A DNA stretch of 64,000 nt from Clostridia bacterium. Lineage in GTDB: Bacteria > Bacillota > Clostridia > Christensenellales > Aristaeellaceae. This document shows positions 1-64,000 of the stretch, one piece after another (within the stretch, counting starts at the first letter, position 1; every line of letters begins with the position of its first letter). The stretch spans positions 33,952 through 97,951 of the forward strand of contig JAFRBK010000046.1 of assembly GCA_017404985.1 (NCBI GenBank), read 5' to 3'. The notes beneath the pieces were generated by a model. The model was not told the DNA's origin. It ran no database searches and saw only the letters and a list, made by a program, of their open reading frames with translations. The position numbers and the translations under genes were made by a program.

Positions 1-2750
1 GAACCGTTCCCCCGGAGGAACCGGATCTGCAATATACCCGTCTGCACGCGAATTCACCGGTTTCCCGCATACGCAGCGGGGTCACGCTGGTTTCCGCCAT
101 CCATTCCGATACCGCCGTGTTCGGATACTTTTCCGCCCAGACCCAGAACCTGCGCCAGGATTCCCAGCTGCTGAAGCGCATGTCGGACGTGCTGAACCTG
201 GTTTTTACGATTCATCTGGGAAACCTCCGGCAGCGGAATCTGATCAGCCATATCGAGCAGAGCCAGTATCAGGATTCCCTGACCGGGCTGGCGAATCTGA
301 AAGGCCTGACCCAGTGGTTCAGCCGTTTCGAATCCGATCCGGACAACCATCGGCTCTGCATTGCACTGTCTGTTTATGAAGTCAGCCGCTACTCGTATAT
401 TTATGAAACTTCCGGCATTGAGGAAACGGAATCTGTCATCAGTCAGATCACCGGCGCGTTGATCACTGCCAACCCCGACGCCGCAAAGCTGGCCCGGATC
501 AGTGAAAACCAGTTTGTGGTTTTCGACTGTGCCGTCAGCGACTCCGTGCTCAGCCGGAAGATTGATGCCACCGTGGCGGATTTTTACCGGACGGTAGAAA
601 GCTACAACGCCGAAAGCGATAATGACTACTTTGTGGAAATTCACGCCGGCTGCACGACAATGAGCAGCGGCTGGAACGCCGCCGGGCTGGAAAACCTGAT
701 CCGGCTGGCTACCGGCGAAATGTATCTGAACCGGCTGCGTTCCGAAAATCATGAAGCCGTCCGGGATACCCATATTACCGCGGAACTGTATAACACCTTC
801 AGCCTGCTGATGGAGAAGAATCTTTTCCGGTATCACTTCCAGCCCATTGTGGATGCAAAAACCGGCCTGATTGTTGCCTATGAGGCGCTGATGCGTACGG
901 ATAATCTGATCAGCCTGTCGCCGATGCAGATTCTGGCCATCGCCCGGGAATACAACCGGCTTGATGAAGTGGAAAAAACAACGATCTTCGGCATCATGGA
1001 GCGCTTTGTCCACGATTTCAGTTCCTTCAACGGCTCCAAAATTTTCATCAATACGATCCCCGGCCATTTTCTGAGCGTGGCGGACTGCGCGGAAGTCATG
1101 GAACGCTTCGGCAACTATCTGGACTGCTTTGTCTTTGAACTGACCGAGCAGGATACCACTTCCGACGGGGAACTGGGCCGGCTCAAGCGCCTCTGCAAGC
1201 CCGGTACTCAGACCCAGATTGCCATTGATGACTATGGTACCGGCCACAGCAACATGGTCAACGTGCTTCGCTACTCGCCCCAGATCATCAAAATTGACCG
1301 GGAGCTGATCTGCGGTATCGAAGGCGACAGCAACAAGCAGCTTTTCGTCCGCAACACGATCGACTTTGCTCACCGGAACGGCATCAAGGCCCTGGCGGAA
1401 GGGGTGGAAACCAGGGATGAGCTGCTGACGGTCATCGGTTTCGGCATCGACCTGATTCAGGGATTTTATACCGGCCGTCCCTCGGACCGCCCGCTTCGGG
1501 AACTTCCCGAAAATATCCGCCGGACCATCGCTGAGGAGAACCTGCGGCTGGCCAGTTTCGACAATGACCGCATGTCGTATACGGCGCGGAATGGGGAGAC
1601 GGTGGACCTTTTCGATCTCGCCCTTCATCAGTTCGCCTATCTGGATATTCCGGAAGGAACTGTCACGCTGCACGGCCAGCCCGGCATCACCGTGGATATG
1701 ACGGTCCGGCTCGCCTCCGATGCCCGGATCACCCTGATTCTGGACAATGCTGACATCAAAGGAAGCAACGAACCAACCCTGCAGCTCGGCAGCAACACCG
1801 AGGTGACGCTGGAGCTCCGGAACGAAAACGCCCTGCGGAAAGACGGCATCCAGGTGCCCGGCAATGCGTCGCTGCGTGTGGCCGGGAGTGGAAACCTGCT
1901 GGTGGACAGCACCCGCAACTATTCCACCGGGATCGGCGGCAACTTCAATGATTCCTACGGCACCATTCTCTTTGACCTGGACGGCCGGGTGGAAGTACGG
2001 GTTTCCGGGGATAAGTCCATCTGCGTCGGCGGCCGGAACAGCTCAGGCAGCGGCATCACGCTGAAGCGTGGCGAACTCATACTGAACGCCAACGGCATCA
2101 ATGCGCTGGGCATGGGCAGCGCTGCGGGCAACACCGTCATCCGGCTGGAGGGCGGCAGCCTGCACTGCCATGTCCAGGGGAATGACGGCGTCAGCATCGG
2201 AACCCTGACGGGATATGCTTCCCTGGAGTCCGCTGCGGACCTGGACGTCGTCACGGACTGTGAGCGGTCCGTCGGCATCGGCACCCAGACCGGCACCATG
2301 GACCTTCGCTTTGTGGGCGGCACGGTCCGGTCGTTGCTCCACTGTGATGCGGGCGCCTGCATCGGCAGCCTTAGCGGCGAGGGAACCACCCGCATTCGCG
2401 GCGCCGCGGTCCATGTGCATGGCGAGGGCAACCTGGTAGCCGGCTACGGCAGCGTGAAAGGTGCCTGCGACACCCGTGTGGAGGGTGGCTTCGTCGGCGG
2501 GGAACTGCTGGCGGCCCAGCGAATGCTGCTCGGCAATGAAAACTCCCGCATGGTCATCACCGGCGGCAACATCCGGCTGTATCCTGAGGACAATAAAGTT
2601 CCTGTCAGCCCGGACGGAACCCCGCTGTTCCTGCTGGATCCCAAAGGGGACACTTTTGAAAACACCTTCCGGGACAAGCGGGCGGTTTGGAATTACAGGG
2701 CAGTCCGGTCGGCGGACGGCCATCTGAATGTCTGGATTCCCGGACAGTGA
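1..2750 (+). CDS. GGDEF-EAL protein with C-terminal beta-helix-like domain (5' truncated by window)
   Basis: The reading frame is open from the window edge, so the true start and any N-terminal sensor lie outside; a GTG at 117 is the first visible start-like codon. Numbering from that GTG, residues 51-205 form a GGDEF fold (DSLTGLAN present) whose signature is replaced by SENQF, so it is probably catalytically dead. Residues 225-470 are an EAL domain with YEALMR, DDYGTG, IIKID and LAEGVET intact, predicting an active cyclic-di-GMP phosphodiesterase. Residues 500-877 are short repeating strands rich in G, N, V and L (GIQVPGNASLRVAGSGN-like) that resemble right-handed beta-helix or DUF4353-type carbohydrate-binding repeats. 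No membrane segment is visible. An EAL enzyme with such a tail is unusual. The domain assignments are solid; the function of the tail is inferred. Confidence 0.9.
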   Translation, partial: TVPPEEPDLQYTRLHANSPVSRIRSGVTLVSAIHSDTAVFGYFSAQTQNLRQDSQLLKRMSDVLNLVFTIHLGNLRQRNLISHIEQSQYQDSLTGLANLKGLTQWFSRFESDPDNHRLCIALSVYEVSRYSYIYETSGIEETESVISQITGALITANPDAAKLARISENQFVVFDCAVSDSVLSRKIDATVADFYRTVESYNAESDNDYFVEIHAGCTTMSSGWNAAGLENLIRLATGEMYLNRLRSENHEAVRDTHITAELYNTFSLLMEKNLFRYHFQPIVDAKTGLIVAYEALMRTDNLISLSPMQILAIAREYNRLDEVEKTTIFGIMERFVHDFSSFNGSKIFINTIPGHFLSVADCAEVMERFGNYLDCFVFELTEQDTTSDGELGRLKRLCKPGTQTQIAIDDYGTGHSNMVNVLRYSPQIIKIDRELICGIEGDSNKQLFVRNTIDFAHRNGIKALAEGVETRDELLTVIGFGIDLIQGFYTGRPSDRPLRELPENIRRTIAEENLRLASFDNDRMSYTARNGETVDLFDLALHQFAYLDIPEGTVTLHGQPGITVDMTVRLASDARITLILDNADIKGSNEPTLQLGSNTEVTLELRNENALRKDGIQVPGNASLRVAGSGNLLVDSTRNYSTGIGGNFNDSYGTILFDLDGRVEVRVSGDKSICVGGRNSSGSGITLKRGELILNANGINALGMGSAAGNTVIRLEGGSLHCHVQGNDGVSIGTLTGYASLESAADLDVVTDCERSVGIGTQTGTMDLRFVGGTVRSLLHCDAGACIGSLSGEGTTRIRGAAVHVHGEGNLVAGYGSVKGACDTRVEGGFVGGELLAAQRMLLGNENSRMVITGGNIRLYPEDNKVPVSPDGTPLFLLDPKGDTFENTFRDKRAVWNYRAVRSADGHLNVWIPGQ

Positions 2751-2757
2751 GGCATAC

Positions 2758-2798
2758 GAAACGGGGGAGGCGGTTTTGTCTCCCCCGTTCTTTTTTAT
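2758..2798 (+). terminator. intrinsic terminator of the GGDEF-EAL gene
   Basis: AACGGGGGAG pairs with CTCCCCCGTT across a 10-base loop and is followed by TTTTTT. It lies between two convergent genes, and its T-run overlaps the last codons of the minus-strand neighbour. Confidence 0.85.
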
Positions 2799-3838
2799 TC
2801 TTCCCGAAGTCCGAATACGATCAGGCTTCCGACATTGCGGGTTTTTTTGAGGTTGCTCAGGTCCCCCTGAATGATCATCTTGCCCATGAAGGACATGTAC
2901 AGCGTGGCGCCGCCGTCCAGGTTCAGCGCTTCCGTGCACCCGTACTCCTGCAGTTTCTCCGCCAGGAAGCGCAGCTTGACGCCGGTGTATTTGTTGTCCG
3001 GCCGCCCGGTTCCGGCAATGATCACATAATGCCGGGGCTCCACCATGCCCATCGCGATCCGGGAATCGCTGGACGGATAGTATTTCTCGTTCAGCAGGGC
3101 CGGATTGATTTCGCCCTCCGAGATCAGCCATGGGCCGAAAGCGAACACGTGGAGCGCGCCCTCTTCCAGGTATTCCTCCGCGGTTTTCGCATCCGATACA
3201 TAGGTCTTCAGGCTGCCGTCGGCATACACCGCCATGGCATCCAGGTTGGGCCAGGGGCGCTTGTCCTTTTTCCCCTCCTCCGGGCTTTTCCGGGTCTTGG
3301 TAGCCATGACTTCACCATAGCGGATCACGACCCCGTGGTAATCATATTTCGTCTTTCCGCCGCCCACCGGCATGATTCTCAATCCGTACATGTCGTCGGA
3401 AACCGCGAATACGGCCGGCTGTTTTTCCAGCAGCTTCACCGGTGAATCCTGCCGGGTGCCGGCATGGTCGTATTTCCCCGGCTCTGTCATAATGGCGTCC
3501 ATCGGATTCTTTTCCCGGGTCCGGATCTCCGCCACGACGTATTCGTTGGTCCGTTTTTTTACTTTTTCCCGGTACCGGCGGATCGTGATGGCCAGCGTCT
3601 TTGAGGCATACTGCCATACGCCTTTTTCCTCGTCCTCCAGCACATATTCCGGTCCGGGGTTTTCCCCGCACAGGAAGCCCTCCGCGTCCAGCGAATACCC
3701 GGTATCCGTCACGGTTGCCGCCGGGGCCTCCTCCGTTTCTTCCTCAATCATCAGGTCATCCTCGGCCAGGGAGCAGGCCGGCATCAGCGCAAACGCCGCC
3801 AGAAGGGCCGCCAGGGCAGCCGCGATCCGTTTCATCAT
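2795..3838 (-). CDS. secreted phosphodiester glycosidase family (NAGPA / DUF2233) protein
   Basis: 347 residues beginning with a signal peptide (MMKRIAAALAALLAAFALMP) that could end at a lipobox-like PAC or at SLA-ED. The C-terminal half carries the NAGPA-domain signature LNLDGGATLYM near residue 315, the usual place for the NLDGG active-site loop. Family members act on phosphodiester-linked sugars or are exopolysaccharide-associated proteins of unknown substrate. The start codon overlaps the stop of the upstream SDR gene (ATGA), so the two are translationally coupled. The middle region (residues 60-200) looks like an N-terminal extension typical of clostridial members. Extracytoplasmic location is likely; substrate unknown. 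Confidence 0.8.
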   Translation of the reverse strand: MMKRIAAALAALLAAFALMPACSLAEDDLMIEEETEEAPAATVTDTGYSLDAEGFLCGENPGPEYVLEDEEKGVWQYASKTLAITIRRYREKVKKRTNEYVVAEIRTREKNPMDAIMTEPGKYDHAGTRQDSPVKLLEKQPAVFAVSDDMYGLRIMPVGGGKTKYDYHGVVIRYGEVMATKTRKSPEEGKKDKRPWPNLDAMAVYADGSLKTYVSDAKTAEEYLEEGALHVFAFGPWLISEGEINPALLNEKYYPSSDSRIAMGMVEPRHYVIIAGTGRPDNKYTGVKLRFLAEKLQEYGCTEALNLDGGATLYMSFMGKMIIQGDLSNLKKTRNVGSLIVFGLREE

Positions 3839-4686
3839 TCAGGTTTCCTCCGTATATAATATCCTGTCAGGATCCGCTCATTCAGCCGGCCCGGCAGCAG
3901 CTTGTGGAGGATCGCCGCCAGGTGCTGGTCCGGGCTCGCAATCCGTTTTCTCAGCGGCAGCCGTTTCCGGTCCAGTGCCCGGGCCACCTTCCGCCCCAGC
4001 ACGTCCGGGTCCGATCCGCCTGTTTCGTCGCGGTGAATCACTTTCGTCGCGCTGTCATAGGCCGCGGCATAGGGGGATTCCCCCGTCATGGCCGCCGCGT
4101 GCGGCCTGTATTTCTCGCTGCCGCTCCGATGGTCCCCGGGCTCCACCAGCATCACCTGGATCCCGAAGGGTTTCACTTCCATCGACAGGCACTCCGCATA
4201 GCCCTCAATCGCGTGCTTGCTGGCGGTATAGGCGCTCTGGAAGGGAATCCCCAGCAGCCCGTTGATCGAGGAAAACATCACGATCTTCCCGCCGCCCTGC
4301 CGGCGCATGATCGGCAGCACTTCCCGGTTGACCCGGACCATGCCCAGATAATTGGTGTTGATGACCCGGAGGAATTCCTCTTCCGAGGTCTCCTCGCAGG
4401 AGCCCAGCACCAGCATCCCCGCGCACTGCACCAGTGCGTCCACCCGGGGAGTAATTCCCAGCGCCTTTTCGCAGAAGGCCTTCACGCTTGCCTCGTTCGT
4501 CACGTCCAGCGGCAGCCGGATGATCCCGTCTTCGCCCGGCTCCGGCCCTTCCGTCCGTCCGGATTCCGCAAAGCTTCGGGCCCCGGCAATCACCTGCCAG
4601 CCGTCCGCCCTGAGCGCCATGGCCGTGTGCAGTCCCAGCCCGCTGGAAGCGCCGGTCACCCACACCGTTTTTCCCCCGGTTGCCAT
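3835..4686 (-). CDS. short-chain dehydrogenase/reductase
   Basis: 283 residues. The Rossmann motif TGASSGLG is at the N-terminus and the catalytic YTASK is near residue 150, with a serine-containing strand (MFSSING) about 13 residues before it, as in classical SDRs. The start is placed at the ATG preceded by GGAGGGG at 7-nt spacing rather than at an upstream TTG in the same frame. It shares an operon with the downstream NAGPA-like gene by a 4-nt overlap. Substrate cannot be deduced; sequence style fits the uncharacterised retinol-dehydrogenase-like SDRs of Firmicutes. Confidence 0.88.
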   Translation of the reverse strand: MATGGKTVWVTGASSGLGLHTAMALRADGWQVIAGARSFAESGRTEGPEPGEDGIIRLPLDVTNEASVKAFCEKALGITPRVDALVQCAGMLVLGSCEETSEEEFLRVINTNYLGMVRVNREVLPIMRRQGGGKIVMFSSINGLLGIPFQSAYTASKHAIEGYAECLSMEVKPFGIQVMLVEPGDHRSGSEKYRPHAAAMTGESPYAAAYDSATKVIHRDETGGSDPDVLGRKVARALDRKRLPLRKRIASPDQHLAAILHKLLPGRLNERILTGYYIRRKPE

Positions 4687-4699
4687 CTTTTCCCCTCCA

Positions 4700-4728
4700 G
4701 ACAAAACATGCCGGCTGAATCAGCCGGC
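4700..4728 (-). terminator. hairpin between glycosyltransferase and SDR genes
   Basis: A perfect 9-bp inverted repeat, GCCGGCTGA / TCAGCCGGC, with a single-base centre. Reading on the minus strand it is followed by TGTTTTGT, a weak T-tract, so it may terminate or attenuate the upstream glycosyltransferase transcript. Confidence 0.5.
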
Positions 4729-4742
4729 AAGGAAAAAGCTTC

Positions 4743-6059
4743 TCAGGCCGCCTTGGACGGCAGCTGGATCGTATTCGCGCCGGCCAGCGTCTGGGCCGCG
4801 CCGATGGCGTGTTCCGTCTTCGCCCAGTGCTGCTGGTCGCCGCAGCGGATCAGGCCCACCACCTGGTTGAAGGCACCCACGATCATATTGGCCACAAAAC
4901 CGGCAAACATCACCGGCAGCGTTTTCACGCTGAAACGGATCCCGTTGTCCATCCAGTCCGCCAGATAGAACAGGAACAGATAGCTGTAGGTAAACAGCAG
5001 GGCGCCCCACGCCAGCCCTTCCAGCGAGAAATTCATCAGCGGTTTTCCGGGCGTCAGCGCGGCAAGCCCCAGCGAAGCCACCAGCTGCAGGATGGTCACC
5101 ACATAGACGGACAGGCTGTACATATAGGTCAGCAGGCTCATGAATTCCCCGAAACCGATGGTTCCGTTTTTCAGTGCCCGGAACAGCTTGCCGGTATTCC
5201 GCAGCGCCACATACCAGTGGCCCTGCCCCCAGCGGATCTTCTGGCGGATCGAAGCGCGCATGGAAGTCGGCTTCTCGTCGTATACGCGGGTGTAGTGGTT
5301 CCACAGGATCCGGCGGCCTTCCAGCGTCGCCTCCACCTGGATTTCGAAGTCCTCCGTCAGGGACATGGTGGTCCAGCCGCCGCGCTTGTACAGATAGGCG
5401 GTGGACATGGCGAACCCGGTTCCCCCGATGGCAACGTTCAGCCCCAGGCGGTGCTTGGCCAGGTCGAAGAAGCGGTTGGTCAGCGTATAGCCGGTATAGT
5501 AGAACCAGGCCACCACGCCTTTCTTGTTTTTCGCTCCCAGGTAGCACTGGATGAAGTCCGGCTTGCCCTTGTCCAGATACTGGCTGTTCACCTCGCGGAA
5601 CATGTTGGTATCCATCAGGTTGTCCGCGTCAAAGATCATCATCAGGTCGTAGCGGTTCTGATAATCCCCCAGGCTCTGCAGCGCCTTCCGCAGGGCAATC
5701 GGCTTCCCGGTGGGGCTGTCTTCCGATTCCTTCCGGGTCTCGATCACCTTCGCGCCCAGTTTCCGGGCTTCTTCCGCGGTATGGTCCGTGCAGTTGTCGG
5801 CAATAATATAGAAATCGTACAGTTCCTTCGGATAGTCCATCTGCTGCAGGTTCCGGACAATATCCCCGATCACCTTTTCCTCATTATGGGCCGGCACGAG
5901 CACCAGAAAGCGGGATTCGGGATCATGGTCCTGATAATCCTTCCCTTTCCGTTTAAAGCCGAAAATGCTCAGCCCCATCTGATAAATCATCATCAGCCCC
6001 AGCCAGGCCGCAGACACCCCTGCCACCACCTGAAGCAAGCTCCTCAGAAACGGTTCCAT
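4743..6059 (-). CDS. membrane-bound family 2 glycosyltransferase
   Basis: 438 residues. One N-terminal membrane segment (about 8-30), a cytoplasmic GT-A domain (about 50-290) and a cluster of C-terminal membrane segments (about 310-420). Seen motifs: LVPAHNEE at the nucleotide-binding strand, FDADN (DxD metal site, about residue 144), TEDFE (catalytic base region) and QKIRWGQGHW, the QxxRW-like acceptor/processivity motif of cellulose-synthase-like enzymes. This layout fits polysaccharide or glycolipid synthesis at the cytoplasmic membrane. It has its own promoter upstream. The sugar donor and product are unknown. Confidence 0.87.
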   Translation of the reverse strand: MEPFLRSLLQVVAGVSAAWLGLMMIYQMGLSIFGFKRKGKDYQDHDPESRFLVLVPAHNEEKVIGDIVRNLQQMDYPKELYDFYIIADNCTDHTAEEARKLGAKVIETRKESEDSPTGKPIALRKALQSLGDYQNRYDLMMIFDADNLMDTNMFREVNSQYLDKGKPDFIQCYLGAKNKKGVVAWFYYTGYTLTNRFFDLAKHRLGLNVAIGGTGFAMSTAYLYKRGGWTTMSLTEDFEIQVEATLEGRRILWNHYTRVYDEKPTSMRASIRQKIRWGQGHWYVALRNTGKLFRALKNGTIGFGEFMSLLTYMYSLSVYVVTILQLVASLGLAALTPGKPLMNFSLEGLAWGALLFTYSYLFLFYLADWMDNGIRFSVKTLPVMFAGFVANMIVGAFNQVVGLIRCGDQQHWAKTEHAIGAAQTLAGANTIQLPSKAA

Positions 6060-6116
6060 GCCACATCCTCCAACGCCGGGACCTTCCCGGCCCTCTCATA
6101 AACACGCAACAGGCCT

Positions 6117-6146
6117 ATTAAACAACACAAGCGGGCTTTTGTCAAG
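6117..6146 (-). promoter_or_regulatory. sigma-A-type promoter for the glycosyltransferase gene
   Basis: On the minus strand TTGACA is separated by 18 bases from TTTAAT, about 55 bases before the start codon. The -35 lies in the loop of an inverted repeat (GCGGGC / GCCCGC) that may also serve as a terminator between the NUDIX and glycosyltransferase genes. Confidence 0.6.
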
Positions 6147-6214
6147 CAAACGCCCGCCTGTATCGCTTTATTTTTCTGCTTTTTTCAGCTTTTTGGCTGT
6201 TTTTCGGCTGTTTC

Positions 6215-6685
6215 TCAGCGCAGCCGTTCTCTCCCGTTCAGCACGGCTTCCAGCAGTCGGTCCCCGCTGTACACCAGCTTCAGCGAAAAGAACGGTTTCC
6301 CTTCCTCCAGCAGCCGCAGAAAGATCCGGTCCCCTTCCCACTGGGGCAGCTTTCCCAGGTCCTCCTTCCGGATCCATTCCGGGTCTCCCTCGTCGCAGGG
6401 AATCATCTCCCCGGTAAAGCCGTCCGCGGTGAACAGATGCATGAATTCCGTCTCGCAGATGTCGTTGACAAAGGTAACGATGCCCCGGTACCGCCAGGAG
6501 GTCAGGGTCAGGCCGGTTTCCTCCTTCACCTCGCGCAGCACGCAGTCCTCCGGGCTTTCCCCGTCCTCAAACTTGCCGCCCAGGCCGATCCACTTGTCGT
6601 GGTTGATGTCGTCCTTCTTCCGGGTCCGGTGCAGCATCAGCACCTCGTCTCCCCGGGTGATATAGCACAGCGTGGTATTGATCAC
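6215..6685 (-). CDS. NUDIX hydrolase (8-oxo-dGTP diphosphatase type)
   Basis: 156 residues with a complete Nudix box starting at GGKFEDGESPEDC and ending REVKEETGL (G-x5-E-x7-REVxEExGL), about residues 36-58. The N-terminus (MINTTLCYITRGDEVLMLHR) and total length match MutT/YtkD-like 8-oxo-dGTP pyrophosphatases, which sanitise the nucleotide pool, though broader NTP substrates are possible. The start overlaps the stop of the upstream acyl-CoA-synthetase fusion gene by ATGA, so it is probably co-transcribed from the T-box promoter. Confidence 0.88.
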   Translation of the reverse strand: MINTTLCYITRGDEVLMLHRTRKKDDINHDKWIGLGGKFEDGESPEDCVLREVKEETGLTLTSWRYRGIVTFVNDICETEFMHLFTADGFTGEMIPCDEGDPEWIRKEDLGKLPQWEGDRIFLRLLEEGKPFFSLKLVYSGDRLLEAVLNGRERLR

Positions 6686-8979
6686 AGCAGCGCCCTCTGA
6701 ATCTTGCCGGAAACGGTCTTGGGCAGTTCCGTGCGGAACACCACGATCCGGGGATACTTGTATGGGGCGGTATGCTGCTTCACGTAGTTCTGGATTTCCT
6801 TTTTCAGCTCCTCGCTGGGTTCCGTTCCCGGTGTCAGCACGATGCTCGCCTTGACCACCTGGCCGCGGATTTCATCCGGCGCGGCGCTGACGCCGCACTC
6901 CAGCACGTAGGGCAGTTCCATGATCACGCTCTCGATTTCGAACGGCCCGATGCGGTATCCGCTGGACTTGATCACGTCGTCTGCCCGGCCCACGTACCAG
7001 TAGAAGCCGTCTTCGTCGCACCAGGCCACGTCCCCGGTGTGGTACCAGCCGTCGTGCATAGCCTCCCGGGTCTTCTCCTCATCCCGGTAGTATTCGTGGA
7101 AAAGGCCGATCGGGATCCCCTCCGAAATATCCACGCAGATTTCGCCGGAAGTGCCGGGGGCCACGGGCTTCCCGTCGCTGTCCAGCAGCGCCACCTTGTA
7201 GATCGGGGCCACTTTGCCCATGGATCCCAGCTTGTGGGGCGCGCCGGCCAGGTTGCCGATGATCATCGTGCTCTCCGTCTGGCCGAAGCCTTCCATCACC
7301 TGCAGCCCCGTCTGCTTTTCAATCTGGCGGAAAACCTCCGGGTTCAGTGCCTCGCCCGCGCTGGACGCGTGGGTCACGGAGGACAGGTCGTACTGGCTCA
7401 GGTCCTGCTTGATCAGCATGCGGTACATGGTGGGCGGCGCGCAGAAGGTGGTGATGTGGTATTTCGCGAACATCGGCAGGATGTCCGCCGCGTCGAAGCG
7501 GTCAAAGTCGTATACGAAGATCGCCGCCTCGCAGAGCCACTGGCCGTAGATCTTTCCCCAGCCGGCCTTGGCCCATCCGGTGTCGGAAATGGTCAGGTGC
7601 AGGCCGTTGGGATTTACGCAGTGCCAGTATTTGGCGGTATGCAGATGCCCCAGCGGATGGGTATAGGTATGGGCGGCAATCTTGGGGTAGCCCGTGGTAC
7701 CCGAGGTGAAATACATCAGCATCAGGTCGTTGCCGCAGGGCGTGTCCTCCGTGCGGTTGAAGTGGGTGGAATACATCAGGTATTCCTCGTCGAAGTTGTG
7801 CCACCCCAGCCGATTGCCGTTCACGATCAGCTTCAGCTCCACGCTGGGCGCGTCCTTCGCCGCCAGCTCCGCCTGGCGGGCGGTGTCCCCGTCCGCGGTG
7901 CAGATAATCGCTTTCACGCCCGCGGCGTTGAACCGGTATTCGAAGTCGTGCTCCTGCAGCTGGCAGGTAGCGGGAATCGCAATCGCCCCGATCTTCTCCA
8001 GCGCCAGGATCGAGAACCAGAACTGGTAGTGCCGTTTCAGCACCAGCATCACCCGGTCCCCCTTCCGGATGCCCAGGGCCCGGAAATAGTTGGCGCACCG
8101 GTTGGAAGCCCGCCGGATGTCGTTGAAGGTGAACCGGCGCTCGTTCTTTTCCCGGTCCACATGCAGCATGGCCAGCTTGTTCGGCACCTCCGCCGCGATG
8201 GCGTCCATCACGTCGAAGGCAAAGTTGAACTTCTCGGTATTCTTGAAGGTAATCTTCACCGGGGTGCCGTTTTCGTCTTTTTCCACGTCGGCAAACCGGT
8301 GCCATACGCGGGTGCGGCCGTTCTCCGCCGGGAACTCCTCCAGCTGGGTGCCGGGCATGACCTTCTCCGGCGTCAGTTCCGGAATCGGCGCGCCGGTGGG
8401 ATTCAGCACGATGGCATAAAACAGGCAGTCCTTCCCGCCCACGGCGATCATTCCGTGGGGCGTGCCGCTGTCGTAATAGATGGAGTCTCCGGGGTTCAGC
8501 ACACTGATATGCTCGCCGACCTGCACCTTCAGCTGTCCCTCGATCACGATATCGCACTCCTGCCCCTCGTGGGTCGTGAGCTTGATGTCCTCTTTTTCCG
8601 CTTCCGCGCTGTAGGCTGCCTGGACATACAGGGGCTCGGCGATCCGGTTCCGGAAGGAAGCCGCCATGTTGTAATAGATCATGTCGTGGGCTTCCTCAAT
8701 CCGCTGCCCTTCCCCTTGGCGGGTCACGGTGAAGGAGTTCAGGTTCGGGCTGGAACCTTCGATAATGTCCCCCACGTCGACGCCGAACGCCAGCGCGCAC
8801 CGGTACAGGAACGCGAAGTTCAGGTCGGACCTTCCCATTTCGCAGTCAATGTATTCTTGTTCGGTAATGCCGGTCTTGTTCGCCATCTCCGCGATGGTGA
8901 ACCCTTCAATCTCGCGCAGCTCGCGGATCCGGTGTGCCATCTCCTGAATTTTGTAGTTCAGCCCTGTCATCTGTGCCAT
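6682..8979 (-). CDS. XRE-cupin-AMP-dependent acyl-CoA synthetase fusion
   Basis: 765 residues. Residues 1-65 form an XRE-type helix-turn-helix (RIRELREIEGFTIAEMANKT), about 95-180 a cupin_2 barrel, and about 210-765 an acetyl/acyl-CoA synthetase of the ANL superfamily. Seen ANL motifs: YFTSGTTGYPK (P-loop), GFGQTES, YHTGDVAWCDEDG, and the C-terminal PKTVSGKIQR with the catalytic lysine. The start is the ATG behind GGAGGGAA; an in-frame start 93 bases upstream would read through the terminator of the leader and is rejected. It catalyses ATP-dependent carboxylate-to-CoA activation; the sensor half suggests ligand- or DNA-binding control. A T-box leader precedes it. The acid substrate is unknown, perhaps a short branched or aromatic acid from amino-acid fermentation. 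Confidence 0.9.
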   Translation of the reverse strand: MAQMTGLNYKIQEMAHRIRELREIEGFTIAEMANKTGITEQEYIDCEMGRSDLNFAFLYRCALAFGVDVGDIIEGSSPNLNSFTVTRQGEGQRIEEAHDMIYYNMAASFRNRIAEPLYVQAAYSAEAEKEDIKLTTHEGQECDIVIEGQLKVQVGEHISVLNPGDSIYYDSGTPHGMIAVGGKDCLFYAIVLNPTGAPIPELTPEKVMPGTQLEEFPAENGRTRVWHRFADVEKDENGTPVKITFKNTEKFNFAFDVMDAIAAEVPNKLAMLHVDREKNERRFTFNDIRRASNRCANYFRALGIRKGDRVMLVLKRHYQFWFSILALEKIGAIAIPATCQLQEHDFEYRFNAAGVKAIICTADGDTARQAELAAKDAPSVELKLIVNGNRLGWHNFDEEYLMYSTHFNRTEDTPCGNDLMLMYFTSGTTGYPKIAAHTYTHPLGHLHTAKYWHCVNPNGLHLTISDTGWAKAGWGKIYGQWLCEAAIFVYDFDRFDAADILPMFAKYHITTFCAPPTMYRMLIKQDLSQYDLSSVTHASSAGEALNPEVFRQIEKQTGLQVMEGFGQTESTMIIGNLAGAPHKLGSMGKVAPIYKVALLDSDGKPVAPGTSGEICVDISEGIPIGLFHEYYRDEEKTREAMHDGWYHTGDVAWCDEDGFYWYVGRADDVIKSSGYRIGPFEIESVIMELPYVLECGVSAAPDEIRGQVVKASIVLTPGTEPSEELKKEIQNYVKQHTAPYKYPRIVVFRTELPKTVSGKIQRALL

Positions 8980-9006
8980 GATGTGTTCCCTCCGTTGCGA
9001 TCGGAA

Positions 9007-9272
9007 AAATAAAACCCGTCCCAAAGGTTTGCTTTGAGACGAGCATGAAATCATACCCGCGGTACCACTCAAATTGCGGATTCCTCCGCCGCTTCAGGCT
9101 CACGCTTCCGGAAGCCCTGTGCATTCACGCAGCCGTCACGGGGAGGTTCTACTGGCCCGAAAGCGTTCTTCCTCCCGGCTCCGGAGCTACAGCGAACTGG
9201 GTCTTCCCGCGGCTCGCACCACCCGCCGCGTCTCTGAAGCCGAACCCGGCCGCACTCTCCTTCACAGCCATT
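9007..9272 (-). promoter_or_regulatory. T-box riboswitch leader
   Basis: On the minus strand all main T-box parts can be traced. Stem I base pairs GGCT+GGAG (9269-9257) with CTCC+AGCC (9186-9177) around a GTGAA/GGA kink-turn. A specifier loop follows, then GGGT/ACCC and CTTC/GAAG stems, the AGAGA bulge, and the distal hairpin CGCGGC/GCCGCG with a GGTGG-containing loop. The T-box core GAGTGGTACCGCGGG lies at 9056-9070. A terminator hairpin (CGTCTCAAAG / CCTTTGGGACG, then GTTTTATTTTT) ends just before the ribosome binding site. The TGGT bulge predicts a tRNA with discriminator A. The specifier codon could not be fixed; the loop (9187-9198) offers TTC, GCT, CTG or GTA. Confidence 0.87.
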
Positions 9273-9278
9273 GCGGAG

Positions 9279-9308
9279 ATTTTACCCCTTTTCTCGATGG
9301 TTTGTCAA
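9279..9308 (-). promoter_or_regulatory. promoter of the T-box leader
   Basis: TTGACA and TAAAAT with an 18-base spacer on the minus strand, placing transcription start just before Stem I. The -35 overlaps the 3' end of the esterase gene. Confidence 0.75.
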
Positions 9309-10837
9309 CCGTCCCGCCGTTTTTCCTTTGTTTCCAGCCGGAAAGGTTCCAGGGGCAGCCCGTTTTTCCCGAAAAGGTTCACCTGGTCCGAGTAATCCGT
9401 CCACGCATAGCGGACCGAAACCGGGCGCCGGATCTCCGGGTTCCGGATCTTCAGGCAGCCGTCCTCCGGCCATCCCTCCGCCGGGCGGAACGCCCCGTCC
9501 TCTCCGGCGATCTCCAGCAGGCGCGGCGCCTGCCCGTCCCGGGTTTCCACCGGGGCGGAAAGCGCCACAAGGGCGGTATCCCCTTCCATGCGAACGCCCG
9601 TTGCCCGGGGAGAAATCTCCCCCCCGCCGTACAGCATCTCCGCCGCCAGTTCGTACAGCCGGTCGCCCACAGGCTTCTTGTTGGTCGGATGAATGTTGCC
9701 GTATTCGCCCTGGTCCAGCAGGCAGACCATGCCGGTTCCGGGCACCGCGTCCCGCACCGCTGCCTGCTGCAGGCGCAGGGCCGGCCAGCGGAAGGTGTCC
9801 TCCTTGCCAAAGTCCACCCACATTGGCAGCTGCACGAACAGGAAGGGCAGTTCCGGATCCCGGAACAGCTCCCGCCACCGGCGGATCAGCAGGATCATCA
9901 GCTCGTCGTACCGGTCGGTTTTGTCCGCGTCCTCCTCCCCCTGGTACCAGAGGATCCCGGTCAGGGTCGCGGGTGCCGCGGCATGCACCATGGGCTCTGC
10001 CAGCCCGGCCGGCCGGTAGGGCGACCCCGGGCCCGCCGGCGGGTTCCACGGGCACGGGCCGCAGGCCTCCGTCACCGCGTTCCAGTCCGCCCCGGGGTGG
10101 CTTTGTTTGAACCGGTCCACCTGCCGGTTCCAGGCATCCAGGGTTTCGAAGAAGGTTTTCTCTTCCTTCAGGTAGGTCTCCAGCGTGATTCCCCCGGTTT
10201 TCTCCGCGTATTCCTTCAGGTAGCGCCGTCCCTCCTCCGAGGTCTCCAGCACGCTTTCCTCCAGCCAGCAGGTAATGGAGGTTCCGCCCCAGTAGCAGTC
10301 GATCATCCCAACCGGCAGCTCCGGTTCCGCCGCGCGCAGCCGGCAGGCAAAGAAATAGGCCACCGCGCTGTTTTCCCCGCCGCGGCCGGGAGAAACCGCC
10401 TCCCATCGGGCCGCGTCCACGGCCTCCTGCTGTTCCGGGCATACCCGTGCCATTTTGGGCACGTTGAAAAACCGGAGCAGCGGATCGCGGTGCTCCCGGA
10501 TCCGTTCCGGGCCGCCGTCCGCGTTGGCCAGTGCCAGCTCCATGTTGCTCTGCCCGCCGGCCAGGAACACCTCGCCGATCGCGATATCCCGGGCCGTCGC
10601 GTGTTCTCCGCCAGCCCGGATCTCCAGCGTGCAGCCGTCCTGCGCCTCCTGGGGCGCCAGGCAGGCTTCAAAGCGCCCGCCCGCTGCCAGGGCGCAGCCC
10701 TCCGCCAGCAGGCGCCCGTCCGCCGCCGTCAGCCGTACACAAACCTCGTTCCCATCCGCCGCCTCACCAAACACACGGATTTCCTTCCGTCTGCACAGCA
10801 CCGCGCCGTCCGTAAACAGAGAAGCTGGTTTCAGCAT
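9305..10837 (-). CDS. intracellular SGNH carbohydrate acetylesterase (sialate O-acetylesterase-like)
   Basis: 510 residues, no signal peptide. The nucleophile motif AGGQSNMEL is near residue 97, GILWYQGEEDA in the middle is the usual second block, and the catalytic Asp-x-x-His region appears as NIHPTNKK. These define the sialate O-acetylesterase / SASA group of carbohydrate esterases. It is the last gene of the mannooligosaccharide operon, 30 bases after a GH130 gene, so removal of acetyl groups from imported acetyl-mannooligosaccharides is more likely than sialic acid chemistry. A TTG 21 bases upstream is in frame; the ATG is preferred. Role by context is inference. Confidence 0.83.
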   Translation of the reverse strand: MLKPASLFTDGAVLCRRKEIRVFGEAADGNEVCVRLTAADGRLLAEGCALAAGGRFEACLAPQEAQDGCTLEIRAGGEHATARDIAIGEVFLAGGQSNMELALANADGGPERIREHRDPLLRFFNVPKMARVCPEQQEAVDAARWEAVSPGRGGENSAVAYFFACRLRAAEPELPVGMIDCYWGGTSITCWLEESVLETSEEGRRYLKEYAEKTGGITLETYLKEEKTFFETLDAWNRQVDRFKQSHPGADWNAVTEACGPCPWNPPAGPGSPYRPAGLAEPMVHAAAPATLTGILWYQGEEDADKTDRYDELMILLIRRWRELFRDPELPFLFVQLPMWVDFGKEDTFRWPALRLQQAAVRDAVPGTGMVCLLDQGEYGNIHPTNKKPVGDRLYELAAEMLYGGGEISPRATGVRMEGDTALVALSAPVETRDGQAPRLLEIAGEDGAFRPAEGWPEDGCLKIRNPEIRRPVSVRYAWTDYSDQVNLFGKNGLPLEPFRLETKEKRRDG

Positions 10838-10867
10838 CCTTTTCGCCCCGTTCCCCAACTCTATAGC

Positions 10868-12046
10868 TCAACTCTTAACTCTTAAATAGTCCAAATTTTT
10901 CCGAATCATCTCCGCCCGCTGGCGCACGCAGTCCGGGCTCCGCAGCGGGTCTTCCGGCGTATTGAACACATAATCGGTCAGCCGGGCGATATCCGTCTCC
11001 GCCACATGCATCCGGGTGTCGGAGGCCGCGTAGTACAGATAAACTTTCCCGTCGTCGTCCGCGATGGCGCCGTTGGTGAAGACCACGTTGGACACATCGC
11101 CCACGCGCTCATGCCCCAGCGGCCCCAGCAGCATGCCGGAGGGCTCGGCGATGATCTTCGCCGGATCCTGCAGGTCCGTGGCAAAGGCATACAGCACATA
11201 GCGCAGGCCTGCCGCCGTATTCCGGACGCCGTGGGCCAGGTGGATCCAGCCCCGTTCAGTTTTGATCGGCACCGCGCCGGCCCCGTTCTTGGCTTCGGTG
11301 ATCGTATGGTATTTCCGGCGGCTCAGGATTTTCTCCTCGTCCACCACCGGGTGCATAATATCCTCGCACAGCCCGAATCCGATGCCCCCGCCGGATCCCG
11401 TGTCAATAAAGTCGTCCATGGGGCGGGTGTAGAAGGCATATTTCCCCTCCACAAATTCCGGATGCAGCACCACGTTGCGCTGCTGCGGGGAGCGCAGGGT
11501 GACCAGGTTCGGCAGCCGCTCCCAGTTCTCCAGGTCCTTCGTGCGCACGATGCCGGCTGCCGCCACCGCCGCGGACAGGTCCGGATTGCTTTCGTCCTTG
11601 CTTTCGGAGCAGAACACGCCGTAGATCCAGCCGTCCTCGTGCTTCGTCAGCCGCATGTCGTATACGTTGGTTTCCTGCTTTTCCGTGTCCGGCAAAATTA
11701 CCGGAAGGTCCCGGAAGCGGAAGCCTTCCGTGGGCTGGTCGCTCTCCGCCACGGCGAAGAAGCTCTTCCGGTCCGCGCCCTCCACCCGCACCAGCAGGCA
11801 GTATTTGCCATTCACCTTCAGGGCCCCGCTGTTCAGCGTCGCGTTCACGCCCAGGCGCTGCATCATGAAAGGGTTGGTTTCCGGGTTCACGTCATACATC
11901 CAGAAGGGAGGAATATGCTCCCGGGTCAGCACCGGATTCCGGTACCGCTGGAACAGGCCGTTGTAGAAATGCTCGTCTGCCGGATTCGGGCGGGCCAGCA
12001 GCCGCTCATAGTTTTCCATCAGGGAGTCAAAGCTTCGGATGAACAT
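10868..12046 (-). CDS. GH130 4-O-beta-mannosyl-glucose phosphorylase
   Basis: 392 residues, the size of characterised subfamily-1 GH130 enzymes. The five-bladed propeller is suggested by repeated W/G-rich strands; [18 protein letters not shown] and [20 protein letters not shown] match conserved GH130 blocks. The enzyme phosphorolyses Man-beta-1,4-Glc to mannose-1-phosphate and glucose. Its partners are present nearby: cellobiose 2-epimerase to make Man-Glc from mannobiose, and a second GH130. The start follows AAGGAAAG. Cytoplasmic. Family assignment is firm; subfamily 1 is based on length, N-terminus and context. Confidence 0.88.
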
Positions 12047-12062
12047 GGTTCTTTCTTTCCTT

Positions 12063-13091
12063 TCAATAGTTGTGAACGGCTTCGTCGTCGCCTGCGTGCA
12101 GCACGCTGTGGGCCTTGATGTAGTCCACGATTTCGTCCGCCGTCGTGAACGCCAGCCCCACGTTGGTGTCCGCCGCGCCGTAATAGATCGCGATCCGCCC
12201 GGTGTCCCCGTCCTGCAGCGTCGCGCAGGGGAACACCACGTTCGGCACGAAGCCGGTCGTTTCGTAGTCCTCTTCGGGCGTCAGCAGGTGGTTTTCGCAC
12301 CGGTACAGCACCCGGCTCGGCTCATCGGTATCCAGGATCGCCGCGCCCATTGAATATACAAACCCGTTGCAGGTGGTGGCCACGCCGTGGTAGAACATCA
12401 GCCATCCTTCGCTGGTTTCAATCGGCGCCGCCCCGGCCCCGATCTTGACGCTCTGCCACCATTCCCCGCCGCTGCCCATCACATGGCGGTGTTTTCCCCA
12501 GTATACCATGTCCGGGGATTCGGAAATGAAAATATCCCCAAAGGGCGTGTGCCCGCTGTCGGAGGGCCGGGAAAGCAGCCGGTAGGTGCCGCCGATCTTC
12601 CGGGGAAAGAGCACCGCGTTGCGGTTGAAGGGAATAAAGGGGTTCTCAATCCGGGTGAACGTCCGGAAATCCTTCGTCTTCGCCATCCCGATGGAGGCGC
12701 CGTAAAAATCCCCGCACCAGATAATGTAGTAGGTATCCTCCACCTTCACCAGCCGGGGATCATAGGCGTAGTGCGGCATTTTCGGGTTCCCCGCCTCGTC
12801 GGTGAAGGGCACCTTCTCCTGTTCCACGTCCCAGTGGATGCCGTCCTTCGAGTGTCCCAGGTACACGTAGGGCACGCCGTTGACCTGCTCGCCGCGCAGC
12901 ACTGCGATGAACCCGTCCTCCCACGGCACCACCGCGCTGTTGAAAATCCGGGCAATCGCCGGTGTGGGGTTCCGGCCCATGACCGGGTTGCCGCTGTAGC
13001 GCCAGACGGGGCTCTCCGTTTTCAGTCCCGCCGGCCGCTCCTGCCAGGGAATATTGGGAAGGGGGTTCACATTTTTCAGCTTCACAGCCAT
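12063..13091 (-). CDS. GH130 beta-1,4-mannooligosaccharide phosphorylase
   Basis: 342 residues after choosing the ATG behind AAAGGAG; an in-frame start 54 bases upstream has no ribosome binding site. Conserved GH130 blocks include [16 protein letters not shown], with the catalytic Asp region, and [18 protein letters not shown]. The length and N-terminal [11 protein letters not shown] segment fit subfamily 2 mannooligosaccharide phosphorylases, which shorten manno-oligosaccharides from the non-reducing end using phosphate. It follows the LacI gene and precedes the subfamily-1-like paralogue by 16 bases. Cytoplasmic. Confidence 0.88.
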
Positions 13092-13152
13092 ATCAGCATT
13101 CTCCTTTTGATTTGCTTTTTCCTGCCTGCCGTTTTCGGCATGCACGAAAGGG

Positions 13153-14169
13153 TTATGGTTCTCCGTTCAGGGCCCGCTCGGAATCCCGGTAGATCGGCAT
13201 CCCGCTGACCACCACCCGCTTGAAGGGCCGGTCCACGCCGGAGCAGCGCTCCACCATGCTTTTCACCGCCAGGTCGACCATGGTGTCCATGTCCACCCGG
13301 AAGGTGCTCAGGGCCGGCAGCACTTCCTGCCCGCCGGTAAAATCGTCGAACCCGGTCACCGAGATATCCTCGGGCACACGCAGCCCCCGCCGGTTCAGGG
13401 CTTCAATCATCATCCTGGCCGTCAGGTCGCAGTTGCATACGAAGGCGGTCGGCAGGTTTTCCGGCAGCCGCGGTTCCTCGATCAGGGAGTCGCCTTCCTC
13501 CCGGTCGTTCAGGATCCACTCCTCCCGCACCGGCAGGTTGTTCACCAGCATCGCCCGGTAGAAGCCCAGATAGCGGTCCATGATGCTGCCGGTCGCCCGG
13601 CGGTTCCCGACGAACCCGATCCGGGTATGCCCCCGGCGGATCAGATGGCTGGTCAGCCGGTAGGAGCCGTAGCTGTTGTCGCCGACCACGCAGTCCGCCT
13701 TGCCCTGCTCGTCGTAAAAATCCAGAAACACTTTGGGGATGTCCGTCTGGCTCGTCATCCGGTAGTAGGCCTTGGTCGGCTCGCCCAGCAGGATCAGCCC
13801 CTGGGCCCGCCCGGACCGCACCAGGTTCGGCAGGGTCAGGCTTGCCTCGTCCCCGGCTTTCAGAATCTCCAGCAGCCCGAAATGGCCGTATTCCGACAGC
13901 TTCAGGATCAGCTTCTTGTAGATCACGGAATAGAAGGACTCCTCCTGGAAGTACCGGTCCGGGATCAGGATCCCGATGTCCAGGTGCTCCGGCGCCGGCA
14001 GGGAGGTCCTGCCCGCGTAGTGATAGCCCATCTCCTCCGCCTTCCGCAGAATTCTGCCGCGGAGCTTTTCGCTCATGCCGGGTTTGCCAGCCAGCGCCTT
14101 GGACACCGTGACCGCGCTGGTCCCGACGGCCTTGGCAATGTCCCGCATGGTTGGCTTCTTCAATCCCAT
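13153..14169 (-). CDS. LacI-family transcriptional regulator of the mannooligosaccharide operon
   Basis: 338 residues. N-terminal LacI helix-turn-helix (TMRDIAKAVGTSAVTVSKAL) with hinge, then a periplasmic-binding-protein-like sensor domain (about 65-338; ISVTGFDDF near 270). The start ATG lies behind GGGAGGAAACG; a longer in-frame version is rejected because it would overlap the epimerase stop and has no Shine-Dalgarno. It is embedded in the operon it probably controls. The likely operator is the 23-bp palindrome just downstream of the operon promoter; that link is inference. Confidence 0.88.
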   Translation of the reverse strand: MGLKKPTMRDIAKAVGTSAVTVSKALAGKPGMSEKLRGRILRKAEEMGYHYAGRTSLPAPEHLDIGILIPDRYFQEESFYSVIYKKLILKLSEYGHFGLLEILKAGDEASLTLPNLVRSGRAQGLILLGEPTKAYYRMTSQTDIPKVFLDFYDEQGKADCVVGDNSYGSYRLTSHLIRRGHTRIGFVGNRRATGSIMDRYLGFYRAMLVNNLPVREEWILNDREEGDSLIEEPRLPENLPTAFVCNCDLTARMMIEALNRRGLRVPEDISVTGFDDFTGGQEVLPALSTFRVDMDTMVDLAVKSMVERCSGVDRPFKRVVVSGMPIYRDSERALNGEP

Positions 14170-14195
14170 CGTTTCCTCCCGCGTGTATTGTCTGC

Positions 14196-15359
14196 TTATG
14201 CCGGCAGGTCCGCCCCGATCAGGCGCAGGCACATTCTCCCGTTGTGATAGGGGCATTTCCATTCCTCCACCATCGGCTTGCCGAGTGATGTGCCGTCCTC
14301 CCGGAGCTCATTGAACCATTCGCTCCCCTCCCGGAGGTCCACGACGGCGTTTTTCACATATGCCCACTGGGTTGTCAACCGCTCGGCCCATGCCGGGTCC
14401 TTCGTCATCTCCCATCCGAAGGCAAATCCCAGCATCGCCTCCGCCTGGGGCCACCAGGCCCGGGTGGTGTTAAGTTCGCCGTTCACGATTTCGTAGTGCA
14501 GGCCGTGGTCCGTGAAGGCGCGCTCCGTCGGGCTTGTCAGCAGGTCCAGGCACATCCCGCGCCATTTTTCTGCCCCCGCTTCTCCCGCGAAGGCAATGGC
14601 CGCGTCGTACAAAAGCCAGCTTCCCTCAATGTCGTGCCCATAGCTCTGCATGTCCAGAATCGGCCGGAAATCATCGTCAAAAAAGACCTCCATCCGCCGC
14701 TTTTCCGGATTGTAGATGGTGTCCAGCGCCTGTTCCATTCCCCGGAGCCCCGCCGCGCGCACCGCCTCATCCGGGCAGGCCCGTTCCAGCTCCGCGTATG
14801 CTTCAATCACGTGCAGCAGCGTGTTCATGGTCCGGGAGGCCATGATGCCGTTCTCGCTCAGCTTCTCGTTGCTTTCCGGGCTGAAGTCCGCCTTCAGCGC
14901 TTCCAGGTATCCCTTCCCGTCCCGGCATTTTCCCTCGATGGTCCGGAACAGGCCCCTGGCGGTTTCCAGTGCCTCCGCCTTCCCGGTCAGCCGGTAGTAG
15001 GCCGCCAGCCCGTAGACCGCGAACGCCTGGCAGTATGTGTGCTTGGTCGTGTCCGCCGGTTTCCCGTCAAAGGTCACGGACCAGAAAACCCCGCCGTTGT
15101 CCGGATCCTGAAACTTTTTCAGGAAATCGTAGGCCCGGTCCGCGTACGGAACCAGGTCCTTCCGGTCCAGCACCCGGGCCGCCGTGGCGAAGGTCCACAG
15201 GATCCTGCTGTTCAGGATGCAGCCCTTGTCCGCCTCTTTGTCCAGCTTCAGGTCTTCGTCCATGAAGCCGTAATATCCACCGAAGTCCTCGTCCTTCAGC
15301 GCCATCCAGAAAGGCAGGATTTTCTCCTCCAGGTGGGCTCTCAGCTCGTCTCTCAGCAT
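14196..15359 (-). CDS. cellobiose 2-epimerase (AGE family)
   Basis: 387 residues, typical for the N-acylglucosamine 2-epimerase (alpha6/alpha6 barrel) family. The N-terminus (LPFWMALKDEDFGGYYG), CILNSRILWTFA and HDIEGSWLLYDAA with the catalytic histidine are characteristic of cellobiose 2-epimerases. The expected reaction in this operon is epimerisation of the reducing-end mannose of mannobiose to glucose, yielding mannosyl-glucose for the GH130 phosphorylase. It starts 16 bases after the permease gene. Cytoplasmic. Confidence 0.9.
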   Translation of the reverse strand: MLRDELRAHLEEKILPFWMALKDEDFGGYYGFMDEDLKLDKEADKGCILNSRILWTFATAARVLDRKDLVPYADRAYDFLKKFQDPDNGGVFWSVTFDGKPADTTKHTYCQAFAVYGLAAYYRLTGKAEALETARGLFRTIEGKCRDGKGYLEALKADFSPESNEKLSENGIMASRTMNTLLHVIEAYAELERACPDEAVRAAGLRGMEQALDTIYNPEKRRMEVFFDDDFRPILDMQSYGHDIEGSWLLYDAAIAFAGEAGAEKWRGMCLDLLTSPTERAFTDHGLHYEIVNGELNTTRAWWPQAEAMLGFAFGWEMTKDPAWAERLTTQWAYVKNAVVDLREGSEWFNELREDGTSLGKPMVEEWKCPYHNGRMCLRLIGADLPA

Positions 15360-15375
15360 GGTTCTCCCTCCATTT

Positions 15376-16248
15376 TCAGCCCTTGACGGAGCCGCTGGCC
15401 AGCCCGGCGTATACCTGTTTCTGGAAGAACAGGAAGATGATCAGCGACGGAATCAGCGTCAGCAGCACGCCGGCGCAGATAATGTTGTAGCTGCTCTTGA
15501 AGGGGCCGGAGAAGGAATACAGCGCCGTGGAAATCGTCCGCCAGCTGTTGGACTGCAGGTACAGGTTGGCGTTGTAATATTCGTTGTAGACCCCAACGCC
15601 CTTGAGAACCGCCACGGTAATGATGGCCGGCTTGGTCAGGGGCAGCAGAATCTTGAAGAATACCCCGAAATACGTGCATCCTTCCAGCACGGCGGATTCA
15701 TCCAGCGCCACATCCAGGTTCTCAAAATACTGCAGGAAAATATAGATGGAAATGACGTCTGTCCCGCTCATCAGGATGGCGTATCCGACAATCGAGTTCA
15801 GGAAACCCAGGTCCTTCATGATCTGGTAGGTGGTCACCTGCATGGCGATGCCGGGAATCAGCGTCGCGATCATGAACATGTTCCGGATCAGGTTATTGCC
15901 GGGAAAGCGGAACCGGTTCAGCACGTAGGCCAGCATGGACCCCATCATCACGGAAACGGCCACCACGACCACCACCACGCCCCCGGATGTCAGAAAGGCC
16001 CGGGGCATGTCGCCGTCGTTCCATACCTGGACGTAGTTCCCGAAGTTCAGCCAGTTCACCGGCGGGGTCATCGCGTTGGTGCTGCCGTATTCCTCCGCCG
16101 TCTTGAAGGAAATCATGAAGGAGGACACCAGGGGAAGCAGGGCGATGAACGTAGCCAGCAGCAGCGCGAAGTATTCCAGCGCTTTGATGATAAACCGCTT
16201 CGTCCGCGCGGAGGAATTGCTGGGCATCACGGATGTCAGGTTGCTCAT
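15376..16248 (-). CDS. carbohydrate ABC transporter permease (MalG-like)
   Basis: 290 residues with six predicted membrane segments and the EAA loop ESAVLEGCTYFGVFFKILLP, which contacts the ATPase. The C-terminus QKQVYAGLASGSVKG is typical of MalG-type CUT1 permeases. Ribosome binding site GGGGAGGAAG. It is 16 bases downstream of the MalF-like gene and pairs with it. No ATPase gene is present, so a shared MsmX/MsiK-type ATPase elsewhere is expected. Substrate inferred from operon partners: mannooligosaccharides. Confidence 0.9.
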   Translation of the reverse strand: MSNLTSVMPSNSSARTKRFIIKALEYFALLLATFIALLPLVSSFMISFKTAEEYGSTNAMTPPVNWLNFGNYVQVWNDGDMPRAFLTSGGVVVVVVAVSVMMGSMLAYVLNRFRFPGNNLIRNMFMIATLIPGIAMQVTTYQIMKDLGFLNSIVGYAILMSGTDVISIYIFLQYFENLDVALDESAVLEGCTYFGVFFKILLPLTKPAIITVAVLKGVGVYNEYYNANLYLQSNSWRTISTALYSFSGPFKSSYNIICAGVLLTLIPSLIIFLFFQKQVYAGLASGSVKG

Positions 16249-16264
16249 GTCTCTTCCTCCCCTC

Positions 16265-17230
16265 TTACCACAGCGCCTTGGCCTTGTTGGACTTGGCGTT
16301 GAAGGTATTGTCGGAATCCTTCATTACATACCGGAAGAACAGCCGCTGTCCCGCCGTGAAGATCAGGATCAGCGCCATCAGCACCATCGCCATGGCGCAG
16401 GCCTGGCCGACTTTGCCGGTCACGTGCGCCATCTGGTGAATCTTGATGAAGAAGGTCGCCGTGCCGTTGGCGCCCATGCTGCCCACCACGTAGGCCGGCT
16501 CAAAAGCGGACAGGGAGCCGGTGATGGACAGGATCAGGTTCAGCATGAACACGGTCTTGATCCCCGGCAGAATGATGGCCTTGAACTGCTGCCACCGGTT
16601 CGCCCCGTCGATCGTCGCCGCCTCGTACAGCGTGGGGTCGATGGAGGCAATGGCGCCGATGAACAGCACCATGTTCTGCCCGCAGTATTTCCACACTGAG
16701 GTGAACACCAGGGACCAGTTGTTGATGCTCTGGTCCCGCAGCCAGTACGGCAGGCTGTCCAGCGGGAACCCGATGGCCTGCAGCACGCTGTCCAGCACAA
16801 ACCCCCGGGTGAAGAAGAACTTGAAGATGTAGCCGATGGCGATGCCGTTTACCAGGAAGGGAAAGAACATCGCCGCTTTGAATACCCCGGCGCCCCGGAT
16901 TTTTTCCAGGCTCAGGATGGAGGCGAAGAACAGCGCCAGCGCCAGCTGGACCACCGCGCCGGCCATGTAGTACAGGCTCAGCAGCATCGCGTCCACGTAT
17001 TCTGACTTTGTGAAAATGCGCAGGTAGTTATCCAGGCCCACAAAGCCCTTGTTCTTGGTGTAGCTCATGTTGTAGAAGCTGAACTGGATCATCTTCACAA
17101 ACGGAACATAGGTGAACAGAATCAGCAGGAACATGGGCACGGCGGCAAACAGCGTGATCACCGCCACTTTCTGCCAGTTGATTTTCTTCTTCCGAAGATC
17201 GGGCTGAATGGGTTTGGCAAGGGTTGTCAT
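16265..17230 (-). CDS. carbohydrate ABC transporter permease (MalF-like)
   Basis: 321 residues, six membrane segments, and the EAA motif EAATIDGANRWQQFKAIILP about 100 residues from the C-terminus, as in CUT1 MalF/UgpA permeases. The N-terminal YVPFVKMIQFSFYNMSY segment is typical. It lies between the binding-protein gene and the MalG-like partner. Separated from the binding-protein gene by a GC-rich stem-loop that may lower permease expression relative to the binding protein. Confidence 0.9.
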   Translation of the reverse strand: MTTLAKPIQPDLRKKKINWQKVAVITLFAAVPMFLLILFTYVPFVKMIQFSFYNMSYTKNKGFVGLDNYLRIFTKSEYVDAMLLSLYYMAGAVVQLALALFFASILSLEKIRGAGVFKAAMFFPFLVNGIAIGYIFKFFFTRGFVLDSVLQAIGFPLDSLPYWLRDQSINNWSLVFTSVWKYCGQNMVLFIGAIASIDPTLYEAATIDGANRWQQFKAIILPGIKTVFMLNLILSITGSLSAFEPAYVVGSMGANGTATFFIKIHQMAHVTGKVGQACAMAMVLMALILIFTAGQRLFFRYVMKDSDNTFNAKSNKAKALW

Positions 17231-17274
17231 ACGGCTTCACCTCCGGAGTCGTGGGGGGAAAAAGGGTAAAACAA

Positions 17275-17305
17275 GCGGGGCCGGGAGCCAGGCTCCGGGC
17301 CCCGC
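17275..17305 (-). terminator. intercistronic stem-loop between binding protein and permease genes
   Basis: GCGGGGCC...GGCCCCGC arms with an inner CGGAGC/GCTCC stem; reading on the minus strand a TTGTTTTA tract follows. This position is commonly occupied by a leaky terminator or mRNA-stabilising hairpin that raises binding-protein levels over permeases. Confidence 0.6.
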
Positions 17306-17349
17306 AGGGTGCGTTTTTCAGAATATGGCTTAAATGGTTTGTTTTCCGA

Positions 17350-18693
17350 TTACTTTACTTCAACCTTCAGGGTTTCCTGCGCATCGCTCCAGGCCTTGTT
17401 CCACTCAGCCATGATGTCGTCGAATTCCTTGTCGTGGTTGAAAGCGTGCTCGACGATCTGCTGAACCTTCACGTTGCCGCCGTTGTTGATATTCAGTTCG
17501 GATTCCTGGTTCAGCTCGCTCAGCAGGGTCGCTTCTCCGGGCAGCGCGTCCGCGTCAGCCACCATGTCGATGCCGTCGAAGGCCGCATACAGGTCCGGAT
17601 ATTCGCCGTCCTTGGCAATCGGCACGCCGCCTTCGCTGTAGGCGAATCCGCTCTTCTCAGTCAGCCACTTCAGGTAGTACAGGCTGGCCAGCTTCTCTTC
17701 CTTGCTCGCCTGCACGTTGATGCCGAAGCAGTAGTCGGGGCCGGCGGGGGCGTACTGTTTTCCGTCGATGGTGATCGGGAACGCCATGTAGCCGACATCT
17801 TCCGGATGCTCGCCGCCCTCGGCGTCACGCATCTGGGTGAAAGCCCAGGAGCCCAGCACCATGGTGGCAATTTCGCCGTTGTTGAACCGCGGCTTGCAGC
17901 TTTCCCAGTCGGTGGTGGTGTAGTCTTCTTCGATCAGGCCTTCCGCCGCTGCGTCGTACAGAATCTTGTACACGGCATAGGCGCCGGTGCCGTTGCCCTG
18001 GTTGGCGAAGGGATCCTTCGCATGGGGCAGTTCCTGGTTCATGTAGGTGGCTTTGCCGGTGGCGGCGACGCCGATGTAGGCATCCCAGGCGCCCATGGTC
18101 CAGCCGGCCGCGTAGTTGGTGTACAGCGGGATCGCGTTGGTCTTTTCCTTCACAGCCTTCAGGGCGGCGATGAATTCATCGGGGGTCTTGGGCAGCTCGG
18201 TCACGCCGGCTTCCGCGAAGATCCGCTTGTTGTACAGCAGGCCGTTGGCGTTGCCGGTGGAAGGAACGCCGTAGCAGATGCCGTCATAGGCCCAGGCGCT
18301 CATGAAGTTGTACTGCTTGTCCAGGTCTTCGAGGGTTCCCAGCGGCACGAAGTACTTGCTCAGCTCATCCTTCTGCACGGTCGGAATGCCCATCATGGTC
18401 CAGTCATTGTTGCCGATCCGCAGCAGGGCGTTTTCGGCGAAGTCCGTGATCAGTTCGTATTCGATCTCGATGTTGGGATAGGTCTTCTGGAATTCCTTCA
18501 CGTATCCGGCCAGTTTTCCGTCGTCGCCGGCCAGGTCGGTCCGGTGGTAGGTGAAGTGGATCTTCGCGGCCAGGTCGGTGTTCTCGCCCAGAACGATCTT
18601 GTCAAGGGTAGGCAGCTCATCCTCCGCGGAAGCGAAGGAAACCAGGCTCAGCGCCAGGCACAGTGCCAGAATCAGGGATACCAGTTTCTTCAT
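17350..18693 (-). CDS. extracellular sugar-binding protein of ABC transporter
   Basis: 447 residues. Signal peptide MKKLVSLILALCLALSLVSF ending ASA-ED; it looks like a signal-peptidase-I site and no convincing lipobox is seen. The mature part is a family-1 solute-binding protein (AVKEKTNAIPLYTNYAAGW, NNGEIATMVLGSWAF blocks). First gene of the operon, expected to capture mannooligosaccharides for the two permeases. Strong ribosome binding site (AGGAGGAG) and a strong promoter. The missing lipid anchor is odd for a monoderm unless another anchoring mode exists. Confidence 0.9.
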   Translation of the reverse strand: MKKLVSLILALCLALSLVSFASAEDELPTLDKIVLGENTDLAAKIHFTYHRTDLAGDDGKLAGYVKEFQKTYPNIEIEYELITDFAENALLRIGNNDWTMMGIPTVQKDELSKYFVPLGTLEDLDKQYNFMSAWAYDGICYGVPSTGNANGLLYNKRIFAEAGVTELPKTPDEFIAALKAVKEKTNAIPLYTNYAAGWTMGAWDAYIGVAATGKATYMNQELPHAKDPFANQGNGTGAYAVYKILYDAAAEGLIEEDYTTTDWESCKPRFNNGEIATMVLGSWAFTQMRDAEGGEHPEDVGYMAFPITIDGKQYAPAGPDYCFGINVQASKEEKLASLYYLKWLTEKSGFAYSEGGVPIAKDGEYPDLYAAFDGIDMVADADALPGEATLLSELNQESELNINNGGNVKVQQIVEHAFNHDKEFDDIMAEWNKAWSDAQETLKVEVK

Positions 18694-18709
18694 AATGTGC
18701 TCCTCCTTT

Positions 18710-18732
18710 AAGTTTGTTAACTTAACAAACTT
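18710..18732. promoter_or_regulatory. palindromic operator (LacI candidate site)
   Basis: AAGTTTGTTAA and its exact reverse complement TTAACAAACTT around one central C: an 11-bp perfect inverted repeat. It sits from about +8 to +30 of the predicted transcript, between the -10 and the ribosome binding site, a repressing position. Confidence 0.7.
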
Positions 18733-18746
18733 TATTTGTTAATCGG

Positions 18747-18775
18747 ATTATAAACCGAAAATAAACCCTTGTCAA
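18747..18775 (-). promoter_or_regulatory. sigma-A promoter of the mannooligosaccharide operon
   Basis: Consensus TTGACA and TATAAT hexamers with a 17-base spacer on the minus strand. Confidence 0.9.
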
Positions 18776-18872
18776 CAGTTTTTTTGTTTCCATTATTTGG
18801 TTTTCGGGAAATATTCGGACATTTTGCACATGGTTTCACGCGGGATGATGCTTTGCTTTTCGGCCGTTTAGA

Positions 18873-18892
18873 TTAACAATTAAGTTAACAAA
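18873..18892. promoter_or_regulatory. second operator-like site upstream of the sugar operon
   Basis: The minus strand here reads TTTGTTAACTTAA, a 13-base match to the core of the palindrome about 160 bp away, followed by a diverged half (TTGTTAA). Two similar sites flanking a promoter would allow looping by a LacI tetramer, or this copy could affect the divergent guaA gene. Confidence 0.5.
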
Positions 18893-18958
18893 AGAAAGCC
18901 CAGGCCAAAAATTATTTTTTTTGAAAAAAAGCCTTCATCTTTTCGTCATGTTTTCTGA

Positions 18959-18987
18959 TTGACACTTTTCCCCTCTTTTTCTATCCT
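18959..18987 (+). promoter_or_regulatory. promoter of guaA
   Basis: TTGACA, 17-base spacer, TATCCT, about 35 bases before the start codon. Confidence 0.7.
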
Positions 18988-19022
18988 ATGAGTATTCCTG
19001 AAAAGATGGAGGATGAAGAATC

Positions 19023-20003
19023 ATGGAGAATAACAAGCGTCCCGAGAACATGGAACGGATCACCACCCCGGCCCTGGCCGCCGCCTTCATTGAGGAGCAG
19101 GTTGCCGCGATCCGGCAGCAGGTCGGCGATAAGAAAGTGCTGCTGGCTCTTTCCGGCGGAGTGGACAGCTCCGTTGTGGCCGCCCTGCTGATTAAGGCCA
19201 TCGGCCGGCAGCTGGTGGCGGTGCATGTCAATCACGGCCTTCTGCGCCAGGGAGAACCGGAGCAGGTCGTGGAGGTGTTCCGCAACCAGATGAACGCCAA
19301 CCTGGTCTATGTGGACGCTGTGGACCGTTTCCTGGATAAGCTGGCCGGCGTCTCCGCCCCCGAGCAGAAGCGGAAGATCATCGGTGCCGAGTTTATCCGC
19401 GTCTTTGAGGAGGAAGCCCGCAAGCAGCACGGCATCCATTTCCTCGCCCAGGGAACCATTTATCCCGATATTCTGGAAAGCGGCCCCGTCAAGGCCCATC
19501 ATAATGTGGGCGGCCTGCCGGAGGATCTGGACTTTGAGCTGGTGGAGCCCCTGAAGTTCCTCTTTAAAGATGAAGTCCGCGTCGTCGGCGTGGAGCTCGG
19601 CCTTCCCTATGGCATGGTCTACCGCCAGCCCTTCCCCGGCCCCGGCCTCGGCGTCCGCTGCCTGGGAGCGATCACGCGGGACCGGCTGGAAGCCGTCCGC
19701 GAAAGCGATGCGATCCTTCGGGAGGAGTTCCTGAAAAACGGGCTGCAGGATACGGTCTGGCAGTATTTCACCGTGATCCCCGACCTGAAGAGCGTCGGCG
19801 TCCGGGATAACCGCCGCTGCGAGGAGTGGCCCGTCATCATCCGCGCCGTCAATACCAGGGACGCCATGACCGCCACGGTCGAAAACATTCCCTTCGACCT
19901 GATGCAGCATATCGTCAAACGCATCATCACCGAAGTAAAAGGCGTCAACCGCGTCCTCTACGACTATACGCCCAAGCCTACTGGAACTATTGAGTGGGAA
20001 TGA
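19023..20003 (+). CDS. guaA: GMP synthase ATP-pyrophosphatase subunit (stand-alone)
   Basis: 326 residues corresponding only to the synthetase and dimerisation parts of GMP synthase: PP-loop [10 protein letters not shown] near residue 42, [25 protein letters not shown] and the conserved C-terminus GTIEWE. It converts XMP to GMP using ATP and ammonia. The glutamine amidotransferase domain is absent, so a separate GATase subunit must exist elsewhere, as in archaeal two-subunit enzymes. Ribosome binding site GGAGGATGAAG. The last codons form the attachment site of the downstream island, and the reading frame stays intact. Confidence 0.93.
19992..20003 (+). repeat. attL core (direct repeat in guaA 3' end)
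   Basis: GAGTGGGAATGA covers the last three sense codons and stop of guaA. An identical 12-mer lies at 34928-34939. The guaA 3' end is a known integration hotspot for genomic islands using this type of sequence. Confidence 0.85.
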
Positions 20004-20061
20004 GTGCCGGAATGGCAAAAACCCTTATGCCACAACGCTTTCAGCCATCTCCAAAGTGACT

Positions 20062-20080
20062 CTGATAAAGAAATGATAAA
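20062..20080 (+). repeat. left subterminal 19-bp direct repeat
   Basis: CTGATAAAGAAATGATAAA, 58 bases inside attL. An identical copy in the same orientation lies at 34808-34826 inside the right end. Possible integrase arm-type or excision accessory site. Confidence 0.75.
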
Positions 20081-20183
20081 GTTTTCCGGAAAAAGGTCAC
20101 ATCGTCCCCATGTCTGGTGGTTGTGGGGTTGAGAGGCTGAAAACGGAAAACGGAATCAGAAAAACTACAGATTTGTATGATTC

Positions 20184-20229
20184 AGCCCTCCGCTGTGGAT
20201 CCATCATCCGCAGATCGGAGGGCTTTTTG
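20184..20229 (+). terminator. intrinsic terminator at the left end of the island
   Basis: AGCCCTCCG pairs with CGGAGGGCT, with a second inner stem (CTGTGGAT / ATCCGCAG), followed by TTTTTG. It separates guaA from the convergent XRE gene. Confidence 0.8.
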
Positions 20230-20231
20230 TG

Positions 20232-20759
20232 TCAGTCTTTATTCTTCGGTTTTCTGCCCCGTTTGGAACGGGTGGGTTCTTCTGTTGGGATCGGTACTCG
20301 GATACTGGTATCGTCAAAATCAGGGTAGTGATAACGCCAGCGGTCGTAATCCTCTTTTGTGATTTCTCCTGCTTTCAGCTTAGCGGCTTGTTCCTGCCAG
20401 GCACGGAGACGCTGCTCCAGATCAGCGGCGTGCACACCGCCGTCAAAGATCTCCGCGCGGAGGCAGATCAGCCCATCTGCATTCGTGATACGAAGCAGCT
20501 TGCGATCCTCCAATGCGAAAAGTGTGTGCATCAGTCCGTCCATGGTGTCGATATCCGGCACAGCGATCGCTTTGGGAGACACATCCAGAGCTTCCGCCAG
20601 TTGAACTGTCAGATCAGCCTTAGGCGTACGGTCCTCAGATTCATACTGGGCCAGTCGGACATCAGCCGAGTTGTCGGGAAAGCCCAGCATAAGTCCCAGA
20701 TACTTCTGTGTCATCCCCCGTAAGGTGCGGAAGAACCGGATGCGTTCGCCAGTTGCCAT
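20232..20759 (-). CDS. XRE-family regulator of the island
   Basis: 175 residues from the ATG behind GAGGTGG; an in-frame start 72 bases upstream lies before the -10 box and is rejected. N-terminal helix-turn-helix (GERIRFFRTLRGMTQKYLG, about 3-60), a middle region starting near VPDIDTMDGLMHTLF, and a lysine-rich C-terminus (SKRGRKPKNKD). Divergently transcribed from the excisionase/integrase genes with matched operator-like motifs in both promoters, so it is the probable repressor of integration functions. Confidence 0.82.
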   Translation of the reverse strand: MATGERIRFFRTLRGMTQKYLGLMLGFPDNSADVRLAQYESEDRTPKADLTVQLAEALDVSPKAIAVPDIDTMDGLMHTLFALEDRKLLRITNADGLICLRAEIFDGGVHAADLEQRLRAWQEQAAKLKAGEITKEDYDRWRYHYPDFDDTSIRVPIPTEEPTRSKRGRKPKNKD

Positions 20760-20793
20760 CAAAACCACCTCTTGAAAATGATGATTTATTATA

Positions 20794-20889
20794 GCAAATG
20801 CGTTTAAGATGGTCAAGAGGAAGTTTAACAAAAAAAGTTAGTAAATGTTTCCTGCAGGTGTTGACATAAGCAATTGCGTTTAGTATAAT
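20794..20889. promoter_or_regulatory. divergent island promoters with paired operator motif
   Basis: Minus strand: TTGACC, 17 bases, TATAAT for the XRE gene. Plus strand: TTGACA (20861), 17 bases, TATAAT (20884) for the excisionase-like gene. Each spacer contains GCAAWTGCGTTTA (20794-20806 and 20870-20882), so one regulator could occlude both promoters. Confidence 0.8.
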
Positions 20890-20945
20890 GAGGATGTAGT
20901 TAAGCGGCAATGCTTAATACAAGTACAGGAGAAAGGGACTAACGA

Positions 20946-21149
20946 ATGGCAAACCAGTTTATGAGAGCAGATGAGGTGGCAAAGGAACTTGGAATCTCGA
21001 GATCCTATGCCTACAAGCTGATCCGGCAGCTCAATCAGGAACTCAAAGAGCGGGGTTTCCTGACCATCGCAGGAAGGATCAACCGGGATTATTTAAGGGA
21101 AAGGCTCTATACAGCAGAAAGTGGGGTGAAACAGAATGTCGGTCTATAA
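20946..21149 (+). CDS. excisionase-like helix-turn-helix protein
   Basis: 67 residues, one winged or simple helix-turn-helix (RADEVAKELGISRSYAYKLI). Good AGGAG site upstream and a 14-base overlap with the integrase gene. Size, fold and position are those of Xis / MerR-like recombination directionality factors in Tn916-type elements. Confidence 0.78.
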   Translation: MANQFMRADEVAKELGISRSYAYKLIRQLNQELKERGFLTIAGRINRDYLRERLYTAESGVKQNVGL

Positions 21150-22227
21150 GGACGAAAAAACCGGGAAATGGTATGCGCTGGCCTGGTATCACGACTGGAA
21201 GGGCGAAGGTCGCCAGAAATGCAAGCGCGGCTTTGAAACCAAAAAAGAGGCGCAGGATTGGGAGCGGAGCTATGTACAGCAGAATACAACCGGTATCGAT
21301 ATGACCTTCGAAGCCTTCTGCGGACTCTACGAAAAGGATCGGAGGCCACGCCTGAAGGAAAGCACCTGGCTGACAAAGGAAAACATCATCAAAAACAGGC
21401 TGCTCCCGACCTTTGGGAAGATGATGATAAGTGAAATTGAAACCAAGCACGTCATCGCCTGGCAGAATGAGCTGCTGGCTTATCGGGATGAATTCAAAAA
21501 ACCGTACTCGGCTACCTACCTGAAAACGGTACATAACCAGCTGGTGGCGATCCTGAACCATGCGGTACGGCACTATGGGCTGAAAAGCAATCCGGCCTCC
21601 AAGGTAGGCTGCATCGGCAGCAAAGAACGAGAAGAAATGAACTTCTGGACGAAGGAGGAGTACATGAAGTTTGCGGAAGCAATTATGGACAAGCCGATGT
21701 CCTACTACGCCTTCGAAATGTTGTACTGGTGCGGGATCCGGGAGGGAGAAATGCTGGCACTCACCCCGGCGGACTTCAACTTTACGAAGAAAACAGTAAG
21801 GATCAACAAAACATATCAGCGGATTCACGGTCAGGATCTGATTACATCGCCAAAGACGAAAAAGAGCGTGCGAACAGTTGAGATGCCGGACTTCCTCTGC
21901 GATGAAATGCAGGATTACATCAAGAGCCTCTACAAGGTGCAGAAGAATGACCGGATCTTCCCCATCACCAAGAGCTATTTGCAGCATGAGATGAGGCGGG
22001 GCTCAGCAGAAGCAGGTGTAAAGCGCATCAGGATCCACGATTTGAGGCACAGCCATATATCACTTTTGATCGACATGGGGTTCAGCGCGGTAGCGATTGC
22101 GGATCGTGTTGGGCACGAGAGCATCGATATCACCTTCCGCTACGCGCACATGTTCCCCTCCCGTCAGGTGGATATGGCGCAGCGGCTGAATAATGAAAGA
22201 ATGGAGGGACAAGCAAATGTCAGCTAA
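21136..22227 (+). CDS. int: tyrosine recombinase / integrase
   Basis: 363 residues. An N-terminal arm-binding domain (MSVYKDEKTGKWYALAWY, typical of Tn916/phage Int), a SAM-like core-binding domain (about 58-160) and a C-terminal catalytic domain with GIREGEML (first Arg), HDLRHSH (His-x-x-Arg), GHESIDITFRYAHM (second His and the nucleophile Tyr). All catalytic residues are present, so it should be active. It presumably recombines the GAGTGGGAATGA core at guaA. Confidence 0.93.
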   Translation: MSVYKDEKTGKWYALAWYHDWKGEGRQKCKRGFETKKEAQDWERSYVQQNTTGIDMTFEAFCGLYEKDRRPRLKESTWLTKENIIKNRLLPTFGKMMISEIETKHVIAWQNELLAYRDEFKKPYSATYLKTVHNQLVAILNHAVRHYGLKSNPASKVGCIGSKEREEMNFWTKEEYMKFAEAIMDKPMSYYAFEMLYWCGIREGEMLALTPADFNFTKKTVRINKTYQRIHGQDLITSPKTKKSVRTVEMPDFLCDEMQDYIKSLYKVQKNDRIFPITKSYLQHEMRRGSAEAGVKRIRIHDLRHSHISLLIDMGFSAVAIADRVGHESIDITFRYAHMFPSRQVDMAQRLNNERMEGQANVS

Positions 22228-22543
22228 AAACGTAGACCGGCGCAACCGTTTCCGGAGCATCACGGTGGGTTTCCGGGTATCCCCGGAAGAAAACGAACAG
22301 CTTAACCGGGCAGTGGCTCTGTCAGGGCTTCCGAAGCAGGAATACTGTTACCGGAAATGCATGAACCGGGATATCACCGTCACCCCGAATCCCCGGATAT
22401 TCAAAATGATGAATATCCACATGAAGGACATCCTGATGGAACTTCAGCGGCTTGTCCAGGGAGAAAACCCCAGCCAGGAGCTGCTTGAAGATATCGCACT
22501 AATCACCAAAATGCTGAACGACATGAAGGAGGAAAGAAAATGA
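22217..22543 (+). CDS. MobC-like relaxosome accessory / ribbon-helix-helix protein
   Basis: 108 residues. N-terminal basic ribbon-helix-helix region (RSITVGFRVSPEENEQLNRA) and LPKQEYCYRKCM resemble plasmid mobilization MobC-family proteins, which nick-site proteins use as auxiliaries. Starts at the ATG behind GGAGGGAC, overlapping the integrase 3' end by 11 bases. No relaxase partner is visible in the island. Confidence 0.65.
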   Translation: MSAKNVDRRNRFRSITVGFRVSPEENEQLNRAVALSGLPKQEYCYRKCMNRDITVTPNPRIFKMMNIHMKDILMELQRLVQGENPSQELLEDIALITKMLNDMKEERK

Positions 22544-22917
22544 ACAGCATCTTTGAAGAACGCGGCGGTACCTACACCCTTGGAGCAGACGGCATGCTCT
22601 ACCCGAACCTGATCCTGGAACCCCAGGAGCACCGCCCCATCGGAAGATGGGGACGGATGCACCGGGCATACCTGGAAGCGGAGCATCCTGGACTCTATGA
22701 GCGGCTGATTCTGAACGGAACCCTGGACCGGCATCTGGCGGATGCGGAGGAGCGAGCTGGAATGATGCTGGATCAGCTGAGCCGGCAGATGGCACTGCAG
22801 GAAGGCATCACGGAGAGCCTGAAAGCGGCAGACCAGATGGAATGGGTTCAGAGGATGAACAGCATCCGCAGCCGGGCAGAAGAAACCGTCCGGGAAGAAA
22901 TCATCAATACCCTGTAA
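22540..22917 (+). CDS. tnpV: TnpV-family transposon protein
   Basis: 125 residues, overlapping the previous stop by ATGA. MNSIFEERGGTYTLGADGML, PIGRWGRMHRAYLEAEHPGL and the ending MEWVQRMNSIRSRAEE match the TnpV proteins of Tn4451/Tn1549-type clostridial elements. The biochemical role of TnpV is unknown; it marks this stretch as mobile-element DNA. Confidence 0.82.
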   Translation: MNSIFEERGGTYTLGADGMLYPNLILEPQEHRPIGRWGRMHRAYLEAEHPGLYERLILNGTLDRHLADAEERAGMMLDQLSRQMALQEGITESLKAADQMEWVQRMNSIRSRAEETVREEIINTL

Positions 22918-22954
22918 CACGACAGCGCCGCATGAGCGGCAGAAAGAGAGGATT

Positions 22955-23896
22955 ATGCTTACCAATACGAACCCCATCACCAAGAATCCCACCGTAGTCA
23001 TCGGGATCGACCACGGCTACGGCAACATCAAGACGGCCAACACCTGCTTCCGGGCAGGTGTGACCGCCTATGACAAAGAGCCATTCTTCATCATCGGATC
23101 ACTTCAATACAACGGCAAGTGGTACGGCATTGGCGAGGATCACAAAGAGTTCATCCCGGACAAGATGACGGATCAGGACTACTACATCCTGACGCTTGCC
23201 GCCATCGCCCGGGAAATGGATCTGGCGCATATGACCAGCGCCGACATCCACCTGGCTGTCGGACTGCCCCTGACCTGGGTGTCAGAGCAGAAAGACCGCT
23301 TCCGTAAATATCTGATCCAGCGGAAGGACGTGAAGTTCAGCTTCGATGGCGTTGCCTACAGCATCCGGATTGTCGGCTGCGATGTCTTCCCTCAGGGCTT
23401 CGCAGCTGTCGCAGATAAACTGGCGGAGTTCAAAGGCACGACCATGTTGTGTGATATCGGCAACGGCACCATGAACATCATGACCATCAGCAACGGGAAA
23501 CCTAATCCGCAGAAATGTTATACAGAGAAGTATGGAACCTACCAGTGCATGCTGTCTATCCGGGAGCAGCTCATGCGGAAGTTCGGTACGGCCATCGATG
23601 ATGATGTGATCGACGATGCGCTCAGGTACGGCACTGCGGATATCGGCGAAAAATACCTGACAGTGATCCGGGAAGTCGCCCAGCAGTATGTGGCTGGGAT
23701 CATGCGCCGGCTGCGTGAGCATGAGTACAATCCGGAGCTGATGAAACTGTACATCGTCGGAGGCGGCGGGTGCCTGATACGGAATTTCGGCGAATATGAT
23801 CCCAATCGGGTAACGATCAATGACGATATCTGCGCCACAGCAAAGGGATATGAGTTCCTGGCCAATCTGAAGTTGAAGAAGGCGAACGCGGCATGA
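22955..23896 (+). CDS. ParM/StbA-like actin homologue
   Basis: 313 residues with the actin-ATPase signature pieces: GIDHGYGNIKTAN (phosphate 1), MLCDIGNGTMNIM (phosphate 2) and YIVGGGGCLIRNF (adenosine). Such proteins form filaments that segregate plasmids or circular integrative elements. It is followed with a 4-base overlap by a small ParR-like gene and then by an iteron-rich region, the layout of a type II partition cassette. Its presence in an integrated island suggests stabilisation of an excised circular form. Confidence 0.85.
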   Translation: MLTNTNPITKNPTVVIGIDHGYGNIKTANTCFRAGVTAYDKEPFFIIGSLQYNGKWYGIGEDHKEFIPDKMTDQDYYILTLAAIAREMDLAHMTSADIHLAVGLPLTWVSEQKDRFRKYLIQRKDVKFSFDGVAYSIRIVGCDVFPQGFAAVADKLAEFKGTTMLCDIGNGTMNIMTISNGKPNPQKCYTEKYGTYQCMLSIREQLMRKFGTAIDDDVIDDALRYGTADIGEKYLTVIREVAQQYVAGIMRRLREHEYNPELMKLYIVGGGGCLIRNFGEYDPNRVTINDDICATAKGYEFLANLKLKKANAA

Positions 23897-24264
23897 ACAA
23901 GAAGGAAAACCTTTTCACCACAACCCTGCGGCTGAACCTGAACAATACACAGGACATGGAGGCTTGGAACAACCTGATGAGCACCGACAGAAACCAGCCG
24001 GAATACAGCTCATACAGCCGAACAATCGTCACCGCCATCAACGATCACTTTGCCCGGCAGGACCGCATGGAGGAGCAACAGGAATGGGAAGAAGTGCTAC
24101 TGAAAAAGATCGAGGCTACGATCCGGGAAACGTTCATCAGCTGCATGAAAGAGTTCCAAATCACCGCTGCGCCACCGACAGCAGAGAAATCTGAGCCGCC
24201 GGCGCAATCTGATCCGCCCGATGAAACAGAAGCGAACATCGAAGCCTTCCTGGACTGCTTCTGA
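23893..24264 (+). CDS. ParR-like adaptor protein (putative)
   Basis: 123 residues. N-terminal segment LFTTTLRLNLNNTQDMEAWN looks like a ribbon-helix-helix DNA-binding strand-helix; the C-terminus is acidic and proline-rich (PPAQSDPPDETEANIEAFLD), as in ParR adaptors that contact ParM. No residue-level family signature is recognised; the call rests on size, position and translational coupling to the ParM-like gene. Confidence 0.6.
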   Translation: MNKKENLFTTTLRLNLNNTQDMEAWNNLMSTDRNQPEYSSYSRTIVTAINDHFARQDRMEEQQEWEEVLLKKIEATIRETFISCMKEFQITAAPPTAEKSEPPAQSDPPDETEANIEAFLDCF

Positions 24265-24965
24265 GGGGTGCACCACAAGTGGTATCACGACGGGCTGAAA
24301 AATGATACCACTTGTAATACCAACCCAAGATGCAAAAAGCCAACGGCATAAATTGGAAGGCTCGCCTTAAGCCGGAAAATGAATCATCACCCGAAACCAA
24401 GTTAATACCAATAGAGCACCAAACCCCTGCACCTGAAAAGTTGGTATCACAAACCAACCAACAGGCGCAGGGGGTTTTCTTTATCATTCAGCGTTTGCTG
24501 AACCGTGGTGATACCAAAGGTTCACCACACAACCACAGCACAAAGTGCTGGCATGAGGGGCTTGGGGGCGGAGCCCTCAACAAGCTTTTTGCAAAATGTA
24601 TTAACTTTGCATTGCTTGCTACTATCGTGTCGCCCGTGACTGATTAGCGTAAAAAAAGCGAAAAATCGATATGGCAGACGAAAGCTTTGTCATAAATGTA
24701 TATCGGAAATTATGGAGATCGTCCCAGAGGAAACAGAAGAGAAAAAGGGAGAGGTTGCGGTTCATGGATAATCAGTCCATCAAGAAATCATCGCAAGAGC
24801 AGGCCGAGATCAACCTTCCTGATGATCTCAGCCTGAGATACGATTTGTCATGTGGCATTAATAGAGGCATGGCCGGCTGAAATAGTTGTACTTGCCCGAC
24901 TTAATGCGTTTCATGCAATAATTGCGTGAGGCAGTGCGACATAAGATTGAATCGTGAAAAAGGCT
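24265..24965. repeat. iteron-rich non-coding region (putative centromere)
   Basis: About 700 bases without a convincing gene. It holds a 13-bp perfect inverted repeat ACAAGTGGTATCA (24275) / TGATACCACTTGT (24303) and further copies of the TACCA core: TAATACCAA (24315), TTAATACCAAT (24402), TTGGTATCAC (24441), GTGATACCAAAGG (24508). A bulged hairpin AAACCCCTGC / GCAGGGGGTTT followed by TTTTCTTT (24421-24482) may terminate the par operon. A second GC-rich hairpin follows at 24555. The rest, to 24965, is AT-richer with short reading frames not supported by a start signal. Confidence 0.6.
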
Positions 24966-25694
24966 TTAGATGCCGCCTTCCATGGCGGCACGTGTAACCA
25001 TCGTGATTCCGCTAACAGTCATATACTCCATATGTTTTTTCTTGCTCTTGGCCAGTATTCCTGCGCGCTCATAGCCAACATCAAAAGGCAAGTTCTGTAA
25101 AAAATCAATATCTCCGTTTCTTACAGCATCCATAACCGATTGCTCAAATTGCCTACTGATACGATGGGTTTCGTTTTCACTGTTTGAAAAGCGGTATTGA
25201 TCTATCTCCGTTTCCTGTATCGAAAATGAACTATCCAGAGAAAATGTTGCGCGAATGATATCTTCTTGTCTTAGTTGTCTGCCCGTAAGAAAGAGAAAAA
25301 CAATTTCCATTTCAGTTATCAAACGAAACAAAGAAGCTGTGGGGAGATAAAGGCTTCTCGCTTTAAGTCCATACCTTTCCATGATTTGATGAAGCTCTGT
25401 TATATTGATTGGCGTTTCTGAAAACGGACCCCAAATACAAAACACATCATCCACGCCTACGAAGCCAAATGTCATGCCATATTCATCTTGTAGCACACAT
25501 GGTAAATTCGCCCGTCTCCAGTGCTCAATAAAAGGCCCCACCATTTCATGCGTTAAGGTCATAATGCTGTCAGCACTTTTCTGCGCAGAGGAAAACAGAA
25601 GTTCCCCACTTCGATTGTAAATATACATGGGAGTACCATCTAACTCTGCGACTTTACTCATCAGGTATTCAATGCCAGTCACAATCCTTCTCAC
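24966..25694 (-). pseudogene. truncated AraC-family sensor fragment
   Basis: 242 residues that match the N-terminal sensing half of the large AraC regulators of gut Firmicutes (GTPMYIYNRSGELLFSS; LPTASLFRLITEMEIVFLF; ending KKHMEYMTVSGITMVTRAAMEGGI). In full-length members the helix-turn-helix domain begins soon after this last block; here a stop codon follows at once and no HTH is found in the next 200 bases in any frame. It is AT-richer than its neighbours. Either a decayed gene or a ligand-sensing remnant. GTG start, weak ribosome site. Confidence 0.6.
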
Positions 25695-25758
25695 CTTCTA
25701 TTCACCGTGACTTACTGAAAATATTTTTGTTTGTTTTGCCTTTCATTCATACTGAACA

Positions 25759-27966
25759 TTATTTTGTTTTCAGATAAAACCAGCAATACAGCACCCATGC
25801 ATGGGGATGCGCACAATAAACGGGAATGTTGGCATAGGAAAGGGATTGATCAGGCAATCCCACTTCCGGGATCAGGGAAGATTCCACTTGATCCGCCGCA
25901 GACCAATAGGAGGTCCAATACTGCGGGTACGCTTCGGACAGGCGACGCAGGGTCATTTGGTGAAGCAGGCGATCAGCTTCAGCAGGATCAAACTGAGACA
26001 CCCCGATGATCACCGGCCCATTCAATGCCCACCAGAAGCCGCCGTTTTCCCGGGAGCCTTTATCAAATTCTGGATCGTCAAATTCCGGCTGCTCCTGCTC
26101 ACGGGCACCAAGCGTTTCTCCCTGATACAGCCGCTTTTGCATTTCCTGGAATAAATGGCGCTTGGCACTTGCGGGAATTTCCGCAATTTGCAGTGTAAAA
26201 CCCATCGGCTCCAGGAACATATTGGTTTCGCCGTAGGCTTTTCCGTTAAAGTACATTCTGCGGGGAAAGGCACGCTCGCCCATATCGGCCAAATACGCAT
26301 TGAGGATACGGGTGCGATACTGCTCCATACTGGCCGCCAATCTGCGCAAAGCCTCTGATTGCTCTGACAGCGCGTCCGCCGCGCTTTGAAGCTGCGGTAT
26401 CAGCGTTTGCAATATGGCAATCGCCATCGCGGAATTCATATGGGATTCTCCCGTCAGGACGACATTGTTGTACGGTACTTTTTCGATGTAGTAGACCGCG
26501 TCGTTCCAATCCGAATTCAATAGACGGATCAGGCCATGGCTGCCGGTGTCCACGGTATCCCGCAGGAAGATAAAGCACTTTTCCGCCAATTCAGCCACCT
26601 GCATGGGTGCCATATCCCGCACGGGATAGGGTTGCACCGTTTCCGAAAGGAAGGTGACGTCCTCCGTAACCCTTAAATATTCCGAGAGGAGCAGCAGGAA
26701 AAACAGCTGCTGATCGCTGGTGAAATACCGCTCGTTGTCCGCATATCCATTTCCATATTCGATGAGCCGGATCTCCCCAAAGGGCGTGGTGCGCTTGAGC
26801 ATATATCTGAGCACGCTCTTCGCCAGCTGCTGATTGTAATACACCAGCGGCAAGGCGTGTTGAAAATTATCACGCGCGCTGGCGTGAACGCCCCAATCAT
26901 AATCGTATATTGTTCCCTGGGGGATCTTGGTTTCATCATAATATTCGCTGTAGGTGGCCATAGCCTCCAGGCAGTATGCGTGCCAGCGAAGCTCCTGCCG
27001 GAGCATTTCATCGGGCTCATTTTCCAGGCGGGGAAGCGCTTTCAGCCAATCTTCCGAAAACGCGCCACCCATCCCATCCATTGTTTTTCCGTTCAGTAAT
27101 TCCTGGCAGATGCGATCCTGCGTGGAAACGCCCTCCTCAAAGGAAAACCCGATCACCATTTGAAGCTGTTTTGTTTCCTGAGGCGCTAAAGCAAAGGTGC
27201 ATTGGGCTGCGAGCCGATGCGGATCGCAGGTCAATGTGATCGCCTCATCCGCCGCATGGAGAAAGACCTCGGGCGGAAAACCGTCGATCACGGCCATCGC
27301 TTTCCGTTCTGGGATCAGCAGCGGGTCATCGCTTTCTGCACAAATGTGGACGCTCACGGTGCGCCCATCGGGGCTTTGCCGATCATCATAGCGATAACGC
27401 AGCGGCAGGTTTTCTTCCGGCTGCGTTTGATGCCGGATTTCTGCGAAATGAACGCCGATAGATTCCTGATAAACGCATTGAATGGCAGCCGTCCCTTGGT
27501 TTTTCACCTCAACCGTCAGCAAAAAGCCCGACGCACCCTGATAGGGATCAGTGGACGGCTTTGCCGAGAGCTTACGGGTGACGGCAACCTCCCTGATCTG
27601 ATAGGCATAAGAGGCAAAACCGCAGCCGAAAATGCGCTGGCAAACATTTGGTTCAGCGGCGAGGGACTTGAGCCCTGTCAGCTCCTTGGGTTCCCCATTG
27701 ATGGAAATGGAGGCTGCATTCATACCGCTGTTGCGCCCGTTTCCCTGATTCAGCCGTGCCCAGGAGCGCTGGCCAGAAATCAGTTCGTATTCCCCGCTAA
27801 CGTGGGCAAATAATGTCATGCGATAATTTCCCAGCAGAAACCAGGGGTCCTCCGGCAATTTCACGGGTTTGCCGTTTTCTAATGCAGCCTGATAAGGCAA
27901 ATGCCCCGTATATTCAAAGCACGGCAGACCTGCCGAATCATTCCTCCAGACGCCCAGCTGATTCAT
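25759..27966 (-). CDS. GH94-like glycoside phosphorylase (GH36-type catalytic fold)
   Basis: 735 residues: an N-terminal beta-sandwich (about 1-280), a linker and an (alpha/alpha)6 barrel. LLNSDWNDAVYYIEKVPYNN corresponds to the GDWNDG catalytic-acid block of cellobiose and chitobiose phosphorylases, and WWALNGPVIIGVSQF to a later conserved block. The family phosphorolyses beta-linked disaccharides to sugar-1-phosphates. No signal peptide, so substrates must be cytoplasmic. Last gene of the island operon; start overlaps the HAD stop by ATGA. The HAD enzyme next to it resembles sugar-1-phosphate phosphatases, which fits. Specificity unknown. Confidence 0.75.
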   Translation of the reverse strand: MNQLGVWRNDSAGLPCFEYTGHLPYQAALENGKPVKLPEDPWFLLGNYRMTLFAHVSGEYELISGQRSWARLNQGNGRNSGMNAASISINGEPKELTGLKSLAAEPNVCQRIFGCGFASYAYQIREVAVTRKLSAKPSTDPYQGASGFLLTVEVKNQGTAAIQCVYQESIGVHFAEIRHQTQPEENLPLRYRYDDRQSPDGRTVSVHICAESDDPLLIPERKAMAVIDGFPPEVFLHAADEAITLTCDPHRLAAQCTFALAPQETKQLQMVIGFSFEEGVSTQDRICQELLNGKTMDGMGGAFSEDWLKALPRLENEPDEMLRQELRWHAYCLEAMATYSEYYDETKIPQGTIYDYDWGVHASARDNFQHALPLVYYNQQLAKSVLRYMLKRTTPFGEIRLIEYGNGYADNERYFTSDQQLFFLLLLSEYLRVTEDVTFLSETVQPYPVRDMAPMQVAELAEKCFIFLRDTVDTGSHGLIRLLNSDWNDAVYYIEKVPYNNVVLTGESHMNSAMAIAILQTLIPQLQSAADALSEQSEALRRLAASMEQYRTRILNAYLADMGERAFPRRMYFNGKAYGETNMFLEPMGFTLQIAEIPASAKRHLFQEMQKRLYQGETLGAREQEQPEFDDPEFDKGSRENGGFWWALNGPVIIGVSQFDPAEADRLLHQMTLRRLSEAYPQYWTSYWSAADQVESSLIPEVGLPDQSLSYANIPVYCAHPHAWVLYCWFYLKTK

Positions 27967-28571
27967 GTTGTTTCCCTCTTGATTCTTTCAATTTCCCGCG
28001 CAGCCTGCTGCTGATTTTGAAATACGATCCCATGCAGCCCCACCGATATTGCGGCAGCCACATTGACAGTGGAATCATCCAGAAATACACATTCTTCGGC
28101 CCGAAGCTGGTAGCGAACCAGCAGCAGGCGATAGATCGCGGGATCGGGCTTGATCATCCGCTCCAGCCAAGACAATACTTTGCCATCTACGAGGTGTAGA
28201 AAGCCCAATTCGCTTTGACAACCGTTGTAAATCAGATCAGAAATGTTGGACAGACAGAACACCCGGAATCCTTCCGTCTGCAAAGATCGAATCCAGCTTT
28301 CAGCATAAGGATAGGCCACGATGAAATCAGCAGCGTCCTGAAATACGGTGCGCAGGATTTCTTCATCCTGAGAATCGTTTTCGACAAAAGCGTCCAAAAT
28401 CCTTTCAAAAGGCCATACGCCCCGGTCCAGTTCCCGCCATGCAGGGCTGAAAAAGGTAGCGTTGGCTACCCGATTCGCTGTTTCCCCGTCCAGGCCCTTC
28501 CGCTGGAAGAAAGCCTGATAATTGGATTTCACCAGCACGTCGCCAATATCCAGAATGATGTTTTTGATCAT
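27963..28571 (-). CDS. HAD-IA phosphatase, YihX-like
   Basis: 202 residues. Motif I LDIGDVLV (Asp nucleophile and Asp acid/base), motif II CLSNIS, motif III lysine in MIKPDP, motif IV FLDDS. The insert and LERMIKPDPAIYRLLL are characteristic of the YihX (alpha-glucose-1-phosphatase) group. With a phosphorylase as the next gene, dephosphorylation of a sugar-1-phosphate is a plausible role; a phosphoglycolate-type housekeeping role cannot be excluded. Thirteen bases after the activase gene. Confidence 0.82.
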   Translation of the reverse strand: MIKNIILDIGDVLVKSNYQAFFQRKGLDGETANRVANATFFSPAWRELDRGVWPFERILDAFVENDSQDEEILRTVFQDAADFIVAYPYAESWIRSLQTEGFRVFCLSNISDLIYNGCQSELGFLHLVDGKVLSWLERMIKPDPAIYRLLLVRYQLRAEECVFLDDSTVNVAAAISVGLHGIVFQNQQQAAREIERIKRETT

Positions 28572-28583
28572 TGCGTTTCCTCC

Positions 28584-29492
28584 CTATCCGCCGATGGTGA
28601 CGATCAGCCCCAGCTTTCTTCCCATATCCGCATAAGACTGGAGCGTTTCCGGGGAAAGGCTTTTTTTCTCAGGGAATGGGTAATCCTGGCCCAACTGGGC
28701 GTACTTGGTCATGCCCAGGGTGTGGTAAGGCAGCAGATCCACCCGGGAAATGCCCAGGCGCAGCGCCACATCCAGAATGGCCCGGATTTCATTCTCCGTA
28801 TGATTGAGCGTTGGAATCACCGGCACCCGGACGACGAGCTTCTGCGCGTCATACTTTGCGATGATCTTCAGGTTTTTCAGCACCAGTTCCAGGCTTCCGC
28901 CAGTAAATCGCCGGAATTTTTCAGCGTCCGCCGTTTTCACGTCGAACAGGAATCGTTCCGTCCAGGGCAGCGCTTTTTCGATCGCTTCGGCGGGCACATG
29001 ACCGCAGGTTTCAAAATCCACTGGGATTTGATGGGCTTTACAATCCTGCAAAAGCGGCAGCAGCGCCTTGATATGCAGCAGCGCTTCTCCGCCGGAAAGC
29101 GTCAGCCCCCCATGGGTCTGCTTGTAATAATCCGCGTCCCGAACGACGATCGCAAATATTTCATCGGCTGTCATCCATTGGCCGCTGATTTTCAGCGCCG
29201 CCTGGGGGCATGCTGCTGCGCAGGCACCGCAACGGACGCAGCTGCCACGGTCGATCTGCGCATGGCCGTCCTCCAAAGAAACAGCGTGCTGCGGGCAGCA
29301 CTGTACGCACGTCCCGCAGCCAACGCATTTCTTTGGGAGGAACATCAATTTTTTGCCGATCACCTGAGATTCCGGGTTGGCGCACCAGGGACAACGCAGG
29401 GGGCAGCCCTGAAGAAAAACGGCCGTGCGGATGCCTTCGCCGTCATGGATGGCGAAACGCTCGATGTTAAATACCGGCAGCTTTTCCGTCAT
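28584..29492 (-). CDS. glycyl-radical enzyme activating protein (radical SAM)
   Basis: 302 residues from the ATG that overlaps the radical enzyme's stop (ATGA), behind GAGGAAAGG. Radical SAM cluster motif CPLRCPWC (CxxxCxxC), then two ferredoxin-type 4Fe-4S motifs (CVGCGTCVQCCP; CVRCGACAAACP), as in activases of non-PFL glycyl-radical enzymes. GGLTLSGGEALL is the SAM-binding GGE motif. It installs the glycyl radical on the adjacent enzyme by reductive SAM cleavage; oxygen-sensitive. Confidence 0.93.
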   Translation of the reverse strand: MTEKLPVFNIERFAIHDGEGIRTAVFLQGCPLRCPWCANPESQVIGKKLMFLPKKCVGCGTCVQCCPQHAVSLEDGHAQIDRGSCVRCGACAAACPQAALKISGQWMTADEIFAIVVRDADYYKQTHGGLTLSGGEALLHIKALLPLLQDCKAHQIPVDFETCGHVPAEAIEKALPWTERFLFDVKTADAEKFRRFTGGSLELVLKNLKIIAKYDAQKLVVRVPVIPTLNHTENEIRAILDVALRLGISRVDLLPYHTLGMTKYAQLGQDYPFPEKKSLSPETLQSYADMGRKLGLIVTIGG

Positions 29493-31801
29493 GCGAAGCA
29501 CCTTTCCTCGTCATACAAACTGCGGCTGAGCAATTCCTCCTGTACCGTCCGATCTAGGTTGACGAACACCGCGGAATAACCGGCCACCCGGACAATAAGA
29601 TCGGGATATTTTTCCGGGTGGATTATGGCGTCCTCCAACTGGCCTTTATCCACCACGGTCACCATCAGGTGGCAGCCCCCCTTGGCGAAATAGACCTTGA
29701 AAAGCTGCTCGATCAGCGCTTTGTTGCCATTGAACATAGAACGGGAGAACTTGATATTCTGTACGGAACCGGCATGGTATTTGGCGTCGAAGGTGGACAG
29801 GGAATTGAGCAGCGCCGTGGGACCGCCTTTGTCCGCACCGCCTTGGGGATTGTTGGCGGGGTTCATGTACATCCCGCTGAGCCGTCCATCCGGGGAGGCG
29901 GAGGTACGCAGGCCCCATTCGGTGTTCAGTGAATTGTTGCTGATCACGATCAGGAAATACTGCATCCCGATGGAGATACCCCGATCCCGGATGCCCTTGG
30001 ACACAAATTCGTACAGATCATTAGCCATGCCGTCCGCCGTATCCAGATCGTTGCCGTACTTATCGCAGTTCAGGCAGTCCCGCCGGATGGTGTCATAGCC
30101 CTCAAAATTGTGCAGGATGGCTTCCTCCAGCTGAGGCAGGGTATATTTTTTCTGGTCAAACACCAGAGATTTTACGGCCCATAGGGAATCGGAGGCGTTG
30201 ATGTTGCCGTAGGTTTCGCAGGTGCCGCCCAGATACCGGACGCCTCCATCAAGGAGCGCACGGCCCCGTTCAATGCAGTCGTCCATCAGGATGGAGTTGA
30301 ACAGGAAGCTGACGTGCTCGTTCATGACGCCATAGGAGCGGTATTGGGCCTGGGCGGACAGATCCATGTAATAATTCAATAGTTCCTTATAGCCCGCGTA
30401 GAATTCCTCGAAGGAATGAATCTCCGCCATGTTCCGGGGCTGGATGGGCCCCAGCTTGTTCTGACCGTCCATGGGATCAATGCCGTTATTCATGTAGATA
30501 TTCAGGATTTTGAGCAGATTGATGCAAATATTGGGCGTGCCGGTGCTTTGCCCCCACAGCACGAATTCCGTGCAGCCAAAGGGCACGTACCGCTGGGCGG
30601 TTTCCTCGTCCACCCGCATCCCATATGCTACCGCGGGCACGTTCACTTCGTCGTTATAGAGCGTGGGATAGGTGGCCCCCACGCCCAGGGCGTCCAGCGC
30701 TTCTTTCCAAGTCTGTTCATCGGTATCATTGGTCAAGCGCAGGGTGAATTGGGGCTCCACATAGCGGCAGTCCTTGCACACCTTCATGGCGATATGCAGG
30801 AAACGATCTGCTTCCTGGGGATGCTTCCTGCCTTTGCCGCCCACAATGACCCGGCCGTTGACCGTGGTGCGGCGGTTTTCGATCATGGTCCACAGGGACT
30901 TGATATACTGATAGGCTTCCTCCTCCGTCAGCACGCCGCTGTCCAGATCGCGGCACAGATAGGGCCCCAGGAAATCGTCCAGCCGGCCATAATTGATCAC
31001 GCCAGCCAGCAGTGCGTAGAGCCACAGAAGCTGCAAAGCCTCATGGAAGGTGCGAGGCGTCTCGGTGCGGATGTGTGCAAGGCCGTCAGCGATGCGCTGG
31101 AGCTCCGCCCGGCGCTTGATATTGCTTTCCGACAACTCTGCCATCTGGCTGAGCGCCTTTTCCCGCAGGGCGTCGGCGCTTTGTGTCACGATGTCCAGAC
31201 AAGCAAGGGACGCCTGATAAAAATCATTGTCGGGCTGGCCTTGCAGCTTCTTTTCGATCATGGCCCGCAGCCCTGATACGCCGTTTTCCAGGAGCTTGGG
31301 ATAATCCAGCATCATCCCGGACAGACGGGCCGTGGCAATCAGGGGGTATTCGGTATCGATGAAGCGCCCGATGGTGGTGTCCGTCAGCACTTCCCGGCAA
31401 TAGAGGGTTTTCAGGTCATGATCCAGCCAGTATTGATATAGCGTTTCCACCCGATCCGCGTATTCCTGACCCAAGGCGGTGATTTCCTTCTGGAAAGCCC
31501 GCAGCTTATTGAACACGCAGTAGTGGCCCACGCCGCCTACAGACGTGACCGTGCCAAACCCGATGGGCAGAAAATCCAGCCGCCCGGCGATCAGGTCCTG
31601 ATCTTCAATGGAGCGGAACAGGATAGGGAAAATGACCTTCAGGCATTCCACTTCCCGGCGGGCGTTGGAACCACCGGTAAATTGCCGATGAACAGCCGTA
31701 TAGCGCTCCATGATTTTTAGCTGCTCAAGCAGTGGCTTTTCGCAGGGGATCTTTTTGCTGACTTCTACGTTTTGCGCGCCTTCCACATCGAATTTTGCCA
31801 T
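29489..31801 (-). CDS. glycyl-radical enzyme, subfamily unassigned
   Basis: 770 residues, full length for the PFL/glycerol-dehydratase superfamily. The thiyl loop reads YVPFGCTEFVLWG, giving the Cys-x-Glu pair seen in eliminating and lyase members (CVE in glycerol dehydratase and choline lyase) rather than the Cys-Cys of pyruvate formate-lyase. The glycyl loop is VRVAGYSAVFVNLD near the C-terminus. Substrate loop residues do not match any subfamily I recognise. Genes around it are for sugar handling (ROK kinase, NanE-like epimerase, phosphorylase), so a phosphorylated or free sugar derivative may be its substrate. Good ribosome site (AGAGGAAC). Confidence 0.92.
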   Translation of the reverse strand: MAKFDVEGAQNVEVSKKIPCEKPLLEQLKIMERYTAVHRQFTGGSNARREVECLKVIFPILFRSIEDQDLIAGRLDFLPIGFGTVTSVGGVGHYCVFNKLRAFQKEITALGQEYADRVETLYQYWLDHDLKTLYCREVLTDTTIGRFIDTEYPLIATARLSGMMLDYPKLLENGVSGLRAMIEKKLQGQPDNDFYQASLACLDIVTQSADALREKALSQMAELSESNIKRRAELQRIADGLAHIRTETPRTFHEALQLLWLYALLAGVINYGRLDDFLGPYLCRDLDSGVLTEEEAYQYIKSLWTMIENRRTTVNGRVIVGGKGRKHPQEADRFLHIAMKVCKDCRYVEPQFTLRLTNDTDEQTWKEALDALGVGATYPTLYNDEVNVPAVAYGMRVDEETAQRYVPFGCTEFVLWGQSTGTPNICINLLKILNIYMNNGIDPMDGQNKLGPIQPRNMAEIHSFEEFYAGYKELLNYYMDLSAQAQYRSYGVMNEHVSFLFNSILMDDCIERGRALLDGGVRYLGGTCETYGNINASDSLWAVKSLVFDQKKYTLPQLEEAILHNFEGYDTIRRDCLNCDKYGNDLDTADGMANDLYEFVSKGIRDRGISIGMQYFLIVISNNSLNTEWGLRTSASPDGRLSGMYMNPANNPQGGADKGGPTALLNSLSTFDAKYHAGSVQNIKFSRSMFNGNKALIEQLFKVYFAKGGCHLMVTVVDKGQLEDAIIHPEKYPDLIVRVAGYSAVFVNLDRTVQEELLSRSLYDEERCFA

Positions 31802-31817
31802 GATGTTCCTCTTTTCG

Positions 31818-32552
31818 TTAATGCTTGCTCCGTTCAGCGTCGCGCCAGTTATCCTGTAAGCCGCCCATCAGATCCACAAATCGTTTGGCGATCAAGTGCG
31901 GGCGGGTGATGGCGCTGCCCACCACCACAGCATCGGCCCCCAGGTACAGGCACTTGATGGCATCCTCCGGGGTGTAAATATGGCCCTCCATGACGATAAA
32001 AGCCTTGTCGCAAAAGTCCCGGCACATCCGGGCAAACTCCCGAAGGTTGGGCTCCTCAATATGCTTGGTGGCTTCGGTATAGCCATACAGGGTGGGGCCC
32101 ACGATGTCCGCACCCATCTCCACCGCCCGCTTGGCTTCGTCATAGGTGGAAACGTCGGCAAAGATCAGGGCGTCGGGAATTTCCTTCTGTACGATGGGCA
32201 AAAGCTCCCAGGCAGGCCGTCCTTCGTGGGTGATCTGTTCGGTGCAGTCCAGGGCGATGATGTCTGCCCCCGCTTCCCACACCTGCTTTGCGGCGTCCAG
32301 AGTGGGGGTAATAAACACGTCTGTATCGTCGTGCCAGATCTTATACAGGCCGATCAGGGGCAGATCCACCTGCTCCTTAATCATTTTGATCTGATCCGGG
32401 GAATTGGCCCGAATACCAACTGCGCCTGCCCATTGGGCGGCTTTGGCCATTTTCAATACGAAATCCATGGAATATACCGGGTCATCGGGCTGCACCTGGC
32501 AGGAAACGATCAGGCCGCCCTTCAGTTTTTCTAACAGCGCTTTATTCTTCAT
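31818..32552 (-). CDS. NanE-like N-acylmannosamine-6-phosphate 2-epimerase
   Basis: 244 residues from the ATG behind GGAGGCAAGG. GGLIVSCQVQP at the N-terminus, LIGLYKIWHDD with the catalytic lysine position, IALDCTEQ, and VVGSAITRP at the phosphate site match the NanE TIM-barrel family (ManNAc-6-P to GlcNAc-6-P). It differs from typical NanE at several loops, notably GIRANSPDQI and MEGHIYTP (NanE usually has AEGRYNTP), so the substrate could be a different 2-substituted hexose phosphate. Seventeen bases before the radical enzyme gene. Confidence 0.8.
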   Translation of the reverse strand: MKNKALLEKLKGGLIVSCQVQPDDPVYSMDFVLKMAKAAQWAGAVGIRANSPDQIKMIKEQVDLPLIGLYKIWHDDTDVFITPTLDAAKQVWEAGADIIALDCTEQITHEGRPAWELLPIVQKEIPDALIFADVSTYDEAKRAVEMGADIVGPTLYGYTEATKHIEEPNLREFARMCRDFCDKAFIVMEGHIYTPEDAIKCLYLGADAVVVGSAITRPHLIAKRFVDLMGGLQDNWRDAERSKH

Positions 32553-32571
32553 CTGTCCTTGCCTCCAATTC

Positions 32572-33540
32572 TTATTGTTTCCGTCTATCCATTCCGTACT
32601 TTTCCAGCATAGCCGCCCCGATGATCCCCGCATCGTTTCCCGCCTGGGCCAATCGAAGCTCCGGGATGCCGATTTCTGCAGCGGCAAACGTGGATTCCTG
32701 CACCTTTTCCCTGATCGGGTTCAGCAGCAGATCTCCCGCTTTGGCCACGCCGCCCCCCAGGATCACCGCCTCCGGGCGGAAAATGGCGATGAAATTGCCA
32801 ATGGCGGCTGCAAGCTGGGAAAGATACATATCCCAGATTTCCAAAGCGGTCTGATCACCCAGCTGAACAGCCTCCGTTACCATTCGCGCTTCCAGCTTTC
32901 GGATGTCATGATGGCATAAATCCCACAAAATCGTTCCGCCCGTCAGCATTTCCTGAGCCGTTTCCTTGAGCCCACGGGCGGAGCAATAGCCGTCGATGCA
33001 GCCCATTTGTCCGCAGGTACATTTTCTTCCCCGGAAAAACAGCTTGGTATGGCCCAATTCTGCGCCTAGCCCATCTGCGCCGCTATAGATGCGTCCATTC
33101 AGGATGATCCCACCGCCAACGCCTGTTCCCAGCGTCAGCATGACCACGGTTTGAAAATCCTTCGCCGCACCGGCTACCGTTTCTCCCAGCACGGCGCAGT
33201 TGGCATCGTTTTCGATAAAAATGGGCAGATCGATGCGAGGCTCCAGATATTGATAAATCGGCACGTTCCGCCAGCCGAAGCAGTTAGCATGCACCAATAA
33301 GCCGGTTTGGGGATTTACATAGCTTGGCATTCCGATACCCCAGGAAGCCATATCCCGGAGGGTAAGCCCGGCGCTTTCCACCGCCATCAGGGATACCTTC
33401 GCCATATCAGCGGAGATCTCTTCTATGCTTCGTCCCGCCCCCGCAGGCAGCACGGCATGGCTGATCACCCTGCCTTCTTCATCCACCACCCCGGCAGATA
33501 AATTGGTGCCTCCTACATCGAGACCAATGTCGTAGCGCAT
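32572..33540 (-). CDS. ROK-family sugar kinase
   Basis: 322 residues. N-terminal ATP-binding DVGGTNLSAGVVD, catalytic region ENDANCAVLGE, LGTGVGGGII, and the zinc motif HTKLFFRGRKCTCGQMGC (CxCGxxGC). ROK kinases phosphorylate glucose, ManNAc, allose and related hexoses at O6. With a NanE-like enzyme as the next gene, a ManNAc kinase-type step is the natural guess. First gene of the operon, divergent from the AraC regulator. No HTH domain, so an enzyme rather than a regulator. Confidence 0.88.
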   Translation of the reverse strand: MRYDIGLDVGGTNLSAGVVDEEGRVISHAVLPAGAGRSIEEISADMAKVSLMAVESAGLTLRDMASWGIGMPSYVNPQTGLLVHANCFGWRNVPIYQYLEPRIDLPIFIENDANCAVLGETVAGAAKDFQTVVMLTLGTGVGGGIILNGRIYSGADGLGAELGHTKLFFRGRKCTCGQMGCIDGYCSARGLKETAQEMLTGGTILWDLCHHDIRKLEARMVTEAVQLGDQTALEIWDMYLSQLAAAIGNFIAIFRPEAVILGGGVAKAGDLLLNPIREKVQESTFAAAEIGIPELRLAQAGNDAGIIGAAMLEKYGMDRRKQ

Positions 33541-33564
33541 GAAATCCGCCTCCCTTCAAGGATC

Positions 33565-33667
33565 ATTATAGAACGGGGGCGGCAGTACATCAATACTTGA
33601 AAACGCCATAAAGTTTATTCAAAATGCTTTGATCGTTCTTGACAGGAAGCCGATTATCTGATTCAAT
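33565..33667. promoter_or_regulatory. divergent promoters of the glycyl-radical operon and AraC gene
   Basis: Minus strand: TTGATG, 17 bases, TATAAT (33565-33593) for the ROK gene. Plus strand: TTGACA (33639), 17 bases, TTCAAT (33662) for the AraC gene. Between them lies TTGAAAACGCCATAAAGTTT, an AT-rich stretch where an AraC dimer could bind. Confidence 0.65.
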
Positions 33668-33709
33668 AAAGGCAGCTGATTCCGTTTGGTTTCGCAAGGA
33701 GGAAAAGAA

Positions 33710-34585
33710 ATGATCTGGAAGGAAACAGGGGTTGAGAAGGGGTCCTATATGAGCTATTTCAATCCATCAGATATTTTCCGGAAGTGCTTTGTATATATGG
33801 TCAGCTGCGGTTATTTCCTGTGCAATCATGAGTACAGCATCAAAAAGGCCGGGAGCAGGCACCCCATCTTTTTTTTCATTATCGATGGCGAATTGACTTT
33901 CGATTATGAAGGGGATCATTTTGTCGCCGAAAAAAATGACATTGTACTGCTGAATGGATATAAGCCGCATCATTATTACTGCGAGCAAAGATGCGAGTTC
34001 CTTTTTTTCCATTTTGACGGCAAGGACGTCCCGGACTTGATCGACGTTTTGATCTCCTCCAACCGCAGCGCGTGTTTCCGTTTGACCAACGCGCAGGAAA
34101 TTTACTCAAACATCAACGAACCCATCACAAAATTATGCCATCAGGAACGCGCTTCTGACGCTTTTCTTTCTTCGATTGTTTATTCAACATTATGTATGAT
34201 CCCGAATACAGGGAACGATTCCAATCTCTTCATTCCGCCGCATGTGAAGGTAACGGCCGACATGGTTTCCTACCAAATCATCGAATATATCGACCTTCAT
34301 ATCGGAAAACAGTTTTCTGTACAGGAACTGGCGGACTATGCAGGGTTAAGCCGCCATTACTTCATGCGGCTTTTCAAAAAAGAAACCGGCTATACGCCGC
34401 AGGAGTACGTTTCCGTTGCCAAAATCAATTATGCCAAGCTGATGCTGCGCACAACCGTTTTGACCGTCTCAGAGATTTCCGATTATTTAGGATACAGCAG
34501 TTCGGCCAGCTTCATCAATGCCTTCCGTCTGCGTCGCGGCATATCGCCTAATCAGTACAGAAAAATGTACGCCAGCAAAAAATGA
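33710..34585 (+). CDS. AraC-family transcriptional activator
   Basis: 291 residues from the ATG behind AGGAGG. N-terminal cupin-like sensor (HPIFFFIIDGELTFDYEG, NDIVLLNGYKPHHYY) and two C-terminal AraC helix-turn-helix motifs (FSVQELADYAGLSRHYFMRL; TVSEISDYLGYSSSASFINA). Divergent from the glycyl-radical operon, so it is the likely ligand-responsive activator of it. Sequence is AT-rich compared with flanking chromosome. Confidence 0.9.
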   Translation: MIWKETGVEKGSYMSYFNPSDIFRKCFVYMVSCGYFLCNHEYSIKKAGSRHPIFFFIIDGELTFDYEGDHFVAEKNDIVLLNGYKPHHYYCEQRCEFLFFHFDGKDVPDLIDVLISSNRSACFRLTNAQEIYSNINEPITKLCHQERASDAFLSSIVYSTLCMIPNTGNDSNLFIPPHVKVTADMVSYQIIEYIDLHIGKQFSVQELADYAGLSRHYFMRLFKKETGYTPQEYVSVAKINYAKLMLRTTVLTVSEISDYLGYSSSASFINAFRLRRGISPNQYRKMYASKK

Positions 34586-34927
34586 CTTTCGGAATCATCT
34601 GCCTTTCTACGATGAACACCCTCTGCTTTTCTTTACATCGGACTCAAACCCTCCCAGAAAATGTGGTAAAAAAGAATAGGCAGGTGATCGTTGGTCGGTG
34701 GAGGCTTACCAAGAACATCGTTGTCTTGCGTGGCAATCAGAAATGTAGTATAATGATCCCAGGGGAATAATCCCCGCGATCCACGGTAAAACAACCTCTT
34801 TATCACGCTGATAAAGAAATGATAAACTGAGGCTGTAGAGCATGGAGAATACAGATAATCTGTAGAATCAGAATCACGAGAACGAACAGGAGAAACGAAA
34901 ACTAAGCTAAAAGCGTTAGATTGCATA
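34586..34927. other. non-coding right end of the island
   Basis: No gene with a start signal. Contains the right copy of the 19-bp subterminal repeat and a possible hairpin (AGGGGAATAATCCCC near 34760). AT-rich. Confidence 0.6.
34808..34826 (+). repeat. right subterminal 19-bp direct repeat
   Basis: Exact copy of the left-end CTGATAAAGAAATGATAAA, 101 bases inside attR, same orientation. Confidence 0.75.
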
Positions 34928-34939
34928 GAGTGGGAATGA
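34928..34939 (+). repeat. attR core
   Basis: GAGTGGGAATGA, identical to the guaA 3' end. It is preceded here by island DNA and followed by what should be native guaA downstream sequence. Confidence 0.85.
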
Positions 34940-34981
34940 TGTCGATAACCGCCAGTGGCGGAAATCTCATCGACGTCATTC
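34934..34981. repeat. nested palindrome overlapping attR
   Basis: Outer arms GAATGATGTCGAT and ATCGACGTCATTC (12 of 13 pair) enclose a 6-bp perfect hairpin CCGCCA-G-TGGCGG. No T-tract follows. It probably is the native structure behind guaA before integration. Confidence 0.7.
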
Positions 34982-35084
34982 TCAACCGAAAAGGAGCGAT
35001 CTGCACAGTGTGCAGTCGCGACCTCTCTCCACTCTGTCCCTCTCCACTCTCTGCTCTCCCTCTTCCGTGTATAAGGAGAAGCCT

Positions 35085-36017
35085 ATGGGAATTCTTGTCA
35101 TCGGTGCAGTTTTTGTGGATATCAAGGGTTACCCGCTGGATAAATATATCCCGGGCGGCCGCAACGTGGGGCGGGTCATACATACCCACGGCGGCGTCTG
35201 CCGCAACGTGGTGGAAAACATCGCCAACGTGGAGCTCCGCCCCGCCTTCCTCAGCGTAGTGGATGATACCGGCATCGGCGCGGAGGTCGTCGACCGCCTG
35301 TCAAGGCATAAGGTCAACACCGACTGTATCCTGCGGCAGCCGGACGGCATGGGCACCTGGCTGGCCATCTTCGACAACAGCGGTGATGTGGTCGCCTCCA
35401 TCTCCAGGCGCCCGGACCTAAGCGCGCTGCTGGACGTGCTGAATGCCCGGGGGGATTCCCTGGTCAGCCGGGCGGACAGTATCGTGGTGGAAATAGATAT
35501 GGATGCCCCAATTCTCAAGCGGGTTTTTGCCCTTGCGCAGCAGTACGGGAAAGATGTCTACGGCGTGGTTTCCAATATGGCCATCGCCATGGAGCGCCGC
35601 GACCTGCTTCAGCAGACTTCCTGCATTGTCTGCAACAAACAGGAAGCAGGCATGCTGTTTTCAGAGGATTATTCCGAAGCCTCCGCCGAAGAAATCAGTG
35701 CCCTGCTTCCGGACAGGCTTGCCCGTGCGAACATCCCGCGGATGGTCGTCACCCTGGGGCCTGACGGCGCGGTATATGCCGAACAGGGTAAAGGAAGCGG
35801 CATCTGCACGACTCCGAACGTCGATCCGGTGGATACCACCGGGTGCGGGGACGCGTTTTTCTCCGGTGTAGCCATCGGCCTGACCTATGGCAAAACACTC
35901 CCCGAGGCCTGTGAAATCGGCACGCGCCTCGCCATTTCCGTGATTCTGACCAAGGAAAGCGTCTGCCCCCGCTTCCGCCCCGAGGAATTCGGCCTGTCTC
36001 CTGTTCAGGAAGAATAA
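35085..36017 (+). CDS. PfkB-family carbohydrate/nucleoside kinase
   Basis: 310 residues from the ATG behind AAGGAG. N-terminal GILVIGAVFVDIKGYPL with the GG-containing lid (HTHGGVCRNVVEN) and C-terminal signature DTTGCGDAFFSGVAIGL, where the Asp is the catalytic base. Short residues between and the N-terminal VFVDIKG resemble the pseudouridine kinase/ribokinase-like branch, but substrate is not certain. First native gene after the island. Preceded by pyrimidine-rich CTCTCCACTCT repeats. Confidence 0.85.
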   Translation: MGILVIGAVFVDIKGYPLDKYIPGGRNVGRVIHTHGGVCRNVVENIANVELRPAFLSVVDDTGIGAEVVDRLSRHKVNTDCILRQPDGMGTWLAIFDNSGDVVASISRRPDLSALLDVLNARGDSLVSRADSIVVEIDMDAPILKRVFALAQQYGKDVYGVVSNMAIAMERRDLLQQTSCIVCNKQEAGMLFSEDYSEASAEEISALLPDRLARANIPRMVVTLGPDGAVYAEQGKGSGICTTPNVDPVDTTGCGDAFFSGVAIGLTYGKTLPEACEIGTRLAISVILTKESVCPRFRPEEFGLSPVQEE

Positions 36018-36167
36018 CGTGCGAAACGATGGAACCCGAAACAGGCAGAGGCGCTTGCGCCCGCGGTGCGCGTGCAATTCCTTGGTGGTTTGCCCTCCGC
36101 TCTCCACTCTGAACTCTCCACTCTTCACCCTATTAATAGCTTCTGAAATTTGCGACAGTTCCTTATC

Positions 36168-36196
36168 TTGTGAAAGCAGCAGGAAAAGAATATAAT
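36168..36196 (+). promoter_or_regulatory. promoter of the 5'-nucleotidase gene
   Basis: TTGTGA, 17-base spacer, TATAAT, about 80 bases before the start codon. Confidence 0.65.
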
Positions 36197-36274
36197 ACAG
36201 GCAGATGCCTGCGATGATTCAGGCATGTATTGTCTCTTATCACATTCATAACGCGGACGGAGGTATCCTGAACG

Positions 36275-37972
36275 ATGAAAAAACTGTTTGCATTGATCCT
36301 GACGCTGGCAATGATCCTGGGCATGACCGGGGCTTTTGCCGAAGCGGCCGGTAACGAAGTCTGGAACGAAACCGAGTATCTGGCTCACGCGGATATCCGC
36401 TATGACCTTGACAGGGACTATTCCGGCAAAACGGTGATCCTTCACTCCAACGACGTTCACGGCCAGATTGACGGCTATGCCTGTATTGCCGGCCTGCGCA
36501 CCTGCTTTGAGAAACTGGGCGCCGATGTGATCCTGGCCGACGCGGGCGATTTCAGCCAGGGAAATCCTTATGTCAACACCAGCAAAGGCTTAAGCGCCAT
36601 TGAGATGATGAATGCCGCAAAGTACGACGTGGCGACCATCGGAAACCATGAGTTCGACTTTGGCTATCCCCAATTGAAGGAAAACATCTCCAAAGCCCTG
36701 TTCCCGGTGATCTGTTCGAACGTCACGCTGGATGAAACCGGCGAGAGTATTCTGCCTCCTTCCGCCGTCATCACCACGAAGAGCGGTCTGAAGATCGGCT
36801 TCGTGGGCATGGATACGCCGGAGACGGTGTCCAAGGTCAACCCCGGCCTGATCAGGATGCTCTCCTTTGCCCCCGCTGAACAGATGCCGGAAATCGCCCG
36901 GAAAGCGGTGGACGGGATCCGGGCGGATTGCGACCTGGTGTTCGGCCTTTTCCACCTGGGGGTGGATGTCGAGCAGATGGGCGACGGATCCAGCTCCAGG
37001 GAACTGCTGAAGAAAGTAGCCGGTATCGATATGGTTCTGGACGGACACAGCCATACCGCGATGACGGCCGGCCAGGGCGGCGAACCCATTCAGTCCACCG
37101 GCACCAGATTTGCCAACATCGGCGTGGTCGTGATCGACAATGAAAGCAAGGGCATCGAGAGCAATTTCCTGCTCCCGACCCTGATCACGCACAACCTGTA
37201 CACAGCCCGTTTCATCGATGGGAAAGTCAGGGCTGACGCGCAGGAGATCATCGACCGGGTGAATGAGGAATACGGAAAGGTGTTCGCAACCTCTGAAACG
37301 TGGCTGAACGGTGAAAGGGCTCCCGGCAACCGTACCGAAGAAACCAACATGGGCGACCTGATTACCGACGCGATGATCTGGTCTGTTGTCAAGGAAGGCG
37401 GCATTGAACAGGTGGAACCCAATGCGGTCGTCGGAATCGTCAACGGCGGCAGCATCCGCGCTTCCATTGAAAAGGGCGATGTGACGAAGAAAGATATCAA
37501 CACGGTGCTGCCCTTCGGCAATACAGTGGCATTGGTCTATGCGACCGGAGCAGAGCTGCTTGAAGCGCTGGAGGCTTCCACGTTCCTGATGCCTGAGTCT
37601 GCCGGCGGATTCCCCCAGACGTCCGGCATCGAGTGGACCATCGACACGACGAAGGCCTATGACCAAGGTGCCGTCTACATGCTGAACGGCAAGGAGAGCA
37701 ACTATTTCGCGCCCGCGTCGATCCGGCGCGTGACCATCAGATCGATCAACGGCGAGCCCTTCGACGTGAACGCACTCTACGCCGTCGTAACCAACGATTT
37801 CTGTGCTGTGGGCGGGGATACGTATAATGTGCTGGGCAGCTCCACGAGCAGATTCGACACCGGGATCCCGCTGGACGAGGCAGTCATGGGCTATATCACT
37901 GAAGTGCTCGGCGGAAAGATTACGGAAGAGGCATACGGGGCGCCCCGCGGTTCCCTGACTGTCATCAGATAA
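36275..37972 (+). CDS. secreted 5'-nucleotidase / 2',3'-cyclic phosphodiesterase-type metallophosphatase
   Basis: 565 residues. Signal peptide MKKLFALILTLAMILGMTGA ending AFA-EA. Calcineurin-like domain with HSNDVHGQ, ADAGDFSQG, IGNHEFDFG and DGHSHT (metal ligands), then the C-terminal 5'-nucleotidase domain (NGGSIRASIEKGDVT; LPFGNTVAL). It releases phosphate and nucleosides from extracellular nucleotides. Ribosome site GGAGG. No cell-wall sorting motif is seen. It opens a series of exported phosphatases in this region. Confidence 0.92.
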   Translation: MKKLFALILTLAMILGMTGAFAEAAGNEVWNETEYLAHADIRYDLDRDYSGKTVILHSNDVHGQIDGYACIAGLRTCFEKLGADVILADAGDFSQGNPYVNTSKGLSAIEMMNAAKYDVATIGNHEFDFGYPQLKENISKALFPVICSNVTLDETGESILPPSAVITTKSGLKIGFVGMDTPETVSKVNPGLIRMLSFAPAEQMPEIARKAVDGIRADCDLVFGLFHLGVDVEQMGDGSSSRELLKKVAGIDMVLDGHSHTAMTAGQGGEPIQSTGTRFANIGVVVIDNESKGIESNFLLPTLITHNLYTARFIDGKVRADAQEIIDRVNEEYGKVFATSETWLNGERAPGNRTEETNMGDLITDAMIWSVVKEGGIEQVEPNAVVGIVNGGSIRASIEKGDVTKKDINTVLPFGNTVALVYATGAELLEALEASTFLMPESAGGFPQTSGIEWTIDTTKAYDQGAVYMLNGKESNYFAPASIRRVTIRSINGEPFDVNALYAVVTNDFCAVGGDTYNVLGSSTSRFDTGIPLDEAVMGYITEVLGGKITEEAYGAPRGSLTVIR

Positions 37973-38074
37973 ACCGGTGAGGATCCGCCTCAGCAAACAT
38001 CTTTAAAAGGCGGCGGGATGTGTTACCGCCCGCCGCCCTGGTCCGGTTCCTCCGGATATGGTTTTCCCTGTTTC

Positions 38075-39130
38075 TTATTTCGTGCCGGTGCCGGCCAGTG
38101 CCATGGAATAAGCGGATCCGATCAGGATCATATCGATGCCGGATTCAATAAAGTAGAAGCTGATGAGGATACCCAGGCTGACGGCAAGCACCGCTGGATG
38201 GGCAATGGAATAGATACCCAGGATGATGGCCACCACGCCCAGCACAATGCTCAGGATCTTCATGCCGCCTTCTTTCCGGCCGGCGATGGCGTTGATGATG
38301 GTGAACACGCCATGGAGAATGAACCAGCCTGCAGCCATGTAGAGCAGGATGGAATTGTTCATCTCGGCAATGCCCGGGACCGTAAGGCCGATTATGCCCA
38401 GGATCAGGCTGAGAACCGCAAGGAAGAAACTCTTGTCGAAACGGTGCTCAAAGAATCCATGAACGACGCCGACAATACCGTTGATAAAGAACAGCATGAT
38501 GATGCAGGGCCCGGTGCCCAGGTAGGTGAGCAGCGGGGTGGCGAGCATGGAAATACCGCCGATGATCGTCAGGACACCCATGACCGTGAACAGGATCGTC
38601 GTGCTGTTGCCTCCCGCGCAGGTGGCCTTGCCGATGATGATTGCGTTGACGCCGGACTCGATGAAGTAGAAGCCGATCAGGAGCCCCAGGCTGACGGCGA
38701 GTACCGCGGGATGCGCGATGGAATAAATACCCAGGGCAATTTCAAGCACACCCAGGGCAATGCCCACGAATTTCGTGATGGCATCGTCTCCGGTATTCCC
38801 GCCCGCGATGGCGTCGATGATGGACAATACGCCGTGGATAATGAACCAGCCCGCGGCGAGATAGAGGATGATGAAATTGTTCATGACGGCCGCGCCGGGT
38901 ACGACGAGGCCGACGATGCCCAGGATCAGGCTGAGGATCGCGAAGAAAAACTTCTTGTCGTAGCTTTTTTCACTGATCCCGCGGGCGATGCCGAAGATAC
39001 CCCAGACGAAAAACAGGATGATGACGAGATATCCTGCGCTGATGAAGTTGAGAAGCGGCGTGGCCAGCATGGAGATGCCTCCGAGGATCATCAGGACCCC
39101 CATAATCACGATCATGGTAAACGCTGTCAT
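38075..39130 (-). CDS. duplicated DUF308 (HdeD-like) membrane protein
   Basis: 351 residues made of two very similar halves (about 1-165 and 180-345), each with six short hydrophobic segments. Repeated blocks such as GGISMLATPLL, LSLILGI and GIYSIAHPAVLAVSLG occur once per half. DUF308/HdeD proteins are small membrane proteins linked to acid or envelope stress; here a single-unit gene has been tandemly duplicated and fused. Ribosome site TAGGAGGAA. Function unknown. Confidence 0.85.
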   Translation of the reverse strand: MTAFTMIVIMGVLMILGGISMLATPLLNFISAGYLVIILFFVWGIFGIARGISEKSYDKKFFFAILSLILGIVGLVVPGAAVMNNFIILYLAAGWFIIHGVLSIIDAIAGGNTGDDAITKFVGIALGVLEIALGIYSIAHPAVLAVSLGLLIGFYFIESGVNAIIIGKATCAGGNSTTILFTVMGVLTIIGGISMLATPLLTYLGTGPCIIMLFFINGIVGVVHGFFEHRFDKSFFLAVLSLILGIIGLTVPGIAEMNNSILLYMAAGWFILHGVFTIINAIAGRKEGGMKILSIVLGVVAIILGIYSIAHPAVLAVSLGILISFYFIESGIDMILIGSAYSMALAGTGTK

Positions 39131-39227
39131 TGTGGTTCCTCCTAAATTATATTGTTATATTGATCCCTTTCGGGATTGCAACCCTCCTGCAGGTCCGTAC
39201 CGGATTCCTGAAAGACCGGCATCCGCG

Positions 39228-40757
39228 TCAGTCTGCTTTCTGCGATCCGTTTTCCTGTTTTTCTCCGGCTTGTTTTCCGGCTTGTCCTCCGGCTTGATTT
39301 GTTCCACCCCTGTATTCCACGCACAGCATGGTCAGGTCGTCAAACTGCTCCGCTTCCTTCACAAAACCGTCCACGCTGGCGCGCACGTTTCGGAGGATTT
39401 CCTGCGGTGAAGCGTCCGGATCGACGTTCAGTGCATCGATCATCCGTTCCGTGCCGAACAATTCCTTCCCGGCACTGGTAGCCTCGACCACGCCGTCGGT
39501 GTACACGAACAGCTTGCTGCCCGGCTCCATCTGGATTTCATACTCGCGGTACTTTACATCCTCCATGCCGCCGATCACAAAGCCGTGCTTGTCTTTATAA
39601 AGCTCAAAAACGCCGCCCGGCTGCCTGAACGCCGGGAATTCGTGGCCCGCGTTGGCGGCGGTCAGCCTGCCGGTGGACAATTCGAGGATACCCATCCACA
39701 CCGTGACGAACATCTCCGCTTCGTTGTTGGAACAGATCGCATCATTAGTCCTTTTCAGGATCTCCGCCGGAGAATTGCCCATCATCGCCACGCTTTGCAG
39801 GATGATCTTGCTCGCCATCATGAACAGCGCTCCGGGTACACCCTTGCCGGACACATCCGCGATCACCATGCCCAGGTGATCGTCGTCGATCAGGAAGTAG
39901 TCGTAGAAGTCGCCGCCCACCTCCTTGGCCGGATCCATGCTGGCGTAGATGTCAAATTCCCTGCGCATCGGGAAGGCCGGGAAGATGTGAGGCAGCATGG
40001 CCGCCTGGATGTTTGTCGCCAGCGACAGCTCCGCGCCGATCCGGGTGGCCTCCGCCTGCTGCTGCTCGTACTTCTGAACCAGATCCTGCATGATCACGCC
40101 GGACATGTAGACCGCCGCGCCGATGGTCGCCAGTATGATGATCTGCACATCGTGAAAAAAAGCCTGTATAATCATCGCGGCAATCGGCGCTATGATATAG
40201 TTCCAGAAAGCGATTCGCGTCTGACGCCTGAATTTATCCTTCCGGCGCACGAGGAGGCTCGCGTCCAGTCCCAGCATAATGACGTGCGCCAGATTGGAGA
40301 GCAGGTAGCCCGGCGCGCGATGATAAATGTTTCCATCGTCGAAATAGAAACACAAAGGCACAAACTGAGTGACGAGCATCAGCACAATGTGCAAAACGAC
40401 CGCAATATGAAACAGTTGGCTGTACAGCCTGCGATGGCGGTCAGGATCGGCGATGTACAGCGTGAGCTGGGAAAACAGCCAGGCCATGATTGCCGAGGAG
40501 ACGAACTCCAGGAAGGTCACAACCTGGAGTGCGATGTGTATGCCGGTTCCCGGAAAACCCTCCATGAGCTGCCGGAGCAGATGACTGCCGATGTAAAGCA
40601 TGACCGTCCCGAAGAAGAGCTGAAAATACCGGGATACCTCTTTCCTCAGGCGCGTGCCTGAACTGACCTGCATCATGATCATACCGCATATGCCCAATCC
40701 CGCCGCGATGATAATGATGTTGATCATGTTCCCGATGGATACCGTAAAATTGATCAT
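39228..40757 (-). CDS. membrane-anchored SpoIIE-type PP2C serine phosphatase
   Basis: 509 residues from the ATG behind AGGAGGG. N-terminal part has about seven hydrophobic segments (residues 1-225), a short coiled coil (YEQQQAEATRIGAELSLA), and a PP2C_SIG domain with DPAKEVGGDFYDYF and IADVSGKGVPGALFM (metal-binding Asp residues) and VYTDGVVEA. Such enzymes dephosphorylate anti-anti-sigma proteins in partner-switching modules. The C-terminal tail is Gly/Gln/Lys repetitive (GGQAGKQAGEK). No SpoIIAA/AB-like partner is nearby. Confidence 0.9.
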   Translation of the reverse strand: MINFTVSIGNMINIIIIAAGLGICGMIMMQVSSGTRLRKEVSRYFQLFFGTVMLYIGSHLLRQLMEGFPGTGIHIALQVVTFLEFVSSAIMAWLFSQLTLYIADPDRHRRLYSQLFHIAVVLHIVLMLVTQFVPLCFYFDDGNIYHRAPGYLLSNLAHVIMLGLDASLLVRRKDKFRRQTRIAFWNYIIAPIAAMIIQAFFHDVQIIILATIGAAVYMSGVIMQDLVQKYEQQQAEATRIGAELSLATNIQAAMLPHIFPAFPMRREFDIYASMDPAKEVGGDFYDYFLIDDDHLGMVIADVSGKGVPGALFMMASKIILQSVAMMGNSPAEILKRTNDAICSNNEAEMFVTVWMGILELSTGRLTAANAGHEFPAFRQPGGVFELYKDKHGFVIGGMEDVKYREYEIQMEPGSKLFVYTDGVVEATSAGKELFGTERMIDALNVDPDASPQEILRNVRASVDGFVKEAEQFDDLTMLCVEYRGGTNQAGGQAGKQAGEKQENGSQKAD

Positions 40758-41185
40758 CCTTCTATACCCTCCTGCACGCAATGATTCCCTCGGCCCGGCA
40801 GGGACGCTGCTGACATTGCCGTTCCGCTTTTACCGTTGTCACACCGCTCCGGCAGGGAAGATACAGTTTGATCCCGCAGCCGGATCCGGTGCCCGCAGCA
40901 GTTGATGAACACGCCGTTTCCTTCCCGGGGAAAACCCGCCCGTTCCGGATGGCCGAACCCGTTTACGATAAAGTTCAGGTGCCCGTTCTCTGCAGGAAAC
41001 AGGGCAAAAAGCGGATCAGCTTATTCATAATCAAGATAATCCAGTACGGCGAAAAAAGCAATGGAAACAGGGAAATTCGGATTTGACAATCTGGAACATC
41101 CCCCTTGCAAAAAATCGTCATTCGTGCGATACATTTATTTTAGAGTGTTTATAGAAACCAAAAATGTTGACAGGAGAATGGAACG
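40758..41185. other. divergent intergenic region with repeated element
   Basis: About 430 bases. The left 300 show no gene. The right part contains one copy of the TTTGACAATCTGGAACA element with an upstream A-rich arm (AAAAAAGCAATGG) shared with the copy at 60071, so the two align over roughly 85 bases. Confidence 0.6.
41082..41098 (+). promoter_or_regulatory. 17-bp promoter element, copy a (PAP2 gene)
   Basis: TTTGACAATCTGGAACA, followed by CCCCCTTGCAA and, 31 bases after the element, TACATT as possible -10 for the PAP2 gene. Confidence 0.65.
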
Positions 41186-42103
41186 ATGGAATGGGAAGTC
41201 AATCTGATTGAGTGGCTCCAGAAAACGGCGGGAGACCTGAACGGCGTGTTTATTTCAGCACTGGGCTTTCTCGGCGGCGAGATGGGCCTGCTGCTGGTGG
41301 TGCTGATCATTCTTTTCTGCTGGAAAAAGGAATGCGGAAAGCGCCTGGCTTTGATCATCGCCGCGGTCAACAGCTGGCTGCCGATGATTAAATCTCTGGT
41401 GCTGCGGCCCCGGCCTTATATGGAACATCCGGACCGGGTGCGGGGTGTCGCGGATGTCGGAAACAAAGCCCCGCTGACAGATGTTGCCGCCCATGGCTAT
41501 TCTTTCCCCAGCATGCACAGCGCTTCGGTCATGGCGCTGTTTATTCCCCTGGCGATGGAAGTAAAGAAAAAATGGATGTGGATCGTCGCCGGCGTCATCA
41601 TTTTCCTGGTAGGCCTCAGCCGGTCAGTCACCGGGATGCACTATCCGACGGATGTCCTGGCCGGATGGGCGCTCGGCCTGATCTGTGTCGGGATCATCAC
41701 GCTGCTGGAGAAAAAAGTGAAGAACGAAAAAATCCGGCACCTGATCCTGCTGGTTTCTGCGCTGCCCGGGGTATTCTTCGTCCGGACTGACGATTATTTC
41801 ACTGCCCTGGGTCTGTTGATCGGCCTGATTGCCGCTTTCCATTTTGAGGAGAAGTTCGTGAATTTCAGCGATACCCGCAACGTTTGGGCGAAGATCCTGC
41901 GGGTGATCGGCGCATTCGCGATCTATCTTGTGCTGAACAAACTGCTGAAGATGCCCTTCAGCGCGAAGTTCCTTACAGGCGGAACCCTGGGGGCATTCCT
42001 GGTCCGTACGGCGCGCTACGCCATCATCATCTTCGTGATGATCGGTGTTTACCCGAAGGTCTTCCCGCTGTTTGAAAAGATCGGGAAAAAAGAAAAAGCA
42101 TAA
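41186..42103 (+). CDS. membrane PAP2-family phosphatase
   Basis: 305 residues with about eight membrane segments. The acid-phosphatase/vanadium haloperoxidase signature is complete: KSLVLRPRP, PSMHSAS and SRSVTGMHYPTDVLAG with its catalytic histidines. Family members dephosphorylate undecaprenyl pyrophosphate or phosphatidic acid at the membrane outer face. The C-terminal half (about 200-305) has extra membrane segments beyond the core domain. Start behind ACAGGAG. Preceded by a copy of the repeated promoter element. Confidence 0.9.
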   Translation: MEWEVNLIEWLQKTAGDLNGVFISALGFLGGEMGLLLVVLIILFCWKKECGKRLALIIAAVNSWLPMIKSLVLRPRPYMEHPDRVRGVADVGNKAPLTDVAAHGYSFPSMHSASVMALFIPLAMEVKKKWMWIVAGVIIFLVGLSRSVTGMHYPTDVLAGWALGLICVGIITLLEKKVKNEKIRHLILLVSALPGVFFVRTDDYFTALGLLIGLIAAFHFEEKFVNFSDTRNVWAKILRVIGAFAIYLVLNKLLKMPFSAKFLTGGTLGAFLVRTARYAIIIFVMIGVYPKVFPLFEKIGKKEKA

Positions 42104-42311
42104 ATATGGAGGACGCTTGCGCTATACAGTCACGAAAACGATAACGGCTGTACGGCCTATCTCCGGCTGTCAAACGGAGCAATCGCCGAAATCCGGCTGA
42201 AAGAGACGGAATAGAGGAAGACAGCCTTCAGTTCCCGCCGGGAACAGCGATATCTCCCTTTGCATATGATGTCCGGACATGATCCGGGTAACTGCTCATA
42301 GTCCTTATCTG

Positions 42312-43517
42312 TCAGAAAATCTTTCCCACTTTCGAGAACATGGAAACGGAATCCTTGAGAATATCGCGCACGATGCGGATACACTCCGGATTCAGATTCG
42401 TATAGGTGTCTTTGACATTGTGATAATAATCCCGCGGCGTGAATGCGACCCCGCAGATCGCGGCGGCCTTGACCCCGACGCGGGAGAATGCGTCGGAATC
42501 GCATGCCCCGGGGTAGAACTCGGCGGTACGCAGGTCGTAGCCGTTTTTCATCCCTGCGAAATACAGCAGGTTGCAGACTTCCTCGCTGTTGGATTCGGTA
42601 TAGTTGATGCCCCGGGAAAAGATACGCAATTCCTTCACGGAGTGAATCGTATCCACAGCGAAAACGACGGTATTCAGCCCCAGCAGTTCTTCCACGTTTT
42701 CACTCGCAAAAGCATGCGCTCCGCGGAGTCCCGACTCCTCACCGTCGGTGATCAGGCAGGCAATTTCCGTGTCCTCAAACCGCTCGCCGCGATCCGCCAT
42801 TTCCTTCAGGATGCTCATGCTCAGGAAGCAGCCGGTCAGATTGTCGTTGGCTCCGTCCACCACGGTTTTCCAGTCCACCAGGAAGAGCAGCGGCGCAAAC
42901 AGAACCGTAAGGACGATCTCGATGATCGCGAAGGTTTTCAACGTGCCCGCCGACAGAAAATCCGCAAGCGCCAGATTGCAGGAAAGGAAATTAACCACCC
43001 AGAAGAGAACTCCGCTTCCGATGCTGATGAAGATCATGGGCTTGGGCAGATACTTGAGGAAGGGCATTTCATACACCGCGTCGATATGACCGCAGAGAAT
43101 GATCCGGCGCTTCGGCGTGTTTTTTGCCTTGCGGACCATATAGAGATTCTGTCCCGTCCGTTTGGGAAAGAACCGGTCGATCACCTGCCGATAGAGCGCG
43201 AATTCGCCCACGAGGCAAACGACCGCCACGATCATCAGAATCAGCGAGACCAGGTAGGTCCAGGCCCGCCCCGTGCACACGCCGGCGATAAAAAACCCGC
43301 AGGCGGCGATACAGAGGACCGCCTCCAGCGGCACCGACGCGAGAAAAGCGTGGGGATGGACGTCAAAGGACTGGGTTCGGATTTCATCCACGCAATCCTT
43401 CATCGATTCAGCGATCTCCGCTTCCGCGGCGCGGACCGATTCGGATCCCGTCACGCGGCATTTGTGGTTTTTACAGATGGTTTCAATTCCGTCGGTGATA
43501 TATTTGATGTAATCCAT
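42312..43517 (-). CDS. membrane-inserted M28-family metallopeptidase
   Basis: 401 residues; start chosen at the ATG behind TGAGGTG. M28 zinc ligands are visible: GHIDAVYEM, DGANDNLTG, TDGEESGLRGAHAF and the late His region. An insertion with several hydrophobic segments (about 75-135 and 175-235) splits the N-terminal part, so the enzyme is probably membrane-embedded. It follows the 43.5-44.2 kb membrane-protein gene by a few bases, the stop codon of which lies in its ribosome site. Peptide substrate unknown. Confidence 0.85.
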   Translation of the reverse strand: MDYIKYITDGIETICKNHKCRVTGSESVRAAEAEIAESMKDCVDEIRTQSFDVHPHAFLASVPLEAVLCIAACGFFIAGVCTGRAWTYLVSLILMIVAVVCLVGEFALYRQVIDRFFPKRTGQNLYMVRKAKNTPKRRIILCGHIDAVYEMPFLKYLPKPMIFISIGSGVLFWVVNFLSCNLALADFLSAGTLKTFAIIEIVLTVLFAPLLFLVDWKTVVDGANDNLTGCFLSMSILKEMADRGERFEDTEIACLITDGEESGLRGAHAFASENVEELLGLNTVVFAVDTIHSVKELRIFSRGINYTESNSEEVCNLLYFAGMKNGYDLRTAEFYPGACDSDAFSRVGVKAAAICGVAFTPRDYYHNVKDTYTNLNPECIRIVRDILKDSVSMFSKVGKIF

Positions 43518-43527
43518 GGCAGACACC

Positions 43528-44223
43528 TCATTCTCTCGTGATCTGGAACTGATGGTACTGTTCCAGCAGAATTCTGCGAACGGCAGCGGTGATGCTGACC
43601 GTCGCGACCGCCATGATGATGACCATCACGACTCCGGGCAGGAGCACGGCCGTAAGCTCGTTTATTTTCGTGCCCGCGTCATTGACGGCCACGGTGTCAA
43701 GCGTCGCTTCCAGGGTGGACGTGACCTCGATCACCGTTCCGGGTGCGATCCGGACGACATTCAGATCATAGTTGGACATGAATGCGGTCATCAGCAGCGG
43801 TATAAAGCTGCCCATGACCGTGACGACGGAAATGAACACCGAATAGAGCACCGAGCAGTATGGGATGCTGAGCAGCAGGGAAAAAATATAGATCATGCTT
43901 CCCACGGCGCCGAGGGTCGAAGTGGTGACCGCGGCGGAGACGACAAAACTGACCCCGAGGATCCATTTCAGATGGTTCCCGACACCGGCTTTCCGCTGGA
44001 CGATCAGCAGTTCCACGAGAGAAACGAGCAGCATCCCCGCGGAAAGCCACATGAAAAGGGGGCCCATCTCAAGTTCCCGCACCGTGAAGCGCACCACCAG
44101 GGATATGGCAAACAGAATCACGTTCAGGGCGACAAACACGCGGCTGTTCCGCAGGTTTGTCGATCTTTCAATCATACCGAACAATCCGGGTTTCCCCTGG
44201 CGCATCATTTGTTTCGTCAGCAA
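43528..44223 (-). CDS. unknown five- or six-segment membrane protein
   Basis: 231 residues from a TTG start placed 8 bases after AGGAGGGG; an ATG 15 bases downstream is the alternative. Hydrophobic segments near 30-50, 58-75, 85-140 and 190-215 with a Thr/Val-rich exposed loop (EVTSTLEATLDTVAVNDAGT) between. It resembles the membrane half of some diguanylate cyclase sensors (ends at QFQITRE where a GGDEF would follow) but no catalytic domain is attached. Coupled to the M28 gene. Confidence 0.6.
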   Translation of the reverse strand: MLTKQMMRQGKPGLFGMIERSTNLRNSRVFVALNVILFAISLVVRFTVRELEMGPLFMWLSAGMLLVSLVELLIVQRKAGVGNHLKWILGVSFVVSAAVTTSTLGAVGSMIYIFSLLLSIPYCSVLYSVFISVVTVMGSFIPLLMTAFMSNYDLNVVRIAPGTVIEVTSTLEATLDTVAVNDAGTKINELTAVLLPGVVMVIIMAVATVSITAAVRRILLEQYHQFQITRE

Positions 44224-44334
44224 GGTAAAACCCCTCCTTTCTCTCGGACCGGAATAATGAGGACGACCCGACAGGCTCCCGCCCCTTGTGTTTGACAGAG
44301 CTTCCGGTTTTGCCGGATGCCTGAACGCCATGGT

Positions 44335-45900
44335 TCAGGTATGATCCGGCGGAAACCTGAATGCATGTTTTCCGCGCTGTTTCGCCTGGTACATTTCCGC
44401 ATCCGCTTCTTCAAACCAGGCTGTCGTGTCTGAAAAATCCGACCCGTGTGCGATCCCGGCGCTGATCATGACCGACGGCATCCCGTCATTCGATTCGTAC
44501 AGTTCACGGCGGATATCTTCAATCTTTGAGGCGACCAGATCATGCTGCGTTTTTTCGGTATTTACCATAAAGATGACAAATTCATCCCCGCCGATCCGGC
44601 AGACGTAATCTTCTGATCTGAAGTGCTTTTTCAGCACCCGGGCCAGCCTGACAAGCACCCTGTCTCCGGTTTCGTGGCCGCAGGTATCGTTGATGGTTTT
44701 GAAGTTGTCCACATCCAGCATGATCATATAGGTGCTTTTACGATCAAGGCTGGAAAGAAGCAGTTCATATCCGGAACGATTCAATACGCCGGTCAGTTCA
44801 TCGTGTGAGGATTTATAATCCAGGTGCGCCAGGCGGGTCTTCAGGATACCGACCTCGTCCTTTTTGCTGTAATCCGCTTTCAGCTCAGGACTTTCGGAGT
44901 TTGCCAGCCTGGCCGCCTCCGAAAGATCGTGGAGGGGCTTTGTGAGGCGGGAGGTAAAACGAAGGATGATCAGGCTGACAAGGGTCAGTAAAACGAGCGA
45001 TGCAAGGACAATGTGCCAGACCGTTCCCTGCCAGCTTTCGTTGATCTCGAAGATCGGCACGGACACATACAGCCTCATCCCGTTGCTGAGCGAAAGCCAG
45101 GCTGCTTTTTTGTCAGCGCCCTGAAAACGGTATTGAACAGGAGTGTTTTCACCGAGCAGGCTCTTCGGTAATGAAAACATCTTCTGCCCGGATTTGATCG
45201 CCGGATGATAAATCATATGTGAATTTGCGTCCATCAGAAACGCGTACCCGGAATCGAACAGTCTGATGTTTTCCACGACTTTGTCCAGGGTTTTGCAGTC
45301 TATTTCAATGCCGATCACACCGACAAACTGATTCTTCCAGTAAACCGGCAGGTTATATGAAATGACAAGGACATCCAGGTTCTCAGTATTGTAAGGCGGA
45401 AGCCAGACGCCTTTCCCGGTTGCCTTCGGAACGGTAAACCAGACAAGCCTGGAAGTGTCGCTTGTATCAAACTGGGTGATATCTGTCACTTCATGTTCCC
45501 TGAAGCCTTTTCCGTCCAGATTGACATACCAGAAACCCTTCACATCTTCGGAAAGAGCCGGGTCGATTCTGAAATAATAAGTGAGCACACCGTTCGTATG
45601 GTAAGCAACCTCTCCAAAGAGACCGCGTGCTTTTTCAACCTGATTTCCCAGCTGGTCGAGCGGCATATCCTCCAGACTGTTCTGAACGAGCGACGCAACC
45701 GTCTGCACGGAACGCTCCACGCTTGTAAAATAGGATTCCAGATTCATTGCCCCGGTTTTGCACATCAGGGAAAGCATCTGGTCGGCATCGTCGTTTCCGA
45801 GCTTCTGGATCGATTTCACACCGATAAATGTGGCAATGCCCAGCGCAACAATGACCGAGCATATGGTTAACAGCGCATATTTGATACGGATTGAATGCAT
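44335..45900 (-). CDS. dCache-HAMP diguanylate cyclase
   Basis: 520 residues from the ATG behind GAGGATATC. One N-terminal membrane segment, an extracellular dCache-type domain (about 35-280, WYVNLDGKGFREHEVTDI; VIGIEIDCKTLDK), a second membrane segment, HAMP (LTKPLHDLSEAARL), and a GGDEF domain with intact RIGGDEFV. The upstream DxLTGVLNR motif is present. It makes c-di-GMP in response to a small extracellular ligand. Confidence 0.92.
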   Translation of the reverse strand: MHSIRIKYALLTICSVIVALGIATFIGVKSIQKLGNDDADQMLSLMCKTGAMNLESYFTSVERSVQTVASLVQNSLEDMPLDQLGNQVEKARGLFGEVAYHTNGVLTYYFRIDPALSEDVKGFWYVNLDGKGFREHEVTDITQFDTSDTSRLVWFTVPKATGKGVWLPPYNTENLDVLVISYNLPVYWKNQFVGVIGIEIDCKTLDKVVENIRLFDSGYAFLMDANSHMIYHPAIKSGQKMFSLPKSLLGENTPVQYRFQGADKKAAWLSLSNGMRLYVSVPIFEINESWQGTVWHIVLASLVLLTLVSLIILRFTSRLTKPLHDLSEAARLANSESPELKADYSKKDEVGILKTRLAHLDYKSSHDELTGVLNRSGYELLLSSLDRKSTYMIMLDVDNFKTINDTCGHETGDRVLVRLARVLKKHFRSEDYVCRIGGDEFVIFMVNTEKTQHDLVASKIEDIRRELYESNDGMPSVMISAGIAHGSDFSDTTAWFEEADAEMYQAKQRGKHAFRFPPDHT

Positions 45901-46001
45901 AGAAGATATCCTCGTATCTGAATTTCTGCATTCCTGTGAGGAAAGCAGGTGCCGCACAAGGCGCAGTATCATTTAACTGCTTTTGCCCGTAGTTTTCTTC
46001 T

Positions 46002-47303
46002 TTACGCCGCGTCGGCCATTTCTTCCTCCGTGTATTCGTCCACGATTTTATCCAGCGCGTCGATCTTTTCCCTGAGCAGGGCCATCAGATCCTTTTCCGC
46101 TATCAGGCCGTCTTCGTTCACTTCCACACCGGCAAACGAAATGGGTACGATCATGGGCGGCGTATCCAGGGACAAAGGCCGGATGGAGCGAAGCTGCTCC
46201 ACGCTCTGATAGATCAGTTCCACCTTAAAGAAGGATTCTCCCTTCCCGTTCTCCCAGCGTTCAAACACCACCTTTGTGCCGATGGGCGTGGTGGGCTCGA
46301 TCGCGCCGGGCAGCTCATAATCGTTTACCCCCAGCGCCGCCAGGAAGGCCGTGATGGTGGAATCGTGCCCGCACAGGAAGGAAAACTCCCGTCCCTGCGC
46401 GTTCAGTTCCGCGTAGATCTCCTTCAGGATCGGATGGGCCAGTTCAGGTGCCAGTTTCGGCGAAGCGAACAGGATTTCTTCATAGGTGGCTAATATACTG
46501 CCGATGGACTTCCAGTCGTTCTCCGTGAGTTTGTGCCCAAAGGCTGCCTTCAGATCGTCCGGCTCTTCGTAATACTGGAGCACCAGGGCATCCGCGACGG
46601 AGACCGCGGTTTTGATGGGGCCGGTGAGCTTCGGTTCACTGCCTTCCACCAGGGAAAGCCGGGTCTCATCGGTCAGCAGGTTGCCGTACTTCCCGCTTTC
46701 GTAGGCTTCACTTTCCTTCATATCCGTCACGTCCATCAGCAGAGTGATCGCGCCGCTTAATCTGTCACGATAGGCGTCCAGGCTTTCCCCGCCGCTCAGG
46801 GCCACCAGTTCCTCCTCGATGTCTTTCGCATAGTCGTCGTTCATGAAGCTGATCAGCGGCAGGAACACACCGTCCCCCTGATTATAGTCCATATGGCGTT
46901 CCACCGGAATGACGGCCACCGGCAGAAGCCCGGCGGAGAAATACCTCGCCGTCGCCTGGGTGCGCTGGAGGGCGTTGGCATAGAAGCGAACCGCGCCGTC
47001 TTTGGGGAGATAGTTTTCCGGGAACAGTCCCTCTTTTTCCAGCCACAGGCGGAAATACTGGCCCATGGTGGTTTCCAGCATCGCGCCGCGCAGGGAAAGC
47101 TCTGCAGTCTTTGATGTCCATTCAAACCAGTTATGGGGCGTGATATCGCCGAGCAGAGACCCTTTTTCAGACAGGGGCGAACGGATATTGTGGCGGCTGA
47201 GCACAACCACCTGTTTCAACTGATAATCCTCTGCGCGGCAAACCGATGCCGAAGCGCAGATCAGGATCACGCACAGGATGAACGCAAACAGTTTTTTACT
47301 CAC
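46002..47303 (-). CDS. secreted histidine acid phosphatase (phytase-like)
   Basis: 433 residues from a GTG start behind AAGGAGGG. Signal peptide MSKKLFAFILCVILICASAS ending CRA-ED. The catalytic block is SRHNIRSP (family RHGxRxP, here Gly replaced by Asn) and the proton-donor motif is CGHDST (HD). Clade 2 histidine phosphatases include AppA phytases and glucose-1-phosphatases, releasing phosphate from organic phosphoesters outside the cell. The RHN variation is unusual but lies at a non-catalytic position. Preceded by the repeated promoter element. Confidence 0.88.
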   Translation of the reverse strand: MSKKLFAFILCVILICASASVCRAEDYQLKQVVVLSRHNIRSPLSEKGSLLGDITPHNWFEWTSKTAELSLRGAMLETTMGQYFRLWLEKEGLFPENYLPKDGAVRFYANALQRTQATARYFSAGLLPVAVIPVERHMDYNQGDGVFLPLISFMNDDYAKDIEEELVALSGGESLDAYRDRLSGAITLLMDVTDMKESEAYESGKYGNLLTDETRLSLVEGSEPKLTGPIKTAVSVADALVLQYYEEPDDLKAAFGHKLTENDWKSIGSILATYEEILFASPKLAPELAHPILKEIYAELNAQGREFSFLCGHDSTITAFLAALGVNDYELPGAIEPTTPIGTKVVFERWENGKGESFFKVELIYQSVEQLRSIRPLSLDTPPMIVPISFAGVEVNEDGLIAEKDLMALLREKIDALDKIVDEYTEEEMADAA

Positions 47304-47389
47304 GAGTCGGACCCTCCTTAACCGGATAAACTTTATAAATATCCTTCCTTTCTTATACTTTGCGATTCTTTTCCGCTGCTGTCAAGGGG

Positions 47390-47406
47390 TGTTCCGGAAT
47401 GTCAAA
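47390..47406 (-). promoter_or_regulatory. 17-bp promoter element, copy b (histidine phosphatase gene)
   Basis: Minus strand TTTGACATTCCGGAACA, then CCCCTTGACAGCAG and TATAAG 32 bases after the element. Confidence 0.7.
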
Positions 47407-47448
47407 CCACGGACGTCATTTTCCAGGGAGCTCGCACTTATATGCCCG

Positions 47449-48243
47449 TCATGCGCAGTTTTCTGCTTTTCCTTTGAACTGCTGATCGCTGCTGCGGCGC
47501 TCGTGGCCGCCGTATTCGGCGGAGTGCGTCCGTTTCTTGACTGTGTACAACGCCTTGTCCGCGCGGGAGATCAGCGCGAACAGGTCTGAATAGGTCATGG
47601 GAGTGTCCTGGGCGCTTCCGATGGACAGGAGCATTCTGACGCCGCAGGTGCTATGCCGCAGATCATATGTTTCCGCGCCATAGTTTTCGTGAGCCGGCCT
47701 GTGAGTCAGCACCAGGAATTCGTCCCCGCCGTAGCGGTAATAATGCCCGTCGGGATACAGATGCTTCAGGATTTCGCCGGTTTCCCGCAGCAGTGCGTCT
47801 CCGGCTGCATGCCCGTACTGATCGTTGACTTCCTTGAAATAGTTGATGTCAATCATATAAACGGTCAGGTTCCGGCCAAGCATTCTGCAGGCATCCGCTT
47901 CCAGCGCCATCCGGTTCAGCAGGCCGGTCAGTGCGTCGTGGCGGCTCACATCCCTCAGGGCTCTGTTATCCTCCTCCATCCGGACCGCGCCGATGGAAGC
48001 CAGGACCTGATTGCGATACAGTACAGTCCCTGAGATCAGTGCGACAATCGCCGGCACCAGGAAATGCAGCGGTTTGTCCCGTCCGATCCCGGAGAGCACA
48101 AACCAGAAAAACGCGGCGGCTTCCAGGCCCAGGAGAACCAGGGATATACGCCGGAGTCGCTTCAGGCTCTGTGCATCCATGTTTTCGTTTTCGCTTGTTG
48201 TCAGGAAGGAATGAATATATCTGAAAAGTTTTCTGGTCTTCAT
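47449..48243 (-). CDS. short membrane diguanylate cyclase
   Basis: 264 residues from the ATG nearest a GGAAGTGATC sequence; upstream in-frame ATGs lack ribosome sites. Two hydrophobic segments (about 32-75), then a GGDEF domain with DALTGLLNR and YRYGGDEFLVL intact. No recognisable sensor. It ends 42 bases before copy b of the repeated element that precedes the histidine phosphatase gene. C-di-GMP synthesis. Confidence 0.88.
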   Translation of the reverse strand: MKTRKLFRYIHSFLTTSENENMDAQSLKRLRRISLVLLGLEAAAFFWFVLSGIGRDKPLHFLVPAIVALISGTVLYRNQVLASIGAVRMEEDNRALRDVSRHDALTGLLNRMALEADACRMLGRNLTVYMIDINYFKEVNDQYGHAAGDALLRETGEILKHLYPDGHYYRYGGDEFLVLTHRPAHENYGAETYDLRHSTCGVRMLLSIGSAQDTPMTYSDLFALISRADKALYTVKKRTHSAEYGGHERRSSDQQFKGKAENCA

Positions 48244-48396
48244 AAGGGGATCACTTCCAAAGCCGGTTGGTATATCGTGCTGCCTCAATGGAAACAGCAC
48301 GATATATTGTAGCATCCGCCTTTTACCGCCGCAAGTGAACATGTGGCCGAAAACTGACCAGATTGTCGTATTTGGCAAGAAAGAACCGGAAACCGG

Positions 48397-48413
48397 TTTG
48401 ACAATCCGGAACA
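48397..48413 (+). promoter_or_regulatory. 17-bp promoter element, copy c (reverse orientation)
   Basis: TTTGACAATCCGGAACA on the plus strand, between two minus-strand genes. No plus-strand gene follows, so it may be a relic or act on the minus-strand diguanylate cyclase in inverted orientation. Confidence 0.5.
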
Positions 48414-48445
48414 TTCCCGGACAGCAGCAGGAAACAGACGCAAAC

Positions 48446-49528
48446 TTACATCAGCTTTCCTTCAAGCAGCTTCAGGGTTTCTTCACCCATACCATAATGA
48501 ATAAGATAGGTTTCCGCCGCTGTCTTTAAGTCGATATCCTCCAGAGAGGTTCCATACTCCGGACCTGCCATAACGTACAGCATTTCACGGATATTTTTTC
48601 CCGCGATCATATCGTACTTTTCGGTGCCGGGCTCAATGCCGTAGTAGTTGGTGTAGGTTTGCATATAATCGGCCACGATCTGCGCCTCATCCCATCCCAT
48701 CAGCGCTTCGAGCACCATGACTGCAAACCCGGTACGATCCTTTCCCTCCATGCAGTGCACCAGATAAGGCGTATTTCCTTCAGCCAGGAAGGAAAAGCCC
48801 TTCACGACATCTGCCGCAAAATCCTCGGAGGTGAAATCAACCGTCATCTGCACAGCAAAGACCTTTCCGGCTTCAAACAAATCCCGGTAACAGGGGGAAT
48901 CAAAATCCTCCGCGGTGATAAACGCGGCGATTGCCTCGGGTGTATTCGCCATATTCATGACCGTCTGAACGCCCGCCTCCTGAATGAGTCTGTCGGCGTA
49001 GTGTGCGCGGTTTGCCCTGTTATCGACGGGAGAAGCGGAACGATACAGCTTTCCCTCCGCCACAGGACGGAAATTGGCAAAAACCGCATCGCTGGCATAG
49101 TCTGCCCTGTCATCGCTGTAAACCAGGTTGTTGATTTCCTGGGTCGTCCGGGCACCGTCTTTTTCCTTCATCGTGATGGTCACCGCGTCGCCCGCGTCGA
49201 CACCCGCCGTTTCCGAAAAACTGCCATAGTTGACACACAGGCTGATGTTGCCATTGTTCGGATCGACACGTATCATGCAATCTCCGCGATCCGCATAGTA
49301 ACCGTTGAATACAGGCATATCGGCAACATAGCTTCCGCAAGTCACCGTAACGATATCCCCCAGGTCAAATCCGGCCCTGGTGAAATCCGCTTCGGTGATG
49401 TCCAGCCGCGCACACCCGTATTTATCGATTTGGACAACCGTAGCATCAATGGAAGCGGCTTCCGCTGTACCTGAACCCGTCATGATAAGCAGCAGAAATG
49501 CAAGGATAAGTGCAATGTGCTTTTTCAT
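48446..49528 (-). CDS. secreted tyrosine/phosphoinositide-type phosphatase
   Basis: 360 residues with signal peptide MKKHIALILAFLLLIMTGSG. An N-terminal beta-rich domain (about 25-115; CARLDITEADF, FDLGDIVTV) resembles domains attached to this family in other Clostridia. The catalytic loop HCMEGKDRTG (CxxxxxR) belongs to the Y_phosphatase3 group related to Mycobacterium PtpB and phytase-like PTPs. ATG start chosen just before the signal peptide; another ATG lies 12 bases upstream. Substrate could be phosphoprotein, phosphoinositide or phytate. Confidence 0.85.
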   Translation of the reverse strand: MKKHIALILAFLLLIMTGSGTAEAASIDATVVQIDKYGCARLDITEADFTRAGFDLGDIVTVTCGSYVADMPVFNGYYADRGDCMIRVDPNNGNISLCVNYGSFSETAGVDAGDAVTITMKEKDGARTTQEINNLVYSDDRADYASDAVFANFRPVAEGKLYRSASPVDNRANRAHYADRLIQEAGVQTVMNMANTPEAIAAFITAEDFDSPCYRDLFEAGKVFAVQMTVDFTSEDFAADVVKGFSFLAEGNTPYLVHCMEGKDRTGFAVMVLEALMGWDEAQIVADYMQTYTNYYGIEPGTEKYDMIAGKNIREMLYVMAGPEYGTSLEDIDLKTAAETYLIHYGMGEETLKLLEGKLM

Positions 49529-49632
49529 CGATGAAACCATCCCTTCCTGCAATTCTTTATTCCTTCCTGTTTTTCAACTGTATTGTCAGATTCCTTTTCT
49601 TATAAATTAAAGTTCTATTCTGTGGATACTTT

Positions 49633-51288
49633 CTATGCATTGCCGGTTTCCTTCAGGCAATGCTTGTTCGCATACATGTCCATGTCCGCGCGCCGGAAGA
49701 CCGAAGCCACGCTCGTATCGTCCGTGAATCTTGCCATACCGCAGGCAACCGCAACGCCGCCGGCGCGTGTGTTTTCCCGGTTGTGCTCCTCGATCCCGCG
49801 AATCAGCTGATCGATATGCTCAAAATCATGACCCTGCGCGATCACAGCAAACTCGTCTCCGCCGACGCGGAAAACAGGACTGTGTTTGAACGTCTGGCAG
49901 ATCATCCGGCAGGCTTCACGAAGATACTGGTCTCCCGCCTGGTGTCCGGATGTATCGTTTACTTTTTTCAGGTCGTTCACATCCAGGACGACGACAGCAA
50001 ACGGCGGCTGGCTCTGTGTTTCAATCTGATGATCCAGCTGTGCCTCCGCCTCCATGTAGGCATACTTGCTCTTGACACCCGTCAGTGCATCGATCATCGC
50101 CTTTTCCTCTGCCTGGATCAGGCGTTTTTCGTATTCCTGCTCCTGTTTCACCTGCGCGTCAACATCGTTGATTCCGACAATCAGGCGGCGGCCTTCCGCC
50201 TCCTCCGCCATCGCGCACTTAAGCTGGATATAAACCGGTTTTTCCTGAATTACGATGCGGTATGTCAGCACGAATAATCCGGTGCGCTCAATCTCGGAAA
50301 GCACGTTTTCCCTGGTGAAGGCATGCATAAACCGTTTCAGGTCTTTCCGATAAACCAGGCTTCGGCTCAACGCTCTTGTCAGGTTAAAAAAGTCCTCGCC
50401 TTCCGTCGGCAATCCGAAAGACTTAAACGCGGCATTGGCTCTGTATTCATGATAATGCTCCGTTTCCGGATCAACGATGTGGATCGATAAGTATTCACCG
50501 CCCAGCGCACTGATCCGCGCAAAGGCGGTATGCTCTTCCAGCGCCCGCTCCTCAGCCAGGCGCTGTTCCATCCTTCTGTCCGCTTCCTGCAGCATGATTC
50601 GGTATTCTTCCTTTTCATCCCCGATGACAGAAGCCCGCAGCAGGCATGTGCCCAGCAGATAGGCAATCGCGTACAGGGGAAGATACGGATACCACAGTTG
50701 CGCGGTCAGGAAAGCCGCCATCAGCAGACCAAACAACCCCAGGGTACGGTATTTTTTCCATTTTCCCGCCGCGTGGCGTTTCCGGGCAATTGACGTGAAT
50801 GTATAGGCGGAGATCAGAAGGAGCAGGAGGATCTGAATGCCCAGAATCACATACCGGATGCTCAGCGCTTTATAGACGCAGTCCTGATCCACCGTAAAAA
50901 GAACCGGCGTAAACAGATTGACGGCAGACAGGATCGTTACGCACAGGGCAAATATCCGGCCGCTGTGCAGCAGGAAGCGCCCGAACAGATATCTTTCTTC
51001 CTCCAGGTAAGTAACCGTATATTTTGTCCAGTACATCACGCCCGCCGCCATGGCGACAAAGTAGATCGTCGTATCGGCGAACAGAAGGGCGGACAGCTTG
51101 TGGCTTTCCAGGATGCCCCAGGTAATATCCGTCAGGTAATATACGATGATCACAAACAGGTATTTCCTGTATACCTTCCAGGCCCGAACGCTGAAGCTTT
51201 CATTCGAGTTCAGCAGAATATCCTGGTTTTCAATCAGAAGAATCAGGAGCGCCAGGATACTGATGGTCGAATAATAATTCAGAATCAT
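49633..51288 (-). CDS. membrane diguanylate cyclase with PAS-like domain
   Basis: 551 residues from the ATG behind GAGGATATC. About seven membrane segments (1-215), a coiled coil (EADRRMEQRLAEERALEE), a PAS-like domain (about 255-370), then GGDEF with DALTGVKSKYAY and RVGGDEFAVIA intact. Preceded by copy d of the repeated element with a good promoter (TTGTAT, 18 bases, TAGAAT). C-di-GMP synthesis in response to an unknown signal. Confidence 0.9.
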   Translation of the reverse strand: MILNYYSTISILALLILLIENQDILLNSNESFSVRAWKVYRKYLFVIIVYYLTDITWGILESHKLSALLFADTTIYFVAMAAGVMYWTKYTVTYLEEERYLFGRFLLHSGRIFALCVTILSAVNLFTPVLFTVDQDCVYKALSIRYVILGIQILLLLLISAYTFTSIARKRHAAGKWKKYRTLGLFGLLMAAFLTAQLWYPYLPLYAIAYLLGTCLLRASVIGDEKEEYRIMLQEADRRMEQRLAEERALEEHTAFARISALGGEYLSIHIVDPETEHYHEYRANAAFKSFGLPTEGEDFFNLTRALSRSLVYRKDLKRFMHAFTRENVLSEIERTGLFVLTYRIVIQEKPVYIQLKCAMAEEAEGRRLIVGINDVDAQVKQEQEYEKRLIQAEEKAMIDALTGVKSKYAYMEAEAQLDHQIETQSQPPFAVVVLDVNDLKKVNDTSGHQAGDQYLREACRMICQTFKHSPVFRVGGDEFAVIAQGHDFEHIDQLIRGIEEHNRENTRAGGVAVACGMARFTDDTSVASVFRRADMDMYANKHCLKETGNA

Positions 51289-51360
51289 AGGCGATATCCT
51301 CTGCCTCCTTTCTGCCACCCGTAGAAACGCAGTTTTATTCTACAGGTCCCTGCAAGCTGA

Positions 51361-51399
51361 ATACAAGGGGGTTTTCCGGAATGTCAAACCCCCTTGTAT
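51361..51399. promoter_or_regulatory. 17-bp element copy d inside a 14-bp inverted repeat
   Basis: Minus strand TTTGACATTCCGGAAAA (51372-51388) is enclosed by perfect arms ATACAAGGGGGTTT / AAACCCCCTTGTAT. The right arm supplies the -35 (TTGTAT) of the diguanylate cyclase promoter. The hairpin could also end the neighbouring transcript, but no T-tract follows. Confidence 0.7.
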
Positions 51400-51421
51400 C
51401 CGCTGCCGGCATCCGGCTTAC

Positions 51422-52150
51422 TCAGTCAGCAGCAAAGATTTCCACGCGGTACTCACGTGCAGCATTTTCCGGGTCCAGAATAAACCTGTACTCATCCCCG
51501 CTGCCGACAGTGAACCAGCCGTGACCGTCGTTATCGTTGGCTTCCCAAACCAGGCGGTAACTCATGTTCACGTCCCGGACATCCGCCTTCAGGATGATCT
51601 CATCACCGTAGTTCAGCATCCCCTCGTTCATCAGCCTGATCTCTGCCGTACTGACAAATGCTTCCTGCTCGTAAAGTTCCGGATTGTTGAACGGCTCCAG
51701 GATTCCCTCCGAAACGCTTCCGGCGTCATCATCCTCGATGACTGTCAGGTCCTCTTCCTCCTCCGGATCGTCGGTCCGTTCATTGTCGTCGATCCATTCA
51801 GGATCGTCATCGGTCTCATCATTGTCATCACCGGCAACGGCTTCAGGCTGCGCTTCTTCCCGGTGATCTTCCGGTTCTGCTGCAGATTCCGGCTCGGATT
51901 CGGTTTCCGGCACCGCTTCTTCCTCGGTTTCGGTCGCCTGCGGGGCAGCTTCTTCCGCTGCCTGCGGCACGGTTTCTTCCTCAGCTTCAATCACCTGAGG
52001 TACAGCTTCCTCAGCTATCGGCAGCGCGGTTTCTTCCTCAGCCCGCGCCGAAGTATTCAGGAATTCAATATTTACCAGGGATGCGTTCAGCATCAGTGCT
52101 GCGGCTGCCAGAAATGCCGCCAGCTTTACACTCCAGTTTTTCCTTGTCAT
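51422..52150 (-). CDS. secreted acidic repeat protein of unknown function
   Basis: 242 residues. Long signal peptide (about 1-37, ending SARAEEE). Residues 38-150 are highly acidic with degenerate repeats of the type EEAVPQ-x-EAEEE and a poly-Asp/Glu stretch. The C-terminal 70 residues (YGDEIILKADVRDVNMSYRL; GHGWFTVGSGDEYRF) look like one Ig-like or Y_Y_Y-type beta-sandwich. Comparable acidic linkers occur in large clostridial surface proteins, so this may be a shortened relative. Ribosome site AAAGGAGG. Confidence 0.7.
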   Translation of the reverse strand: MTRKNWSVKLAAFLAAAALMLNASLVNIEFLNTSARAEEETALPIAEEAVPQVIEAEEETVPQAAEEAAPQATETEEEAVPETESEPESAAEPEDHREEAQPEAVAGDDNDETDDDPEWIDDNERTDDPEEEEDLTVIEDDDAGSVSEGILEPFNNPELYEQEAFVSTAEIRLMNEGMLNYGDEIILKADVRDVNMSYRLVWEANDNDGHGWFTVGSGDEYRFILDPENAAREYRVEIFAAD

Positions 52151-52330
52151 TTCTGCCGCCTCCTTTCACCCCGCACATCGCTTGTTCTGTGGGGGCACTG
52201 GTTGATACGTACGAGAGAGCTGCGTTGGCAGCGATTTCCGTACCGGCCTTTCCGGTACATAAACAGCATACGGCATCGAAAGAAAGAAAAACAGGATCAG
52301 AAGCGACAGATAGGGCACGTTATTTCTCTC

Positions 52331-52370
52331 CAAAAAGAAAAGTTCTGCTATGCATCAGCAGAGCAGAACC
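52331..52370 (-). terminator. intrinsic terminator of the M20 peptidase gene
   Basis: GTTCTGCT / AGCAGAAC 8-bp stem followed on the minus strand by TTTTCTTTTTGG. Confidence 0.75.
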
Positions 52371-52409
52371 CTGGCCGGCAGGTACTGAAAAGAACAGAAT
52401 GGAGCGTCT

Positions 52410-53723
52410 TCAGATAAACTCCCCGGCTGCCATCATGCTCTCTTTCATGATCTGTATCCATTGCAGATAATCGGTGACCGCCGCATGTTCATTGGCCTGG
52501 TGGCACTGGTCGATCTGCCAGGGCGCCTGGATCCCGAAGGCGATCGCGTTCGGAATATGCCGCGCATAGGTGCCTACCCCGGCCGCCTTCGGCTCCGCGT
52601 GGAGATCCCTGTACTCTTCCCGGAAGCCCGTGAACCGGTCCATATGCTTTTTCCATATATCTGTCAGCATCCTGATTCCTGATGAGTTTCTGTCCTTCAG
52701 AAGAGGAGGCAGATCCAGCGTCACCTGTGTTTCAAGCCCGTATTCCGACGCTTTCTCCGTCAGGTTCCTGATAACGGCATCATGATCCGCATCCCAGGGG
52801 ATCCTGAGATCCATCCGCAGTTCACAGCCGTCTTGCCCCGCGCTGAGCATCCCGATATTGCAGCTGAGATTCCCGTAATCGCCTGTTGGATCGCAGCCGG
52901 TAAAACTTCCGGCATCGAAATCCCTGACAAACTTCATGACAGGATATTCCTCCAGCCGGATCCCCTGCCCTTCCATTGCTTCGGCCAGCAACCGGATGGC
53001 ATTGACACCGAGTTCCGGTATGGACGCATGCGCCGCTTTTCCGGAAGCAGAGATCGTTTTGCCCGCAACCTCACATTCGGCTGAAGCGGGAACAATATTC
53101 ACGGCGCTGCCTCCGCGGGCGCTCATATGCTTCCTGTTCTCTCCGGATAACTTCAGCTGCGTAATACCCTTTTCACAGTAGATCACCGGGAAGATGGAAT
53201 CCGGGGTAATCGAAAAATCCGGCACTTGCGCGTGGCTGGCGTAATACCGCATGCAGGAGCAGGTGCGCTCCTCATCCGTTCCAAGGATCAGCCTGACCCT
53301 GTAACCATCCGGGATCCAGCCTTCCTCCGCAAGCTCCAGCATCGCAAAAAAGGCGGCACACGCAGGCCCTTTATCGTCCACGATCCCCCTTCCGTACATC
53401 GCCTCCCTGCCGGTTTCATCCGCCCTGAAGGCAAGCGTAAACGGATCAGAATCCCAGCCGTCCCCCACAGGCACTACGTCAAGATGGCACAGGATGCCAA
53501 AGAGCCTGTCGCCCTCGCCGAATTCCACCCAGCCGATCCGCTCTCCCTCGACCCCTGTCCGGAAGCCTTTTGCCTTCGCTTCATCCAGGAAGGCCCGCAG
53601 AACTTCCCGGGGGATCCTCCCGTAGGGAGCGCCTTCTTCGGGAAGTCCTCCCACAGACGGAATGGCGATGATTCGTGAAATGAATTCCCTCTGATATACG
53701 GATAGAAGTGTGCTGTTTTTCAT
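52410..53723 (-). CDS. M20-family dipeptidase
   Basis: 437 residues. LCHLDVVPVGDGWDSDPF (first zinc ligand and Asp), GIVDDKGP (bridging Asp), LGTDEERTCSCMRYY (catalytic Glu-Glu), and a dimerisation domain insert typical of Sapep/PepV-like dipeptidases. Cytoplasmic, metal-dependent cleavage of dipeptides; no signal peptide. Start behind AGGAG, with copy e of the repeated element about 110 bases upstream. Confidence 0.9.
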   Translation of the reverse strand: MKNSTLLSVYQREFISRIIAIPSVGGLPEEGAPYGRIPREVLRAFLDEAKAKGFRTGVEGERIGWVEFGEGDRLFGILCHLDVVPVGDGWDSDPFTLAFRADETGREAMYGRGIVDDKGPACAAFFAMLELAEEGWIPDGYRVRLILGTDEERTCSCMRYYASHAQVPDFSITPDSIFPVIYCEKGITQLKLSGENRKHMSARGGSAVNIVPASAECEVAGKTISASGKAAHASIPELGVNAIRLLAEAMEGQGIRLEEYPVMKFVRDFDAGSFTGCDPTGDYGNLSCNIGMLSAGQDGCELRMDLRIPWDADHDAVIRNLTEKASEYGLETQVTLDLPPLLKDRNSSGIRMLTDIWKKHMDRFTGFREEYRDLHAEPKAAGVGTYARHIPNAIAFGIQAPWQIDQCHQANEHAAVTDYLQWIQIMKESMMAAGEFI

Positions 53724-53833
53724 GACGGTAGCTCCTGTGTTGTTTCAGAATACGTCCCCCGGGCCTCCCTGTAATCCTCCGGGATGACGCCATGTCTATA
53801 CCTTGCGATTCTTCTCTTCTGCTGTCAGGAGAG

Positions 53834-53850
53834 TGTTCCGGAATGTCAAA
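53834..53850 (-). promoter_or_regulatory. 17-bp promoter element, copy e (M20 gene)
   Basis: Minus strand TTTGACATTCCGGAACA, then CTCTCCTGACAGCAG and TATAGA 33 bases after the element. The spacer closely matches copy b (GAATCGCAARGTATA). Confidence 0.7.
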
Positions 53851-53943
53851 CCCTGAATTTCCCGCATGCATGATACCCGCTTCACAATACAGAACAGCGG
53901 CTCCCGCCGAAGGAGTCAGGCTGACCCCGTGGCCAATGACCGC

Positions 53944-54843
53944 CTATCTTCCCGGAAACTGCTCCGCCAGGAAGTTCGCGATATATTCCCGGTATACTTT
54001 CGGATCGGTCAGGATGGACATCGCGTGTTCCGCGCGGGGGATAAGATGGATTTCGGCATATCCCCCGGTCGTTTCCTTCATCCGTTCACTGTGCTCCGGC
54101 GGGACAAAACGATCGTCCGCGCCGTGGATGAACAGGATCGGGATCGTGTTTCCCTTCAGGCTGTCGATTGGCCGCATCCGGCTGAAGGAGCATCCGAAGC
54201 GGATTCTGGCGCAGACCGACGCCAGATCGATCAGGAAGCCCGGGGCATGCATGGCCGCCGCCTTGCCCTTCAGGACCGGAACAATATCGCTGAATCCGCA
54301 GTCCGCAACGACAAAATCGACCGGCGGTTTCTCCTCCAGCACCGCGACAGAAGTGGCAGCCCCGAGCGATTCACCATGGATGCCGAAAAGGGAGGCGTTC
54401 GGATAACGCTCCCGGCTGTCCATGATCATCGCCCGGAGATCTTTCCGTTCCCGGACGGTAAAGGTGCAGAATGTCGGCGCATCAAGCCCGTGGCCGCGCA
54501 GGTCGTAGACGATGACATGAAATCCCTGTTCCAGATACATGACGGCATATTTCATGACGCCGAACCGATCGCCCGTATTTGCGTGGGAGAGGATAACGTA
54601 ACGGTTCGTATCCCCGGGGTTCTTCAGGAACTGGGCATGGAGAACATACCCGTCGTAGCTGGTCACGGTATAATCCGTCTTTTCCAGCGGATCATACCAG
54701 GAGAGGTCATAATGCTCCTCCTGCCAGGCGCGTGATTCCTCCGGTGTACAGGGCTTGACCGCCAGGACAAAGCCGGCGATGATAAACCCTGCCGCGATCG
54801 TAAGAATGGCCAGGACCGCGATGACAATGCCGACGATCAACAT
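53944..54843 (-). CDS. membrane-anchored alpha/beta hydrolase
   Basis: 299 residues. One N-terminal membrane segment (3-28), then an alpha/beta hydrolase with nucleophile elbow GIHGESLGA (Ser), LRGHGLDAP, HGADDRFVP (Asp) and EHAMS (His): a complete triad. The family (YsaB/BAAT-like, FrsA-type) includes esterases and acylhydrolases of unknown specificity. Start behind GGGGAGAAA. Copy f of the repeated element lies about 100 bases upstream. Confidence 0.85.
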   Translation of the reverse strand: MLIVGIVIAVLAILTIAAGFIIAGFVLAVKPCTPEESRAWQEEHYDLSWYDPLEKTDYTVTSYDGYVLHAQFLKNPGDTNRYVILSHANTGDRFGVMKYAVMYLEQGFHVIVYDLRGHGLDAPTFCTFTVRERKDLRAMIMDSRERYPNASLFGIHGESLGAATSVAVLEEKPPVDFVVADCGFSDIVPVLKGKAAAMHAPGFLIDLASVCARIRFGCSFSRMRPIDSLKGNTIPILFIHGADDRFVPPEHSERMKETTGGYAEIHLIPRAEHAMSILTDPKVYREYIANFLAEQFPGR

Positions 54844-54939
54844 CTGTTTTTCTCCCCATTCCCCAAATGACTCATTTACCGGCTGTTTGTTCGATGGATA
54901 TGTAAAAGCGTACCGGTTTTCTCCGTTGCAGTCAAGAAG

Positions 54940-54956
54940 TGTTCCGGAATGTCAAG
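54940..54956 (-). promoter_or_regulatory. 17-bp promoter element, copy f (alpha/beta hydrolase gene)
   Basis: Minus strand CTTGACATTCCGGAACA, one mismatch to consensus, followed by CTTCTTGACTGCAACGG. Confidence 0.65.
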
Positions 54957-54991
54957 CCCTTCTGCCAGTATTCCTCTTTTTTGCTGCTTTA

Positions 54992-56257
54992 TCAGGAACG
55001 GCCGGCGGTTACGCTTTCCCCGCGGATATACCTGGCCAGGATATCTCCGGGGCCGCCTGTATAACAGAACCTTTCGACTGACTCTTCCGGTTCGAGCTTC
55101 CGGAAGGGCTCTGAAAAATCGCGGATTACCAGCGCATCAAACTCGTATCCGGGTTCCAGGCTCCCGACGTTGCCGAAAAGCGCGCCGCCTTCTTTTGTGG
55201 CCATATAGAAAGCGTGGGCAAAGGGAATCGGGCGGTTTCCCTCCGGTTCGTAAAACGCCTTCAGCTTGGAAAGCTGAACCGAGCGCGCGGCCTGGGTATA
55301 GATCGCGGGAAGATGCCCGCCGGCGATATCGCTTCCAAGCGCCAGGCGTACGCCGGCGTCTGCGAGGAAAGCCGTGCGCATGATTCCCGCGGTGACATTT
55401 ACGGTCGCGTCCGGACACTGGACGGCAAAGCCGCCGTACTTCTTCAGGATGCGGATATCTTTCTCCGAAGGGAAAATAAAATGCGCGGCGATTACCGGCC
55501 CATTCTCCAGCAGGCCGGCTTTTTCATAGATCTCTGTGTCGCAGCTGCACGCCGGATTCAGCCGGACGGCTTCAGAAGATTCCCAGCGGGATTCCACCAG
55601 GTGAGTCTGCATGCCGGCATGGTATTTGCGTCCCAGCCGGCCCAGGCCCTTCAGAAGGGCGAAACTGCAGGTAGGGGCAAAACGCGGGGTAATAACAGGC
55701 TTCGCATACCGGTTGGCGCTGTACTGCTCCAGAAACGCCTCTGTCCCGCGCAGGGAATCTTCCGTTGTCTCGCGCAGGAAGTCCGGGGACTGAATGTCCA
55801 TATTGACCTTGCCGACAAAGGAACGAAGCTTCAGCGATTCCATCCGTTCCAGCAGGTAAGAGGTGGCCTCCCGGTGGATCGTTCCGAATACGCATGCATG
55901 GAAGGTTCCGTTGTCAATCAGACTCCGGAGAAAGGCTTCATACACAGCCGCAGCGTATTCGGGATCCGCATAGCGGGCTTCCTGGGGAAAGGTATAGGTG
56001 TCCAGCCAGTCCTTCAGCAAAAGGTCCATGCCCAGCCCCCGCTGGGGATACTGAGGCGCGTGAACATGAAGATCCGAGAAGGCGGGAAGGATCACGCTGC
56101 TGCCGTAGTCTGTCAGCGGTACGCCGGAATACTTTTCCGGCAGTTCCCCGTAAATTCCTTCCACTGTGCCGTTTTCCACAGCGATATAGCAGCTCCTGCG
56201 GGAAATCAGCTGATCCCGGCTGCCGGAGTATACAAGATCCGCATGAAAGATCCGCAT
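54992..56257 (-). CDS. guaD: guanine deaminase
   Basis: 421 residues from the ATG behind GAAGGAAGGG. Amidohydrolase zinc motif DLHVHAPQYPQRGLGMD, HLVESRWE, AAHFIFPSE and LGSDIAGGH, the last typical of guanine deaminases (GSDVAGG). It hydrolyses guanine to xanthine and ammonia in purine salvage or catabolism. It stands alone between hydrolase genes; with the nearby nucleotidase and deoxyribosyltransferase it adds to a purine-scavenging theme. Confidence 0.88.
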   Translation of the reverse strand: MRIFHADLVYSGSRDQLISRRSCYIAVENGTVEGIYGELPEKYSGVPLTDYGSSVILPAFSDLHVHAPQYPQRGLGMDLLLKDWLDTYTFPQEARYADPEYAAAVYEAFLRSLIDNGTFHACVFGTIHREATSYLLERMESLKLRSFVGKVNMDIQSPDFLRETTEDSLRGTEAFLEQYSANRYAKPVITPRFAPTCSFALLKGLGRLGRKYHAGMQTHLVESRWESSEAVRLNPACSCDTEIYEKAGLLENGPVIAAHFIFPSEKDIRILKKYGGFAVQCPDATVNVTAGIMRTAFLADAGVRLALGSDIAGGHLPAIYTQAARSVQLSKLKAFYEPEGNRPIPFAHAFYMATKEGGALFGNVGSLEPGYEFDALVIRDFSEPFRKLEPEESVERFCYTGGPGDILARYIRGESVTAGRS

Positions 56258-56463
56258 CTGCAACCCTTCCTTCTCATTGTCCGGCGCATTCCCATCCTTC
56301 GGGGGGGGACACTGCATCCCTCCGCATGAAATCCGTCTTCGCAGGGCCCGTATGTCATCCCTTTTCGGAACCGGTTTTTATGCTTTCCGTCCGTTCATCG
56401 GAAATAGTGATACATCTGGCTGCAAAGTCGGATTTACCCGTCTGCACTGCGGCCGGGACGCTG

Positions 56464-58023
56464 TCAAAGCTCATTTTCGGACAGATACTGCTCCAGTTCC
56501 TCAACCAGCTTGTCTCCGTCAAAATTCTTAAACAGCTTAATGAAGCATCCGGTAATCATCGGATTCAGATCCATGTTGATTTCCACTGACCTGGCATCCG
56601 TTTTGACCCCATAGCAACGCTTGCCGTTCGCATAGGCAATGCCCAGCTCAACACAGGCGCCTTCATCGGGAACGCGTCCGTCCAGCAGCATGAAAACGAT
56701 ATCCGCCTTCATCACTTCGCTGAAATCCTTCTCAAAAATCAGCTGCGTTAGTTCATCCTCTGTCTTTCCTGCCAGTTCCGCAGCCAGATATCCGTCGCGC
56801 TGCGGCAAAAAGACTTCGTACCCATGATCTTCCAGGACCTTTGTCAGGAGCAGATTGTAATCCTTTTCACTTTGGGAAAAAAGCGGCGCGGCAAAGTACA
56901 CTTTCTTTCCCCTGGAACCCTCTTTTCCCGCGCTTCCGGTCGAAACGGCCTGCCCGTCCGCATAATTCTCCAGCCAATGGAATTCACCGGTCTTTTTGAC
57001 CTCTTCGCCATAGATGGTCTTCCAGTCATCACGCATGGAAATGACCTGATATCCCATTCCCTGCCATTTTTCGGTCAGTTCGTCATGTTTCGCCGGATTC
57101 CCGTAATCCCGCACTTCATCATCCGCTACCAGCATGAATGCCGCGCTGCGGTAGCGGTTGTTCAGGAGCGCATAATTGTTCATGCTGACGTCACCGGAGC
57201 TGTTGCCGAAGGACAACACCGGCTGGCGGCCGATCTCCTGGGCGATCTGCAATACTTTGTTTGTCTTCAGATCCTTGATGATCAGCCGGTCCGTGCGCAC
57301 CAGCGTATCGTCGCCCGTAAACACATACTCAATACCGTCCGTGTCTCCCTGATCCCGGGCCGCCAGCGCGGTATCGGAACCGATGATGTTCTCATAGGGA
57401 ATATCAAGCATCCCCTCAATGAAAGTTCGGACAATAAACCGGTCGCTTCCCGAGACCACAAAACATTTGAAGCCGTGATCCTGCAGGTATTCCACCACCT
57501 CAACCATGGGAAGGTAGAAGGCACTCGCATAGGTCATGCCCTCAAAACCGTCCGCCTCATGGACCAGGAAACGCGTGATAAAATCGGCATATTCATTCAG
57601 GGTCATGCCGGCGAAGGCTTTCGCCTGATGGTAGGAAAACTGGTAATCGTAATCTGACGGGAAGGACTTGTCCAGTGCGTGGTCACGGGTCATGCGGCCG
57701 AATTCCAGCATCTCTTCGTCCGGCTGATAAGACGGGTCTTTCAGAATGCGTTCCGTCAGCAGCATGACTTCCAGGTAAGTCGGGTACAGTTCACCCATCA
57801 ACGTTCCGTCCATGTCAAACGTCGCAATCCGGTCCGCAGGCGGAATATAGTTCGGGGACGCTTCATTCGTCACGTCTTCCACATATTCGGTCAGGGCCTT
57901 CAGGGCCGGCGCTTCCGGATTCCATTCCGAAAACGCGGATCCGGACTCCTCGGCTAATCCCGGAACCGCAAACAACGCAACCGTCATCACCAGTGTCAGC
58001 AGAAATGCGATTAGTCTCTTCAT
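56464..58023 (-). CDS. secreted HAD phosphatase fused to nucleoside 2-deoxyribosyltransferase-like domain
   Basis: 519 residues from the ATG behind GAGGAAAAG. Signal peptide MKRLIAFLLTLVMTVALFAV ending GLA-EE. Residues about 50-345 are a HAD phosphatase (TFDMDGTLMGE; VVSGSDRF; SFGNSSGDVSM) similar to phosphorylcholine/phosphoserine-type exported HADs. Residues about 370-519 form a nucleoside 2-deoxyribosyltransferase-like fold (VYFAAPLFSQSEKDYN; DIVFMLLDGRVPDEGACVEL, with the Asp and catalytic Glu). The two domains are joined by a GS-rich linker. NDT enzymes are normally cytoplasmic, so export in a fusion is odd. A 4-base overlap links an alternative start to the kinase gene upstream. Confidence 0.8.
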   Translation of the reverse strand: MKRLIAFLLTLVMTVALFAVPGLAEESGSAFSEWNPEAPALKALTEYVEDVTNEASPNYIPPADRIATFDMDGTLMGELYPTYLEVMLLTERILKDPSYQPDEEMLEFGRMTRDHALDKSFPSDYDYQFSYHQAKAFAGMTLNEYADFITRFLVHEADGFEGMTYASAFYLPMVEVVEYLQDHGFKCFVVSGSDRFIVRTFIEGMLDIPYENIIGSDTALAARDQGDTDGIEYVFTGDDTLVRTDRLIIKDLKTNKVLQIAQEIGRQPVLSFGNSSGDVSMNNYALLNNRYRSAAFMLVADDEVRDYGNPAKHDELTEKWQGMGYQVISMRDDWKTIYGEEVKKTGEFHWLENYADGQAVSTGSAGKEGSRGKKVYFAAPLFSQSEKDYNLLLTKVLEDHGYEVFLPQRDGYLAAELAGKTEDELTQLIFEKDFSEVMKADIVFMLLDGRVPDEGACVELGIAYANGKRCYGVKTDARSVEINMDLNPMITGCFIKLFKNFDGDKLVEELEQYLSENEL

Positions 58024-58058
58024 CGTCTTTTCCTCTTTCTGTCTTTTTGATATAACCG

Positions 58059-59339
58059 TCATGTAAAGTTCTCCTGTCTGTCCGGGATCGTCACCGTCGC
58101 CACGGTTCCCCCGCCGTCACGGGGCCGAATGGCCAGACTGCCCCCGCACATCATCTCCATCCGCTGCCGGATATTAGCCAGGGTGGTATTCGGCTTGCTC
58201 TCATCATCAGGATCAAAACCGGGGCCGTTATCCTCCACGATGACCTCAATCCCGGCCTCCGTCCGGCGCGTCCGGACGGAGACGTGAAGCGGCCCGGAAT
58301 AAGGGTTCATCCCATGCTTCACGGAGTTCTCCACCAGGGGCTGCAAGGTCAGCGGCGGCAGGCGGAAATTTGTAACCGGCGTATCGTACTCCACGAGCAG
58401 CATGTCCTCAAACTGCGCCTGCTCCACCGCAAGGTAGGCGCGGGTATGCTCCAGTTCAGCGGAAAACGGAATCGTACTGTCACTGGCCACGGCGTTGAAA
58501 TTCCTGCGAAGGTAGTTGGTGAAATCCTTCGTGACCTGACGGGCTTTCTGCGGATCCTGGTCACAGAGACAGTAGATGCTCATCAGGGTATTATAGATGA
58601 AGTGCGGCCGCATCTGCAGTACCATGACGCTGGCTCGCTGATTGGCGATTTCCAGCTGGTGGCACCGGTCCTGTTCGATCTGCTCGGACAGGGCAAAGCC
58701 GTACATGGACAGAGCGGTTAGGACATATGCAATGTCGATGAGCGGGAAGACATCGATAAACAGCAGCGCAAACATGGCGGCCATGATCGGCACAATGGCA
58801 ATAAGGAAACTGAAAAATGTTCTGCGGGAAACCTGCTTCCTGCGTTGAATCGTTCCTGCGAGATTGAGCAGCAGGATCGCGATCAGCGGCAGCAGGATCA
58901 GCGGATACAGGGGACCGCGGATAAGCCGGCCGTCTGATGAGACAGAAGAGAAACCTCTGACGAACACAGCGCTGAGAAGCACCACCAGATAGACCGCCCA
59001 CAGGGTGAATACCGTTTGCATGAGCCTGCTTGAACGTACATACTCCCCGCAGCAGTGCAGCAGGTAAACCGTCAGCATGGGCAGCGGCAGCGATAGAGCC
59101 AGGCATTCCACAATCACGTAGTAATAGTACGCCCTGCTGGAGAGAGAATGAGCAAAGAAGGCTATTTCAGCAAAACCCAGTATACAGCACAGGATAAATA
59201 CACTGAAATAAGCCTGGAAAAAACGCTTGCTCCAGCGGTCGATCCCGGGAACGATGGCGGTGAACCACAAACCCAGCACGCATAACAGCAACGCCGCGCT
59301 GATGATGGAAACGTAGAAAACTTCGGTCCAGCCGATCAC
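58059..59339 (-). CDS. LytS-like sensor histidine kinase
   Basis: 426 residues from a GTG overlapping the regulator stop (GTGA). About seven or eight membrane segments (10-225), then a His_kinase domain with RPHFIYNTLMS (phospho-His) and HATPase with LVENSVKHGM (N-box) and VEDNGPGFDP (G1). This is the 5TM/7TM LytS/YehU-like layout. Its usual partner is a LytTR response regulator; here the adjacent regulator has an XRE domain instead. Cotranscribed with it and with the HAD-NDT gene. Confidence 0.9.
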   Translation of the reverse strand: MIGWTEVFYVSIISAALLLCVLGLWFTAIVPGIDRWSKRFFQAYFSVFILCCILGFAEIAFFAHSLSSRAYYYYVIVECLALSLPLPMLTVYLLHCCGEYVRSSRLMQTVFTLWAVYLVVLLSAVFVRGFSSVSSDGRLIRGPLYPLILLPLIAILLLNLAGTIQRRKQVSRRTFFSFLIAIVPIMAAMFALLFIDVFPLIDIAYVLTALSMYGFALSEQIEQDRCHQLEIANQRASVMVLQMRPHFIYNTLMSIYCLCDQDPQKARQVTKDFTNYLRRNFNAVASDSTIPFSAELEHTRAYLAVEQAQFEDMLLVEYDTPVTNFRLPPLTLQPLVENSVKHGMNPYSGPLHVSVRTRRTEAGIEVIVEDNGPGFDPDDESKPNTTLANIRQRMEMMCGGSLAIRPRDGGGTVATVTIPDRQENFT

Positions 59340-59935
59340 TCGTCCGCACCCCCAATCCGTAACGGATAACGCAGCTTCTTCAGCTGCTCCCTTACGCTCT
59401 CCGGGGTTAGCGGTTTGACCATGAATCCGCAGGCGTCGGTATTCCATGCGTCAAGGGAATAGTCGGGATAGGCGGTCAGAAACACCACATTGGTGCGGGG
59501 ATTGATTTCCAGCAATGTCCGGCAGAGATCAAGCCCGCTGGCCGTTCCCAGTTCGATATCCAGGACAGCCAGCGCGATCCGGTTTGATTTCGCGTACTCG
59601 ATCGCTTCCAGCGGCCAGATAAAGCCTGTGATCGTGGCATTCGGCATGACATCCCCCAGGATAGTCAGCCCCTCGGTAAGGATGACCTTACTGTCCTCCA
59701 CCATGATGACGTTGGGGGATTCTTCACTCTCAGCTGCAAGCAGGAACAGCGTGTTGGTATCCACCCCGAGGCATTTGGCCAGGCGGGAGATCATCACGGC
59801 ATCCGGCAGGCGGGTGCCGTTTTCCCATCGGGCAATGGTGGAATGGTTGACAAACATCTGTTTTCCAAGCTGTTTCTGCGAAAGTCCTTTTTCTTCTCTA
59901 AGCTTCCGCAGCGTTTCCGTAAATTTTGCGTTCAC
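59336..59935 (-). CDS. XRE-receiver response regulator (N-terminal HTH, C-terminal REC)
   Basis: 199 residues from a GTG. Residues 1-65 form an XRE helix-turn-helix (LREEKGLSQKQLGKQMFVNH). Residues 75-190 form a receiver domain: VIMVEDSKVI (acidic pair), AVLDIELGTASG (phospho-Asp), FLTAYP (Thr-switch) and FMVKPLTPES (Lys). The domain order is reversed compared with common regulators and there is no LytTR domain. It is the probable partner of the LytS-like kinase. Confidence 0.88.
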   Translation of the reverse strand: MNAKFTETLRKLREEKGLSQKQLGKQMFVNHSTIARWENGTRLPDAVMISRLAKCLGVDTNTLFLLAAESEESPNVIMVEDSKVILTEGLTILGDVMPNATITGFIWPLEAIEYAKSNRIALAVLDIELGTASGLDLCRTLLEINPRTNVVFLTAYPDYSLDAWNTDACGFMVKPLTPESVREQLKKLRYPLRIGGADE

Positions 59936-60070
59936 ACAATTCAGCCCCTAACACTGCCAAAACGTGTCATTCTGAAGCCAATGGCAGAAGAATCTTTGGC
60001 GAATGAACCGTTATTTATGATTATAATAATCCGCTTCGGGAAAAAAGCAATGGGAAAGGGACAATTCCGG

Positions 60071-60087
60071 TTTGACAATCTGGAACA
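60071..60087 (+). promoter_or_regulatory. 17-bp promoter element, copy g
   Basis: TTTGACAATCTGGAACA, identical to copy a, with a shared A-rich upstream arm (AAAAAAGCAATGG) and TAAAAT 32 bases downstream. Confidence 0.65.
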
Positions 60088-60476
60088 CCCTCTTGTACCC
60101 TTTGTTGCCGATCTGAACTTAAAATAACAAAAAAAGTATTCAGCACAGAATATCATAATCCGAACCTCGTTGAAAGCCTGGAAAACCAATACCGTGTCTA
60201 CAGAATGGCCAAAGCGCAGCCCAAAAAGGGATGAGAACCATTGTCTTCGGAAGCAGGATTCGATTCCCGGAATAGAGAATATGAAATAGTATTGGATCCC
60301 ATGCAAAACACAAGCGCTTTTCCGCTGTATCATTGGGCAGAAATTGGGCAAAAAAAGTTCGAAAACGGAGTAGAATATGTGGAATATGTATAAATGTGGT
60401 ACTCATAAAGTAAGCACTACCACTATATATAGTAGAAAACACTTTGCCATTATCGAGTTCGAGTGATCGGAATAAA

Positions 60477-60518
60477 AGCAGGGAGCCTGTTGATCAAAGG
60501 CTCCCTGCTTCTGTTTTG
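60477..60518. terminator. bidirectional intrinsic terminator
   Basis: AGCAGGGAGCCT pairs with AGGCTCCCTGCT. On the minus strand TTTTATT follows (end of the beta-glucuronidase transcript); on the plus strand TCTGTTTTG follows. Confidence 0.85.
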
Positions 60519-60592
60519 TCCTGCGGCCAGGTTTTGATCCGGTTTTTTCCGCCTGTTTGGTCATGATCTCTGCTGTACCCGTCTGCTGCGGA

Positions 60593-62362
60593 TCAAGCGT
60601 TCCGGCTGTTTCCGTTTTTATCTTTCAAATCTTTCCATCTCTGCCTGAACCAGTGAGCTGCCATCTTGGGCCTGCGTTCCCGGGTAAACAATCCTTTCCT
60701 GTTACCGCCGACACGCATCGGGCCCTGGCATGTATCAAAGTCAGCAAAGTTCCACGGCATCTCTCCGATAACAAAATCCCGTTCATCCAGGCATTCACTC
60801 ATGGCCTCATAAAAAGCCACCTGGTACTCTTCCGTGAACATTTCCGCCACCGCACCGTGCAATCCGGCGACCGTGTCCGCGCCGTATTCTGAGAGGATGA
60901 CCGGTTTTTTCTGTTTTTCCCACCAGTCCAGCTCCTGCCGGAACGCGTATTTTGCTGCTTCCAGGTCTCCGGAAAGGTTATACCAGCCGTAATACCGGTT
61001 GATCAGAACAACATCCATGGAGCGGATGACTTTATCCCGTTCATAGCGGTTCTGGCAGCCCACGACCGTAACCGGCCTGTTCTGCGGATCCAGGCGATGG
61101 GCTGCCTCATACAGAGGATGCCAGTATTCATATGCCTTGTCCGGCAGCGTATCGGTATCCGGCTCATTTCCCAGGCTCCACATCACCACGCAGGGATGGT
61201 TCCTGTCCCGGTCGATCATCTCTTTCAGCACCTGCAGGTGATATCCCCCCAGGTCCCATCCGTAATGCTCATCCGCCCACATACCGACTGCCGGGGTTTC
61301 ATCCACGATCACAATGCCTTCCCGGTCACACAGCTGATACATCTCTTCCGCATAGGGATAATGGCTTGTACGGAAACAGTTTGCGTTCAGCCAGTGATAA
61401 AGATTGATATCCGTAACATTCAGGCATGGATCCGCCCCCCTTCCGTGAAAGGGACTGTCTTCATGCTTGCATGGCCCATGGAACCGGAAAGGTCGTCCGT
61501 TGATCAGGAAGCGCGTGCCGTCCACCCTGACCTCCCGGATTCCGAAAGGCTGCTCATACAGGTCTTCCCCATATGTGATCCGGGCAGTATACAGATAGGG
61601 CGTCCCCGGCCACGGTTCCCACAGGCAGGGCTGCCGGATCTGCAGAACGCCCTCGTGTCCGTCCGAGGAAGCCGCCGGCACTCCGTCCGCGTCCAGGATC
61701 TCCACCCGGACTGTTTCCGCAGTCCCTTCCGTTTCCACATGATAGCGTACTTCCCCGTTCAGGGAAGGGACCAGCGTAATATCCCGGATATAGTCCCGGG
61801 GCATGGCTACCAGCCGGACCGGCCGCTGGATACCGGTATAATTGAAGAAGTCAAAGGCAGGCCGGTTGATACCGCGCTCCTGCTGGAACCGCTTCCCGGC
61901 TTCCACCGACGGTATGCCGGGGTTGTCGGAGCCAAAGAACGCGGTCTGGCCCTCCGTCCCGATCGGCAGCGTATGATGGCTGATCCGGTTGTCTGTCTCC
62001 ACCGTCAGCTCCGCTGTCTCTCCCGGTTCCATCACGCCGTTCAGTTCCACCTCAAAAGGCAGGAAGCCGCCCCGATGCGTCGCGATCTCCTTCCCGTTCA
62101 GCAGAATCCTCGCGCTGTGGGCGACCGCGTCAAACCGGAGGCATACGCGCATGCCCTTCCAGGCAGCAGGAACCGTGATCCTCCTGCGGTATTCCGTGAT
62201 ACCGGCATGATTCCGGAAGCGCGGATCCGGGCTTTGGTCATTGTAGGAGGCCGGCACGGCGACCGGTTGCCATTTTTCGTCTCCCGGAAACCGGAAGTCC
62301 CAGTAACCGCTGAGGTCAGTCACCATCCGGGATCTGTTGTTCTGTGGATACAGTGTGCTCAT
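60593..62362 (-). CDS. GH2 beta-glucuronidase
   Basis: 589 residues from the ATG behind GGAGAAAAAA. Sugar-binding domain (GYWDFRFPGDEKW; YRRRITVPAAW), Ig-like domain, TIM barrel with acid/base Glu in LGNEPDTD and nucleophile Glu in ILSEYGAD. NRYYGWY and the glucuronate-recognising Asn-x-Lys in GNRKGLFTR match true beta-glucuronidases rather than galactosidases. No signal peptide: cytoplasmic. It follows the GH88 gene and probably acts on imported glucuronides. Confidence 0.9.
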   Translation of the reverse strand: MSTLYPQNNRSRMVTDLSGYWDFRFPGDEKWQPVAVPASYNDQSPDPRFRNHAGITEYRRRITVPAAWKGMRVCLRFDAVAHSARILLNGKEIATHRGGFLPFEVELNGVMEPGETAELTVETDNRISHHTLPIGTEGQTAFFGSDNPGIPSVEAGKRFQQERGINRPAFDFFNYTGIQRPVRLVAMPRDYIRDITLVPSLNGEVRYHVETEGTAETVRVEILDADGVPAASSDGHEGVLQIRQPCLWEPWPGTPYLYTARITYGEDLYEQPFGIREVRVDGTRFLINGRPFRFHGPCKHEDSPFHGRGADPCLNVTDINLYHWLNANCFRTSHYPYAEEMYQLCDREGIVIVDETPAVGMWADEHYGWDLGGYHLQVLKEMIDRDRNHPCVVMWSLGNEPDTDTLPDKAYEYWHPLYEAAHRLDPQNRPVTVVGCQNRYERDKVIRSMDVVLINRYYGWYNLSGDLEAAKYAFRQELDWWEKQKKPVILSEYGADTVAGLHGAVAEMFTEEYQVAFYEAMSECLDERDFVIGEMPWNFADFDTCQGPMRVGGNRKGLFTRERRPKMAAHWFRQRWKDLKDKNGNSRNA

Positions 62363-62385
62363 CGTTTTTTCTCCGTTTCCGCCTT

Positions 62386-63495
62386 TCAGCTCCACAGCGC
62401 CGGATCCCTGCCGCAAAGCTTCATCAGTGCTTCCACCAGGAAGTAATCCCCGTAAGTGATATTCGTATGCCGCCCGGCGCCGTCGTCATGATAGCTGGCT
62501 GTGCAGTGCGTCAGGATCCCGCAGTGTTCTCCGCCCAGGTCCGCGCAGTGTTCCAGCAGTCCGGTCACCAGCTTTTCCGCAGCCTGTTTCCAGGATGCCT
62601 CGCCTGTCAGCGCTGCCAGTTCCTGCAGGCCGCAGGCCGCAATGGCGCCGGCAATATTGTCCAGGCGTTCCTCATCCGCGGGCTGGCAGAAATCGCAGTC
62701 CGTCAGTCCGTCCTCCCGGATGTGCGCCGTGAAATTCCGCGCAATCTTTTCCGCCGCTTCCAGGTATTTTTCGTCCTGCATATGACGGTAGGCCAGGGCG
62801 AACCCGTAGAGGCCCCAGGCCTGGCCGCGGCTCCATTGGGTTCCCAGCGCGTACCCCTGTCCCGGATGCTCCCGCACCCGTTTTCCGCTTTCCGGATCAA
62901 GCTCAATAATATGGCTTACCGAACCGTCCGCCCGAAGGAATTCCCGCAGCGTTGTATCCGAGTGGATCTTCGCCACCTGCCGGAACCGCGGATCCCCGGT
63001 ATCCCGGCTGGCCCGATACAGCAGCGCAAGGTTCATCATACAGTCGATAATCGCATATCCCGTCCGCTCCGGCTCGTTCCAGGCCCGGATAAATCCCGAC
63101 GGATTGAACCGGCCCATCAGCAGCGAAGCGGCGTGCAGTGTATCTGTTTCCGCCTGTTCATCTCCGGTCAGTTTGGCGTCCGCTCCGCAGGAGAGCAGGT
63201 ACATGAATCCTACGTCGTGGTTCAGCCTGCGAAAACTGCGGAACTCATCCGTCAGCAGCTTTTCCACGCGACGCGCTTCCTCCCGGAAGAATTCGTCGCC
63301 CGTCAGCTGCCGCAGCTGCCACATCAGCCCGGGCCAGAATCCGCCGGTCCACCAGCTGTTTCCGTCATAGGGGCTGGCGATCCATTTCCCCGCGTCGCTT
63401 TTGTAGGGAATAATCCCGGCTTCAGACGCCGCCTCCGCGGTTTTCCTGAATTTCCCGGCAATCCTGTTCAGCGCTTCCTCATAACGATCCGGCAA
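62386..63495 (-). CDS. GH88 unsaturated glucuronyl hydrolase
   Basis: 369 residues. The start is the TTG 9 bases after AGGAGG, since the longer upstream frame belongs to a decayed gene. GH88 features: SWWTGGFWPGLMW, LNHDVGFMY and IIDCMMNLALLY with the two catalytic Asp residues, GQGYALGTQWSRGQAWGLYG. It releases unsaturated uronic acid from lyase products of glycosaminoglycans or similar polymers in the cytoplasm. It sits between an ABC permease plus decayed DUF2264 gene and the beta-glucuronidase. Confidence 0.9.
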   Translation of the reverse strand: MPDRYEEALNRIAGKFRKTAEAASEAGIIPYKSDAGKWIASPYDGNSWWTGGFWPGLMWQLRQLTGDEFFREEARRVEKLLTDEFRSFRRLNHDVGFMYLLSCGADAKLTGDEQAETDTLHAASLLMGRFNPSGFIRAWNEPERTGYAIIDCMMNLALLYRASRDTGDPRFRQVAKIHSDTTLREFLRADGSVSHIIELDPESGKRVREHPGQGYALGTQWSRGQAWGLYGFALAYRHMQDEKYLEAAEKIARNFTAHIREDGLTDCDFCQPADEERLDNIAGAIAACGLQELAALTGEASWKQAAEKLVTGLLEHCADLGGEHCGILTHCTASYHDDGAGRHTNITYGDYFLVEALMKLCGRDPALWS

Positions 63496-63862
63496 GCTTC
63501 CGCACCTCCTCGGGAATGGTTTCCGGTAATTGGTCGCCCGCGTCTGTATATACCGCGCAGAGCAGTTCATGCATGCCCGGCTCCAGCCGGCTGTGCAGCA
63601 TAGGCAGCACGCACCGGGGCTCCATAAGGTTCGTATTGGGCTCGGTATGATGCGGAAGAAGCGCCAGTTGTTCTTCGGCATATCATAGCGGTTGATCTGA
63701 TTCAGCCAGCGGAACAGATTCTCCCGCCGGTCTCCGTTTAGCGGCGCCAGGAACGCGTCCGGCGCACAGGAAAGGCCGCAGCCGATGACGGCCATTTCCA
63801 CCATCCGCTGGTCGGAATCCCGAATGTTCCCCAGTATTCCGTGTCCGCAGGATCCGTTCCCC
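63479..63862 (-). pseudogene. decayed DUF2264-family gene
   Basis: Pieces of one protein family lie in successive frames: SRGTDPADTEYWG, then after a one-base shift DSDQRMVEMAVIGCGLS and YDMPKNNWRFF, then after a second shift LPHHTEPNTNLMEPRCVLP running to a stop just inside the GH88 start. No full N-terminus exists and the middle of the family is missing. DUF2264 proteins accompany polysaccharide loci. Assembly error could mimic this, but two shifts plus an internal loss argue for decay. Confidence 0.65.
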
Positions 63863-63865
63863 GGC

Positions 63866-64000
63866 TCAGCCCTTCAGTCCTGAGGTCGCTATACCCTCGA
63901 TGAAATACCGCTGCAGGCACAGGAACACCACTGATACCGGCACCAGCGAGCACAGAGATGCCGCCATAATCAGGTGATAGTCGCTGGAATACTGCTGGAT
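63866..64000 (-). CDS. carbohydrate ABC transporter permease, C-terminal end (partial)
   Basis: Only the last 44 residues are inside the window: YSSDYHLIMAASLCSLVPVS, a final membrane segment and QRYFIEGIATSGLKG at the C-terminus, typical of MalG-type CUT1 permeases. The gene runs off the right edge. It would import the oligosaccharides used by GH88 and beta-glucuronidase. Confidence 0.85.
   Translation of the reverse strand: MQQYSSDYHLIMAASLCSLVPVSVVFLCLQRYFIEGIATSGLKG

Follow-up and report, generated by a model that had tools for sequence, protein, structure and literature searches.

The window analysed here, a stretch of 64,000 nucleotides from a gut bacterium, carries an island-borne operon built around a glycyl-radical enzyme (GRE), and the conserved part of this operon is best read as a catabolic module made up of the GRE, its activase and a NanE-like protein, joined by a ROK sugar kinase in about half of the loci. 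The GRE belongs to a deep branch whose family keeps a NanE-like partner across phyla, and the cassette, found again in distantly related anaerobes, points to a further route of sugar breakdown in which a sugar-phosphate epimerase-like protein, often together with a sugar kinase, is coupled to an oxygen-sensitive radical enzyme.

The operon comprises six genes on the minus strand, encoding a glucokinase-like ROK sugar kinase (32572-33540; PF00480, 238 bits), a NanE-like TIM-barrel protein (31818-32552, with its ATG at 32552), the GRE (29489-31801), a radical-SAM GRE activase (28584-29501; TIGR02494 (PFLE_PFLC), 323 bits, cut-off 174), a HAD-IA phosphatase-like protein (27963-28571; PF00702, 55 bits) and a GH94-superfamily glycoside-active protein (25759-27966), with an AraC-type regulator encoded divergently on the plus strand (33686-34585; HTH_18, 72 bits; AraC_binding, 37 bits). 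The positions agree with those in an earlier note on this DNA, although the genes are in part packed more tightly than the gaps of 4 to 20 bases that it gave, the spacing from ROK to the GH94-like gene being +19, +16, overlap, +12 and -4 bases. A probable operon promoter, the sigma-70-like TTGATG-17-TATAAT (33565-33593, minus strand; 10/12), lies about 25 bases before ROK; overall, the promoter scan found 5 promoter-like sites against a shuffle mean of 7.5, that is, no excess. A 38-bp stretch overlapping the -35 side of this promoter is 84% conserved in locus L003, a close relative of the window (shared part 92% identical in DNA), where it lies between the AraC gene, itself 88% identical in DNA, and a transporter gene. 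The regulator of the module is of either the AraC or the DeoR type.

The whole operon lies inside an integrative island of 14,936 bp (20004-34939) at the 3' end of guaA. The att core GAGTGGGAATGA is present on the plus strand as a left copy (19992-20003), which supplies the last codons and stop of guaA (GMP_synt_C in the ORF), and as a right copy (34928-34939). A 19-bp direct repeat on the same strand, possibly an arm site of the integrase, is found inside the left end (20062-20080) and as an exact copy inside the right end (34808-34826); when 2000 pairs of segments were drawn at random from the window, no shared word reached a length of 19, the longest being 15. Also encoded on the plus strand are a tyrosine integrase (21136-22227; PF00589, 73 bits; PF14659, 68 bits; PF14657, 47 bits) and a NikA-like mobilisation protein (22193-22543; PF21983, 41 bits). 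The integrase, the att repeats and, in the sister species G426, an apparent empty site, taken with a caveat on the flank repeat, identify the element as an integrative island and bear out the earlier proposal that the operon is island-borne.

The radical enzyme has the PFL-like (PF02901, 421 bits) and Gly radical (PF01228, 88 bits) domains, the thiyl cysteine, the glycyl loop and the adjoining activase expected of a GRE. Its thiyl loop FGCTEF (30563-30580, minus strand) contains the Cys-x-Glu motif that had been noticed at the outset, and both Cys410 and Glu412 are kept in every one of the 58 aligned rows, as in GREs of the eliminase or lyase type; Gly741 of the glycyl-radical loop RVAGYS (29573-29590, minus strand) is present in all 57 rows, of the 58, that reach this loop. 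The proposal that the enzyme is unassigned, made because its loop matched no recognised subfamily, also stood: profile scores, identities and the tree put it outside every characterised subfamily compared. None of the NCBIfam GRE equivalogs came near its cut-off, the best being the general TIGR01774 (320 against 678), and the scores were far below the cut-offs for CutC (258 against 1050), HypD (275 against 1100), sulfopropanediol dehydratase, IAD and HPAD. In the GRE tree, for which 20 stretches were fetched and two (L081 and L087) dropped as having no GRE by the filter, the clade is separate from PflD, YbiW, CutC and HypD (UFBoot 100), with identities to these of 23-26% (PflD 25.1%, YbiW 23.3%). 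Tree and identity rule out membership of the YbiW/PflD group and, equally, of HypD or CutC, and on sequence grounds the enzyme is a new subfamily, set apart from the characterised groups compared here.

Two loops, PIGFGxVTSxGGVGH and ENRRTTVNGR, occur in this GRE clade and are absent from PflD, YbiW, HypD and CutC. Arg310, 311, 317 and 325 are invariant in all 58 rows, positions 317 and 325 being Arg in all 8 sister GREs as well, and these loops or arginines could act as phosphate binders. A single in-frame TGA was flagged in four sister GREs and read through in two (L099 and L101); selenocysteine was rejected, as in these two the TGA follows shortly after the glycyl loop, where the protein would end anyway.

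The survey covered 59 loci, the window and 58 relatives, from Bacillota, Bacteroidota, Treponema and one actinomycete. Genes in the relatives were called with a codon-usage script, and two of the eight sister loci (L106 and L107) were left out of statements on neighbours because antisense frames had been picked there. Near the GRE, an activase was found in 56 of the 59 loci, a NanE-like gene in 51, ROK in 31, a GH94-like gene in 13 and HAD in 5, and the gene order of the window is shared by L006, L009 and L054. Sugar genes are thus kept around the GRE in relatives, the NanE-like gene by most and ROK by about half, whereas the putative phosphorylase and the HAD that the earlier note placed in the pathway are too rare to support a core role; the GH94-like and HAD genes are optional parts of the cassette. 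Downstream partners of the E. coli type are patchy among 17 cassette genomes, with an FSA-type protein over the cut-off in 7, any match in 12 and none in 5, and a GldA-like match in only 5, which rules them out as a general requirement.

The NanE-like protein scores 243 bits against the NanE subfamily NF002231 (cut-off 189), and identity to five NanE-type proteins, that of E. coli among them, is 35-43%, with 22 cassette-specific positions setting the cassette proteins apart from these five. The cassette proteins form a clade of their own (support 0.84, with five outside sequences) and, judged by their residues, are a separate paralogue. Matched to the set of six catalytic residues given in PMC8482478, Q19, R48, K71, D133, E189 and R217 are invariant in 48 of 48 proteins. 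Also in all 48, residues near C2 are altered (P153 and Y156) and Y158 is kept; its S. aureus counterpart, Tyr149, touches the acetamide methyl according to that paper. The NanE signature printed there, x-P-x-I-G-I-x-K-basic, is broken in the cassette proteins (I-G-L-x-K-[IV], 48/48), a mismatch that weighs little because three of the five comparison proteins break it too. Among five loci lacking an adjacent NanE that were tested at the genome level, two genomes carry a cassette-type NanE elsewhere, and one of these two copies shares its operon with genes of the ABC, ROK and DeoR types. A cassette-type NanE was missing from 3 of the 16 genomes tested, one of the three being only 1.6 Mb.

Glucokinases (3vgk and 2qm1) are the nearest solved structures to ROK, and the cut-off of the ROK glucokinase family TIGR00744 (260.35) was missed by both the window's protein (236.9 bits) and its L117 homologue (260.0). 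The claim that no transporter is encoded needs correcting for the system at large: the window has no importer between AraC and ROK, but in L003 a three-gene ChvE/GguAB-like sugar importer, its binding protein scoring 458.6 bits against 4rxu, occupies this position, so an importer can belong to the system. The HAD protein reaches 67.6 bits against TIGR02247, under the cut-off of 125. The GH94-like protein matches Pfam GH94 (PF17167) at 30.4 bits (cut-off 27), and a profile of nine homologues aligned with the cellobiose phosphorylase 8ho7 (E 9e-11), the match being confined to profile positions 240-613 of 742. In several Bacteroidota loci the GH94-like gene starts with what, judged by eye, resembles a signal-peptide leader, which would suit a hydrolase better than a phosphorylase.

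Among other neighbours, a class I mannose-6-phosphate isomerase adjoins the GRE in two loci (200 bits in the one tested, cut-off 116). The Epulonipiscium GRE locus holds a fructose-type PTS IIC (150 against a cut-off of 158 bits) and a GH38 resembling mannosylglycerate hydrolase (596 against 1138 bits), both matches below cut-off, and NanE was not found in that genome. Of the 59 loci, 18 have Gfo/Idh/MocA-type oxidoreductases; six of these proteins were scanned and all fell short of the curated cut-offs. For two such oxidoreductases, dihydrodiol dehydrogenase and 1,5-anhydrofructose reductase were named among lower PDB matches, with uncharacterised oxidoreductases above, and this clue was set aside as it fixed no substrate. 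NagB-like genes adjoin the GRE of L034 and the separate NanE of L117, and the two proteins scored below all NCBIfam cut-offs, with best values of 123 and 146 bits.

The gene set, its conservation, the distinct GRE and NanE clades, the motifs and the mobility are established. Our preferred reading, tentatively held at a probability of about 0.38, is that a glucose-like sugar is phosphorylated at O6, that the NanE-like protein acts on C2 and that a radical elimination by the GRE follows on a manno-configured hexose 6-phosphate. As to substrate, stereochemistry, product and order of steps, we infer that a glucose-like monosaccharide would be imported, or released by the optional glycosidases, and phosphorylated at O6 by ROK, or probably by another kinase or a PTS where ROK is missing. 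The NanE-like protein would work on C2 of the hexose 6-phosphate in its open-chain form; the simplest role, suggested by the conservation of all six catalytic residues, would be that of a gluco/manno C2 epimerase. Once activated, the GRE would then bind the manno-configured 6-phosphate, the Cys410 thiyl radical would abstract the hydrogen of a carbinol carbon, and the neighbouring oxygen would be expelled with help from Glu412, a 1,2-elimination to which the CxE motif points; the resulting keto- or deoxy-sugar phosphate would pass to household enzymes. In its favour count the presence of the NanE-like gene (51/59) and ROK (31/59), the six residues (48/48), the glucokinase-nearest ROK, the ChvE/GguAB-like importer, the cassette-type NanE carried elsewhere by two genomes, the GRE loops and arginines that could bind phosphate and a link to mannose through the Epulonipiscium PTS IIC and GH38 and the mannose-6-phosphate isomerase of two loci. 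Against it count the lack of ROK in 28 of 59 loci, the cassette-type NanE missing from 3 of 16 genomes and the few loci behind the mannose link. Were C2 to carry a plain hydroxyl, a glucose-6-phosphate/mannose-6-phosphate epimerase would only repeat what ordinary isomerases do, and the true substrate may therefore be a less common compound. Rather doubtful is the wider claim of a new radical sugar-phosphate pathway, spread between phyla by horizontal transfer, in which the GRE superclade would cleave C-O bonds of hexose 6-phosphates, a reaction new to GREs, and the NanE-like protein would have changed function, possibly to an aldolase or isomerase delivering the product to glycolysis.

YbiW and PflD convert 1,5-anhydroglucitol- and 1,5-anhydromannitol-6-phosphate to 1-deoxyfructose-6-phosphate (reviewed in PMC12441222), and this ring-opening precedent argues for a third 1,5-anhydrohexitol branch, in which ROK would make a 1,5-anhydrohexitol 6-phosphate, the GRE would open its ring to a 1-deoxyketose 6-phosphate and the NanE-like protein would be an aldolase splitting the product. 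A glucose-like importer and a glucokinase-like ROK would suit such a glucose analogue. Also in its favour are the Gfo/Idh/MocA neighbours of 18 loci, with 1,5-anhydrofructose reductase among the lower matches of two, and the changes at P153 and Y156; GRE, activase and aldolase would moreover suffice alone, as in loci with little else. We nevertheless think it unlikely, since the GRE lies outside the well-supported PflD/YbiW clade at low identity, all six epimerase residues are retained, the E. coli partners are not general, the mannose-6-phosphate isomerase is left unexplained and we know of no precedent for a NanE acting as a lyase. The finding of no imine in true NanE (PMC8482478) weighs against it as well.

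Retention of the acetamide-contacting tyrosine as Y158 agrees with an amino-sugar variant, in which the NanE-like protein would still be a hexosamine-6-phosphate epimerase and the GRE would break the C-N bond or the N-linked group of an N-substituted hexosamine 6-phosphate. CutC illustrates that CxE GREs can cleave C-N bonds, and the NagB-like genes of L034 and L117 fit; the sub-threshold scores of the two NagB-like proteins, the glucokinase-nearest ROK, the changed positions near C2 in 48 of 48 proteins and the lack of any deacetylase noticed among neighbours read by eye make this variant improbable. The route of the earlier note, in which a GH94-type phosphorylase yields a sugar-1-phosphate that HAD dephosphorylates ahead of kinase, epimerase and GRE, follows the gene order of the window, L006, L009 and L054, but the scarcity of both genes, the partial phosphorylase match, the leaders of several Bacteroidota homologues and the energy wasted in making and then destroying a sugar-1-phosphate leave it very improbable. 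Least credible, and already disfavoured, is that the operon members serve separate pathways joined by chance on the island: optional genes do differ between loci, but GRE, activase and NanE-like gene stay together across phyla, and the NanE-like paralogue branches as a separate clade.

The deep GRE branch and the NanE-like partner that the window's family keeps across phyla would allow substrate screening to be limited to C2-epimeric hexose 6-phosphates and 1,5-anhydrohexitol 6-phosphates. Many GREs of gut genomes have no assigned function. The preferred reading, elimination on a manno-configured hexose 6-phosphate, would, if true, bring a radical step into the breakdown of sugars by anaerobic rumen and gut bacteria and provide an example of an anaerobic catabolic route that travels on a 15-kb island. 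Among the papers listed by literature searches, titles and abstract openings mentioned no pairing of a GRE with a NanE-like protein, and searches on GREs with anhydroglucitol and on the 3-keto pathway gave no match.

Among known systems, the YbiW/FsaA and PflD/FsaB pathways of E. coli share with the window a GRE with activase and the CxE motif; there pflD lies among PTS genes and ybiW adjoins fsaA, whereas in the window a ROK kinase takes the place of a PTS, and the operon includes a gene for a NanE-like protein but none for an FSA. CutC, HypD and glycerol dehydratase have the same fold family, CxE thiyl loop and RVAGYS glycyl loop, but the active-site loops of the window's GRE differ from those of CutC and HypD, and no choline, proline or propanediol genes were recognised among cassette neighbours. 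The sialic-acid module NanK-NanE likewise sets a ROK kinase beside a protein of the NanE fold, the ManNAc-6-P epimerase, whose six catalytic residues are those of the cassette protein; it differs in that the window's ROK is nearer to glucokinase, a GRE is in the operon and the NanE-like protein has its cassette-specific positions. In 11 of 59 loci, genes resembling BT2158 are found close to the cassette (the one protein tested exceeded the BT_2158 glycoside 3-dehydrogenase cut-off, 843 against 750), and the 3-keto-glycoside pathway of the BT2157-BT2160 type is a separate, optional front end, absent from the window's operon. Finally, small integrative elements that sit at the 3' end of guaA, a gene linked to genomic islands in published papers, also have a tyrosine integrase beside guaA and a core repeat at both ends; what distinguishes the window's island is its cargo, a catabolic GRE operon.

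The glycyl-radical enzyme (GRE) encoded at 29489-31801 on the minus strand belongs to a subfamily without assigned function that has a conserved and testable partner, a NanE-like protein. The six same-strand genes and the divergent AraC gene described in an earlier note on this DNA are present, and family searches bore out the families that had been read by eye (ROK kinase, NanE-like protein, GRE, activase, HAD and GH94 superfamily), although the HAD and GH94 labels are softer than had been stated (TIGR02247, 67.6 against a cut-off of 125; Pfam GH94, 30.4 against 27). The genes are tightly packed as claimed, in part more closely than the stated 4-20 bases, the actual spacing being 19, 16, an overlap, 12 and -4 bases.

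A scan of a genome collection covering 84,980 species, in which a single protein was the query and remoter members would therefore be missed, returned 72 stretches, 58 of them encoding a GRE relative 55-96% identical to that of the window. The carriers belong to Bacillota, Bacteroidota, Treponema and Kribbibacterium (Actinomycetota), and many cassette-bearing records derive from ruminant stomach or gut samples. Closer to the window the cassette is scarce, with one match at E 1e-150 among 299 genomes of the phylum; in a sample of 100 genomes of the family eight matched, the window clade being found in the window's own genome only and the other seven matches being of the sister type discussed below.

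Across the 59 loci, including the window, tblastn detected the activase in 56, the NanE-like protein in 51 and the ROK kinase in 31; family clustering gave GH94-like genes in 13 and HAD genes in 5. From these counts, the strict core consists of GRE, activase and NanE-like protein, with ROK in about half of the loci and varied front ends plugging in. Three of the eight loci without the NanE-like gene (L036, L037, L038) begin at or within the GRE. When 16 genomes were tested, including those of L018, L024, L040, L042 and L045, a cassette-type NanE was present in 13 (67-97% identity), located away from the GRE locus in the L024 and L042 genomes; no NanE match was found at E 1e-15 in the L018 and L045 genomes, and the sole homolog in the L040 genome, 40% identical, is not of the cassette type. 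The separate NanE gene of the L042 genome closes an operon of ABC, Gfo/Idh/MocA, TIM-barrel, ROK, DeoR and NagB-like genes.

Among the optional parts, counted by family clustering over the 59 loci, were regulators of the AraC (30) and DeoR (12) types, Gfo/Idh/MocA proteins (18), DUF1080-like proteins (12, labeled by eye), BT2158-like proteins (11; the one tested scored 843 bits against a cut-off of 750), sugar ABC genes (5), PGM-like proteins (5; the one tested reached at best 175 bits, below the cut-off) and mannose-6-phosphate isomerase (2; the one tested scored 200 bits against 116). The L009 operon adds a beta-glucosidase and a lichenase-type glucanase, both above cut-off; at L009:2286-16028, one GH1, two GH16-like (the one tested being lichenase-type) and two GH94-like genes surround ROK, NanE-like, GRE and activase genes.

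The claim that the operon is island-borne is supported by repeats at both ends of a 14,936-bp element (20004..34939), by its integrase and by a junction in a sister species. The last 12 bases of guaA, which stops at 20003, are found again at 34928-34939; this core by itself is weak evidence, because 21 out of 2000 randomly drawn pairs of segments from the window have words of 12 or more bases in common. On the other hand, a 19-base repeat lies inside both island ends, and no word of that length was shared in the 2000 random pairs (longest, 15). In the sister species (G426), guaA is 85% identical and continues directly into sequence resembling the right flank of the window, with a junction alignment score of 38, compared to 10 for the island interior and no more than 16.5 in 500 shuffles. 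Two caveats apply: the start of the right flank in the window (34945-35085) contains a short sequence, some 79 bases long, that has copies at many sites in same-genus genomes, and the PfkB kinase gene, next to the right of the island, is on a contig other than that of guaA in the compared relatives G324, G416 and G424. The island carries integrase, NikA-like, TnpV and actin-like genes; the last (ALP N-terminal domain, 22955-23896) adjoins the other three and seems unusual for a 15 kb element. A 242-aa island ORF (24966-25694), with no Pfam or NCBIfam match, resembles by eye an AraC-type sensor half devoid of the DNA-binding half.

The earlier note had also reported no transporter, and none lies between AraC and ROK in the window. 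However, a relative from a Clostridia bacterium of roe-deer omasum (L003), 92% identical in DNA over 27685-33541 and 88% over AraC, has three ABC genes in that position, an order shared by L043 and L056. These genes score below cut-offs (GguA, 745 of 810; GguB, 406 of 450; ChvE, 234 of 460), and the binding protein matches 4rxu (458.6 bits), which we take to be a structure holding glucose. Over 38 bases (84%), the AraC-ROK gap of the window is similar to the gap between AraC and the transporter genes in L003, in keeping with an importer having been lost from the window. Conversely, similarity to L003 breaks off within the GH94-like gene, about 280 bases in.

In the NanE-like protein, Q19, R48, K71, D133, E189 and R217, equated by alignment with the six active-site residues published for S. 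aureus NanE (PMC8482478), are kept in all 48 cassette-type sequences, which comprise L117 and 47 of the 48 family members (L033 is truncated). The outside set, assumed to be canonical, consists of E. coli NanE plus four NanE-type proteins encoded by carrier genomes and is 35-43% identical to the window protein. Twenty-two positions are cassette-specific (21 invariant, one 47/48), four near the C-terminus having been compared with just one to four outside sequences, and P153, Y156, M188 and H191 are neighbors of residues that take part in catalysis or touch the substrate. The altered signature I-G-L-x-K-[IV] says little, since three of the five comparison proteins break the published form too. 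A pure cassette clade (support 0.84), the cassette-specific positions and the co-occurrence of both kinds in 5 of 16 genomes argue that the NanE-like protein is a paralog.

This paralog may perhaps act on a different C2 substituent or catalyze a different reaction; Y158, the counterpart of the tyrosine touching the acetamide methyl, is kept and speaks against either change. The gene module, where it occurs, its separate GRE and NanE-like clades and its mobility are demonstrated. For the putative GRE reaction we prefer, with a probability of about 0.38, a route in which a kinase would convert a hexose to hexose 6-phosphate, the NanE-like protein would perform C2 chemistry on it and the manno form would then undergo radical 1,2-elimination by the GRE. 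The absence of ROK from 28 of the 59 loci, some of them cut short, counts against ROK as an obligatory step. The strongest rival, a third anhydrohexitol-6-phosphate route with the NanE-like protein as an aldolase, appears unlikely, and an amino-sugar variant appears more improbable still.

Eight closer GREs outside the family, found by profile search, are 33-36% identical to the window enzyme. One of the sister type, 34% identical, is a second GRE in the window's own genome (G000:C18:19580-21688; L095, L103), which lies in another glycan locus next to a divergent regulator and a gene that looks GH38-like by eye. Six sister loci were readable for neighbors. In two, L109 and L110, the genes after GRE and activase encode an MGH1-like glycosidase, a ROK kinase and a protein with weak mannose-6-phosphate isomerase likeness (27% BLAST match; no hit in Pfam, run for L109), with a GH38-type gene and ABC genes opposite them. 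In L105, L-fucose-isomerase-like, FGGY kinase and DeoC-family aldolase genes are joined to the GRE, and a deoxy-sugar phosphate may be formed there by radical chemistry; at L105:9405-18584 this remoter superclade member is last in an operon also holding Gfo/Idh, alcohol dehydrogenase and TIM-barrel genes. No NanE match was found in the six loci. Thus, the superclade often keeps company with sugar phosphorylation genes, but having NanE as a partner is a trait of the clade that includes the window.

The window GRE (770 aa) has both Pfam domains, the thiyl motif FGCTEF (Cys410, Glu412) and the glycyl loop RVAGYS (Gly741). All 58 alignable rows of the 59 have the Cys and the Glu, and all 57 rows reaching that position have the Gly. 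No NCBIfam GRE equivalog came near its cut-off, and the top match among solved structures reached only 254 bits. Trees, also built with FastTree, included 12 of the 59 family members, E. coli PflD and YbiW, three HypD, three CutC, 20 hand-picked unnamed GREs from the phylum and, later, the eight sister GREs; for glycerol dehydratase, IslA, sulfopropanediol dehydratases, decarboxylases and PFL proper, comparison was confined to profile or PDB scores. As the earlier note had anticipated, the family clusters with none of the named rows and forms a single clade (UFBoot 100), and with the sister GREs a superclade set off by a branch of 1.10 substitutions per site (UFBoot 100), rows outside it being 21.6-27.0% identical to the window GRE. 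Arg310, 311, 317 and 325 are invariant in 58/58 family rows, and 317 and 325 are aligned with Arg in all eight sister GREs. Two loops set the window clade apart from PflD, YbiW, HypD and CutC, namely PIGFGxVTSxGGVGH, which is N-terminal and rich in glycine, and ENRRTTVNGR, which is shortened; judged by sequence, these loops and the four arginines look able to hold phosphate. PflD and YbiW, in contrast, carry an ESNxxS stretch that the window clade and the sister GREs lack.
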